Below, in pieces: positions 1 through 64,000 of a stretch of DNA of 64,000 bases. Under the pieces are notes generated by a model. That model ran no database searches and was not told the DNA's origin. It was given only the letters and a program-made list of their open reading frames with translations. Position 1 is the first letter of the stretch. Every line of letters starts with the position of its first letter. The stretch spans positions 69,246,674 through 69,310,673 of the forward strand of contig CM026426.1 in NCBI GenBank assembly GCA_014871385.1. Reading direction: 5' to 3'. The position numbers and the translations under genes are program-made. The DNA comes from Ceratodon purpureus. Lineage: Eukaryota; Streptophyta; Bryopsida; Pseudoditrichales; Ditrichaceae.

Positions 1-804
1 CTGTCATAAGCCTCAACGAAACATAGAGTTTACGAGATGCTGAACATGGATATGAGCGAGAGCATGTAAAAACATAAGAACCATGCAACCAGTCTGTATC
101 ATTATATCTGTGCAGTATTGACTCAATAATGATGCAGCTCAAACGCTTAAAGCCTAGGGTAGTATTGAGAATGCGTACCTGATTGCAGATGCTGCCTATT
201 ACATGCTATTCGCCATCTCTACTGGAAAATATGAGACGGAATCAACTGATTTGGAAGAGAATGTTGGTTCCTGGTGTTGAATCGGACATCTTGATTCACA
301 TAGCCGGAAGAGTCCTAAGTTGATTTCCGTGTTGATTTCCGGGGGGTCAGAGGTCGAAGCCACGCATACCTCTCCAGCGTGTCCGCGGGCTGACTGGTCC
401 GCCACGTCTGAATTGACACCGTGTCGAAGTGCTGACACAGCGAACACGTAAGCCGGTCCAGTGCTCGTGGGATTTCCACGTCGACGGAGGCAATCAGGTC
501 GAGCTTCACACATGTGTGATGCGCCAAGCGCATCTGCGCGGGGACATTTGACCACGAACGGTGTTGAAAAATTTGCAGGAGAGTGATACGTTGACCTCGG
601 CCGACACATACCACACGCCGACTAGGGTTTCGTTATATAAGGTTTAGGGTTAAGAGACGGTTGTCCCGCAGACGCCGCGTGTGAAGGCACTGACGACTAG
701 GATTTAGTCGTATGTTAGAGGAGGCGTTTCAGAGCATGAACTTAGAGTGTCGATCCTGGTGTTTAGGATGCAGGATGAAGACTGCAGCTGACAGCACGTG
801 TCGC
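1..804. other. Stretch without recognisable gene
   Basis: Only short overlapping open frames on the minus strand are seen, with no recognisable domain or splice pattern. One isolated TTTAGGG-like motif lies near 640. I see no gene here. Confidence 0.5.
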
Positions 805-809
805 GGATG

Positions 810-2291
810 GGTGTAAGCATGGTAAAGTGTAGCAAAAAAAGTAGTTAACTATTTGTCAGTTTCAGCCCTTTTGCTAAAATTATGCAAAAGTGATGGGAAA
901 ATGTTATTGAAGTCAAATTTTTTTGCTAATGGGGGAGAGCACAATAAAGTGTACCACAAAGTGCAACATGTGACCACCAACAAGTGAATATGAAGTGTGC
1001 TGTTTTTTAAGGCTGAAAGCTGATTTTGAGCATTTTGGTGTAGTTTTTGAGCATTTTAGTCACTTTTTAAGGTGTCACAAGGTATCTTACAGGCATCTCC
1101 ACAAGAAAAACATCTTCAATTGAAACTTAATTTGACCGCTAGTTCTAAATCATGAAAAAGAAGATGTTCTTTTTTCACTTTTTTTTTTTTCCCGACCATT
1201 CGCAAACATCAGAAAATTATTTTTTGAGCATTTGAACACCACAATATTTGAAGGGAAGAGCCCCAAAAGTTTCGCCCAAAACAGTGTCCAGAAAACGTCA
1301 CGACGGTACTTTTGGTACACTTTATGGGTCCAAACTGTTGGAACCCCCGCATTTCTAGAATGGTACCTTAAGAACGGAGTGGACAGCAAAATTAAATGTG
1401 ACTTTCGAGGAATCCATAAACATTTCTCTTCACTTTTGCAAATAATCCCATTCACTTGAACCGACTTCGCGGTATCCGTTCCACTTCTAAACCTCGATGT
1501 CTTGTCTCGCACATTTGGGAAGTTCAAGAGAATCAAGTCTATTTTTGAAATTCATAACTAAACTTTGAATCAACATAACTTAGATCCCACTTTCTTGAGT
1601 GTTTATAAGAAGGGCTGAAATTGTCAAATAGTTAAGCACTTTTTTGGTACACTTTATTGTGCTTGCCCCCTAATATAGATTCTCAACTTGTTTTTGTACA
1701 ACTTGGAAAAGTTTCATGCAAAGTAGACACTTTTAAGTTATTGTATGAGGGCTTTAAGTCCAAGCAAAGTGAATGTGACCATTTGAAAAAGTGGCTAGAA
1801 AAGAATCAAAAACTATCTAAAAATCACTTTTGATGATGGGGGGCCCTCTAAATGTTTAAGAGGTATTCTAAAATAGTCAATTCATATACTAATCAATCGG
1901 TTTGGGGTTCCAAAAGTGTCGCAAGGATGTTTTTTGATAGGGTCACTTCCACGGTACTTTTAGTGAGTTTTTTTCACCAAACATTGTTTTTCAAATTGGG
2001 AAAAACATCATCTAATGACAATAGAGGGCCCCAAATGAAGAAATCAAAACTTTGGAAAAGTTTATTTTCATGATTTAGAACTAGTGGTCAAATTAAGTTT
2101 CAATTGAAGATGTTCTTTTTATGAAGTTGCTTAGTAGATACCTTGTGACACCCTAAAAAGTGACTTAAATGCTCAAAAACTACACCAAAATGCTCAAAAT
2201 CAGCTTAGAGCTTCAAAAAACAGCACACTTCATATTCACTTTCTAGTGATCACACATTGCACTTACTGGTCCACTTTACCATGCTTACACC
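810..2291. mobile_element. Long-inverted-repeat (foldback/MITE-like) element
   Basis: The ends are inverted repeats beginning GGTGTAAGCATGGTAAAGTG. The arms continue for more than 200 bp (about 970-1160 against 2060-2291), including a conserved block around TTGAAACTTAATTTGACC. The left arm contains an extra segment of about 130 bp (about 830-955) that is itself inverted relative to about 1610-1670, so a second inverted-repeat structure is nested inside. A possible target duplication GGATG lies at 805-809 and 2293-2297, with one extra base on the right. There is no coding capacity, so this is a non-autonomous DNA element whose superfamily I cannot assign. Confidence 0.75.
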
Positions 2292-2297
2292 TGGATG

Positions 2298-3361
2298 CAG
2301 CGAATCAGTTATGAGCATTTATTCCTAAAAACTTGAATACAATTCTGGATGTACGGACAATTACGACGTCTGTATCGTAGAAGGTATTCGGAGGATACGC
2401 GGGTCTGTAGTTCCTGTACTGATATGTATGTCGAGATTGAGCAATGAATGCAAGTGTATAGAATGTGAAGGTGCACGAAAGGAGGATAAAAACAGCAATT
2501 TTATGCATGAATACTTCCGCGTATTAACGATGGAGGACCAGTACAATATGCAAAGCTCCGAAGTTCTCACGGTAGTTTTTCCTCAGTATGACTACATTAC
2601 TATGAAACTGAACTTTAAACGCAAAGACGCTGTCGAACTGAGGAGAGGCACGTTGCAGTGAATGTCGTCTATTCCCTGTCCAGTTCAGGGAGCCACACAT
2701 GTAGCAGCCTTCAAAATGAGGAACGTGTGCAGAAGTATAAAAATCGAGCTCCTTACGCTCTGTGGAGGATCAGAGTCTGCGAACCACACATGTTCTACTG
2801 TCAGAATGCTTGTTTCAGAGAGCTTTCCTCAACATTCAGTCTGCCCTGTTCCCCCGTCCGACACTCACAATGAACCAGTATGCAGAGTTACTGTGCTGTG
2901 GGAATTTACTAAACGAGCGTATGTCTTAGTGAGAGGCTTGGCGAGATCAACACCTGTTCATCACATTTGCAAGGACAGTAACGGGCGAAAACTGTGTGCC
3001 ATAAACTGTAACTGGAGGACAAGCAGAGTACTTGACAACTTACCTTAAAAATGCCGGACTTTTTTGATGTGAGGTCGGCCACTCTTGCGTGTCTGAGTGG
3101 GAGCAGGTCCGGCAACGGGTACTCGTGCGCGGGATACAGGGTCATTAGGAGGATCCTGCAAGGTCGACTCACTCCACTTCGGTATGAGGTACTACTCATC
3201 CAGAAGTTCCAGGCTGACGGATTCGAAAACGAGGAAACATTGCCCAGAACGCGGAAAGCATGAAACGTAACCCCAAATAAGTTCATACCAGTTAAGAGCT
3301 GCTGAGAGCGAGTACTACACAATTGGACGAAATAACATACTTAATGGCTTCAGAGGCGACA
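2298..3361. other. Stretch without recognisable gene
   Basis: This is the 3' flank of the TNP1-like gene. Short open frames occur on both strands (for example 2662-3048 plus and 2909-3322 minus), but none has a known motif. It may be the internal sequence or end of the CACTA element, although I could not find a convincing CACTA-type terminus. Confidence 0.4.
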
Positions 3362-6042
3362 TTAGCATGCAACAGTTACGACAATGTCCCGAACCGTAGT
3401 GTGACAACTGCTGTAAACAAAAAAATTAAATATCTCGGAGAGGGGTGCTGAATCCTGGACTTCGTCACTCCGGTTACATGGAGCACGCCTAGCAGTCGTC
3501 TCATGCTCGACTGCTGGATCCGGAGAACGACGTAGAGTCTCTATGCGGTGCCTCATGGCATCCAGACGGCATTGCAGCGTGAGGATTAGAGAAGTGTAAT
3601 CCTCGGTTTCTCCGAGGTGAGAGCTCTGTAACTCCTGGATCTGCCTCTCCAAGATCTGGACGAGTGGATTTTCGTTGGGGGCGGGAATTCCTGTGGCCGC
3701 GGCAGTTGAAGGGTGCGTAGGCAAGATTTCGGTCGCCTGGGAACTCTGTGGACGCGGAGACAGAGGAGGGGTAACGTCTCGTACGGGATTTTCAGTAGGT
3801 GGAGATTGTGCAGGGACGTCATCAGCAGAGACCTCTGCCACATTGCCAAAGCTACCCTCTGCATGGTCAACGGTAGAGTTCTCAGTCTCCTGACGGTTGA
3901 CTCTCCGACTTCGTCCGGAGTAGCCCTTGTCCTGGCGCATCTCTTCGAAGACCTCACTGGGAGAGGGAGACCGTTGCAGTTGCTGCCGGAGACGTTCCGT
4001 GATCCCCGCCACTCCTAAAGGGCCCGTTCTCCCCTTATTCTTCCGGCATGCGTTTGCGTATCGCATCTGTGACAACTTCAATTGAAATTTCTCCGAAGCT
4101 TCAAGCGCAATGAGTTTCTCCCACACTGCCTCCTTAACCCATGGAGGGCGGGTCTGCTTCGACTTGATCAGCTTGATGATCTCATGACGGTACGACGAAA
4201 GAGCGTTCCCAATTCTCTGACACAGCCAGGAAGAGTTCAGCGGAGAGGAGTAATGGAAGTCGTCGTCGAGCCGCTTCATCAGGATATCCATATTATGATG
4301 GGGTTGCTGCCGTATGTCTACATACGAGGGGTCAAGACCCCTAACAACCTTGGCAAGGGCGTCGTGCCACACTGTAACTCCGTAGCCATACGGTCTACCT
4401 TCCCAATTAACGGTGACGTGATACGGTTTTTTGCCATTGCGGGTGCGATCGGCACTGTCATCCTCACGTTGCGATTCTCGAGTCCGCCGCTCCTGCCGTT
4501 GCCTACTCTCCGCGCTCATGGGGAGGCCAGTCATTAGGCGAGCTGTACGTGATATGGAGGAACTCCGGAAAGAGTCGCTGACTCGGCGAGAGCGGTATTC
4601 GCCCACGTCGTCTTCCAGACATGCACCGCCAGATGGACGTCCTGTCAGGGAGTTCCTCCGCGGTGACGGCGATGGAGACCGACCCCATGACGGAGACCGC
4701 ACCACATAGTCACGAGACTGACCGCCCCTCGGGTGATGCTCTCTGTCTGGATCGCCAGAGCGGCATCTGTCATGGCCGTCGTGCGCACGGTATCCCTCCT
4801 CTCTACGATGCCCCGGGCTGCCGCGTCTCCAAGGAGAACTGTGACGGAGACGCTCACGATGAAAGTATGAGCGGGACCTCAGGGAAAACGGTGACGAGGA
4901 CGACCTCGATACACTCCTACGATGTCAGCGGCTCTGACGTGCGCGCTGAAAGCAATCCACGAAATGTAAATCAATTTGAACGCCATTGACATGAAGAGGA
5001 CAGGCGGAATTCCATAGCGGATAAGGATGCTGAAAAATGTTGTGGAATCGGTGAGCTTACCTCATCCTCCTTCTCTGTAAATGAAGGAGAATAGCTGCGG
5101 GATCTGTGACGTACTGACCGTCTGGAGCGTTTATCTCCATTTCCCGTTCTGTCTCCACCAGACGACATCGCCACTCGATCCGGACCGCCGGTGCTGTTCC
5201 GTCTGCGGCTACCGCTTTCGTGGTCACGTGTGTCGGCCGGTGGGGACATGGATCGGTGAGGGCCGCGTCTCGATGGCACGTTCATGGAAGGCGCAGCCGC
5301 AGGAGTATCCTCCACCTCCGTTTCGGGCACTGCATTTTACACAACAGGGTTAATGGACAGTGGTCATGTACTGAATAATCCTATATAATTCGCATGGTCA
5401 TTTGACATTGACGACTACTATAGGTAGAAAGTTGTTGTGATACGTGCAGAGTGAAGTTGGCGAAATAAGGAATGACAAACAGAAGCCAAAATTCGGGTTC
5501 TTTTCATCTGCACCATAAAACATGCCTACGAACGGTCGTGCATAAACAGTGAACTAGAATGTGTCAGCTGAAATTCTCTGAGGCATGTGAATTTAAATTC
5601 GGAATCCGGACTACGGGTAATTAAGAAAGGACTACGACATTCTAACACGTGTGAGGACGTGATGAAGGGACATGCCAGGAAAGGAGGTACATGGGTGCGA
5701 TAACTTACCTGCTGAGGTCACGCTGATGCGGTTCTGAGGGTGACCTCCTCTAAGCGTATTCCCGTCCGGAACTGCTGGATGCCTGTTCTGAACGTACGTA
5801 GTGTGCTCCTCCAACACAGTGTCCACCGCATCTGGAGGTGGTGGAGGTTTCTTCGTAGCACGAGCTGCGTTCATTCGCCTTGTAGCTGCGGCAGCTGCCT
5901 TCTAAGGTAACAAGATATCTATCATTTGGGATACGCCGCGCTGCCCTCCATCTTCAGCGACGTCGGCGGTGGTCACGGGCTCCTTCCGCTGAGTTGACGC
6001 CCAGTCTTGGGGGGCCCGCCGTGGTTTAATCCCCGGAGCCAT
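3362..6042 (-). pseudogene. CACTA TNP1-like (Transposase_24 / Ptta-En-Spm type) protein, three exons, two in-frame stops
   Basis: Three exons on the minus strand are bounded by good splice sites: 6042-5709 (donor CAG|GTAAGT), 5329-5061 (acceptor ATGCAG, donor GAG|GTAAGC) and 4945-3362 (acceptor TTTCAG). The phases are 1 and 0 and the total is 729 codons including the stop. The start ATG at 6042-6040 is the first in a frame that continues into the exon. The middle of the protein is a long Arg/Ser-rich (RS-like) region with SRSYSPS and RSPSPSP blocks. The C-terminal half fits the plant En/Spm Transposase_24 family (W..RPPWV..AVWEKL, then a ..QMRYANACRKNKG..GP segment), expected to bind element ends. 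A coiled-coil-like stretch follows. In-frame stops lie at 5904-5902 (TAG) and 4927-4925 (TGA), and both could be C-to-T changes. It is divergent from the TNP2 gene to the right. The family call is by motif memory; the gene model is read directly. Confidence 0.7.
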
Positions 6043-8636
6043 GGAGGGTGAACGCCTATACGAAGCTAGGGCAGGCAAAGTCGACGATCAACAACTGCTA
6101 CCGGGAACTGCAAAGTCTGGACTTTTCTGAGCTACACAATTTAGGGCAGAAGACAATGGACTGAACGCTGTGTAATGGGTTCTCAAATTCAGACGACAGT
6201 AAAGCTGAACAGAAGCTCAGGGTGAACAACGTTGAGGACTTCAACAATCAGAAGTAAGCATGTGACATACCGGTTTAGGGTGGAGGAATCAACGCGAACA
6301 CAACGACCCCCTGCAGCGTCAGTCGCCGCAAGTTATGAATGCGTCTTCACAGATCGAGAACACATGCCCTCCGGATCAGTCAAACACGAAGTAGCACACA
6401 ATACTTAGCCTCGTTAGACGAAGACTACCTGTGCATCCACTACTGGAGACAAGTACACGGGAATTGTAACAAGCGCTGAAGAACACACTAACGTGGGCAA
6501 AACGTACATACCCAATGTAAGAAAGGGGAGGTTTAGCGGAAGACCTTCGTCGAGGAGGAGGCAAGTCCGCAAGGACGAGAGAGGGGGGGGGGGGGGAGGA
6601 AGGGGGTTTGGTGAGAGCAGCCAGCAGTGCCCCGAGCGTGAGGACTGAGCCATAACGGCGAAGCACCGAGGCTCATGAAGAACCTACGCAATCGCCTATC
6701 TCCATAATCAATTTCATAGGTCGATTTGCGTAGGCCGACTCTTCTACCATTACAGCATTGTGCTTGAATTGAATTAGAGGCGTACATGAGGACATCCTGG
6801 ACCTCCAGGAGGTCCTCTACCATTGTACATGTTCCTCAGGAGACCAATTACGCAGTGCCTATGAGCTTCCTCGAAGTGATTTTAGTGAACAGTGCCATGC
6901 AATCATTAATTAGGATGAACGATGGCGGATCAAACTTCGTGCTCGGGAGAAGGACGGTGTGAGCGCAACGTATCTCCAGTCCACCATTACTATTTAACGG
7001 GTAAGTCCTCCGGATCTCACTCCTTAGGATGATACTATTCAGAAGATCGGGAAAGTGTATGCTCTTCGGGTCCTGCCCTTTACCTCACGTGCTTCCACTG
7101 AACCGGGTATCTGTTACTGTGAGAGGAGGGTTTACGGGTGGTGATCCGCATCGGCTGAAGTTGTCGTGGATTGCAACGACACCCCCGTCAGTAGGGTTTG
7201 TGCGCAGAAACCGCGGAGTGATGCAGGGATAGGCGAGGGAGGTCCGAGATGCGAGAATTTTGTCCGCCTCGAATTGGAGTGCTGCACTGTCTTCCATTCC
7301 GATCAGCACGAGGACTCCGCTGTCAATCGCATCCGCGACGGTATGTTTTGCTTACCCAATACGTTCAGTACGAGTTCTGAAAGCTTTCTGTCACCTTATT
7401 TTAGGGTTCTGGAAGTCTGCGTGCCAGGCTGGTTGTCCTTCCTCCGTCAGACATTTCAGCTTACATGTTTCGTGTCCAATAACATAATCCGTAAATCCCA
7501 GGAGATTGCCGGATGGATCGGACCGCCCACTATGTGTGCATCCGCTGAGCCCGCTGAAGTTGTGGAACAACACGAAACACTTATCTCTGCGTACCACAAC
7601 CATAGTGTTCGAAGTGCTCGGAATTGGGAGTACACAGGTAAAGACTGTCCCAATCTCTGTGCTCAGAAATTTCGGAAGTGGGAATTATGAGCTCTCCTTC
7701 CGAACTCCTAATTCATACCCATTGTCCGCGACAGTGTTTGAGATTGTGCCGAGGAGAACTGCGGGAACTGAAGAAGAAATCTAAACCTAGAGGCCTCGTC
7801 CACCTACGTGGTTCCCTACGGTTTTCGGTTGAGGAATTAAAGGAGTCTCAAGAAATAGTCGGCGCCAAAAAAAACGTACATGGACTCTTCTTCAGAATGC
7901 GCATCGTCCTCGGAATTCCGAGGATTCTTTGAGATGGATTTCTCATGATCAGGTGAGATAATACCGTCTTCTCAACTCTCCCATTCAGTACGCTTACCTC
8001 GTTTACTCTAAAACAGCAGGAGTCATGCAAATCATTAGAACTGAATTGCAGACTTCCGGATATCAGGACCTCTGAGAATGGCTGGAGAGGGTCGACCTCC
8101 GAAGGAGTACTGTGCACGGAGCAAGGGGGAGTTGGTGTGCACGATATTCATGAACAATCTGAAGACGGCTGCGTACGAATCTCCGATTACCTGGGGAACA
8201 AGGTCAGGACAGGTAGTCGCGTTCGGGAAGTTAGGGTGCTGCTGCAGAGCTTTCCGCGATTTTCTAGGGGACCCAAAAATTAAGCATATGTTTGACTACG
8301 AGCTGGAAAACATGCACATGTACTGGAGTTGAAGGTACGTATGTCTCCATTCCCTTAGCGAAATTGGAAAAAAATTCAGAATGAGTCGATTTGTTTTTTC
8401 AGAATTCCGTATCCTGAGTCGCCGAATGGCTCGACGGTCTTATTGAACGTCACAGTCACTGCCATGACCGTGGCTTAGTGACGTCTTACCTAACTAAGGG
8501 CATACGTAATCAACAGAGTATCTGCGGACACAATGACCGAAGAAACTGGCTTAAATCGTTTCAATTTTTTTGTGATTCAGATTTTCGCAATACTTGTAAG
8601 GAATTGGCACTCAATACGGTCGACTGCCCTGTTAAG
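6043..8636. other. Divergent intergenic region between TNP1-like and TNP2 genes
   Basis: This region separates the two divergent CACTA genes and presumably holds their promoters. It contains a run of about 13 G at 6583-6596 and several unrecognised open frames (7166-7690 and 8078-8332, plus strand) with no known motif. These could be upstream non-coding exons of the TNP2 transcript, but nothing in the sequence settles that. Confidence 0.4.
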
Positions 8637-11600
8637 ATGCAGCGTCGACGACTCTGTGCCGCATACTATATAGAACTCAGCATAGCGGGCAGATTGGGGT
8701 TTCCACAGTACCCCTGCGCCTGTACGAGGTGTCGTGGCGCGAGAGCCAGGGGGGTGGAGACGATTAGAAAGCATCACCGCAGATATGGGAGAGACGCTCA
8801 TCTGCCGTACCCTACACTGGTGAGCCACTTATCTCCACTACCATATTATACCTGTAGTGGTCTTCGAAGAATTTGTAATTCACTGAAAAAGTTATATTAT
8901 GTGCGAAACCCGCGTAACCGGAGTGATCAATATCGTAGCGTATGTGAGCCCTTAGACTCCCCTTGAGACTGCTGGAGTCTCTATTAAGTCCCTCCTGTGC
9001 GACGTCGCTTCAGTTCCTCCATGGTTGCGTACCTATGTCGGTACAAGACACCGTCACAACTTCCATCTGGCGTCAGTGCAGCCCATGGGGTTGTAATCCG
9101 CACCAGCTCCTCCTGATATTCAACTTCCACGCTGAAGCTTCACTTCTCCTCTGAGTAACGTTTATTTAATTTGTGTTGCCGCTGTCTTTCTTGACGAGCT
9201 CGGCCTGACGTGGCGTGGCGAATCCCATCTCAAAATCGAGATGAAGAGGACACTTTTGCGGTTAATAGATACTTCTCTATTTTGGGAGCGTTGCAATTGT
9301 ATTTGTGTTACAATGTTCCGTTCTTAAGCATATGCAACCTCAGTTTTACACCAGTAGACAGGGAAACGGATTATGAACCACAGCTGTAGTTAAGACTGAC
9401 GGCGTATTATGCGGAAGTTCAGTTCAACCGTCGTAGAAGTTGTGGTTGTACGTCAAGATTTAAACAGGGCAGGTTGTTAAGTAGACGTTATTGGAAACAT
9501 CGGACACGTTGGAATGCTCTATTCAATCGTTTAAAGTGTCGGTTGTCGCTTCTGTGTGCATGAATCCTGTGTATCCGATGCATGCATCCTTGGGGAACTC
9601 TTGCTGACAACCCCTTTGACTGATCGCAGACTGTACAGGGTCTTCCTCTAAGAGGACCATCTCTTCGGGCGGACAGAGGCCGACACGCATCCTCTTCCCG
9701 GGAATCAACTGAAGAGGAGTCGGAGACAGACAGTCAGGAGGATGAAGTGCGAGCGAGGGAGATGGCATATGATGCATTCGGTAGGGCTGATACCTTGGAG
9801 CGCAAGGCATTCGCAGACCTCATGGCAGAGGAAGAACACCTGCAGGAAGCGGATTTAACACACGAAGATGACGTTGAATTTAGGAACATGATGCAGGAGT
9901 GCCTAGAGCCGATTTACGAAGGATCTCGGGAGAGTCGGATGCAGTGCGGCATCGTCCTCATGACCCTTGCAACGGTGTATGGTTGCTCAGACACGTTCTT
10001 GTCCGCTCTGTTAACTTACTTAGCAGGTACACTGTTGCCGCTGAACAACCTCCTTCCGAGAACTGCGTACGAGCTTAAAAGAATGGTTAGAACTCTTGGT
10101 CTAGAACACCAGCGTATAGATTCCTGTGCGAATGGATGCACGCTGTTCGAGGGCGATTTGAATGGAGGTCTAACGGAGTGCCCAAGATGTGAACATCCGA
10201 GGTACCTTGCAGGGTCGCAGAAGGTGCCAGTGGCGGTGACAAGGTACTTCCCGACCATTCCGAAGCTCCAGCGATTGTATTGTTGTCCAAAAGTAGCGGA
10301 CTTGCTACAGCACTTTGAAGGGAACTCGGAGGACAATGAGGTTATGACCTCAGTTGTGGATAGCCCCCAATGGAAACATGTAAGCCTGAACTACCCCTTG
10401 TTCCGGGACTTCAGATCCAGCCTCCGCCTGGGTCTCGTCGCTGATGGAGTTTGCCCCCATGGTAACCAAAGTTCTAAGCATTCTACCTGGATTATTCTAT
10501 TAGTCATATACAATTTTCCTGGCTGGTTATCAACTAATAAATTCTTCTTAAATCTCTCCATCCTCATTCCTGGTCCCAAGGCTCCCACATCCGAAACCAT
10601 AGATATCTTCCTCAGGCCTCTGGTTCGGGAATTGTTACAGTTATGGGACGGTGTCCCGGCTCTGAACATGAGCAAGCCCGTTGGGAGAAGGCACTTCACA
10701 CTGCGTGCAATGCTACTTTGGAGCATCCATGATTTCCCTGCATTCGGTTTGATAGCAGGGCAGGTGGTGAAAGGTTATGTGGCCTGTCCGATTTGTGGTG
10801 AAGGTACTTGTGCCGATCATTCTCCAGCCCTGAAGAAAATGATCTACTTAGGTCATCGGCGTTTCCTCCTGCAGGGTCATCGCTTCAGACGCGCCAGGGC
10901 GGCCTTCAATGGACACCATGAATTAAACTTTGCTCCTATTCGGAGGTCAGGTGATTTGGTTCTGCAGCAGGGTAGGGCAAGGGCCGAATGGTTGAGAAAC
11001 GGAGGAAACGAGGACTCGGCTGATGACCCAGTAAAAGCACACGGCGTCAATAGGGCGAGCATATTATTCGCCTTACCGTATTGGAAGGTCAGTATTATAA
11101 TTCTACCCTCGTCACAGTCTCACACGGTCCTCTTAGTTTCATAATTCTTTTTAAGTGTCCTAATTTTTCCTTATTCTTTTTTTTCATCTCCTGAGTGGTC
11201 CTTTGCACTATGAATGTTGCAGCGGATGCGAAGCTCTGCTGTATGCTATGTAATCGTGTTGTGGATTTTTTTTCTTCTTGTTTATAGTTCTTCGCGTTTG
11301 ATATGACTACGCTTGGCCAGCAGTTCAGACGTCGGATTGTAAATTCCTAGTGATCCCTGTGTTGCTGAACTCTGTCTTAAGTAATTTTGTTTCCTCTTTA
11401 TCCTCTCTCCTTATGGCAACTCACTTATTCTGCTATACCGTTTTACATCCTCATTTCAATGGTTTTATTAAGATGGATCGTTTCATTCATTCTAGCATGT
11501 TTCTCCTTATTTTCGAGTTGTTGAGTCCCCTCATTTCTCACAGTCTCGGCTCGTGCTCTTCTAAATCATTCCCAGAGTCTGAGCTTCTTCTTTTTCATCT

Positions 11601-14282
11601 CAGTTTTGGTCACGGTTTTCAATTTCCCTTTCTTAGGAACCTCACGCTGTCTTCGTCATCTCTCTGTCCCCCGTAATGTGTTGCTAGCTTTCTCTGTGAC
11701 AGCACCGTGCTCTATTCTTTTATTGTCTCGAAATTATTCTGATTAGAAGTATGTATTTTCCCTTACTACGGAGTGATTTTCTCTGTCCCATTCAAGCGTC
11801 TTCCTGCTGAAGAGTTCTTTTCCGTTTTTCTTCCTTACTCCGGTAAATTAAGATCATTTTATTTTTTTATGGAGTTCAAGCTCTTAGTGGGTATGTTTAT
11901 ACACCCCCCCCCCCCCCGTTATCTCTATTTGTATTCGTGCGGTATCCCTCACATTCCCCCACTCTCAGCGCACTAATTCTCTCTCTGTCGCATTGGTTTC
12001 CTTCGTCTTTCTCTTATTTTAAATGACCCTCTTCTGTATTCGATCGCTCTACTTTCGTCGTTCACTTCTGGTGTCAATTGCCGTTACAGTTGAATACTTC
12101 TTTTTTAGATCTTCTATAATTTATTACTCTGATAAGTATCTGTCATGGGCTCTGTCGATCCTGAGTTCTTCTCCTTCATGTACCGTGACCTTTCTTCTAG
12201 TGGTTCTGTTTTTTCCAAATACTGGTTAAACTTCTGCTCACATGTAATGGACTGCCCTCTCGGTTGAACTTATCTGTGGTTCCCCGGAATATATATGCCA
12301 CCGTACTAACTATGTCGAGGACAGCATGTGACGAATTCTAATACGTGTTCATCGTCCTCTCAGGATCTTCCCGTTCGGAATCTCGTAGACGTCATGCACG
12401 TGGAGAAGAACGTGGCCGAGAATCTCATCCGCACTTTATTCGGGGAGAAGGAAGGACCACAAGTCAGATTGGATCTCCAGCGACGTGGAATCCGCCCTCA
12501 TCTATGGCTCCGCAGTTTACGAGAGCAGGGTCATCGGTACTTCATGCCAGAAGCTCCCTATGTCCTCAGCAAAGAGCAGCGTACGATTTTCCTAGAAACT
12601 CTGAAGAAGTTGAAGCTGCCATCTCATTATTCTGCCTCGTTACACGCAAAAATCAGTAAGGGCAAGCTGAGCGGCCTGAAATCCCATGACTTCCACGTTA
12701 TCCTCTAGGACTTGATGCCTCTATGCATGCGCAATGCTGGCTGCGAGCACATGACGCCAGTGGTTATACGTGTTGGTAGACTGTTCAAGAAAATCTGTAG
12801 CAAGAAGATTCACATGGCTGAACGAGATGCTCTGTTCGAGGAGTGTGCGGAGACTTTATGTGTCCTTGAGAAACAGATGCCACCATCATTCTTTGATATT
12901 ATGGTTCATCTATGTATACACTTGGTGGAGGAGCTCTTCGTTTGCGGTCCCATACATACCCGTTGGATGTATCCTTTTGAACGTTACTACAAGACGTTGA
13001 AAGGATACGTGAGAAATCATGGAAAACCTGAAGGTTGCATGGCAAAACGGTATGAGGTGGAAGAGGCTTGCGGTTTTGCCTCTGAGTACTTAGGGGCTGG
13101 ACAGTCCACTGTAAAACGTGTTTGGGATTCCGAGGAAGATCCCGTCATGAACGACGTGGTCCTCAAAGGTTGAGGGAAGGAGAGAATTTTAGAGCATACT
13201 CTCCTTAAAGAAATCCACGACTTTGTGATTGACAATGCCGACATTGTCTAGCCTTATCGAGAGTACGTTTCTATGTGTCCCATCTGGTAATCAAAATGTT
13301 CATGTACTGCCTTCCTTATTGTAATCTCTATCACCATGCATCCTGTGGGCGGTGAGGATCACAGGACTGTCGTAATCTCGTGCTTCCCTGTGTTCAATCT
13401 TGCAGCACTTACCAGCAGCTGGTGGAGGAGAGGACGCTGCATCGGCAGAGGTGGCGATCCAGGCATCCTGGAAGGGCTGGTCACCGTGGTGCGAATTACC
13501 CCCCTGATCTGGCTGAAATGCCGCCCTTCAGGGACTGGCTGAGGCAGAAAATCCTTGCCGAGAAATCTGCTGGTATAGCCGTCGACCCTGATGTAGATGC
13601 CTTGTCTTGTTTCCCTTCCCCGATAGCCCAGCAATTCCGGAGTATGAGTGGTCATGGATACCATTACAGAGTCAAATCAAGTGAGGCACACATGAAGACA
13701 TGCGACTCCGGAATTGCAGCCACCTTCATCCGGAAGTGCAGGTTTGGAATATGAGACAGAAACCCCGTGGTAGCCCCTATAGAATATGTCGGTTATCTGG
13801 AAGAAATTATCGAGCTGGATTACAATCAGTTCCGGCAAGTGATTCTCATTGGCACCTTGGTAAAGGCGAACTATCGAGGTGCGAGTGCGACTGTGAAAAA
13901 AGACCACTGGGGCTTCACAATAGCTAACTTTAATCAGATGATTCCTTTCGGCAGAGAATCCTTCGCATTCCCGACGCAAGTGGAACAGGTTCTCTATTCA
14001 GACTGCCCGGAGTTGCCGGGGTGGAAAGTCATAGTCCAAACGGAGCCTCGTGGGAGGAGGGTTGTAGCATGCGCAGCAGACGAAGATAGCGGATTGCTGT
14101 TCCGGCACGGTAGAGATAACAAATTTCCAGGTTTATGCGCACCTGAAACAATCTCCGAAGATCCTCTTCCTAGATCAGAAGCCGGGAGAACGATCAGACT
14201 CACTGATTTGGCGGATACGGAGATCCTAGAAGAGAATATGACCTTTGACGCAGACCTTGGGGAATCTTCGGAAGATGAATAG
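8637..14282 (+). pseudogene. CACTA TNP2 transposase (Transposase_21 + DUF4218 + DUF4216), four exons, four in-frame stops
   Basis: The exons are 8637-8819, 9639-11087, 12364-13286 and 13406-14282. The phases close exactly (0, 0, 2), giving 1,144 codons. Exon 1 ends with a Cys-rich transposase-associated segment (CACTRCRGARARG..T..HHRRYG). Exon 2 holds the transposase core (LGLVADGVCPHGNQSSKHSTW, SILIPGPKAP, YLGHRRFL). Exon 3 holds LVDVMHVEKNVAENL and the DUF4218 block (PPSFFDIMVHLCIHLVEE, GPIHTRWMYPFERYYKTLK). Exon 4 holds PPFRDWLRQKI and DUF4216 (YVGYLEEIIELDY). The nonsense codons are TAG 12706, TGA 13171, TAG 13249 and TGA 13752. Each lies inside well-conserved protein context and is explicable by C-to-T change. 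The 1.28-kb intron 2 (11088-12363) is strongly T/C-rich. This would have been the catalytic cut-and-paste transposase; as read it cannot make full-length protein. Confidence 0.88.
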
Positions 14283-16217
14283 GAGCAGGTGAGCATCTCC
14301 TTCCTCCCGCGGGAGTTCTTGTCCTCAATGTACCCTTCTGCGTAACAGTCATTCCCTTTTTTTTTTTAACTCGATTTTTTTTTATCAACCGTCGGAGGAC
14401 CTTCTCTGCCTTAATCCTTCCGTGCTAATTCTCATGGTGCTCGGTCGTGTATTCCCAGTGTTAGATCAGTCCATTCTCTGCTTGGTTCGTTATCAGGAGT
14501 TCTGACTCTGTTTCCGGATGACAGTGACTGTTATGCGCAGGAGTTTTCCTTGGACGCGTTCCATGGGGTATCTTTTGTGCTTAGCTTTTGAGTTAGTGTG
14601 TTTTAGTCCGTCACGTTAGACAATCCGTGCTCTGGTAGTTTTTGAAAGAGAACATTACTGCGCGGGGACATTAGTTCTCCAGCCTCGTACTTTCACATTG
14701 TATGCAGAACATGGTTTTCCTCCTTCATGTGATTTATCGTTCCTTGGATTATACCTCAGCAGATAGCGTTTCAAATTTTTAGTCTGACATTTTCTAGGAG
14801 TTGGAGTTTTCCCCCAATGCCTCTCTTAGGCGCACAAGTAATTCTCAAAAACAATCTGAGTTTTCTTTGGAAGAAAAATTTCCTCTGACATTCATATAAG
14901 ATATGAACTGCCAAATGTTGTCACCTTACGTACTTTCGCTTCCGGATACATATCACGAACTACGTACGTACGGGCTCCTTGTTTGTTTTCCGTACATTTT
15001 TTTTTCGTCCCCTTGCTTAGCACAGTTGGTCTGTGTCCTTGCACTACTCAATTGATGGAGTCCGTACTAAAATTCGACCTCAAATTGAGTATCCGAGATC
15101 TGTTTAATTAGTTTCGTGTGCAGATGTACTGAATCCAATGTCATATTATGGTGGATCTCATATGCTGAGTTATGCAGTTGGGAGAGACATGAGGCAGTGC
15201 TCTTTACTTCCGGAGTCCTGTATTTAATTTTCCAATCACCCGACGTCGATTATAGAAGTAATCCTTGTAATCCTTCTACTTTTTGTGATCCTTGTAGATT
15301 ACCGGTTCTGTCAATTTCTGTAAATGTATATGCTTTGTAGAAGTGGCATGAGTAAGACACGTATGAAGGCCTCGGAGCGTAAGAGTAGTTTCAGATCGAC
15401 CTGTTTCTCCTGAATAGATAGATGGAGGAGAATCCAGGCAGTTTACGCTATACGTGACATGTGCGGGACTCTCTCACGTCAGGTGTGATGACGGGTACGA
15501 TCCTTAACCTACATTATTGATTTCAACTTGATCTCATTCACATTATTGCTAATCTCTCTCATCAGTGTCAATCATAATGTCGTCTGTGCCATGTGTTGAT
15601 GTATGCCTATGAAGCTACCCCTCACGTTACCTGCCTTCCCCAGAACCTACTCGCGGAGGGGACGTCACAGGCTCCTATGCTGCTGGAATCATGATTCAGA
15701 AAAGAGAGCACCTCCTTTTGTGGGCGCTGTTATCATTTCAACATTGAACACTCAATGCATGATTGGAGAGATGGCTTCATGGGGAATCCAGATGGCGCAA
15801 GTGAATCCAACTTCAGTCAGTTTTCGTGCTCAAGTATCAGATTTCGTCACACAAATCGATCTACGCAGAAGTACAGTGTCCTCAATGCAAGGCGGACTCT
15901 CATCGACTTTGCTCATGTCGTGCTACATGGGATGCTCTCCCCTCGACACTGCCCTAGAAGTCCAGAGGTATATATATCACGTTCGGTTTTCCTATCTTCT
16001 ACACTAGCATCGCATTCACCTTTGGAGGCTTCCCATCACATTTTCTGTAAGAGTGTTGAACTGTTCTCCTTGTCTTCCGAACTGTCTCGTGCTTATCCTT
16101 TACATGCGCTTTTCTCGGGGCATCTGCTGTTGGTAGTTCCACACATTCGCTTTAACTTATTTCCTGGTGTTTCACCTTCCTCTTTGCAGGTTTCCCCTGT
16201 CATAATCGGAACGTGGC
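14283..16217. other. Flank of TNP2 gene, no recognisable gene
   Basis: A/T-rich stretch with short plus-strand open frames (15603-16007 and 15755-16453). These may include 5' exons of the F-box-like ORF that starts at 16218, since a TTTGCAG acceptor-like site lies near 16190. I see no TIR ending in TAGTG that would close the CACTA element. Confidence 0.35.
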
Positions 16218-16727
16218 ATGGCGTCGTGGGAAATGGCTGTTTGCGATGGCCCTCTCTCGAAGTTGCTGAGGCAGCTGACGGTGAGACCCGAACCGGCGGC
16301 GGAGTTTTGGCTGGGGCCAGGTGGTCAGCAACGTCGCACCCCCTGTGTGATACAGGATTTGGAGAACGCGAGACTAGCGAGTCCCCTCTGGCGAGACATC
16401 ATCGACAACAGCCCCGAGTGGGCGATGATACGTCTGGCTCGTTGGGACTATAGCAATGAAGTCGGACATGTGTGGCTCCCCTACGAAGACTACGTCATGA
16501 ACCAGTTCTACCTGTCGTGGAATGTATTTTCGACCTCTTGGACAATGCGGACCCCTGTTGCGTGCCCCCGCCTCCGGAAGGACCCCATCGGCTGGTTGAC
16601 AGAGTACGAGCTGGACGCCCTTAGGACGCTTCTGTGGGACCCATTGAACATCCGAATTGAGGTGGAGGACGATGAGGTACTCCGACACGCACCTGGCATT
16701 TGGGTTTCCCATCTCCACCGCACCTGA
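16218..16727 (+). CDS. Small F-box-like protein with RLARWDY motif
   Basis: An ATG-initiated frame of 169 aa. The segment SPLWRDIIDNSPEWAMIRLARWDY resembles the end of an F-box (the ..W..ii..S.ew core) followed by a conserved block with GHVWLPYEDYVMNQFY and SWNVFSTSW. A second protein with the same blocks lies at 20763 inside the large Mutator-like element (ARAVSKRWKCVIESS, LRLARWDY, SWSVFRSSW-like). Two independent copies preserving the same motif order indicate a real coding family. The F-box assignment is an inference from the W/I/S pattern and is weak; a family with no known domain is the alternative. The copy here is uninterrupted. Confidence 0.5.
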   Translation: MASWEMAVCDGPLSKLLRQLTVRPEPAAEFWLGPGGQQRRTPCVIQDLENARLASPLWRDIIDNSPEWAMIRLARWDYSNEVGHVWLPYEDYVMNQFYLSWNVFSTSWTMRTPVACPRLRKDPIGWLTEYELDALRTLLWDPLNIRIEVEDDEVLRHAPGIWVSHLHRT

Positions 16728-17963
16728 ATGTCCTGGTATGAATACGGAACACTTGACCTCTGCATACCTCAATCTCACATCCGTGTTTACTGCTTCGCAT
16801 TACACCGCATTCAGAGCATGCTTCTGGATTTTGCTTTTGAAGGTTTGTAACAGGCGCATCATTTTCTGAACCGGGATAATTGAGTCGTTGCTGGAACACT
16901 TGTCATGTGTAGGGAATGGCCCAAAGAGATCATTCAATTTCTGGTTTGGACGCGGCCCTGTACTCTTCACTAGGTGTACTGTTTACTGTGAAGATGTCGC
17001 AGTAGTTTACAACCTCATATGCAAATGGAGATTTCAGTCTTACATGACTGTCACATGTACAGTTTTCTTTGGTTGTTGTTCTCCAGGGATATGGTATGCG
17101 TAGGAGGAGGTGGGGGATGTCGAGGACGTCAGTTTGTACCTAGGTTGGACTCGAATTTTTGGAGTCATTCCATACTCACGGTGATGACAGCAATTACGTT
17201 TTTGGTTCTTCATATATAGACAGTTGCACTGGCAGTCTGCATGCCCAGGCGTAGGTGTCTCAATTTTTTGTACACCTTTGTAGGTTTTATAATGCTTTTA
17301 CGGTGTTCAACCCTGTTCACTGAACTCTGTACCGAGTATCCGGAGAGTCGGAATATATGTAATGAAGCGAAATTAAATTTGTTAACTGTTGTTGTAATTC
17401 GTCATTCAAATCTTTTCTTCGGTTCTGGATGTCGGTAGATTACTTGACGTAGACAGTCTATGAGGTAGGGAACGTGTTCGACTGCCACCGTGCCCATGAT
17501 ACCGCCATGTCACCGTTTTCTTCCCGTGGCTCCTGGATGAAATCAATCCAGAGTCTTTCGACACAGAGTTCGTAATCCCTAAACCCTAAGTATCTAGTCA
17601 GCGCGGCTACCGCTAGCAAAGACATCCGTTTACAACATCTCCCGGACATGTATCAACAGATTTCACTTGATCACAAACGCAATGCACAACCGTCTTAATC
17701 CCTTCCCCGGGATCAACTGCGCAGACGTCCGAATGTTAGAGTCAATAGTTTTCACTTGCCTATTTGTTGGTTTTTAGACCATTTTCCAGTAGTGCATACA
17801 ACAACTGAACCTCGTCCTCATCTTGCGTGTCATTCAGATGCCTGTCGTCGTCGAGAAGTTCCTCTCCTAGAACGCACGCATTAAATTGCTCCACTGCTAC
17901 CTCTTCAAAGACATCTGCTGAATGTGCAACAGGTGAATTCTGTGGATTCTATGTTGCTGTGGA
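16728..17963. other. Stretch without recognisable gene
   Basis: A/T-rich sequence downstream of the F-box-like ORF. There are several short open frames on both strands and no recognisable protein motif or repeat. Confidence 0.4.
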
Positions 17964-18270
17964 ATGGGAGCTCGGTGTGGGACGGGAGCTCCCAGTTGCT
18001 CCAAATATCCGAACATCCCGATCACTCTCGATGCGCTTGCTGCCAGGATCATGATGCAAAACTACCCTCCAATTGGGATTAATAGAGTCTTCAATGAAAA
18101 ATACCTGCAATACACTAGCGAGGAAAACATACGGGTTATCCTTCACTCGGATTTCCCTACAAGAGTACTAAACCATCTAGAATCCAAAAGGATCTCTCTT
18201 GATTACGCGCCTTCCCGGATCCCTGGATTTAATCCAGCTCCCTTCCATTACAACACAATTCAAGCCCAGG
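17964..18270 (+). CDS. Exon-like open frame, unrecognised
   Basis: An open frame of about 100 codons ends at a strong donor (CCCAG|GTAAGT at 18270/18271). The peptide (for example ITLDALAARIMMQNYPPIG, LHSDFPTRVLNHLESKRISL) has balanced, non-repetitive composition, as a real exon would. I do not recognise it and found no second copy in the window. It could belong to either flanking CACTA element or be a chance frame. Confidence 0.25.
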
Positions 18271-18324
18271 TAAGTAACTAGTATAATATTTTTAAGAATT
18301 CCTACGTCGATTTTTGTACATGTC

Positions 18325-19681
18325 TCTGAAGGGGGAATTGCGGCTATTCCACAATTGAATGCAACTGCCGATAGACCTCACTCCATGCTGCAAGCAAAGT
18401 GGCAGCCGTAGGCCCACGTTGCGTGGAATGACCACTCATAATGAGAGGGAGGATAGTGAAGAGAAAGTGGCTCTTTCGAAATGGAGAATCCTTCATCTCG
18501 AAGGTGTCAAACGTGTGCATTGAGCCATGTCTGGAACTTGAGAAACGGTTCAACAAGCTCTAGGGGTATTCAATGGGAGCCCCACTCCATTGTGGGTAAT
18601 GCCTTGCATAAGCAGCCCCTGAGTCTTTGAACAAACGCCGCTATTCACTCCATTCTCTAACATGCAAACAGCAAATGGACCCACTGGTTAGAAATTTGAT
18701 TCTAAGATTCATCTCGAGGGGAATTTAAAAACAATGAGCGCAGTGATCTAGGTGTTGCAAACAAAAAAAAAAAGGGGAAATTATTGTCTTACCCCAATAG
18801 CCCTCAGTGTGCACAGAGTGCTTCAGAATATAGTCGTGTATCTGGTCCACTACCTTATCTGTCAGTTGCTTGGGTTGAAGTTTACCAAGCAAACATTCAC
18901 CAAAGTCCTTTAATTCCTCTTCGGTGTCCCATACTGTACTTTTACTATATTCATACAGCTCAAAATATTCTGTACAGAATCCTAAACTTTCGTCGATCAT
19001 GTAACCTGTTGCCATACTTGCTTCGGGTTTAGATTTGTCTCGTACATATTTTGTAAGTACTCCAAGATAGCGCTCCAGTGAGTAACACCAACGTGCATGC
19101 ACTGGGCCGCATATTTACACCTCATCTACTAGATGGACAATTAAATGAGGCATAATATCAAAGAATCCTGGAGGTAAATTAATTTCCATAAGGCAAAGTA
19201 CCTCTACAGTTGAGGTCTTTAGGTGCTCAATATCTGGAATGCGAATCACCTTGGAGCAGAATCTGTGGAAAAAGTTCCTAAGCTGGATAATTGTCTCCTT
19301 TACCCCACGGAATAGCCTGTGACGAATTGAAGCCGGTAAGATCTGCTGTAGCAAGACATGGTGATTGTGTGACTAGCCTTGCAGACGCTTTTCACCGATG
19401 TGCTTTGTAAGAGTACTGGAGTATCCGGTGGGAACCTTGGTAGATGATACAAGAGAAAGAAATGTGGATTTCTCGATTTCATTGAAAACGTATGGAGCCG
19501 TGGACTTTCTATAATTCCCATTTCTACTTCGGATCATGTGAAGATTAGGCATCACACCAGCTTGTTCCATGTCGCGTCGGGTGGCAAAGGTATCCTTGTC
19601 TTCAAATATGTGTTTCATCATGTTGTCGCTTACATTTCTTTCAATGTGCATGACGTCCAATGTGTTGCAAATTGGGAGTTC
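18325..19681 (-). pseudogene. Second CACTA TNP2 transposase, partial (DUF4218 region), decayed
   Basis: The main exon runs from 19681 (acceptor TGAATGCAG) to 18793 (donor GTAAGA). It contains ICNTLDVMHIERNVSDNMM, LPPGFFDIMPHLIVHLVDEV, a CGPVHARWCYSLERYLG block and KSKPEASMATGY, all TNP2/DUF4218 hallmarks and clearly homologous to exon 3 of the gene at 8.6-14.3 kb. A downstream exon around 18640-18340 carries FLKFQTWLNAHV and a WAYGCHF..NCGIAA block equivalent to the start of exon 4. In-frame stops include TAA 19117-19115 and TGA 18509-18507, and a frameshift lies near 18560. The transposase core (exon 2) is absent, and the sequence stops shortly before the end of the large element at 20192. 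Confidence 0.8.
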
Positions 19682-20191
19682 CTGCATTCAAAACAGTTCA
19701 CGGTCTTGTCAGTATGTTGAAATGATTTTGGTGAATAGCCACATACTGAAATGACTAACTATGACATTGGATTACCGAGCGCTGCACAGAATCTAAAATA
19801 CAAGACCAACATCATCTGTGAGGCTCGCCCCCATCTCAACTACCTACGCCAACACTGATCATTACTTATCCAAATTCTCTCTTGAGCATATGGCGATTAA
19901 CAATATGGAGGAACGAGGTTTCTTGGCCTCTAACTATACAAACCAGCACATGGTTAACTTAGTATTTTAAAAATTTAACAAGATAAGGACAGGTTTGCAG
20001 AATACAGAGGAGGTTAAACTTGGGTCAAATCTAAATTTTAAAGATTTAATGATCTATCGAGGCCTCAAAGGTGGAAAAGCATCTCAAGAGTAAATCACAG
20101 AACCTTTCCTAAAAATTTATCTAATTGATGGACACATGGAACATACAATCCAACATGATTGTACACTCTTGACACCACCGTGACTGCAGGC
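19682..20191. other. Flank between TNP2 fragment and large element
   Basis: A/T-rich sequence with no gene seen. The last bases before 20192 (GTGACTGCAGGC) would be the left half of the outer element's target duplication. The right half is lost, so this cannot be confirmed. Confidence 0.4.
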
Positions 20192-20330
20192 GGGGAAGTT
20201 AGCATGTGAGCGGAGAGCGGAGAGCGAAGAGCGGAGAGCAGAGAGCAGAGAATGGAGAGCAGAGATTTGACATTTAGCCAAATTTTTAAAAGCAAAGTGA
20301 ACCCTATAACCGTGGAAAAAAACTAAAAAA
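20192..20330 (+). repeat. Left terminal repeat of outer element with GAGCGGA heptamers
   Basis: It begins GGGGAAGTTAGCATGTGAG, then about ten imperfect 7-bp units of the GAGCGGA / GAGCAGA type, then a shared block containing CCCTATAACCGTGGA. It aligns with both ends of the inner element. Short-period subterminal arrays of this kind are typical transposase-binding regions, though that role is an inference. Confidence 0.8.
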
Positions 20331-20418
20331 AGGCATGATTTTGTTACCTTTTTTAGTAAAGGAGTTATGTCTGATAAAAAAATCTTTACGTTTTATTTTT
20401 GAGGTACAAATTAGGGCT

Positions 20419-20440
20419 GATGTCATGATGACGTCATGCA
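20419..20440. promoter_or_regulatory. Conserved TGATGACGTCA box near element end
   Basis: The block GATGTCATGATGACGTCATG is the same in both element copies (also 34321-34342). It lies between the terminal repeat and the first ORF and includes the palindrome TGACGTCA, a bZIP-type binding core. Promoter function is inferred from position and conservation only. Confidence 0.35.
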
Positions 20441-20762
20441 TACAATCCTTTAGATTTGGTCCCTTATTGGATCTAGATACGAGTATTCCAGCATGATATT
20501 TTTAGATCACAGCAATAAATTTTGAACTAGAAAAGTAAAGGAAAAAAATCACAAAAGCTAAAGTTAATGGTCTGAAACCTTCGTGGAATATATCAAAGTT
20601 CGTGTACAACAATCGAGCTGCGAAAACCAAGATGTATACCATGTCAGAGTGCTTGTTTTGGTTGAAGAATTCTCGGTCTTTAGATAAGACCATTCCGAGC
20701 TTAAGTGTCAAGCAACGATCTATATAAACCTTAGCAGAAGTCCTTGACGTTGTATTAGCTCA

Positions 20763-21326
20763 ATGATTTCTGTAGAACTTAAGCGTGTACTTGCTAGAGA
20801 GTTGTTTGAAGTTATGGGCGATTCATTTGAGGTCGTTGCTTGTGACACGATTTTACAGGATTTGCTTAAGCAGATGGCAGATGGGCCTAACCCCTGGTAT
20901 CATATAGGTAGTAGTGCAACGCAGAGTTGGACTCCTCCGACGGTAATCACGTTTGAAGACGTCGAGAGCGCTCGAGCTGTGTCAAAGAGGTGGAAGTGTG
21001 TGATTGAGAGCAGTCTTGAATACGCATGCCTTCGGCTAGCGAGGTGGGATTACTTTTTGTACGAGGGTCGCCATTGGAGTCCGAAGGACGAATACGAAGT
21101 TAATCGGTTCAACATCAACTGGAGTGTTTTTAGGAGTTCTTGGGAACTTGCAAATCCATTTTACAACGAGAGGTTAGAGACAGCGTGCCTTGGAGAACTT
21201 AGTTGCGTTGAGTTAGATTAGTTGAGGTCATTGCTATTGGCCAATGGGAATCAGGTCTTAGATGTGCCGGAAGGAGAGAAAATTTCTTCGAGAGATGGTA
21301 TCTGGATCTCTCCCAAGAATAGGTAA
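20763..21326 (+). pseudogene. F-box-like RLARWDY protein in outer element, one in-frame stop
   Basis: An ATG frame is open to TAG at 21219-21221 and then continues in the same frame to TAA at 21324. It carries ARAVSKRWKCVIESS, LRLARWDY, HWSPKDEYEVNRF and NWSVFRSSW, matching the 16218 protein block by block. Downstream of the TAG the frame still matches that protein's end (LRSLL..., then GIWIS against GIWVS), so the TAG is an internal nonsense codon. It is the first gene inside the left terminal repeat. Confidence 0.55.
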
Positions 21327-21592
21327 CATGGCTATGAAAATGTGAGATTTTGAATGATTTAGAAAGTAATTACAGCATTATATATATTTTGAGCATTTCA
21401 TTGTTCATGTTACATTTTGAGCATTACAGTTGTGACATTCCATCCTTTACAATCACGGATACGAACTGGAAATAAGAATCATAACTACTTCAGTGTCTTT
21501 GCAATAGAGTAGACGAAGGATTATGCAATCAACTCCAATTAAATCAAGTCAAATCAGATGAAAAGAATGATAGACCGAAGCCTCCTTCAAAC

Positions 21593-24500
21593 TCAGAACA
21601 TGCTACAATCGCTACTTCCACTCTCAGAATCAGAGGACTCTGAATCTCCTTCTACAGCCTCTGCATCGACGAATACAAGGGCCCTAGGATCAAAAGTAGT
21701 TGGCCGACTAGGAACATATGTAAGGGCTCCAGATTGGAGCGCTTGTGCTAAGCCCTCTGCATAATCCGGAAGTATATAAGGCTGAATCGGATCAGAATGA
21801 AGACGCCACGATGGAATGGACACGGGCCTTGGCCTACGTGGCGGTGTTGCCGCAACTACTCTGCAAGAGAAAATTGAGAGTGGTAAGTATAAGTGGGTGA
21901 AGATGGAATCAGTAAAGAAGCGAAGAGAACTAGCAAAGTAAGAAAAATGTAAAGAAGAACTTACAGTACTTATCTCGTCTTGCTCTCTTTGGAGGTGCTT
22001 CTTCAACTGCTGCCGGTCTAGGATGTTTCGGAGGGCCCATGGCGGATGGCGTCGCCATATACGGTTTGAGAAGGGCGTTGAATATGGCTTTGTCCTCCTC
22101 ACAAGTTATAATATGACCGCCAATACTCTGGCAAGCCTTGAGAGAGGCACCTGAAACACGTAGCACAAGAAAGAAGTGAGTCCCTGTGGAGAAAACAGAG
22201 GATGGAAATGCGGAAACTGTTAATGAAGGATTACCTATTCCTGCCATCCACTCGAAGACTATGTCACCGGGCTTGGACATTTCCTCAATTATGCCCTGCA
22301 TCATCTCAGGGGCTTTCTCCCTTGGCCCTCTCCACGGCACCTCCCCATTCATGTGCTGCGATTCCACGTCGGTGAAGTTGAGAATGGCATCACTCTCGGT
22401 TATGTGGAGGTCGTTGTATACAACATCGGATTTCTTCGTTTGAAAAGAGAACTTGGATGGAGGATGACCACCACGAATGAAGACGCGCACCCAGAATCGA
22501 AGAGACTGCGAGACACCAAAATATGTGAGTGTAAATAATAAGAATGACAGATTAGTAGAATGCAAAGACAAGGAATGATTATGATGTACATACCAAGGAG
22601 CCGGGGATCGTAGGGTGAGCCAAGCCTAGTGCATTGAAGCCCCACCAGTCTCGGTGCTGCACGAAGCCATCAACAGTAGCCACTTCAGAAATCTTCGAAG
22701 CCAAATCTTGGTCGTTGTTGTGGATGATGCAAAGAGCACCATCATACTGCAAGTAATGTCTTGCAAATTCGAAGAGGTCCTCCAAATAGTCTTATGACAT
22801 TTGTTCCAAGGTGGAATGACATAGGGGGGATTGGATACCGTAGGGACATGAAGATTCTCAGGAATGTCGGCAATGATCAAGTCAAATCCCAAGTGATTCT
22901 GCTCTTTGCATCTTGGCGGAACTCGGTTCTCGCGGCCTGCTCCAAACTTGAGTAAACAAGAAAACAGAGTTAGACATTATAAGATTTACAGTAATGTACA
23001 TATTGAAGGGAAAGCACTAAGCAACGGATCATACCATTCGAACGATTTCTAGAGCCTTGTTCCATTCGTTATCGCCACCCACGTCAAAGAGCTCCTTGTG
23101 TGGAAGCAGAACCGAATCCACAGAGGAGTTGATGACATAAACCTGTGTGGAATGCGGAGTTCTAGCGGAAGAGGTAGTCTGCGGAAACTGCTTGGCCTTC
23201 CTCTGCTCAAGGAGACTTCTGGTGATCTTGGAAGCACTGATCAAGGAAGGAGCCGGCGAAGAAGTTGAAGAAGGCTTCGTAACGACATTACTTGGAGAGG
23301 GCTCTGGTGCCTTCTGCTTTGGCGCGGAAGACTCCGCACCGGTTTGCTGTGATGCCTTTGATCGAGAACGAAGAGATTTCAGCCGCTTCCCTCTACCTCT
23401 CTTCGGTGGGGGAGCAGATGATTGATCCTGCTGTCCTTCGTGATCCTCTGCACCATCCACCGAGTCTTCGACCACCACCTCACCCTCATCGTGTAGTATC
23501 TTGACGTCCGCCTCCAAATCGATAGTGAAACCACTAGAACAATCAACATACCAGCATCCTGCTTCCCAGTGAGTAGCTTTGTACCTTTGCAACTGCTGGA
23601 AAGAATAGACACACTGGTCTGAGCTTCTCTGCGTCCAAGCACTGAAGTACTTGGGGAGCTGCTAGACCTTGATGGCCCCCTTCAATAGAAGTTCTCGCTT
23701 GAAATACCTAAGGGAAGACATTTAGAAGGTTAGTATCAGTAATAAATAGAGGGAAAATTATAAAATGCAAATGCGATTAACTTAGGTAACGTATTGGTAA
23801 GTAACCCGCTTAACAACCTGATCGGTTCCAGGGAATTTAGCGAAATTGGACTTCTTGTCGAAGGGCTTCTCAGCCTTCTTTCCAATGAACGTAGGGAAGG
23901 CCTTGTCCCACAACAGAATACGTGAACTCTCCACATAATCGCCCGGCTGTTGGACATCAGGTAATGCCCTCCAATTGATATCGAGGTTTTCTGCCTTGCA
24001 TATGTCCTCGACTTCGTTGATGACGGCTTCCTCCAACTGTAATACAGAATTCATATCAGTAGCAACGAGAAAGAATTCAGTAAGATAATAAAGGAACATG
24101 GAATTGGAAAGGTATTTTAATGAAACTTACCCCACCCCAGAATGAAGCCTTGTTCAACCAGGGGTCGAAATTGGTATCCTTGAATTCAGGTGGTAGAAAT
24201 CTGTAAGACATTCGGGAACTCGGAGATGAGTTCCACCACCTCAACCAACGAGCCTTGTATTTGGCCTCAAGGCCGCTGGAACAATCTTCTGAAGCTTATC
24301 GAGTGACATCTCAGGTTTAGAGTTGTCACTGAAATGGCGATTGATCTGCAAGAAGTACCGAAGTTTTAATAAGTATTAATACAGAAATTGTTGTAGTGAT
24401 ACAAAATAATGAACGTAACAATGATGAGGGAGTCACCTCATTGAGGAAGTCGTCACCATTCTTGGGATTTGCAATGGCCAAGTACTTGCTAAAGTCCTTC

Positions 24501-25445
24501 TTCTTGATGGTTTCGACCATTCTATCTGATGCCTCATTCATGACATCCCAAACCGCACTTGCAGACTGCTCATCCTCGGGTGTCTTGTTGAGGTAGGCCC
24601 TAGCTGCTTCATTAGAGGCCACCGCGATTTCCCGCTGTAGAAAGATAATTAAACCTTAGAAAATTCTATGATTATCGAAGAATAACGAGCAAAGAGGGAG
24701 AGGAGCTAAAACTTACTCGGTACAGAAATGCGATGAAAACTTTAGTTGTCAAGGGAAACCACAAGGGATTTGGTGGCTTGTTCTTCAAACATGCATCAAA
24801 TTCTTCAGGACTGAGGAGGTCTTTAAGTTCATTGAGCTTCATCATTCCAAATGAGCCGATTTGAAACAATTTTGCAGGGTGATTACTCTTGACGTGGTCA
24901 TTCTCAGTCGACCCAAAAAAAATAAAAATATATAAGATGAATAATAGAGTTTAGATAGGCTTACAAATGAAAAAATTGAGAAAAAAACACAAGTACATAC
25001 CAGTTGATGTCATGTGCAGGATAATCCCAATGGCAAAGGTTAGACCAGTGGGTGAAATGGGGGTACAGCATTTGGAGCGGGAGTTTGTTAAGGGATATAG
25101 AGATGGGGACCGCGTCATGTACATCTCTTGTACAACAACGAAGAGCATGGAAGAGATGTTACGGATGAGGTCATGGTCGGTTGGAGCCCATTATGGAGGG
25201 ACGCGAATGATGCTTTTGAATATGAGATTCAAGGAGACGAGGAGTGGTCCCAATTCTCGGGCAAGATGTTTTTTGTCTGGGAAGGTAACCAATTGATGTT
25301 ATGTCGATGGTTTGATTCTGAGGTTGTTGATGACAGCTATAGAGTCCACCTTGTGTTGTTTTTGATGTTGCAATTCCCCTTCTCTAGCACTCTTCAAGTA
25401 TATTGGACAAGATGGTTTGACCAACACATCCTGTGTTTGTGTAAC
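21593..25445 (-). pseudogene. ParB-like / DNA methyltransferase-like gene, outer copy, broken
   Basis: Homologous exon by exon to the intact gene at 35735-39732: REIAVASNEAARAYLNKTPEDEQ, FLAIANPKNGDDFLNE-like, YFKRELLLKG, IIADIPENLHVP (motif IV) and SKPGDIVFEWMAGIG (motif I). The 3' exon ends in the same acidic Ser/Glu tail (SESSDSESGSSDCSMF). Damage includes an inverted and truncated ParB exon (25013-25296), a stop near the start of the exon around 23665, and a one-base frameshift in the motif IV exon near 22795. Splice sites are largely retained. It would have encoded a nuclear DNA-modifying or DNA-binding protein (see the inner copy for reasoning). Confidence 0.8.
25013..25296 (+). other. 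Inverted segment of the ParB-like exon
   Basis: The plus strand here encodes MAKVRPVGEMGVQHLERE, FVKGYRDGDRVMYIS and a region ending MFFVWEGN. These lie on the minus strand in the intact copy (39290-39550). The flanks remain in the original orientation, and the part after WEGN (HRLSAWLRHI onward) is missing. The segment was therefore inverted with loss of its distal end. Confidence 0.85.
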
Positions 25446-25590
25446 CTGCCAAAAGATGTGCAAATTAATAGAAGAATCGCAATCAACGAAAGTCATACAA
25501 AGAAGACAAGTATATAAAAGAAAATAACAATATAACTTTATACTGTTAACTCTTTTGTAACAACCCAATTATCATCTGAGCTTGCAGGAA

Positions 25591-26178
25591 CTATCTACGT
25601 GATGTACGACTATAGTACTCCTTAGATTGTCTACAGTTCCACTGATGGCGCCTCCTCCAAAATCGCCTAGTTTGTTGGACAAGGCACAGCAAAATTGCCG
25701 GAAGGGCGAAGACCACATGGGTTGGCCTCCTCACCCTAATAGGCGAGAAAGGAGACGGTGGAAACATAGGCGGTGAGCCCTGTAGAGGAGACGTGGGCAT
25801 GTAGCCCGGGGACGTAAGCTCATACACTAGGGATGTAGGCATGTAGACTGTAGACGTAGGCATGTACTATGGAGAGTGGACCTCGAAAGGTCCACTTTCC
25901 ACACCTACAAGGTTTGCTACATCACAGGTACAATAAGGCTGATGAAAGGAATTTGAGAGGTCACAAATGCTTATCACTGAGATGGGAGAAGTGGCGGACA
26001 TCTCAGGAGCATCGGATGATACCTATAGTAGAAGAAATTAAGAGAACGTTAAATTCCAATTTTATAAGAGTAGTAAAAAAAGAGTATTACAGAGAGAACA
26101 TAACTCTATAAAAATGTGAAATCCATGTTCATTGTGAAACTAATGAAATACCTCAATCACTGCTAGCGTCGGCTCATG
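25591..26178 (-). pseudogene. CTD-heptad-like small protein, outer copy
   Basis: The heptads YMPTSTV, YMPTSLV, YELTSPG and YMPTSPL are followed by a conserved C-terminal block (HVVFALPAIL, QTRRFWRRRHQW). The frame continues upstream through a TAG at 25869-25867 that replaces the CAG of the inner copy (SPQYMPTS). The position of the short 5' exon is recognisable by its GAG|GT donor near 26150, but it contains stops. Broken relative to the copy at 39872-40487. Confidence 0.6.
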
Positions 26179-26309
26179 ACGTTCGCTCCCCAAGTTATCT
26201 TCATCCGATTCGTTAATCAAAAACAAGGTAATGAGTATTAGAAAAAACAGCAACTATCAAGACTCAAATTTCACTTATTCAAATTAAAGTAATAACAAAC
26301 CACAACCAC

Positions 26310-29300
26310 CATCAGCACACCCCATTAATTTGAGCCTCTGCCTTAGCATCTTTCACAAAATCCCGAAGACCATCACAAGGTCCCCCGCTTATTGTCGTTG
26401 ACGATAGTAGGCTCGCGGCCAAGCAAATAAATAAATTATAAAAAAAAAACCCTCCCAGCCCCAAGTTGCATTTTCAGAGAAGGGTCCCAAACAATAACAA
26501 GTCGACCGACGAGCAAAGCAAAGAGTATTTAACAGGACAACATAAGCTTAATATACAAAAAAAAACAAGCAATAAGTGTAAGGCATCATCGGCCGACCCC
26601 ATTGATGGGAGCCTCCGCCTCAGCATCTTTTACAAAATCCCGGAAACCATCAGAAGGACCCGGGCTACAGTCATTGACGACAGTAGGCTTGGGGCCAAGC
26701 AAATAAATAAATTATAAAAAAAAAAACCCTCCCAGCCCCAAGGAGGAGCATTAGTGAAGGGTTCCAAACAATAACAAGCAGCTGACGAGCAAGGCAAAGA
26801 GTATTTAACTGGATAGCATAAGCTAAATATAAAAAAAAAGAAAACAAGCAATAAGTGTAAGGCATCATCGGCCCACCCCATTGAGAGGAGCCTCCGCCTT
26901 AGCATCTTTCACAAAATCCCGGAAACCTTCACAAGGTTCCTGGCCTACTGTCGTTGACGACTGTAGGCTTGGGGCCAAGCAAATAAATAAATTATAAAAA
27001 AGAAACCCCTCCCAGCCCCAAGCAGAAACTTCAGTGAAGGGTCCTAAACAATAACAAGTCGGCCGACGAGCAAGGCAAAGAGTATTTAACTCGATAGCAT
27101 AAGCTTAATATACAAAAAAAACGAGCAATAAGTGTAAGGTACATCGGCCCACCCCATTGAAGGGAGCCTTCGCCTTAGCATCTTTCACAAAATCGCGAAA
27201 ACCAGCACAAGGTCCCCGGCCTACCCTTGGGGCTAAGGGCTCCACGGTGGGGGGCCAACGCCCCACCTGCCTGACCCTAAGGATTTTCCTCCCCAGCCCG
27301 AATTGGAGCCCTGTGAGAGGCCCATGCGAGACTTGCGACCTGCAACCTTGGAGCCTGGGCCTGGGCGACGCTGCGAGCAGTCCTCAGTCCGGACCCTCTC
27401 TGACGTGTCTGATTTGTAATAGCTCGTTTAAACGTAGTTATACTGTGACCCTAGACCCATTAAATTTGTAGATGCATTCCAAATTCAATTTGTATTCTAA
27501 TTACCACCAAAAAAGCGTGTTCTGATTTTTAAGGAATAAAAGAAGTTCTGCAACTCAACTAGGCTGGAATTGAGTTTTGTTGTTTTAAGTTGATATATTA
27601 ATAGTGTACTATCCTGTCCTACGGCGTTGCCGCAGTAGTTCCCTACGACGAAACGGCGTCTTAGGGTTGATGACTTCTTAGTCGAATATTTTCCATCCTC
27701 TTTGGGTTGATGACATGTTTTGGGAACTAAATCCTAAACCCTAAACCCTAAAACCCTAAACATGTCATAAACCCAACGAGGATGGAGAATATTCGACATA
27801 GGAGTCATCAACCCTAAGACGTCGTTTCGCCGTAGGGAACTACTGCGGCAACGCCGTAGGACAGGATAGTACACTATTAATAAATCAACTTAAAACAACA
27901 AAACTCAATTCTAGCCTAGTTGAGTTGCAGAACTTCTTTTATTCCTTAACAATCAGAACACGCTTTTTTGGTGGTAATTAGAATACAAATTGTACTTGGA
28001 ATGCATCTACAAATTTAATGGGTCTAAGGTCACAATATCGGGCATGGGGACAAAGTGCCACAGTGACAAAAAGGCAGAGAGGGTCGGGACTGGGACTGCT
28101 CGCAGCCTTGCCCGGGCCCAGGCTCCAAGGTCGCAGGTCGAGCATGGGCCTCTCACAGGGCTCCAATTCGGGCTGGAAAGAAGTAAGGGAGGTGGGGCGT
28201 CGGCCCCCACCGTCGAGCCCTTAGCCCCGAGGCGGGCCTACTATCCTTAACGTCAGTAGGCTAGGGGCCAAGCAAAAAAATAAATTAAAAAAAGAAACCC
28301 CTCCTAGCCCCAAGCAGCAGCATCAGTGAAGGGTTCTAAACAATAACAACTCAGCCGACCAGCAAGGCAAAGAGTATTTAAGTGCATAGCCTAAGCTCAA
28401 TATACAAAAAAAAAAACAAGCAATAAGTGTAAGGCATCATCGGCCCATCCCATTGAGGGGAGCCTCCGCCTTAGCATCTTTCACAAAATCCCGGAAACCA
28501 TCACACGGTCCCCGGCCTACTCTCATTGACAATACTAGGCTTAATGCCAAGCAAATGAATAAATTAAAATAAAGTAACCCTCCCAGCCCCAAGCAACAGC
28601 ATCAGTGAAGGGTCCCAAACAATAACAAGTCCGACGACAAGCAAGGCAAAGACTCTTTAACTGGATAGCATAAGCTTTAAAAAAAAAAAAAAAAAAACAA
28701 GCAATAAGTGTAAGGCATCATCGGCCCACCCCATTGAGGGAAGCCTCCGCCTTAGCATCTTTCACAAAATCGCGAAATCCATCACAAGGTCCCTGGCCTA
28801 CTCTCATTGACCACAGTAGGCTTGTAGCCAAGCAAATAAATAAATTAAAAAAAAAAAACCCCTCCCCGCCTCAAGTTGCAGCATCAGTGAAGGTCCCAAA
28901 CAATAACAAGTTGGCCCTCGAGCAAGGCAAAGAGTATTTAACTGGATAGCATAAACTTAATATACAAAAAAAAAAAAAAAAAAACAAGTAATAAGTGTAA
29001 GGCATCATGTGCGGCGTGCCCACCCGATTGACGGGAGCTTCCGCCTTAGCACCTTTCACAAAATCCTGGAATCCATCACAAGGTCCCCGGCCTACTGTCG
29101 TTGAGAATAGTACGCTTCAGGCGAAGCAAATAAGTAAATAAAAAAAAGAAAACCCTCCCTACCCCTAGCAGCAGCATCAGTGAAGGGTCCCTAACAATAA
29201 CAAGTCGGTCGACGAGCAAGGCATAGAGTATTTAACTGGATTGGATAAGCTTAATATACAAAAAAAAAAAAACAAGCAATAAGTGTAAGGCATCATCGGC

Positions 29301-30897
29301 CCACCCCATTGAGGGACGCTTCTCCCTTAATATCTTTCACAAAATCCCAGGAACCATCACATGGTCCCCGGCTTACTCTCATTGCTGACTGTAGGCTTAG
29401 GGCCAAGCAAATAAATAAATTAAAAAAAAAAAACCCCTCCCAACCCCATGTTGCAGCATCAGTGAAGGGTCCCAAACAAAACCAAGTCGGCCAACGAGCA
29501 AGGCAAAGAGTATTTAACAGGATAACATAAGCTTAATATACAAAAAAAAAGAAAAAAGCAATAAGTGTAAGGCATCATCGGCCCACCCCATTGAGAGGAG
29601 CCTCCGCCTTAGCATCTTTCACAAAATCCTGAAAACCATCACAAGCTCCCCGGCCTACTATCGTTGACGACAATAGGCTTAAGGCCAAGCAAATAAATAA
29701 ATTAAAATAAAAAAACCCTCCCACCCCCAACCAGCAGCATCATAGAAGGGTCTCAAACAATAACAAGTCAGACGACAAGCAAGGCAAAAAGTATTTAATT
29801 GGATAGCATAAGCTTAATATACAAAAAAAGAAAACAAGCAATAAGTGTAAGGCATCATAGACCCACCCCAATGAGGGGAGCCTCTGCCTTAATATCTTTC
29901 ACAAAATCCCGAAAACCATCACAAGGTCCCTGGCCAACTGTCGATGACGACAGTAGGCTTGGGGCCTAGCAAATAAATAAATTAAAAAAAAGAAAACCCA
30001 CCGAGCCACAAGCACCACCATTTGTGAAGGGTCTCAAAGAATAACAAGTCAGACGACAAGCAAGGCAAAGAGTATTTAACAAGATAGCATAAGCTTAATA
30101 TACAAAAAAAGAAAACAAGCAATAAGTGTAAGGCATCATCGGCCTACCCCAATGAGGGGAGCCTCTGCCTTAATATCTTTCACAAAATCTCGAAAACCAT
30201 CACAAGGTCCCTGGCCTACTGTCGTTGAGAATAGTAGGCTTCAGGCCTTGCAAATAAATTAATAAAAATAAAAAGCCGTCCCCGCCCCAAGCAGCACCAT
30301 CAGTGAAGGGTCCCAAACAATAACAAGTCGGTTGACGGGCAAGGCAAAGAGTATTTAACTGGATAGCATAAGCTTAATATACAAAAAAAAAAAAACAAGC
30401 AATAAGTGTAAGGCATCATCGGCCCACCCCATTGAGGGGAGCCTCCGCCTTAGCATCTCTCACAAAATCTGAGAAACCATCACAAGGTCTTCGGCCTATT
30501 GTCGTTGACGACAGTAGCCTTGAGGCCAAGCAAATAAATAAATTAAAATAAAGAAACCCTCCCAGCCCCAAGCAGCAGCATCAGTGAAGGGTCTCAAACA
30601 ATAACAAGTCGGCCGATGAGCAAGGCAACGAGTATTTAACTGGATAGTATAAGCTTAATATACAAAAAAAAAAAAAAAAACAAGGAATAAGTGTAAGGCA
30701 TCATCGGCCCACCCCATTGAGGGGAGACTCCGCCTTAGCATCTTTCACAAAATATTAGAAACCATCACAAGGTCCCCGGCCTGTTGTCGTTGACGACAGT
30801 AGCCTTGAGGCCAAGCAAATAAATTAATTAAAATAAAAAACCCCTCCCAGCCCCAAGCAGCAGGATCAGTGAAGGGTCCCAAGCAATAATAAGTCGG
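26310..30897. repeat. Satellite array A, about 280-bp unit, about 13 copies
   Basis: The unit begins around GGCATCATCGGCCCACCCCA, recurring near 26583, 26862, 27137, 28434, 28713, 29004, 29288, 29572, 29850, 30130, 30414 and 30700. Each unit holds an imperfect hairpin with arms CCTACTGTCG / CGACAGTAGG around TTGA, then an AAATAAATAAATTAAAA tract and a poly-A tract. Copies differ by several percent and by poly-A length. The array is interrupted by a foldback element at 27225-28232. Open frames inside it are shadows. It sits just upstream of the outer methyltransferase/CTD genes. Confidence 0.92.
27225..28232. mobile_element. Foldback element with about 480-bp inverted arms and telomere-like loop
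   Basis: The left arm 27225-27721 and right arm 27758-28232 are inverted copies. The outer ends read CCTTGGGGCTAAGGGCTC on the left and the near-complement on the right. The short loop (about 27733-27760) is CCCTAAA repeats. The flanks CCGGCCTAC (27216-27224) and CGGGCCTAC (28233-28241) form a 9-bp target duplication with one mismatch, as for Mutator-like elements. The insertion point is inside the hairpin of one satellite unit. It contains no gene. Confidence 0.85.
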
Positions 30898-30902
30898 CAC
30901 AC

Positions 30903-33043
<2,141 letters not shown>

Positions 33044-33483
33044 CAGTTTAGAGAGACAATCTTCGTCTGATTGTGAATGCCTCTCCCTTGAGCGGGAATC
33101 CTTCTTCCCAAACGAAGGCTGCGGGGACTCTACTCTTTGACTACAATTATATCTAAATCTTCCATCTGCTCCTCACGTAGTACCCCACTACAAGGTATCT
33201 CGTGCTCCTGATTTGCAACTCCACTGTCTTCCAAGATCTCTTCCTTTACCTCAACTATACTGTCTAGAATGAGTTTTCGAATGCTACAAAACTTCAAGGC
33301 TACAGTCAGACCCGCTCCTCTCCTCTTCACGGGTGCACTCAAGTTATCACCTTTCAAATCTACCTTCTTACGTGATGCTCTCCTCTTTCTCGCTCTCCTA
33401 TTCGTGAAATCTGTCTTACATGGTTTTCTTTTCGGTTTAGGAGTGACATAAGTGGAGGGAGTAGACCCTCCACTATCCTTCAT
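33044..33483 (-). pseudogene. Basic nuclear-type protein, outer copy
   Basis: ATG at 33483-33481. The frame has STYVTPKPKRKP, TDFTNRRARKRRASRKKVD, LSAPVKRRG and LKFCSIRKLILDSIVE, matching the inner copy at 44568-44996. A frameshift before the end of the exon leads to a stop at 33130, whereas the original frame (SQRVESPQPSF) continues to the conserved donor CTG|GTAAGT at 33044. The cluster of Arg/Lys is nuclear-localisation-like. Function unknown. Confidence 0.6.
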
Positions 33484-34063
33484 GTGTCTAACTAACGAGA
33501 GAACTCTCCTCACATTATAGCTCTCCTTCTAACTTCCCTTCTTCTTATATATCCGAAACCTTCAACCCCTCTGACTTAGCCCTAACTATTTACCTTATGC
33601 TTAACCTACTTAAATTAATGAAAACTATAAATCATTGCAATTTGAATTAAAACTGATGAGATCAATCTATATTGGAAGAAGAACAAAGATTTGAATTAAG
33701 CACTTCGAAACTTGTTTTAAATATGGAAGCAACAGACGGCTCACTCTAATCTTATCAAACTTCACATCAAATATAATCGGTTCCACGATTCAAATATTAA
33801 ATGCGTAGTTCTAAAAACTCCTACATAATATACTTGGCCCTGCAAAATGCTGCATTCTAATTAGTTAGCGCCATCTCTCTTTAATCATACATTCGTTACC
33901 TAACAGAATGAATTATTATCTAGACGTCCACATGGTCATTCCAACTTGAATAAAATGATCAACAGCGATGCATCATTCCTCTCACTTTGCTCTCGCGATA
34001 CTGCTTTGCTAGAACACTCACTCTCCTCCTCTATCCGCTAGAACGATTTAGTTCTCTGCAAAC
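33484..34063. promoter_or_regulatory. Divergent promoter region, outer copy
   Basis: The interval between the minus-strand basic gene and the plus-strand transposase start (ATG 34064). Blocks such as GTTAGCGCCATCTCTCTTTA and GATGCATCATTCCTCTCACT are also present in the inner element's equivalent at 44997-45632. That is the basis for calling a shared bidirectional promoter. Confidence 0.5.
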
Positions 34064-34068
34064 ATGGG

Positions 34069-34078
34069 GATGGTCTGT
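34069..34078 (+). other. Left target-site duplication of inner element
   Basis: GATGGTCTGT lies directly before the inner element's left end and recurs directly after its right end at 50980-50989. It comprises codons 2-5 (partly) of the outer transposase gene, whose ATG is at 34064. Its length is 9 or 10 bp depending on where the repeat is taken to start. Confidence 0.9.
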
Positions 34079-34206
34079 GGGGAAAGTTCGTACGTGAGCG
34101 GAGAGCGTAGAGCGGAGAGCGGTGAGCGCAGAATGGAGAGCACAGAATTGAAAATTAGGAAAATTTCCAAAAGCAAAGTAGACCCTATAACCGTGGAAAA
34201 TTACTA
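34079..34206 (+). repeat. Left terminal inverted repeat of inner element
   Basis: GGGGAAAGTTCG, TACGTGAGCGGAGAGCG, further heptamers, GAATGGAGAGCACAGAATT, and then GACCCTATAACCGTGG near 34190. It pairs with 50765-50979 and resembles 20192-20330. Confidence 0.88.
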
Positions 34207-34320
34207 AATTTATGCTTAATTTTGATACTTTTTTTAGAAAAAGAGTATATTACCGTGGAAATTAGGGTTATCTCTGGTAAGAATTTATTACGTTTGTTCT
34301 CTAAGATACAAATTAGGGCT

Positions 34321-34342
34321 GATGTCATGATGACGTCATGCA
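34321..34342. promoter_or_regulatory. Conserved TGATGACGTCA box, inner copy
   Basis: Same block as at 20419-20440, at the same distance from the element end. A bZIP-type palindrome core is visible; regulatory role inferred. Confidence 0.35.
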
Positions 34343-34803
34343 TACATTCCTTTAGATTTGTCATGGGTTTAGGCAAGATACAATGATCAGGCGTTAGGTT
34401 TTAGATCAAACACATAATTCTTTCATAGGATTATGTAAATGCACAAGGAAAAAAACAAATATCACAGAACATAAAGGAGGCAAGGTTTGAAAACTTCCTA
34501 GAATATTTCAAAATTCGTGTATAATATCTTGACTGCTGAAACCAAGATATACCTTGTCAGAGTCCTTGTCTTCATCGAAGATTACTCTCTCTTCCTAGGC
34601 AGCAAAGCATCTTCATTTGAGTGATAGAAGTAGGAGATTTTCATCATGAAACAACACTTGGTAAGCTGGGTTCCAGAGAAGGAGGTCACTCTTGGTTTCA
34701 TGAGCTTGTCTCTAGGTGGCGTATTTGGATAGTGACACAGTCCTTGGCATGCTGTGCTGTATGCGAAGGTAGCGTATGAGTTCGGGGATGTCAATATGCA
34801 AGC

Positions 34804-35220
34804 TTGAGTGTAACGTTTGAAGACTACAAGAATTCAGTGTGTTGCGCGATGCCGAAGGTGTGTAATGCGAGATCCAGGAGGACGAGAGCGGCTGTAGGTT
34901 TGCCCCCAAAGGCACCGGCGAGTTATGAGGAGCTGCGGCCGTGGCTGCTGGAGGTGGAGCGCGCCAGGGAACGAGGCATGGACCTGCCACCGTTTAGGCA
35001 CATCGGAAACCTCCATGTTGGTGAAGGTGAATGGCGTTGGACAGTGCTTTGTACCAATGAGCTTCTCCGTATTATGGAGTTGTCCCTAATCCCGTATCCC
35101 TTGCTATCGAACGTCGATGAGAATCCAGTTGTTCAGCTGCCCGAAGTGATCATATCGGATGGCGAAACTTGCTGGTTTGATATGGACAAGAGTTGGACTA
35201 TATATCATTCGAAGGATTAG
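34804..35220 (+). CDS. ORF in the F-box-like position of the inner element
   Basis: A frame of about 138 codons, opening before 34804 without a clear ATG. It starts near VTFEDYKNSV (the outer copy has VITFEDVESA at the corresponding place) and ends with NELLRIMELSLIPYP and DETCWFD-like residues. These resemble the C-terminal part of the 16218 and 20763 proteins (LRTLL..., then GIWVS). The middle is rich in Arg/Glu/Pro and is not alignable by eye. It is probably a diverged or rearranged relative, possibly non-functional. Confidence 0.35.
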   Translation: MSVTFEDYKNSVCCAMPKVCNARSRRTRAAVGLPPKAPASYEELRPWLLEVERARERGMDLPPFRHIGNLHVGEGEWRWTVLCTNELLRIMELSLIPYPLLSNVDENPVVQLPEVIISDGETCWFDMDKSWTIYHSKD

Positions 35221-35734
35221 TACCGTGAAGTCTAGTGGGGTGTTCGAATACAATCCTTAAGATTTGGTCTTTTATTGGATCTAGATACGAGTATTCCAGC
35301 ATGATGGTTTTAGATAATATAGATGATTCTAGAAATAAGAGAACTGGAAACCAACTAAAACAAAGGGTCTTAAAAGTTCGTGGAATATTTCAGAGTTCGT
35401 GTACAATACTGGAGTAGCAGAAACCAAGATGAACACCAAGTCAAGAATAGGTAACATGGCTTTGTAAATGTGGGATTTTGAATGAGTAAAATATAAGTTA
35501 CAGCGCAATTTAAATTTTGAGCATTTCTTTTGTAACATTTCATTCTTCATATTATATTTTGAGCATTACGGTTGTGACATTTCATCCTCTACATAGGAGG
35601 AGACGATTTGGAAATGAGATTCGTAACAAGTACAGATTCAGGGTAGTAGAGTAGACGAAGGATTACGCAATGAACTCCAATTAAATCAAATCAAATCCAA
35701 TGAAAACAATGAAAGACCGAAGCCTCCTTCAAAC

Positions 35735-38700
35735 TCAGAAAATGCTACCATCGCTACTTCCACTCTCAGAACTAGATGACTCTGAATCTCCTTCTACCGC
35801 CTCGTCATCGACGAATAGAAGGGCCCTGGGATCAAAAGTAATTGGCCGACTTGGAACATATGTTAGGGCTCCAGATTGAAACGCCTGTGCTAAGTCCTCT
35901 GCGTAGTCCGGAAGTATGAAAGGCTGAATCGGGCTGGAATGAAGACGCCACGATGGAGTGGACACTGCTCTTGGCCCACGTGGCGGTGTTGCTGAAACTA
36001 CTCTGCAATAGAGAACCGATTGTGGTTAGATAGAGTACGTAGAGCTGGAAAGAGAAGTAATGATTGGATAATTTGAACAAAGAATAGAAGACTTACTCCA
36101 CTTGGAAGGTCTTGCTCTCTTAGGAGGCGCTTCGCCTGCTGCTGCCGGCCTTGGATGTTTAGGAGGACCCATGGCTGATGGTTTGAGAAGGGCGTTGAAT
36201 ATGGCTTCGTCCTCCTCAAAAGCGAGAATGTGACGACCAACAGCCTGGGCGGCCTTGATGGAGGCCCCTGAAACTCGAAGAGAAACAAAGAAATGAGAAA
36301 CTTTGGAAAAAACGAGAGGAAAAATGAAGCAGAGATATGTAAGAAGAGTTACCTGTCCCAGCATTCCAGTCAACAACTATGTCGCCGGGCTTGGACAGCT
36401 CCTCAATGATGCTCTGCATCATCTCAGGGGATTTCTCCCTTGGGCCTCTCCACGGCACCTCCCCATTCATGAGCTGAGATTCCGCATCGGTGAAGTTGAA
36501 AATGGCATCACTCTTGGTAATGTTGAGGAGCCCATGTATCAGGTCTTCCTTCTTCGTCTGGAAGGAGAAAGTACTGCCTCTACGAACGTAGACGCGAATC
36601 CAGAATCGCATAGTCTGCAGTCAAGCAAAACTAGTGAGTAAAATGAAGCGGAAGGGTTATCAGTAAGCGAAGAGAAGGGCATGTTCAGGAAAAGTACCAA
36701 GTTCTCGGGGTTCGTAGGAGAAGTCAGGCCGAGTACATTGACACCCCACCAGTCCTTGAACAGCACGTATCCACCAGCAGCAGCTTCTTCCTCGATATCC
36801 TTAGCCAGCTTCTGATCAGTGTTGTAGATGAGGCAGATGGCACCATCTTTCTGCAGGAATTCATCTGCAAAATGGAAGATGTCGTACAAATAATCCTTGT
36901 AGCGAGAGTTCCAAGGCGGAATACTCGTGGGAGGAACGGAAACGGATGGGACGGGAAGATTCTCAGGAATGTCGGCAATGATCAAGTCGACTCCCAGATG
37001 GTTCTCTTCTTTGCACCGGTCCGGAACTTCGTTTTCGCGGCCTGCTCCAAACTTGAGCAAACAAGAAAGGAGAGTTAGTAACTACATAGTGAGTAGAGGT
37101 GGCAGAATCCATTAAATGTCGAAATATAGGAACAAACCTTGCGAATGAAGTCTTGAGTCTTGATCCAATCCGGGTCGCCACCTTTTATCTCCTGTCTCCT
37201 ATTTCGCCGTAACATGGAATCCACAAATGAGTTGAAGACGGAAACATGTGTGGAAATCGAAGCTCCAGCGGAAGAAGTTGGTTGAGGATATAGTTTGGCC
37301 TTCCTCTGCTCAATGAGACTTCGCGTGATCGCAGAAGCACCAATGGATGAAGGCGCAGTCGCTGTGGTCGACGTTGGCATTGGGACGTCTACAGTTGGAG
37401 AAGCGTTGCCCGTCTCCTTCCCTGGTGAGGAAGACTCAGCCCCAGTATCTTGTGAGGTCTGTGACTTCGAACCCAGTGTTCGCAGTCGCCGAGCTCTCCC
37501 TTTCTTCGGTTGAGGTGCAGATGATTGACTTTGATGTTCTTCGTCTTCTTCAGAACCGTCGTTGGAGTCTCCGACTACTGGTGCTCGAAGATCAAGTGAT
37601 GATTTGACATCGGCCTCAGAATCGACTGTAAAACCACGGAGGCAATCTAGATACCAACATCCTGCCTCCAAGTGGGGAGCTTTGTACCTCTTCAATTGCT
37701 GAGCAGAGTAGATACACTCGTCCGTGCCTCTCTGGATCCATAAAGGAAAGTACTTCGGGAGTTGGTGGACAGTGACGGCTCCTTTGGGAAGAAGCTCTCT
37801 CTTGAAGTACCTAATGTGGGCCAATTTTAAAATACTTAGTATGTGGGAGAGACGAAATGCAGGATTCGAAATGCACACATGTTTGAGAAAAGATTCATAC
37901 CGGTAAATGACTCGCTTGACAACATCTACCGTTCCAGGGAATTTCGTGAAAATCGACTTCTTATCAAAAGTCTTCTTCGCCTTGGATCCAAGGAATGCCG
38001 GGAATGCTCTGTCCCAAAGCAGAATACGCCAGCTCTCCACGTAATCGCGTGGTCGCTGAACATCAGGGGAGGCATTCCAATTGATGTCCAGCTCCTCAGA
38101 CTTACACATGTTCTCGAACTCTTGGATGACCGCTTCTTCCAACTACAAGAGACAGTCAGCAGAATTAGACTACAACAATCAAAGTGATACAATGACAAAG
38201 ACATTATCAGTTCTGGAAATAAGGGAGCATACCCCTGCCCAGAATGAAGCCCTGTTTAGCCAACGGTCGAGGTCAGCTTCCTTGAACTCCGGTGGTGGGA
38301 ACCTATAAGACTGCCTTGAAGTCGGAGAGGAGTTCCACCACCTCAACCAACGAGCTTTGTACTTGGGTTCCACTGCCGCCGGCACAATCTTCTGCAGCTT
38401 GTCCAATGTCATCTCAGGTTTGTTGAGATCGCTGAAGTGGCGGTTAATCTGCATTTAGAACAGAACTGTTAGCATTATGAAATGAAGATATCATAGGAGA
38501 TAAGAACAAAATAGCTTAAGATGAAGTGATTAAGGATTCACCTCGGCAAGGAAGTCGTCACCATTTTTGGGATTCGCAATGGCCAAGTACTTGGTGAAGT
38601 CCTTCTTCTTGACGGCCTCAATGTAGTTGTTTGACGCTGTCGTCATCGCATCCCACACTCCAGATCCAGATTGATCGTCTATTGGCGTGTTCTCCTTGTA

Positions 38701-39732
38701 GGCTCTTGCGGCCTGATCCGAGGCGACTGCAATCTCTCTCTGTACATGGAGATACAATATGTTAAAATCAATGTACAAACCACTTGAAATGCATTACTTA
38801 AAGTATATGGATCAGACGAATGTACTTGCTGAGTCATGGTATAAATTCTTACTCGGTATAGGAACGCAATGAAAACCTTTGTTGTCAAGGTGAACCATCG
38901 GTCCTTTGCGTGTTTATTCTGCACACAGATTTCAAACTCTTCGGGGCTTAGAAGATCTTTGAATTCTTCTAACTTCATGACACCGAAAGAGCGGATGCGG
39001 AATAACTTCGCTGGAAGATTACTCTTCACATGGTCATTCTCAGTAGACCTGTGGACAAAATAAACAGTTTAGAAAACACATCATAATAGAAGGATGATCC
39101 GAAATCAAAATTGAAAAATTGTTCCACCAAAATTCTTACCAGTTGATGTCGTGCATGGCATGGAGAAGATTGCCCACTTGGCCGCGGGGGTCCAATATGA
39201 TGCAATGCACGGAGATGTGCCAAGCTGGGTCGTCGGCATGATGCTTGTTGATGTGCCGTAACCAAGCTGAAAGGCGATGGTTACCTTCCCATACAAAAAA
39301 CATTTTGCCACTGAATTGATTGAGGTCATCGTCTAAACCTAGGTCGGCTTCGAAGGCTTCGTTAGCCCTACGCCAGCACGGGCTCCACTTTGCCTTCACT
39401 TCCTCCGTGACATCCATTGACACCTCTTCAGTGTTGAACATGGAAATGTACATCACGCGGTCCCCATCTCTGTAGCCCTTCACGAACTCCCTCTCCAGAT
39501 GTTGCACGCCCATTTCGCCAACCGGTCTGACTTTTGCCATTGCGACCATTCTACACAATGGGACCAGCAGGCGAGACTTCCTCAAGGGCTGAATACGAAC
39601 GGCATTGATGACGTTGATCGAGTCAACTTTATGCTGTGTTCGATGAAGCAGTTCCCCTTCAAGAGCGTCTTTCAAGTCCAAAGGCTTTGATGATGATGGC
39701 AACACGTCCTGTGTTTGCGTCAACTCGGGTAC
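35735..39732 (-). CDS. ParB-like domain fused to beta-class DNA methyltransferase-like domain, ten exons, open
   Basis: Exons (minus): 39732-39140, 39048-38853, 38739-38542, 38448-38233, 38142-37901, 37810-37138, 37051-36698, 36614-36353, 36267-36097, 36000-35735. All junctions are GT-AG, every phase agrees, and the sum is 1,057 codons with one terminal stop. Residue numbers count from 39732. WEGNHRLSAW (148-157), with an upstream VRPVGEMGVQHLE segment, resembles the ParB/sulfiredoxin nucleotide-binding core. LIIADIPEN (730-738) sits where N4/N6-MTases have motif IV DPPY. GDIVVDWNAGTGAS (about 901-914) followed by RHILAFEEDEAIF fits motifs I and II. Motif IV before motif I is the beta-class order. 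The region between is unrecognised, with a Ser/Arg/Pro-rich linker around 560-660. The tail is acidic (DSESSSSESGSSD). The true 5' exon is unresolved; the frame at 39732 needs a phase-0 upstream exon. The DPPY change makes catalysis uncertain. Confidence 0.75.
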
Positions 39733-39871
39733 CTGCCGTAAGGAATGGAAAGGAACAATCAAACACAACAATGTAGATACTGAGAAATGGAATTTACCAA
39801 CCACATAGAGATTTTCTCATAAATGAAAGAGTAAAAAAAAACATCTCAAATTTCATCTATAGCACCAAGAA

Positions 39872-40487
39872 TCAAGGCCGTGCCACTCTACGAGGAGCCC
39901 TTCCATAGTACTGTCTAGCCTCTCTACTATTCCAATGATGGCGCCTCCTCCAAAATCGCCTGGTCTGACGGCAAGCGCTGGGCAGTATTGCCGGAAGGGC
40001 AAACACTACATGGGCTGGCCTCCTCAACACCAAAGGTGAAACTGGGGGATTAGGCGAAGACGGCGGTGTGCCAAGACGTGGAGAGGTGGGCATGTACACT
40101 GGAGAGGTGGGCATGTACACAGGAGAGGTGGGCTCATAAACAGGCGAAGTAGGCATGTACTGGGGTGACTGGACCTCGAAAGGTCCAGTGTCTACACCTA
40201 AAGGAATGGCTATATCACAGGTACAAAGACGCTCATCCTCTGGGTCTGACAGGTCTGAAAGGTTTATGACAGAGATTGGAGAATTGACAGACATGTCGGG
40301 AGCATCAGAGCCTACCTGCGAGTACAAGGCACATGAGGAAGTTAGAGTTTTCAAATCATTTGAAAGAACTTTAAGAAGCTCAACTTCAATTATTTCGGAA
40401 ATGAAGAACATGCGTATCCAACTAATATAACATCAAAAACTATACCTCAGTCTCCTCAGGTCCCTTGCTTTCACTCTCGGTCCCCAT
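39872..40487 (-). CDS. Small protein with RNA polymerase II CTD-like heptads
   Basis: Exon 1, 40487-40446 (MGTESESKGPEETE), ends at GAG|GTATAG. Exon 2 starts at 40315 after TCGCAG, phase 0, and runs to a stop at 39872, giving about 162 aa. After an acidic N-terminus come four heptads, YMPTSPV, YEPTSPV, YMPTSPV and YMPTSPR, matching the YSPTSPS pattern at Y1, P3, T4, S5 and P6 but not S2. A basic C-terminal block (RPAHVVFALPAILP, RFWRRRHHW) is conserved in the outer copy. It is immediately upstream of the ParB-methyltransferase exons (140 bp) on the same strand. It could be a separate gene or, with an unrecognised internal donor, the 5' part of the same one. The heptads may attract CTD-binding factors, which is inference. 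Confidence 0.55.
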
Positions 40488-40561
40488 GTTCTGCTGTGAA
40501 GTATCCTATACGTCATAGAAAATGCACTGATGTCGTTAATTAAAATCATTCTCTCCCGCGA

Positions 40562-43469
40562 GCAAAATAATGAAGTTAAAAAGCAAAAAAAAAAACAAAA
40601 CAAAATTGAATGAGGCCGCGGCACTCGTGTCTGCTCCGAAAGCAGACACGGTGCCGACTCATTCGAATTGGATTAAATTAAAAAAATAATAATGAGAGCC
40701 TCATGGAAGGCATAGAGCCATCTCGGCCTGGTTCAGTATCAACTATTAAAGCACTCATGAGGTTCCCCATACTCCCAGGTACCCAAACTCCCACTTGAAT
40801 CCAACCAAAATAAAGAAGTTAAAAAGCCAAAAAAAAAAATAAACAAAATTGAATGAGGCCGCGGCACTCGTGTCTGCTCCGAAAGCAGACACGGTGCCGA
40901 CTCATTCGAATTGGATTAAATTAAAAAAATAATAATGAGAGCCTCATCGAAGGCATAGAGCCTTCTCGGCCTGGTTCAGTATCAACTACTAAAGCACTCA
41001 TGAGGTTCCCCACACTCCCAGGTACCCAAACTCCCACTTGAATCCAACCAAAATCAAGAAGTTAAAAAGCCAAAAAAAAAAAATAAACAAAATTGAATGA
41101 GGCCGCGGCACTCGTGTCTGCTCCGAAAGCAGACACGGTGCCGACTCATTCGAATTGGATTAAATTAAAAAAATAATAATGAGAGCCTCATCGAAGGCAT
41201 AGAGCCTTCTCGGCCTGGTTCAGTATCAACTATTAAATCACTTATGAGTTTCCCCACACTCCCAGGTACCCAAACTCCCACTTGAATCCAACCAAAATAA
41301 AGAAGTTCAAAAGCAAAAAAAAAAATAAACAAAATTGAATGAGGCCGCGGCACTCGTGTCTGCTCCGAAAGCAGACACGGTGCCGACTCATTCGAATTGG
41401 ATTAAATTAAAAAAATAATAATGAGAGCCTCATCGAAGGCATAGAGCCTTCTCGGCCTGGTTCAGTATCAACTACTAAAGCACTCATGAGGTTCCCCACA
41501 CTCCCAGGTACCCAAACTCCCACTTGAATCCAACCAAAATCAAGAAGTTAAAAAGCCAAAAAAAAAAAATAAACAAAATTGAATGAGGCCGCGGCACTCG
41601 TGTCTGCTCCGAAAGCAGACACGGTGCGGACTCATTCGAATTGGATTAAATTAAAAAAATAATAATGAGAGCCTCATGGAAGGCATAGAGCCTTCTCGGC
41701 CTGGTTCAGTATCAACTATTAAAGCACTCATGAGATTCCCCACACTCCCAGGTACCCAAACTCCCACTTGTTTCCAACCAAAATAATGAAGTTAAAAAGC
41801 AAAAAAAAAAACAAAACAAAATTGAATGAGGCCGCGGCACTCGTGTCTGCTCCGAAAGCAGACACGGTGCCGACTCATTCGAATTGGATTAAATTAAAAA
41901 AATAATAATGAGAGCCTCATGGAAGGCATAGAGCCATCTCGGCCTGGTTCAGTATCAACTATTAAAGCACTCATGAGGTTCCCCACACTCCCAGGTACCC
42001 AAACTCCCACTTGAATCCAACCAAAATCAAGAAGTTAAAAAGCCAAAAAAAAAAAATAAACAAAATTGAATGAGGCCGCGGCACTCGTGTCTGCTCCGAA
42101 AGCAGACACGGTGCCGACTCATTCGAATTGGATTAAATTAAAAAAATAATAATGAGAGCCTCATCGAAGGCATAGAGCCTTCTCGGCCTGGTTCAGTATC
42201 AACTATTAAATCACTTATGAGTTTCCCCACACTCCCAGGTACCCAAACTCCCACTTGAATCCAACCAAAATAAAGAAGTTCAAAAGCAAAAAAAAAAATA
42301 AACAAAATTGAATGAGGCCGCGGCACTCGTGTCTGCTCCGAAAGCAGACACGGTGCGGACTCATTCGAATTGGATTAAATTAAAAAAATAATAATGAGAG
42401 CCTCATCGAAGGCATAGAGCCTTCTCGGCCTGGTTCAGTATCAACTATTAAATCACTTATGAGTTTCCCCACACTCCCAGGTACCCAAACTCCCACTTGA
42501 ATCCAACCAAAATAAAGAAGTTCAAAAGCAAAAAAAAAATAAACAAAATTGAATGAGGCCGCGGCACTCGTGTCTGCTCCGAAAGCAGACACGGTGCCGA
42601 CTCATTCGAATTGGATTAAATTAAAAAAATAATAATGAGAGCCTCATCGAAGGCATAGAGCCTTCTCGGCCTGGTTCAGTATCAACTATTAAATCACTTA
42701 TGAGGTTCCCGACACTTCTAGGTACCCAAACTCCCACTTGAATCCAACCAAAATCAAGAAGTTAAAAAGCCAAAAAAAAAAAATAAACAAAATTGAATGA
42801 GGCCGCGGCACTCGTGTCTGCTCCGAAAGCAGACACGGTGCCGACTCATTCGAATTGGATTAAATTAAAAAAATAATAATGAGAGCCTCATCGAAGGCAT
42901 AGAGCCTTCTCGGCCTGGTTCAGTATCAACTACTAAAGCACTCATGAGGTTCCCCACACTCCCAGGTACCCAAACTCCCACTTGAATCCAACCAAAATCA
43001 AGAAGTTAAAAAGCCAAAAAAAAAAAATAAACAAAATTGAATGAGGCCGCGGCACTCGTGTCTGCTCCGAAAGCAGACACGGTGCGGACTCATTCGAATT
43101 GGATTAAATTAAAAAAATAATAATGAGAGCCTCATCGAAGGCATAGAGCCTTCTCGGCCTGGTTCAGTATCAACTATTAAAGCACTCATGAGGTTCCCCA
43201 CACTCCCAGGTACCCAAACTCCCACTTGAATCCAACCAAAATCAAGAAGTTAAAAAGCCAAAAAAAAAAAATAAACAAAATTGAATGAGGCCGCGGCACT
43301 CGTGTCTGCTCCGAAAGCAGACACGGTGCGGACTCATTCGAATTGGATTAAATTAAAAAAATAATAATGAGAGCCTCATGGAAGGCATAGAGCCTTCTCG
43401 GCCTGGTTCAGTATCAACTATTAAAGCACTCATGAGGTTCCCCACACTCCCAGGTACCCAAACTCCCAA
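40562..43469. repeat. Satellite array B, about 243-bp unit, 12 copies
   Basis: Units start near GAATGAGGCCGCGGCACTCG at 40608, 40850, 41094, 41336, 41581, 41825, 42068, 42310, 42552, 42796, 43040 and 43282. Each contains a strong hairpin (stem GTGTCTGCT / AGCAGACAC, loop CCGAA) extended outward by GAATGAG / CTCATTC arms. An A/T-rich TTAAATTAAAAAAATAATAA block follows, and then a poly-A tract. Copies are almost identical, so amplification is recent. Variant sites (CCGACTC/CGGACTC, catGGAAGG/catCGAAGG, AAAGCACTCATGAG/AAATCACTTATGAG) are shared among non-adjacent units. Open frames within it are shadows. Confidence 0.96.
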
Positions 43470-44567
43470 CTTAAATCCGAGCACTCAAATGAATCCGAGT
43501 TGCGCACAGCAAACCCGAACCCAATATTCACCCTGAGCAAGCAGCATATGTGGTCCTCAAGATTGAAGTCTCAATCCCAATTGTCCAACACAATCCCCAA
43601 CACACACGCCTTAACACACATCACAGACGAAAGAAGTTCCGAAATCCGATTTTCAAATCCCCAAGTTGCGAATCTTCATCAAACACAAGTATTTCCAGAA
43701 TCCAACTTCCCCACACAACCCGGCAACCACGGGACCCGAACCCCCAACATAAAGAACCTTCAATGCGCAACATTCTAATCCTCGAATCTTCCCATCACTC
43801 AAGAGCCGCGAATACCCAATACTTAAGATAAACCCAAAAAACTTCGAATCCCCAAGCAAACCCATCAAACCTTAGCACCCAGCAAGCAGACTCACAATTT
43901 CCAAGCACCCAAGCACCCTGCAATCTCACAACATTTCCCCACAAACTCCCAACAAGCTTTGAACAAGTAGTTAAACCAAACAGCAAAGCTCGCCTACCTC
44001 GTCGTCTTCGTCGTCGTCGTCGTCGCCTACCTCGAGCTGGCCGTCGACCTGGTCCGCTTGCTCAACTTCGAGCTGGCCGTCGACCTCGTCCGCTTGCTCA
44101 ACTCCGAGCTGGTCCTGAAGCTCTTCTCTCCCATCAACGTCGCCGACCTGCGCGGCAGGGGCAATCTGCTCATCATCACCATCGCCGCGGCCTCCCAGAT
44201 TCACCTCTGCCAGCGCAGCCATAGCTCTCCCTCCCACTCCTGCTGCTAAGATGCTTTGCCTGGCTCTCCTCGCTTCGACTCGGAGTTGTTCCAGTTCATT
44301 GCACTCTCCAACCCGATCCCCGACCCCTCTCAACCACATTGTACTCTGTATAAAAATAGCTTGAATTTGAATCCATGGATGGATGGCGCGGCCCCTCTCT
44401 TTGAGACATATGCTCAGACTGTGTCAAGTGCCGCGGCCCCTCTCACTGAGACTTACAGCAAACCTCACTCCCTTCAATCAAACTAATTAATGAACAGCGT
44501 TTCACTAATATAGTCTATAATTCATAATTCACAATAGCGTGGTTCTCGACGGATTAGAAATACTTAC
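43470..44567. other. Interval between satellite array B and basic gene
   Basis: C/A-rich sequence to about 43980, then a G/C-rich stretch (43985-44260) open on the minus strand with Asp/Glu-rich and LEVEQADEVDGQ-type repeats. A simple GTCGTC run lies near 44003-44028. There is no recognisable domain and coding status is doubtful. It corresponds to 31586-33043 in the outer copy. Confidence 0.4.
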
Positions 44568-44996
44568 CTTATCTGATTGAGAATCAGGCTCCCCTGTTGA
44601 GAACTCATTGAATGAAATCGATGGTTGCGGAGACTCTAGTTTCTGACTACAATTAAAGACTAATTCTTCCGTCATGGCCTCCCGTGCTCCTCTACTTAAA
44701 TGTACAACCTGTTCCTGCTCGTGATTCTCGACGTCCGTGTTCTCTAATAATTCCTCTTTCTCCTCTACTATAGAATCGAGAATGAGTTTGCGAAGGCTAC
44801 AAAACTTCAAAGCTACAGGCAGATCTCCTCCTCTCCGTTTCACGGGTGCACTCAAATGGTCACTTTTAGAATCTACCTGCTTACGTGATGCTCTCCTCTT
44901 TCTAGCTCTTCTATTTGTAAAATCAGTGCGGCCAGGTTTCCTTCTCTGTTTAGGAGTAACATAAGTGGAGGGAGATGGCCCTCCACTCTGCTTCAT
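44568..44996 (-). CDS. Basic nuclear-type protein exon, inner copy
   Basis: ATG at 44996-44994. 143 codons lead to a strong donor (AAG|GTAAGTA at 44568/44567), phase 0. The peptide has PSTYVTPKQRRKPGRTDFT, NRRARKRRASRKQ (a bipartite NLS-like cluster), SAPVKRRGG and an acidic Glu-rich second half (EEKEELLE). The outer copy preserves the same blocks. The downstream exon is not identified. A phase-0 acceptor exists at 40315 (CTD-heptad exon), which would place the satellite array inside an intron; an undetected nearer exon is the alternative. It is divergent from the transposase start by 636 bp. I do not recognise the family. Confidence 0.55.
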
Positions 44997-45632
44997 GTGT
45001 CTAACCAAAGGAAGGACTCTCTCACAAAAAGACTTTCATGAAAACTTCTCCCTGCTTAAATACCTCTCACGTACAACTATTCTCCTAGAACCCTAAGTTG
45101 ATATACAATCTCAACAACTGACACATTGTCTGCCCACTTTATATTAAGAATATCATTAACAATTCTATAATTGAAGCTAGATTTTAAATATCAACCTTTA
45201 ATTATAAGGAATATATCTAAGTGCACTTTATATTGAAAGATTTGAATCAAGCACTTCAATCATGCTCCTTTTTATATTCATTGTTTTAAATGTAGAATTA
45301 AAATGACGGCTCATTCTAATCTTATAATACATCATGTCAAATAGAATCCGCTCTACGATTCAAATTTTAAAGTAGAGTTCAATAAACCTTACCTCATATA
45401 CTTAGACCTGCAAAAAGTGGCACTGTAATTAGTTAGCGCCGTCTCTCTTAAATCATACATTCGTTACCTAACAGACAGCATCATTCCCCAACTCTTCACA
45501 TGGACATTCCAACGTGAATAAAATGATCATCAACGATGCATCATTCCTCTCACTTTGCTCTCGCGATAGCGCTTGGCTGATACACTCACTCTCCTCCCTT
45601 CTTCCACTAGTATCACTGAGTTGCCTGCGAAC
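44997..45632. promoter_or_regulatory. Divergent promoter region, inner copy
   Basis: A/T-rich interval between the basic gene and the transposase ATG at 45633. It shares blocks with 33484-34063 (GTTAGCGCC.TCTCTCTTAAA, ATGCATCATTCCTCTCACTT). A single regulatory region probably serves both genes. Confidence 0.5.
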
Positions 45633-48600
45633 ATGGGGATGGTCTGTCTGTACGCCCAAGGCATGGGCATCCCTCTTAGGTTTCGCGTAGATGACGATGG
45701 TCTAGCTACGGTGTCCTCTCTTCGCCTCAGTCTCAGATTCCATTTCCGTGAAGATTCCATCAGTATAGAGGAGGAGATGTTTGATGACGTTACTGCCGAG
45801 GTTACCCACACCCTCGGGCAACCTTCAGTGAGAGATGAGAACAACATGTTGCAGTGGAGACTCCTCCCTGGATCCTATAGAGTCTATGGTCTTACTGATT
45901 CTCTGATGGCTGCATCCACTGAGATCCTCACCCCCCGTCGCTCTTCTACTTGCACAATTCAGACTCCTTTACCTCATGATGTCAAAGTCAAAGTCGAGCC
46001 TGGTACCGAGACTTCAGATGTAGAGAAACCTCCTCCGACCGTCATATCTCTCTCTTCTGATGACGAAGTCAGTCCCGTCAAGTTGGTGCCTAAGGTCCAC
46101 GCAGATGCTCCTCCTTCCAATGTGTCTCCTCCATTGTCCCAGGTCAGAGTTAGCATTGTTCCGCTCCTTAAAGAGATTGGTAAGACGCGTGGGTCCAAAA
46201 ACATTTTGAAGAAGATAGACTATTCCACTATTAGACACGAGAGAGTTGAGTACTTGCCTGCGAAGTTTGATGGTCTGGTTCTTTTTGAGTTGCCCCCAGC
46301 TGCTGCAGGATCCTCTAAGCTCGCCGCCAAGTCAATGCAGGGAATGGACAAACGATACGATGGACACTTGTGGACGAAGACAATCACAACAAACATCAAA
46401 AACGACTTTGGACTCTCTTTCCGAAGTGCCCTCTGCGACGGATGGCTGCACTGCAGCAACAAGGAGTGTGACTTCCTGAAGCGTGTTCCGAAGATCTTTA
46501 AGGTTAACGAGACTGAGTTCGAAGGGTGTACCGTGCAAGCTTTTCTCATGGATCAGCCTCCTCCATCTGACTCCACGCTAGTGTGCAAGGTATGTAAAGA
46601 ACCTCCATCATGTGTAGCTACATGCGAGGCTAAGATTTATTACGTAGTGGGAAAAGCGAATCAGACTAGAGCTTGTATTCACATAGGAACACATGATCAT
46701 CTAGTGAAAGTTGGAGACTATAGAGACTCTAAAGCAGAGATTAGTAGCTCAATAGAAGAGCAGGTAGAGATGAACAACAAAGCAACGAAGAGCGCCGTTG
46801 TCTTGGAGGCGAGCAAACACCTCATCGGGAGCAATCTGCTACAGCCTGAGGATGCACCACCGAGGAAGCTGACGATGGAGGAGCTGGTTCCTGTTCTGGA
46901 TCGATGCAAAGACATGGCGTCGCCCAACATCCGCAACAAAGTTGCCACCTTCAAAAAATTCGTAAGGTACGGAATCATGGACGGTATCACCAAGCTCCGT
47001 GGTAACAGTCTCTGGGCGTATGTCCAGGAGAATAGGTTTCCTGGTCAGCGATCCATGCGTGACAAAGTCTTTGTCTTCAAGATGTCGGAGGTCGGTCCAG
47101 GCAGTGGTGTCGACTTGGTCAGCCGTATGCAAGCTGGTGGCGATTTGGAGAATGCATGGATCATGTTCGACCATGTCAAACGCGTCAAAGACTGGTCGAC
47201 GATGGCGTGCCATGTGTACGACGCCACCTACTGCCGCGTGATGACAATCGCCACTTGCGACATGCAGTCCGAGGACACGGACGCCCAGCTCGTCTTCTGG
47301 AAAAACCTGAACCTCGTCATGGAGATCAATGGCGTTGCAGCGCCGAACTTCAAGGGGTTCATGGCGGATAACGCACAGGCCAATTGGAATGCAGTGCGGA
47401 TCCTTTACGGCAATGGCAACAAAGAGGACCCAATGGAGGACCGGGAGAGGTCGTGCTTGTTCCACTGGACTCAGAACATGGTGGCGTATACGCAGAAGCA
47501 CTTCCCCGAAGAACTCTGGGAACAGCACAAGAAGATGTGCACTCAGTACAAGAATGCGACCAGCATGGCAGAGGCGGACACTCTGTACGACACGTTGCAA
47601 GCATGGTGGGCATCCACCGGGGTGGTTGGCGAGAGCGGACTTATCAAACTTGATCAGTGGCTGTTATTCTGGCACCACCGCTTCCGGCAATGGGGGGGAT
47701 TCATGACCACGGTATGATTTCTGCACTCTATTTTGATGTTTTTGATACTGGTTTTGTAGCCCTAACCTACAAAACTCTAATCTGTGAATCTAACGGCATC
47801 TACTGTCAAATCTGCAGAAATTCACGAAAGAAGAACTCACAGAGATGCCCACCTGTAACCTCGCCGAAACAGTTCATAACAAGTGGCTCCAAGCTTCAGG
47901 AAACAACGGGAACGACCTGTACGTTGCTACCGTGGACGATTTCGTTCGGGCTTTTCTACAGGTTGTCAACTACTACCAGTTCCTCAAAGGTAGAAGAAGG
48001 AACTCAGGCTTCGGATGGCGGAACGCAACGCGAAGAAATGGGGAAATCCTACACTGCTCGACAAGCCCATGCTCGATATGCCTGGCGCGGATGAGTTCTG
48101 CACCCGTCAGCCTATCATGCCAGGAGCGGAAGTCTTCGGTTCACAGAAGCGAAAAGCCGACGTCCTTATCGGAGCTGACGAAGAGTCTCATCGCCCGGAT
48201 AAGACCAACTTCTCACGCCCAAGAGGCCCAAGACGTGCCGTCAGGGCTCGCCCTATGCAGATGCCCGTCATTGTGGAAGACGACTCCGAACACGACACCG
48301 ACGTACAATGTACCCAACCTCCTGCCCAGGAAGTTGATTCCCCTTTACCTTCACCTGTGAACAAGGGCGGCATTCGCCATGTCAACGCGGTTGAAGAAAC
48401 CAAGGTGGACGTGAAGGAGTGGCACATTTCGAGACTTCACAAACTTTCTGCGAAGTGCTGCTGGGCCCAAAGAGCTGAAACGAAGAAGAAGTGCACTGAG
48501 AGAATCGTGAGGGGGCCCCATTGCACAGCTGCACCGACCTACACTGGGCTCTGGACTAACTATCGCAGGAACCTAGTGGAGAAGACTGAGTTCTTCTTCT

Positions 48601-49289
48601 GCTCCGACGATATCGAGCGCTGCGTGAAAGGCTCTAAGCGCAAGTGGGTAGCACACTACTCAAAGGACCAGGAATTCCCCTCCATTCCAGAGGTGTGGCC
48701 AGTGAAACTAGGTACTAACCTAAAACTTACTGAGATTCTTGCCCTTGAAGCAGCGGGCTTTCAACTTCCGCAGAAGAAACCGGTCTCCCCAAGACGCCTC
48801 TTCTCCTCTGCCCCGCCCCCTGCAAATCTCAGCTCGCTGCCAGTCCCTGCAGACGCTGACCGCTACCCAGGGAAGAGAGACGGCAAGATGGTGAAGCGCA
48901 CTGCCACTCGTCCCAATCAAGCGCAGCGACTCTCCATGGGCTCCTCCGAGTCTCTTAAAGCGCGCCTCCGTTCCGTCACCATGATACCTGAGCCGGGCCA
49001 CGGTTGCATCATTGGGCTGGATTCGGGCGTCGCTCCACACATCACACGGTACCAGATTACCATCAGTTCTTACCCTGGTTGCACTTGCCCAGCATTCAAG
49101 AAGACGATGACTACGTTCCGTGGCAAGACTCTGTTCACGTATTGTAAGCACCTATACTACATACTCTTGAAGGTCTGCAACCGTGATCCCGAAGCGGAGC
49201 TTTTCATCCATGCGCCTACCTTTAGCTTCAACGAGGTCAAGCTTCTCCTAGAGAGTGGAATCTTGCGTCACCCCTTGGCGAAGAAGTAG
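45633..49289 (+). pseudogene. Mutator-like transposase with SWIM zinc finger, inner copy, one 22-bp deletion frameshift
   Basis: Exon 1 45633-47711 (693 codons), donor ACG|GTATGA. Exon 2 starts at 47818 after TCTGCAG. ATG 45633 is chosen because the outer copy has the same MGMVC start. The N-terminus is Ser/Pro-rich and is followed by a Cys-containing region (CSNKECDFLKR, CKVCKEPPSC). The MULE-like DDE core has YDATYC (D about 530), FMADNAQANW (D about 579) and CLFHWTQN (about 608-615). After the frameshift, a SWIM-type C-x-C...C-x-H finger (GCTCPAF...TYCKHLYYI) lies near 49075-49155. Next to the outer copy, exon 2 lacks 22 bp near 47990, so the SWIM half (48015-49289) is out of frame. As read the protein is truncated. 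Confidence 0.82.
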
Positions 49290-49543
49290 GTAGCCCTCCT
49301 ACTTTAGAACTGCCATTTCCACAATGGCCATTTGTCACGTAGTGAATGATTTTAGTAATATCCCATGTACTAAGTCAGCAATATAGAAGCTGTATTGACT
49401 TTTTCATTATATTAAGGGCTTTGTCGTTCACATTAATTGCATTCTATTTCAATACAATCTATCTTGAACAAGTGCACTATATACTTCGTATCCCCTGACA
49501 TGTATCTTTTATTACAGCAAACATATACTTGTTATTAGATGTC

Positions 49544-49996
49544 TCAATCTTCGAACCTAACACGTTTAGGGTTGCCCACTACACTATCAGCAGGACTGCC
49601 AGCCACTGACTGTACTACAGGACAAACTACATTCGCATTCACTTTCGTTCCCACACTTGGAGCGTGTCCTTGGTATGATCGTTTCAGCAATGGCCCACCT
49701 CCCCGCCTCCGATTAACTGATTCCCTGGAATAGGTTCCCCTTGGGATCTTTCCAACCTTCGAGTACGCATGTGGTTGCAAAGGCACATCTGCGTCCTTCT
49801 CTAGCACTCTGATATCATCCGAATTTTCTGAACGTGGAGGGTCAGCTCTTACATCCGGTTGGACGTCAACATTCGTTGTCGAAGGACGCCCTTGGCTGTT
49901 GGCCATCACCTCTTCTTCGTCCTCCACCTCAACATATGGTTGAAATGGACAAACATCGTCAGCAAGTGAAACAACAATATCTCTGACGTCTTCCAT
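49544..49996 (-). CDS. Small acidic/basic accessory protein of the element
   Basis: An ATG-initiated 150-aa frame. The N-terminal third is acidic (VEVEDEEEVMAN), the middle has RSENSDDIRVLEKDADV, and the C-terminal third is basic (RGTYSRESVNRRRGGG). The last 60 codons are also present in the outer copy (53609-53790) before it is cut. It is convergent with the transposase, with 254 bp between their stops. No known domain is recognised; an element-encoded accessory protein is the simplest reading. Confidence 0.45.
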   Translation of the reverse strand: MEDVRDIVVSLADDVCPFQPYVEVEDEEEVMANSQGRPSTTNVDVQPDVRADPPRSENSDDIRVLEKDADVPLQPHAYSKVGKIPRGTYSRESVNRRRGGGPLLKRSYQGHAPSVGTKVNANVVCPVVQSVAGSPADSVVGNPKRVRFED

Positions 49997-50223
49997 AGCT
50001 GCTGTCCCGCACTACGGAAAAGAGCTTCACATAACACCAACACAAAAGAGGCAGAGACATTCCCTACTCTTATCTTAAATATCCCTGAAGAAGATGCTTG
50101 GCGCCCTTGAAAATCGGCTATTCATTCATTGAGAAGTTGTCATCCTCTTAAACCGAATGGAAAAAGATGAAGGTTTAGCAGAGGTCATTTAGCATTTAAT
50201 TTTTTTTTTAAAATTAAAGAATG

Positions 50224-50259
<36 letters not shown>

Positions 50260-50764
50260 ATTTATAAAAAATGAAATTAAAAAGATTAAAGTAAAGAATA
50301 GCAATATTTAATATGAAGGTTGAAAATAATATGAAGGAGATTAACAAATTGAATGTGAAAATAAAATGATTGTGAAAATAAAATGAAGGAGAGAATTAAA
50401 TGAAAGGAGGCTTTTGACCCCTCTAACAAGATAGATAGAATAAAGAAAATTTTATAAAAAATACAAGACAAATTTCAAAAAATTTAAAAGAAAATAAAAA
50501 AAAGGAAAAAGGCGTGTAGACTATGGTGGATGAATTCTACCAATGTTAAGAAAATGTTACGAAATTAAATGTTACTTGATCCCTGTTCAGAGGTTCAATA
50601 CTAATACATTTTAAGTAGTAATTTGCATATAAATTTAAGGAGATAAGGGGAATTACTGTATGCCTGAACTAGTAAGAAGGAGCTGGAGCATAGTAATTGG
50701 TGCACGTTAAAAAATTAATCACCAAGAAAAGAGAAAACGAACTACAAATTCAATGAAAATACTG
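49997..50764. other. A/T-rich subterminal region with long poly-A tract
   Basis: No gene seen. A run of about 36 A (about 50224-50259) is preceded by a T tract (50199-50210). The remainder is very A/T-rich up to the right terminal repeat. Confidence 0.6.
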
Positions 50765-50979
50765 TAATTAGTCCACGGTTATAGGGTCAATTAAATTACT
50801 AAAATTAGTAAATTTCCAAAAATAAATTAAGAATATTCGAATCTTCTGATTTTATGATTTATTTTTAGTAAAAAAAGTGCTATTTTTAGGTTCTGTCCCC
50901 CATTCTGTGCTCTCCGCTCTCCAAATCTGCGCTCACCGCTCTCCGCTCTGCGCTCTGCGCTCACGTACAAGCTACCCTC
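50765..50979 (-). repeat. Right terminal inverted repeat of inner element
   Basis: Read inward on the minus strand it gives GAGGGTAGCTTGTACGTGAG, GAGCGCAGAGCGCAGAGCGG, GAGCACAGAATGG, and after an A/T insertion GACCCTATAACCGTGGAC (around 50772-50790). It pairs with 34079-34206. Confidence 0.88.
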
Positions 50980-53601
50980 GATGGTCTGTCTGTATGCCCA
51001 AGGCATGGGAATCCCTCTTAGGTTTTGCGTAGATGAGGATGGTCTAGCTACAGTGTCCTCTCTTCGCCTGAGTCTCAGATTCCATTTCCGTGAAGATACC
51101 ATCAGTATAGAGGAAGATATCTTTGATGACGTTACTGCCGAGGTTACCCACACACTCAAGCAACCTTCAATGAGAGATGAGAACAATATGTTGCAGTGGA
51201 GACTCTTCCCTGGATCCTATAGAGTCTATGTTCTTACTAATTCTCTGATGGCTGCATCCACTGAGATCCTCACCCCCCGTCGCTCTTCTACTTGCACAAT
51301 TCAGACTCCCTTACCTCGTGATGTCAAGGTCAAAGTCGAGCCTGGAATTGAGACTTCAGACGTAGAGAAACCTCCTCCTCCGTCCGTCATATCTCTCTCT
51401 TCTGATGACGAAGTCAGTCCTGTCAAGTTGGTGCCTCAGGTCCACGCTGATGCTCCTCCTTCCAATGTGTCTCCTCCATTGTCCCAAGTCACAGTTAGCA
51501 TTGTCCCCCTCCTTCAACAGCTTGCTAAGACGCGTGGGTCCAAAAACATCTTGAAGAAGATAGACTATTCCACTATTTGACACGAGAGAGTAGACTACTT
51601 GCCCTCGAAGTTTGATGGTCTGGTTCTTTTTTGAGTTGCCCCCAACTGCTGCAGGATCCTCTAAGCTCGCCGCCAAGTCAATGCAGGGAATGGACAAACG
51701 ATACGATGGACACTTGTGGACGAAGACAATCACAACAAACATCAAAAACGACTTTGGACTCTCTTTCCGAAGTGCCCTCTGCGACGGATGGCTGCACTGC
51801 AGCAACAAGGAGTGTGACTTCCTGAAGCGTGTTCCGAAGATCTTTAAGGTTAACGAGACTGAGTTCGAAGGGTGTACCGTGCAAGCTTTTCTCATGGATC
51901 AGCCTCCTCCATCTGACTCCACGCTAGTGTGCAAGGTATGTAAAGAACCTCCATCATGTGTAGCTACATGCGAGGCTAAGATTTATTACGTAGTGGGAAA
52001 AGCGAATCAGACTAGAGCTTGTATTCACATAGGAACACATGATCATCTAGTGAAAGTTGGAGACTATAGAGACTCTAAAGCAGAGATTAGTAGCTCAATA
52101 GAAGAGCAGGTAGAGATGAACAACAAAGCAACGAAGAGCGCCGTTGTCTTGGAGGCGAGCAAACACCTCATCGGGAGCAATCTGCTACAGCCTGAGGATG
52201 CACCACCGAGGAAGCTGACGATGGAGGAGCTGGTTCTTGTTCTGGATGGATGCAAAGACATGGCGTCACCAAATATCCGCAACAAAGTCGCGACCTTCAA
52301 AAAAATCAGAAGGTACGGAATCATGGAAAGTATCACCAAGCTTCGTGGAAACAGTCTGTGGGCGTATGTCCAAGAGAATAAGTTTCCTGATCAGGTAGCT
52401 ATGCGTGACAAAGTCTTTGTCTTCAAGATGTCGGAGGTCGGGCCGGGAAGTGGTGTGGACTTGATCAGCCGAATGCAAGCTGGCGGAGATCTGGAGAACG
52501 CCTTGATTATGTTCGACCATGTAAAACGCGTGAAAGAGTGGTCGACGATGGCGTGCCATGTGTACAACGCCACCTACTGCCGCGTGATGACAATCACCAC
52601 TTGCGACATGCAGTCCGAGGACACGGAGGCCCAGCTTGTCTTCTGGAAAAACCTGAACCTGGTCATGGAGAACAATGGCGTTGCAGCGCCGAACTTCAAG
52701 GGGTTCATGGCGGTTAACGCACTGGCGCATTGGAATGCAGTGAGGATCCTTTACGGCAATGGCAACAAAGAGGACCCAATGGAGGACCGGGAGAGGTCGT
52801 GCTTGTTCCACTGGACTCAGAACATGGTCGCGTATACGCAGAAGCACTTCCCCAAAGAACTCTGGGAACAGCATAAAAAGATGTGCACTCAGTACAAGAA
52901 TGCGACCAGCATGGCAGAGGCGGACACTCTGTACGACACGTTGCAAGCATGGTGGGCATCCACCGGGGTGGTTGGCGAGAGCGGACTTATCAAACTTGAT
53001 CAGTGGCTGTTATTCTGGCACCACCGCTTCCGGCAATGGGGGGGATTCATGACCACGGTATGATTTCTGCACTCTATTTTGATGTTTTTGATACTGGTTT
53101 TGTAGCCCTAACCTACAAAACTCTACTCAGTGAATCTAACGGTACCTACTGTCAAAACTGCAGAAATTCACAGAAGAAGAACTCACAGAGATGCCGACCA
53201 GTAATCTCGCCAAAACAGTTCATAACAAGTGGCTCCAAGCTTCAGGAAACAACGGAAACGACCTCTACGTTGCTACCGTGGACGATTTTGATCGGGCTTT
53301 TCTACAGGTTGTTAACTACTACCAGTTCCTCAAAGGTGAAGTCGGCGGAACAGGACCATTGAAGAAGGAACTCAAGCTCAGGATAGTGGAACGCAAGGCA
53401 AAAAAAAGGGGAAATCCTACACTGCTCAAAGACCTCATGCTCGATATGCCAGAAGCGGATGAGTTCTGCACCCGTCAGCCTATCATGCGTGGAGCGGAAA
53501 TGTTTGGTTCACAGAAGCGAACCATGATACCTGAGCCGGGCAACGGTTGCATCATTGTACTGGATTTGGGCGTTGCTCAGCCAAGATATACTTGTTATTA
53601 G
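50980..53601 (+). pseudogene. Outer copy of the SWIM transposase, split by the inner element and internally deleted
   Basis: The first five codons remain at 34064-34078 and the rest resumes here after the target duplication. The protein is close to the inner copy (YNATYC at the first Asp site, FMAVNALAHW at the second, CLFHWTQN). Both DDE aspartate contexts have changed: YDATYC to YNATYC and MADNAQ to MAVNAL. There is TGA at 51578-51580 (inner copy has AGA) and an extra T near 51632. The intron (53056-53162 region) is kept. Exon 2 retains the 22 bp missing from the inner copy, but about 820 bp are deleted after GSQKR (near 53520) and about 490 bp near 53583, removing the SWIM finger. Confidence 0.85.
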
Positions 53602-53608
53602 ACGCCCT

Positions 53609-53790
53609 AATCTTTGATCCTACCACGTTTAGGGTTGCCCACTACGCTATCAGCAGGACTGCCAGCCTCTGACTGTACTACAAGACAAACTACATTCGCG
53701 TTCACTTTCGGTCCCACACTTGGCAAGTGTCCATGGTATGAACGTTTCAGCAATGGCCCACCTCCTTGCCTCCGATTCACTGATTCCCTG
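53609..53790 (-). pseudogene. Fragment of acidic/basic accessory gene, outer copy
   Basis: Sequence matches 49548-49731 (C-terminal third of the 150-aa protein) up to GATTCCCTGGA, where homology ends sharply and Copia-derived sequence begins. The 5' two-thirds and the outer element's right terminal repeat are absent. Confidence 0.7.
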
Positions 53791-53821
53791 GAGCTTCACA
53801 TGGATCATGGAAAGCTGGGAC

Positions 53822-55062
53822 TCACGAGGAGCTTGTGAGGGAGGTCGAGGGAGGAGAGGCATGACCTGTTGCTTGAGCCGTGGAGGATGGAGCAATGCCT
53901 TTGAGGCGTGCCACTGGTGTTCGATTGCTTTGACCTGTGCCAGAGTGGAATAACGTCGGTAGGCTGCATGATGGATGTAGCTGCTGGGAAGTGCCGTTGG
54001 TGAAGCTCAGAGCAGTGGGTTCAAGAAACATAGGCCAGTCAGGCAAGGTGGTTGGAACAGAGACGGAGGTGTCTCGTCCGGAAGGTTTACTTGGAAAGGA
54101 AAGTTCATCGAACTTGACATCTTTTGAAAAAATGATCTTTCGTGTAGGGCGATGGTAATTGCGGAAGCCCTTCGATGTTGCATCATATCCTAGGAATATG
54201 CATTCCATTGCCCGGGGCGCCCACTTCTTCCTTGCCGCTGAATTATTGAGTACGTAGCTTTTGCAGCCGAAAATCCTGAGATGCGTCACAGATGGAACTC
54301 GGCTAGTGAGACGTTCATATGGTGTTGCACCGTGTTTTGCTGAAGTTGAGGTTCTGTTTGCCAGGTTATTTGCCGTGGCCACTGCCTGTGTCGAGAGGTG
54401 AGGTGGAACATGACTGGCAAAGGCCATGCAACGAGCCTTGTCCAATAAAGTTCAATTTTTCCTTTCCGATATTCCGTTCTGGTGCGGGGTGTAAGCCTGC
54501 GTAAGTTGTCACAGTATTCCAGAGCTTTCACAAAATCTCATAAAGCCATGATAAATGTATTCTCCTCCGTTGTCTAATCGGATAGCTTTTATGCGGTGAC
54601 TACTTTGAAGTTCAATCATGGATTTAAAAGCTTTGAAACGCCCAACTGTCTCAAATTTGTGCTTCAGAATATACACCCTTGTGTACCTACTAAAGTCGTC
54701 TGCGATTGTGAGGAGGTACTTGGAGCCGGATAGTGACTTCGATCAGACTGGTCCGCAAATGTCGGAATGAAGAAGCTCCAGTGGCTCGATGGCGCGAGTT
54801 GCAGCTGGTGGAGCGCTGCTTTCTTGTCAGTGTCTGTGGACGACCCTTTGTGGTTTAGGAGTTCAGGACTACGTCCCGTGGCAGAAAGCGGTGCACAGTG
54901 ATGCTGTGGAGGACAGTACAGGTAAGCCAATTACCTTCGATCTGGCCAGCATATATGCAAGTACTTTGTAGCTTGGGTGGCCGAAACGGCAGTGCCATAA
55001 TGAGGTCGATGATACTCTGGAAGGGCCTTTGGTAAGGTTTACTGAGAGGCGCGGTGATCTAA
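53822..55062 (-). pseudogene. Copia integrase region, frameshifted
   Basis: In order on the minus strand: a GAG-pre-integrase LWHCRFGHPSYK motif (about 55000), a LLHSDICGP segment (first catalytic Asp), RLDNGGEYIYHGF (second Asp), PHQNGISERKN (catalytic Glu), and the C-terminal HLRIFGCKSYVL, CIFLGYD, KIIFSKDVKFDE. The pieces fall in different frames with several stops, so it is decayed. It ends without reverse transcriptase. Confidence 0.8.
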
Positions 55063-55143
55063 ACTGGTAGAGGCCATCTCTGTGGTCTCTTTTCCAGCAA
55101 ACACTATCTGATGTGCTTCAAGAAATGGAAAGTCCTTGAGGAT

Positions 55144-56355
55144 CTAAAAGTTTTCTGAGTCAAACAAGATTTTTGGCTTGCCTTGTCCATCAGCTATAGA
55201 CCCTACGGAAACTAGATTCTTTGTCACTCCTGGCACATAAAGAACTTTTTCAAATTTTACTACTCTTGAGGAAGTGGGAAATTCCACTGTTCCTTTGTCT
55301 GCTTCATTCAGCGTTTCTCCTCCCGCTGTGCTGATCTTAGATCGACATCCTTCCTCTAACTCGCTAAGTAAGTTTTTGAGGCCGGTCACGTGCTTATAGG
55401 CACCACTATCAATGAACCAGTCCCCTTTCTGGCTACCTTCGCTACTGTTGACTAGATTAAGCTCTGTAAAGTTTATTGCTAGGTCTGTTGCTGCGTCAAC
55501 AAATTCATCGTCATCGCTTCTAAAGTTGTCGACAAGATTGACAGAGGCCTTGTCTTGACAGCTAGCCTTTTGGTTCTTGATTTTGGTTGCCAAGGTGGAG
55601 CAGTTGCACATCCAGTGCTCCTTGGAGACGCAGTAATGGCACTCTCCTGTTTCACCTTTCTTGTTCTTGGACCGGCTGCTGTTACCTCCAGGATTTGTCT
55701 TGCGGCCGCCTAAGTTTTTCTTGCTAGTGCTCTTGACTAGTAAGGCCTCGTGATCACTTCGGCGGTTGCCTTTGATTTCTCTGCAAAGGTTGTCCTGTAG
55801 CAGAATCACAATTAGTTCGGCCACAGAGGGAAGAGAAGGACGGTACATGAGTGTGTTTACAAGTCCTTCGAAACTCTCAGGTAAGGCCATCATCACATGT
55901 TCTACAATTTCAGGATCACAGATAATCTCGCCAATGCATGCAAACTCATTAATCAACTGCTTGACGAGTTGCAAAAATTCTGGCATTGAACTGCCCTCCT
56001 CCATCTTCAGGTTTTTCAATCGCCTACGCAGCATGAGCTTTTGAGAATTTGTGCCGCTTGCATAGAGGTTCTTAAGAACCTCCCAGCACTCATCTGGTTC
56101 GGTGATATTCGCAATGTAGGGGATTACATTGTCCTTGACGGAGAGAGCAATCATCGTGAGAGCTCGGTTCTTGAGAACCTGCAGTGCTGCTATGTCTGCG
56201 GCGTCAGTGGGTGCTACTGTTCTTGCAGGCGGACCAACTATCTTCCACAGATTGTCTCGGCTCATGAGGTTCCTCATCTTGAAACTCCAAACTGAGTAGT
56301 TTGAATTTCCTTCAAGATTTGAGGCATCCCTTATGAGTGAGTCCTTGAAAGTCAT
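55144..56355 (-). pseudogene. Copia gag-protease region
   Basis: Open from ATG 56355 for about 400 codons. The N-terminus (LEGNSNYSVWSFKMRNLM) and the GTNSQKLMLRRRLKNLKME / MPEFLQLVKQLINE blocks are typical of the Copia gag core. A zinc knuckle C-H-Y-C-x4-H-x4-C lies near 55600-55640. The protease active site is DWFIDSGAYKHVTG near 55385-55424; Copia usually has DSGAS/T, so the Tyr is unusual. It continues to LYVPGVTKNLVSVG and then a stop at 55144. Confidence 0.85.
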
Positions 56356-56505
56356 ACTCACACACACTTCTGGTAATCTGTTAACTGATCAGCTACTTAC
56401 TCTATTTAGCTCGGTTCCTCCTAGAATGCTAACGACAACCTCTAATTCTTGCTAATTGACAGCTTCTAGGCAAGGACTACCAGCTATTAGTCACGACAAG
56501 AGCTT

Positions 56506-56517
56506 GCTCTGATACCA
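56506..56517 (-). other. Primer-binding site for initiator tRNA-Met
   Basis: The minus strand reads TGGTATCAGAGC, the standard plant Copia PBS complementary to the 3' end of tRNA-iMet. It is directly adjacent to the LTR edge at 56518. Confidence 0.93.
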
Positions 56518-57090
56518 TGTACGAGATCGGTGACACAATTCTGTAGCTAAATTTTCAGATAAACTAACTAACACTCATTAGGGGAAATATGGGGTCTGCA
56601 ACCGGCCTTGTAAGACAGCCCGAAGGTAGGTGAACTGCTGCCAATGCATGCCTCTCTTAGTAATCTCATTGGTGGATATCCTGCCCGTTGACAAAAGAAT
56701 TTGCCCCGCTGACAACAGAATCCGTTACTGTCCAATGGGATGACAGCAATGGCACACGCTCGTTAATAGTGTCATTACTGATCGTACTATCTAATGGGGT
56801 GAAAGCAGTGGCACACGCCTTCGCTGCCAGCGATTGGCTGGACCCCCCAAACGCCAATTTGGCAACCTGCTGGCACCATTGGGCGACCTGCTCGCACCAT
56901 TGGTGCCAGCAGGTACAGTGCACATGCATGGCCAAGTTTTGAGGCACGACTCCCGACCAAAGGCCCGTTGCAGACCCCGTATTTCTCCTAATGATTCAGG
57001 TCTAATATGTACTGCCCTGGCTGTACAACCCACTCGGCATTGGTTGTTCGTTGCCAACGGCCTTTCTCACATGAGCTGAAACCCACTAAC
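56518..57090 (-). repeat. 5' LTR of the Copia element (outer edge uncertain)
   Basis: On the plus strand it begins TGTACGAGATCGG right next to the PBS. It contains the MITE at 56576-56993. The far edge is placed before the LINE-like sequence and is approximate because no second LTR is present. Confidence 0.5.
56576..56993. mobile_element. MITE-like inverted-repeat element inside the LTR
   Basis: The ends CATTAGGGGAAATATGGGG and (complement) CATTAGGAGAAATACGGGG continue into GTCTGCAAC for about 30 bp. If the element is taken to start at GGGG/GGAG, the flanks are TA on both sides, as for mariner/Stowaway-type MITEs. The interior has short repeats around GCAGTGGCACACGC. No coding. Confidence 0.65.
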
Positions 57091-57101
57091 TTCTATCGAC
57101 T

Positions 57102-57573
57102 CTATTGTTGGTCGTGGGGTGGCTGTCCAAGAAGTACAATCCAGTCAGCAACATGCCACCTGGAGTTTACTCTAACGTGGATCAGGCGGCTCAGAGTATA
57201 GCTTTGCATAGAAGCTGGTTGCAGTCTGACTGAGGAATGGCTCTTGGACATGGAGCTGGCCGTCCTCTCTAGTAAGCTGAGTGATAACCGTAGCTTTTGG
57301 TTTCTCGCAAATCCACTTGAAAAAATCCACGTTGCAGTAGTGACCTCTCTCGCCCCACCTAACTCTAGCTCTAATCCTTGCTCCTTCCGCTGCAGTCCGG
57401 GTGAAGGCCGCAAGGCGTTGCTTGAGTCTAGCTACCTTGAGCTTTTGCGAGGGAAAGAAGGGGTCGTTTTGGAGAGTCTCTTTCGCTTCCAGCAGCTCCG
57501 CATTGAGAGCCGTTGCAGCTGCTCTCCTGTCTAATGCTTTCTTCACACAGTAGGATTTGTAATAGTTAATCAC
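57102..57573 (-). pseudogene. LINE-type non-LTR retrotransposon remnant
   Basis: The segment ARIRARVRWGERGHYCNVDF, then FFKWICEKPKATVITQL and SFYAKLYSEP, matches the linker between endonuclease and reverse transcriptase of plant LINEs (usually ARIRWLKEGDRNTKFFH, then an I..L...G block). Neither the endonuclease nor the RT palm is seen. A 5'- and 3'-truncated fragment. Confidence 0.5.
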
Positions 57574-58867
57574 ACCGTTAATCTTTGCATAGAAGGATAG
57601 GTACGGGGGGCAATCAGCACAAATCTTTTTTAATTTCAGGAGCTATTTTCTCAAGTTATCGCACATTCATCTTCCATGGAGGTTTCTGGTTGGAGACCTC
57701 ACCCAATGTGACACTTAGTTGTACCAGAAGGTGGTCATAGATGGCAGAGTCCGAATGAATTGAGTAACAAGTGATGCTAGCCAGGTCTCTGCTGAGGTGG
57801 CTAACAAAGGTGTAAATTTTATCCAACTAAGCTAGGATATGTTGATTGCCATTTCTGCCATTTTCCCATGGCCTGGGGAGGATCAGCCCCCACACTGGTA
57901 CCCTCGCGGGACGGAGTGTGGGGCGTCATTTCCTCCCCCCCCCCCGTCGTTCCCCATCGAAGTTCTATGTTCCCCCCGCTCCCTTCCCGCCTGTCCGTGG
58001 CAGCAACCTTGTCGCCCTCCCTCCGTTGACCCCCTCCCTCGCTTCTCCCTCGCAGGTCGCAACCTGCAGGCCCGCTTGTCGCCATCGCTGTCGCCACCTC
58101 GCCTTCCCGGGGAGCCCTATCCCTCTCGTCCTGCAGCAAGTCGCTGCAGCCTCCCTCAGGTACAGTGCTATTTTTTTATTTTATTTTTTTATAATTGCTT
58201 CATTCCTTCTCATTGCTTGCTTTGTGTCTAGTTTTGGTTGCTTTTGTGGCTTTCACCTTGGAATGAGAAGTTTTAGTCAGATATATTTTAGGTTTTTAAG
58301 TTGCATGTCTTTCATTTTTTATTGAGAATTATTTGTTATCTTTTTGTAGTTTGAACTGTAGGTTTAAGAAGAAAGAAAGGAGTTAGAATTAGTATTAGGT
58401 TTTAGGGTAAATAGAAGCCTCAACCTTGTAACAAATGATTTCTAATGTACGTTGATGCAAGCTATTTTCTACATTTGTCTTGATGTTTGATTGTGCTTTG
58501 GTTTAGAATCATTCAATTCTTGTAGGTATGGATTGTCTTGAAGAAATGTATGGATTGTATTTACATTTGCTAAGCTTGTATTGTTTTTGGAGAGTTAGGG
58601 TTTAGTGTTTTAGCTATTTTGCTCATTGTATAAACTTCTTAAAGTGTAACATATGTGAGGTTTAGTTGAATGTTGATTGTAGGCTTCTAGTTTTGTATTA
58701 CAAAGTACTAAATGTCAAATTGTATGTTCATTTGCAATTACATTCAATCTTGGAGTTTTTTTTTAAATGATTGCAATCCTTTTGGATTTAGAATCATGGA
58801 GTATTGAGTTTAGAGGTTTTAATGTTATTTGGAACTAATTGAATTTTAATTGTGATTTTTTGTAGCC
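57574..58867. other. GC-rich block then A/T-rich intron-like sequence
   Basis: 57850-58158 is C-rich and resembles a 5' untranslated exon, ending CCCTCAG|GTACAGT. From 58160 to the TTTTTTGTAG acceptor before 58866 it is T-rich and intron-like. This would make it the leader exon and first intron of the gene at 58868. Long open frames here lack motifs and are probably compositional. Confidence 0.4.
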
Positions 58868-59183
58868 ATGGTGAAGAGGAAGAGGAGTAGGAATGGAGGT
58901 GAGACACTTAGAGTGGTGGACAACTTGGATCATGCAATTCAAGGAGAGCATTTGCCCAAAGGTAAAGCTAATTGTTTTTTGAAATGTTTGCAATTCTTTT
59001 AGATTTAGAATTATGGAGTTTTGAGTTTAGTATTTCTAAAGCTATTTGGAACTCATTGATTTTTAATTGTGTTTTTTTGTAGCCATTGTGAAGAGGAATA
59101 GGAATGGTGATGAGATACCTAAAGTGGTGGAAAAGATGGATGATGCAATTGAAGGAGAGCATTAGTCCAAAGGTAAAAGTAAG
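58771..59183 (+). repeat. Tandem duplication of an exon with its intron flank, about 217 bp
   Basis: Copy 1, 58771-58969, and copy 2, 58988-59183, share the intron tail (TTGCAAT.CTTTT.GATTTAGA, TTTTTTGTAGCCAT) and the exon (GTGAAGAGGAA.AGGA.TAGG..., then AAGGAGAGCATT). Copy 2 has CATTAG where copy 1 has CATTTG, creating a stop. Confidence 0.85.
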
Positions 59184-60210
59184 GATGACCCCGACTTGTG
59201 CCTTGTAAGTGTGAACAATCAGAAGTATCCATATGGACCTTTCAAACACAAGTATTACATCAATCAACACATGAAGAAAGCTCATAAGTTGGAGTTAGAG
59301 AAATTGAAGCCCGGGCCTAAAGAAGATGAGAATGAGAAGACCAAGAAAAAGAAGAAGAAGACTACCAAGAATCCGAATTTGAAGATCATGACCACATCTT
59401 ACTTGAGAGAGAAGGAGTTTGAGAAGAAGAAGGAGGCTTGGAGCATTAGGGCTCAAATGTCTTGGAAGAAATTGGAGGAGAGAGCTAGGAAGGAGCCACC
59501 TCCAAGGCAATGCCCACTCCTTTTTAGTCTCATCAAGAGTGGTGGGAAGTTAGAAGAGTTTCTTGGAGTGAAGTCTTTGGGCAAAGGTAATCTAAATTTC
59601 TCCAAAATTGAGAAATTGCACAACTTGGAGGCCCTTGCAACTTTGGTGAGAACAAACCTTCAAAACAACAAGAAAGTGACCAAGGCTTTTCAAGAACTTT
59701 TTTATTATTCCAAGTGGCAAAGGATTGAGAAAGAAAGGAAGGGTTTGGTGGCTTCTATTGTGAAGTGGCACCGTGCAAAGAGTATGAAGAATATGTGAGT
59801 TTAAATTTCTTTTCTTCTTCTAAGTTTTGTCATTGTTTATGTTTATGTTAAGAGTTTTACATTTTCATATACTTATGTATTATTTTAATTTTTTTATGTC
59901 TAGTCTCATCACTAGGGAGGATAAGTGGATTGCAAGATACTTATTTTTGAAAACCAAGTTTTATGAGATGGAGAATGTGTCAAGAATGGAGCGTGTGGAG
60001 GTTGTATGTGATTCCTATCGTGCAAAACATGGCTTATGTGATGATATCTTTAATAGTGAAGAAGAGGGAAGTGGAGAAGATGAGGTTGAAGAGGGGGTTT
60101 ATGAAGAGATAGTTTCACAAACCGATGATGATGAAGAAGAAGAGAATCATGATAATGAAGAAGGGCATGAAGAGGATGGTGGAGCTAGTAGAGAAGGAGA
60201 TGGAGAATGA
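58868..60210 (+). CDS. Unrecognised Lys-rich gene with acidic tail (possibly broken)
   Basis: Exon 1 58868-58961 (MVKRKRSRNGGE...), donor AAAG|GTAAAG. Exon 2 59083-59794. Exon 3 59904-60210 (acceptor GTCTAG). Phases 1 and 2 agree. Exon 2 starts with a duplicate of exon 1 and carries an in-frame TAG at 59163-59165, so either the gene is broken or a later start is used. The protein has YYINQHMKKAHK (a His-x3-4-His zinc-finger-like end), a Lys-rich stretch, SLIKSGGKLEEFLG and a Trp-containing SKWQRIEKERKG region. The C-terminus is very acidic (SQTDDDEEEENHDNEEGHEE). I do not recognise the family. Proximity to the transposase at 61.5 kb suggests it may be that element's second gene, which is inference. 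Confidence 0.4.
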
Positions 60211-61536
60211 GAAAATAATGGAAGAGATGATGGAGTTGAAAGAGATGGTGTTATTCGAGGAGAAGGAAGTGGAGTAAGAGAAGACCAAGGAAACGGATAA
60301 GATGTTTACGATTTCCAATTACATTAGTGCTTTTGGTTTTGTAACCTTTCTTATTCATTGACTTGTTTCCAACCTCATTGTGATGGTTGAAAGAATATTG
60401 TGGAATATGAAGTATCCATTTTTGCATATCATTGTTTTACTTGGAATGTCAATTTTGTGGATTAATTGAAACACTTTTCTTTTATAAATCTTTTCCATCA
60501 TTTTTAAGAGAGAGATTTGCAAACGGATTTGTGAGTTCATTGTAAACCATAAAAATAAGTGTATTTCCAAATTCAAGGTTGCCAAGGTTTTGCCCTTTAG
60601 AGATTTAACTATTTGTTTCAAAATTGATTCGTAATGGGTATTTCCTTTGCCCCTAAGCTTTTGTGATATATCAAAGTTCTTCAAGATGGGTATTGGAGAG
60701 ATTATGAGCCTTAAGGCTTAAAAATCAGAGATATAGTTATTGAGCCCAAAATTGTTTTGTGATGGGTATTACACTCAAGTCATGTGATAGTTGAAATTTG
60801 TTTCGTGATGGGTATTGCACTTGGGTCATGTGATAGTTGAAAATGACTTCAAGATGGGTATTGCTCTAAGCTCATGATATATTCAAAGACTCATTGAGAT
60901 GAGTATTGCGAGGTCAAGGACCTTGAAGCTAAAACCAGAGATATAATTATTCAGCCAAAAATTGATTCGTGATGGGTATTACACTCAAGTCATGTGATAG
61001 TTGAAAACAACTTCGTGATGGGTATCGCACTTGGGTCATGTAATAGTTGAAAATATGTTTGATATGGATATTGCTCTAAGCTCATGATATATTTGAAGAT
61101 TCATTGAGATGGGTATTGCGAGGTCAAGGAGCTTGAAATTTAAAAACCAGAGATATAATTATTGTGCCCAAAATTATTTCGTGATGGGTATTCCTATGAA
61201 GCTCATGTATATTTTTTTATTTTTTTTAAATGGATATTGCAAAGCTCATGTTTCCAAGCAATTACAAGACAATGATGGAATTTCTTTTTAAAATTAAAAT
61301 TGTGATGGGTATGGACATGAAGTTATAATAAGAGTTTATAAATTATTGAAATTATGATTTGGATGGTTTCTTTTAAAATTTTACAAGACGCACCACCTAG
61401 ACATTTTGAATTTTATGGCATCATTAAAAAAAACATTTATGAATGTGCAATAGTACTTCTTTATATTAACTTATAGTATCTTAAAAAATTAAACTTTTAC
61501 AACCAAGATAAGTCTTCAATAAATTATTACAACGCT
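60211..61536. other. A/T-rich interval holding a degenerate tandem repeat
   Basis: Apart from the GATGGGTATT repeat block at 60630-61200, I see only A/T-rich sequence and short chance frames. It separates the Lys-rich gene from the convergent transposase. Confidence 0.5.
60630..61200. repeat. Degenerate tandem repeat with GATGGGTATT core
   Basis: The core (T)CGTGATGGGTATT recurs about every 55-60 bp, as sub-units of a composite period of about 228 bp. Examples are ACACTCAAGTCATGTGATAG at about 60770 and 60990, and GCGAGGTCAAGGA at about 60908 and 61118. About two and a half composite copies. Confidence 0.75.
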
Positions 61537-64000
61537 GTTTTTTTCCTCTTCTTATGAGTGGACATCCTTGTCAAAGCTATTTCTCGGTAATCCTTTCTTC
61601 GAACAATTGAGGAGCCGAAACCATCATCGACTACCTTGAATACGGTTGGAGGATGCAAAACCTGTGCACCTTTTTATGACCGAAACCGTCTGACGCTTGT
61701 GACGAATTTTGTCATCATGGCTTGGAGGTGTTGGACCAATTCTAAACCACCTTCAAGTGCTAATTCTCTAGACTCTTCTACAAGTTTATCAATTACTTGT
61801 AAAGATCCTTCTATAGAAGGTTGAGTTTCCCTAACACCATCAAAGTCTTTAGACGAACTTGCTTCATCAAAGTCTTGTGGAGCAATGTTGTCATGTATAT
61901 TGGTAACATCCTCAATGTCCTCTTCATCTTCATCTCCTTTGATGTCTTCAAATGGGTCTATTGGAACACTATGCTCAAACATAGCCTGAAGCCCTTCACG
62001 TACCGAGCCATAATAAGTACCAAGGAACTTCAACATGTCATTCCAAGAAATATCGGTGGAAAACTTGATAATAACAAATTGATGTTTGCACATGTTCCTA
62101 CAAATGGCCCATTCACAAGAACATGAAGCATATTTGATATAAAGATCGATAATAACATACCATCGCCCAAGGGCACTTTAGGAATACACCTGCCAGAGTC
62201 CTTCAATTGCATGATGTCTTTAAACATATTCGATAGGTATAACCTTAGCCTTGGCAATTCTGCTTGCCACAATCTTCTCAACGTGCTTATTCAATATAAA
62301 GCCGTTTAACTTCCTCCCATCGTTGTACATGTAATGTGTCTCTATTGGATTAGTCAACCGCCATACTAGAGAATCCATCCTCTTCTTTTGAAGCTAGTGA
62401 TTGTCAATCTTCATCCATCTTTTAAGAGCAGCATGATATGACTCAATGCTAGCTTGTGTGTCTTGATTGGAGTGGGGATTCCTTCGATGACCAATAAGAT
62501 ACATGTGTATAAAAAGAATACAATACATAATGTTATTTTAGTATTCAGATTCATACATAAAATGACAGACTTCCATGATCAATGCTTTCACTCTATAAAC
62601 TAAAAAGAATCATAAGAATTGGAAATGGAAATATCAAATAGTTTTCGAAATGGTATAAAGAGAAATTCACCTTGATGGTCATAATGAACCTCAATGTACT
62701 CTTCCATGCTTTTGATATAGAAAAAGTTGAACATGCTTTTGCTCCGAACACGAGCACGCTTCAGGAAATCCTCCTCTATTTCTTGGTACTCAATGGGCAT
62801 GTACAAAAAAGAATGCAATTGCCGATAAACAAGCTCTCTTAAAGAACTTAGGTTGGGTACTTTGGTCCAAATGTGGTTCTTCCAATTCTTTAGAACATGG
62901 AAAGCACATATTAAATAAATAGGAACCTCTGATTCAGGCCAAGCCCGTTTCAAAGTATTCCTTTGTTCTACAGCATCATCAACAATAAAGCACGATGGAA
63001 GAAAATTAGGTCTTGTACCTTCCAAATTTCTTTGAAGAGGTTCTAACCATATTACTAAATCCTCCTCTGATGATCGACTACTTAACACCTATGCAACGGG
63101 AATGCCATTTCTCCAGTGATCAAAGACAAGCAAAGAATAAAGAGGGTACTTGGGGACATTTGTACCGAAAGTCGCATCCATTGCAATGGCCCCATTATGT
63201 CCATATTTTAGCATCATCTCCTTTTGCCAAGGAGTATGAATTCCAAGAATGAAAGGCAAATCGGTCACATCATCATTTTCATGCCACATGAAGACATTCT
63301 CAGGATGTTCCTTCATCCACATCTTCACGCTCTCGAAATCATTAGGGTGTCAGCGTCATACTCCCATCTTGAGTCTGCTCTCATAATAAGTAATGTCCCG
63401 TAGTTCCACAAAGTCATCGCGAATCTCAAGACATTTCATCTTCCTCCTCTCAATCCAATTCCGTCTATGCTCCTCATAAACTTGTTTAGCAGTGAATACT
63501 TCACTTAAACGTGTTTTTATCCATTTTTTCAACTCAAAGGACATTCTTGGTTGATAAGCTGATTTTCTCTCTATAGAATCTTTGTCTTCTAATCTATGTG
63601 CAGGTGTCCCGTCTTCCCTATAGTGGTCAACCTGGTAATAAGCAACCTCAGCCACATCTCGCCTAAGCAAGAGTTGCTTGATAGAGAATCTAGCCAGACA
63701 TCCTCGTTTTTTGGAATGGGGATGAGCAGGGTCCCCTCTAAGATCTTTAGAACCAAAAGGACACTCATAACAAACATGCTCAATGTAAGAGTCTACCTAA
63801 GGCCTTAACACATGTCTTCCTTGAATCTTCTCAGCAACGTTCCATCCCACTTCTATTCCACCTTCACATGTTTGTCCCCTTAAGAAATCTCCCACTCTGT
63901 TGAATGGAATGTATGCACGCATGATGGTAGTCGTGTTTCCATAGCCTTTTCGTGCTCCTTGCTTCCATGTAAGATCTTGAAAGGAAATTGGTCCCACGGG
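61537..64000 (-). pseudogene. FAR1/MuDR-type MULE transposase with SWIM finger, partial at window edge, decayed
   Basis: Runs in from the right edge on the minus strand. It has a VWLDSLSSNSC region, then VYEEHRRNWIERRKMK. The DDE core is MWHENDDVTDLPFI, AIAMDATFGTNVPKYPLYSL and FDHWRNGIPVA, followed by PSCFIVDDAVEQRNTLKRAW (second Asp) and LICAFHVLKNWKNH (C-x2-H). The SWIM finger is CSCEWAICRNMCKHQFVI near 62075-62125. An acidic region and a Lys-rich end (THKKRKKTAL) follow. The frame is broken by TGA and a shift near 63356, TAG at about 63085 (where WVLSSR is expected after GIPVA), and TAA near 61674. It is a different family from the element at 34-51 kb. Confidence 0.85.

Follow-up and report, generated by a model that had tools for sequence, protein, structure and literature searches.

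Nested Mutator-like elements and their genes

The window analysed here, a 64,000-nucleotide stretch of contig CM026426.1 of the moss Ceratodon purpureus, contains two related transposable elements, one inserted into the other, with a split gene near the left end of each (Table 1). The inner element has the 9-base target-site duplication and long terminal inverted repeats of Mutator-like elements. Because it inserted into a related element's transposase gene, the undisturbed target sequence can be seen in its own paralogous transposase at position 45639. The outer element shows the same order (decayed gene copy, CTD-like ORF, tandem array, small ORF and transposase remnant); its right end was looked for and not found, and its gene order and repeats suggest that it is one single element. 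The Pfam MULE domain was not matched at E 10 in three ORF pieces, and a SWIM-like CxC...CxH stretch near the transposase end was seen by eye only; the designation ‘Mutator-like’, already part of the original prediction, thus rests on the duplication, the terminal repeats and the overall appearance of the transposase, which agree with it. The window also carries a tnp2 transposase (PF02992, 204 bits), a weak sub-cutoff match to plant En/Spm elements, a copia gag and, at 27727, a short CTAAACC repeat resembling telomeric sequence, all in keeping with a plant host.

Both transposases had been described as broken, in contrast to an intact accessory gene. We found both to be disrupted: the inner copy loses its frame at about 47983, where it lacks 22 bases present in the outer one, and in exon 1 the outer copy differs from the inner by one 1-base insertion and one stop codon. 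The contrast is nevertheless softer than claimed, as 693 codons of the inner transposase's first exon are still open. The heptads of the CTD-like ORF read YMPTSPV, YEPTSPV, YMPTSPV and YMPTSPR, and the Pfam Rpb1 repeat scored 16.4 bits on it, under the cutoff of 20.3. A 22-base palindrome lies inside this ORF in both elements (40168-40189 and 25875-25896), with a paired change on both arms. The outer copy of the second, small basic ORF has one stop, at codon 3 of the frame. Two palindromes with 9-base arms are likewise kept in both elements (33451-33474 and 44964-44987; 47751-47775 and 53097-53121), one in the small ORF and one in a transposase intron. The small ORFs at the left ends differ (inner, 34780-35220, plus strand, 146 aa stop to stop; outer, 20763-21221, plus strand, 152 aa) and are perhaps captured pieces; Pfam gave no match for the inner one.

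Table 1 Features of the two elements, in window coordinates
Feature	Position	Strand	Basis
Outer element, same family	20192..53792	.	left end about 20192; last shared sequence 53792
Copy B of ParB-MTase-like gene, decayed; inverted piece about 25000-25303	21596..25448	-	copy comparison
CTD-like ORF, copy B, one in-frame stop	25592..26022	-	copy comparison
Copy B tandem arrays, 276- and 281-base units, different imperfect palindrome, partly inverted	26310..30909	.	repeat analysis
Target-site duplication, left, 9-base ATGGTCTGT	34070..34078	+	direct repeat
Inner element, 16,902 bases; terminal inverted repeats long and imperfect, with many GAGCGGA 7-mers	34079..50980	.	9-base direct repeat on both sides
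Exon E10, C-terminal tail, stop	35735..36000	-	splicing; copy comparison
Exon E9, remainder of motif I helix and motif II strand	36097..36267	-	splicing, Pfam
Exon E8, motif X-like PWRGPREK and motif I DWNAGTG	36353..36614	-	alignment, Pfam
Exon E7, methyltransferase motif IV region ADIPENLPVP	36698..37051	-	alignment
Exon E6, linker: acidic, Ser-rich, basic	37138..37810	-	splicing; copy comparison
Exon E5	37901..38142	-	splicing; copy comparison
Exon E4	38233..38448	-	splicing; copy comparison
Exon E3	38542..38739	-	splicing; copy comparison
Exon E2	38853..39048	-	splicing; dS saturated, dN/dS undefined
Exon E1, ParB/sulfiredoxin-like fold, GNHR (P motif GxxR)	39140..39732	-	homologs, fold, alignment
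CTD-like ORF, four RNA polymerase II CTD-like heptads (YxPTSPx), 147 codons plus stop	39872..40315	-	both elements
Exon E0 (candidate), ATG (MGTESESKGPEETE)	40446..40487	-	phase agrees with E1 and CTD-like ORF; predicted splice sites
Inner tandem array, 12 units of about 244 bases, palindrome CGTGTCTGCTCCGAAAGCAGACACG in each	40563..43478	.	repeat analysis
Second small basic ORF, inner element (stop-to-stop frame)	44529..45035	-	dN/dS 0.30 vs outer copy
Inner transposase gene; frame open through exon 1 (45633-47711), shifted further on near 47983	45633..49289	+	copy comparison
Target-site duplication, right, 9-base ATGGTCTGT	50981..50989	+	direct repeat
Outer transposase remnant, split by inner element	50981..53521	+	copy comparison

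A long open frame with two recognisable domains

On the minus strand, GT-AG splicing between 39732 and 35735 joins ten exons with matching phases into 1,056 open codons plus a stop, which reproduces the predicted gene model exactly. The additional 5' exon E0, with its ATG, is in phase and would extend the product to 1,070 aa plus stop over 11 exons. These exon joins are predicted from splice-site sequence, and the gene is presumably spliced and expressed. The real frame contains the terminal stop only, as against 35 and 52 stops in the other two forward frames; across 200 base shuffles of the coding sequence the mean was 50 stops and the minimum 32, which rules out a chance open frame. The ParB-like core GNHR lies at residue 164, DIPE of methyltransferase motif IV at residue 747 and motif I at residue 920, so that the spacing of about 580 residues noted earlier is, specifically, 583.

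To characterise the N-terminus we used AlphaFold on 70 related exon-1 sequences, which gave a folded domain (pLDDT 82). In a Foldseek search against the PDB, each match was weak taken singly, while ranks 1-38 all belonged to the ParB/sulfiredoxin superfamily, as did 39 of 50 among the matches listed; in a viral fold library the first rows were phage partition proteins (E 1.1e-3). The predicted structure has the alpha/beta fold of the ParB/sulfiredoxin (ParB-CTPase) superfamily, in agreement with the ParB-type fold proposed originally. GNHR (P motif GxxR, box II) is kept in 64 of the 70 exon-1 rows, with one row gapped and five deviating, and we take GNHRxxA to be similar to ParB box II. Sequence profiles gave less. 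Pfam PF02195 had no match in the protein at E 1 and was absent from the 20 families matched by the 70 exon-1 rows, and we therefore assign the domain to the ParB/sulfiredoxin superfamily by fold only and not to canonical ParB. A Pfam scan of the whole protein found neither the HTH nor the C-terminal dimerisation domain of canonical ParB. PHROGs and NCBIfam returned only scattered weak matches for the 70 members, one of which was to a ParB-like partition protein (E 0.056, one member of 70), and a PDB profile search with exon 1 returned a single irrelevant ribosomal protein (E 1.1).

The C-terminus matches the beta-class amino-methyltransferase family PF01555 at 34.2 bits (cutoff 26.7), or 38.7 bits when the 262-aa domain is searched alone; 4 of 19 related rows, most of which are single exons, match it at E 0.01. 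Motif IV precedes motif I, the order of the beta class, and the predicted fold agrees, so the methyltransferase part of the original prediction stands as far as fold and motif order are concerned. The viral fold search also listed the DNA methylase of Mycobacterium phage Vincenzo (479 aa, E 0.05), which we group with the ParB-methyltransferase fusions; the three phage methylases inspected, L001-L003, are 242-271 aa long, with no ParB fusion as far as seen. The [DSN]PP[YFW] motif of active DNA amino-methyltransferases is absent: motif IV is DIPE in all 15 covering sequences, whereas three phage relatives have D[IVP]PY. In motif I, two of the eight covering rows miss the first G of GxG. For the methyltransferase part, a role in binding or structure is more probable than active methylation.

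Relatives of the gene

A homolog search with the whole protein scored 7,989 candidates and returned none at E 1, probably because the database proteins are mostly single-exon pieces. Searches with single exons did return relatives, which are many and diverse. No relative turned up when viral and GTDB contigs were scanned with exon 1 or its alignment, and exon 1 had no match at E 1 in a phage collection. Among the titles and abstract openings searched, we found no ParB-methyltransferase gene in a eukaryotic DNA transposon; in the main text of a ParB-fold survey that includes eukaryotes, ‘plant’ and ‘transpos’ occur 0 times (PMC12704722).

Purifying selection and divergence between the elements

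Copy B of the gene has the same exon order as the intact copy, together with in-frame stops and frameshifts. Its inversion, at about 24990-25310, has reversed the central part of the ParB exon, and some of the exon's end is lost. Over 843 codons of E2-E10, dN/dS between the copies was 0.21 (bootstrap 0.16-0.26), with 183, 123 and 334 differences at codon positions 1, 2 and 3, respectively. This means that the protein was under purifying selection, and the alternative that the gene was never under constraint is ruled out. Since copy B, now decayed, evolved neutrally for some of its history, the living gene was probably under stronger constraint than this ratio shows. Pieces of exon 1 gave 0.11 (48 codons) and 0.10 (91 codons, inverted in copy B), ratios that are rough since dS is near saturation (2.7 and 2.0). 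The original claim of a maintained protein is upheld by this ratio and by the one intact copy; both folds are predicted and dN/dS is not neutral, so that on the fold and dN/dS parts the counter-indications named beforehand did not appear.

The other genes gave similar ratios: 0.26 (0.15-0.39) for the CTD-like ORF against copy B, 0.26 (0.18-0.38) for transposase exon 1 and 0.30 over 162 codons for the small basic ORF. The ParB-MTase-like gene was thus constrained about as much as the transposase, and not more. By contrast, dS between the elements was 0.93 for the ParB-MTase-like gene and 0.80 for the small ORF vs 0.12 for transposase exon 1. Within the gene, dS declines from 5' to 3', from saturation at E2 to 0.29 at E10, a gradient suggestive of recombination or conversion close to the end of the element. 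Over 349 bases the flank upstream of the transposase has 81.7% identity, vs 95.1% for the coding part, so that the point of insertion marks an abrupt change in similarity. The two elements compared may have a mosaic history.

Palindromic arrays beside the gene

Each element has a tandem array with palindromes next to the gene, and the arrays of the two elements differ in sequence. CGTGTCTGCTCCGAAAGCAGACACG is kept in 12 of 12 inner units, which account for 12 of the 21 inverted repeats in the window (arms of at least 9 bases, loops of at most 8). The inner array is young (97% matches), so palindrome conservation there says little about selection. The outer arrays carry an imperfect palindrome with consensus TACTGTCGTTGACGACAGTA; in 11 units its columns had a mean conservation of 0.886, compared with 0.874 across 240 others, and of 240 windows of that width 126 scored at least as high. 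One near-copy occurs outside the array, in a repeat-like stretch at 31625. The outer array thus lends no support to a binding-site role of the palindrome, although such a role would still be compatible with it.

Possible functions of the protein

It is highly probable that the protein has both domains and that the gene was constrained in the past. As to function, the reading we favour, with a probability of roughly 40%, is that of a standing accessory protein of a large Mutator-like family, which recognises the element's own DNA and aids escape from silencing or transposition. The ParB/sulfiredoxin-type nucleotide-binding fold and the methyltransferase-like fold would together recognise that DNA, possibly at the palindrome-bearing array adjoining the gene, and the protein might thereby help the element to evade silencing, or assist its transposition. 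The original prediction thus keeps both folds, the constraint and the Mutator-like carrier, while two of its parts are now doubtful: that the gene is cargo, because both elements of the window carry it in the same place, as expected of a standing component, and that the protein modifies DNA.

The latter idea, an active N4-cytosine or N6-adenine DNA methyltransferase marking the element, is encouraged by the beta-class profile match, the motif order and the predicted fold. Motif IV also retains its D and second P, and DIPY occurs in a phage relative, so isoleucine alone need not kill activity. The glutamate that replaces the aromatic residue throughout the covering rows weakens the DNA-marking reading, as does the motif I glycine missing from some of them, and in the bdelloid enzyme N4CMT a change of SPPY to APPA, altering two residues, is reported to have abolished activity (PMC8885841); we consider an active methylase unlikely. 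Slightly less so, though still doubtful, is an NTP-regulated nicking or DNA-processing factor in element excision, replication or repair: there are reports of ParB-fold domains that act as NTPases or nucleases, one ParB-methylase fusion, from Bacillus cereus, is described as nicking DNA (PMC5512222), and GNHR agrees with the GxxR phosphate motif (PMC12704722).

A captured host gene, riding as a passenger with no role for the element, would fit the gene capture known from plant transposons, as covered in a review (PMC13317346), and the differing left-end ORFs, which look as captured pieces might. Yet the gene has the same place and orientation in both elements, it evolved under constraint between them, and its relatives are as numerous and diverse as in a multi-copy family, all of which makes a passenger improbable. 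Equally improbable, in our view, is a more specific form of the favoured reading, in which the protein would be a eukaryotic ParB-like clamp, switched by NTP, that loads at the palindromic array (a parS-like self-mark) and spreads along the element, with the inactivated methyltransferase as a DNA reader that blocks silencing. Array and accessory gene might then co-evolve as a specificity module, diverging even as the transposase stays common to the elements, an idea for which the unequal dS values given above can be cited. Least credible of all is that the N-terminus has an unrelated fold and resembles ParB through a common alpha/beta arrangement: the superfamily fills the leading PDB ranks, phage partition proteins lead the viral library, and GNHRxxA resembles box II.

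If the accessory-protein reading is true, the combination of a ParB-type switch with a degenerate DNA methyltransferase, carried by a plant-type DNA transposon, would be a set of parts new to transposon self-recognition or anti-silencing, and the palindromic array would be a directly testable target.

Comparison with known systems

Retrotransposons are known to carry DNA methyltransferases, namely the Dam-like enzymes of DIRS elements and the DNMTs of dinoflagellates and charophytes (PMC5890265, in whose main text ‘ParB’ occurs 0 times). As here, a eukaryotic mobile element encodes a DNA-methyltransferase fold; unlike here, the elements are retrotransposons and the enzymes are Dam-like adenine or C5 cytosine methyltransferases. 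Active 4mC enzymes have also been reported in the bdelloid rotifer (N4CMT, with SPPY) and in Marchantia, where over half of CpG sites are modified, and neither is described as transposon-borne in the available part of the source (PMC8885841).

Fusions of ParB with an N6_N4-methyltransferase have been described in phages and bacteria (PMC12704722, PMC5512222). They resemble the present gene in that a single protein, frequently encoded on mobile DNA, combines a ParB-type fold with a methyltransferase of the PF01555 or adenine type, and differ from it in that here we find introns, a long spacing between GNHR and motif IV, DIPE and a eukaryotic DNA transposon as carrier, to which such fusions would extend if the reading holds.

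The family domain of VANC proteins is DUF1985, for which Pfam gave no match in the present protein. VANC, encoded by the VANDAL elements of Arabidopsis, is an accessory protein reported to bind the tandem repeats of its own family and strip methylation from them, with targets that diverge fast between related elements (PMC5735166, PMC10398659). Both cases involve an accessory gene of a Mutator-like element with fast-diverging noncoding tandem repeats; the protein domains are unrelated, and the function of VANC is experimental whereas the function proposed here is inferred. Most likely, then, the moss protein would work like VANC without being a member of that family, and the similarity in layout to VANC elements favours self-recognition coupled to anti-silencing or help in transposition.
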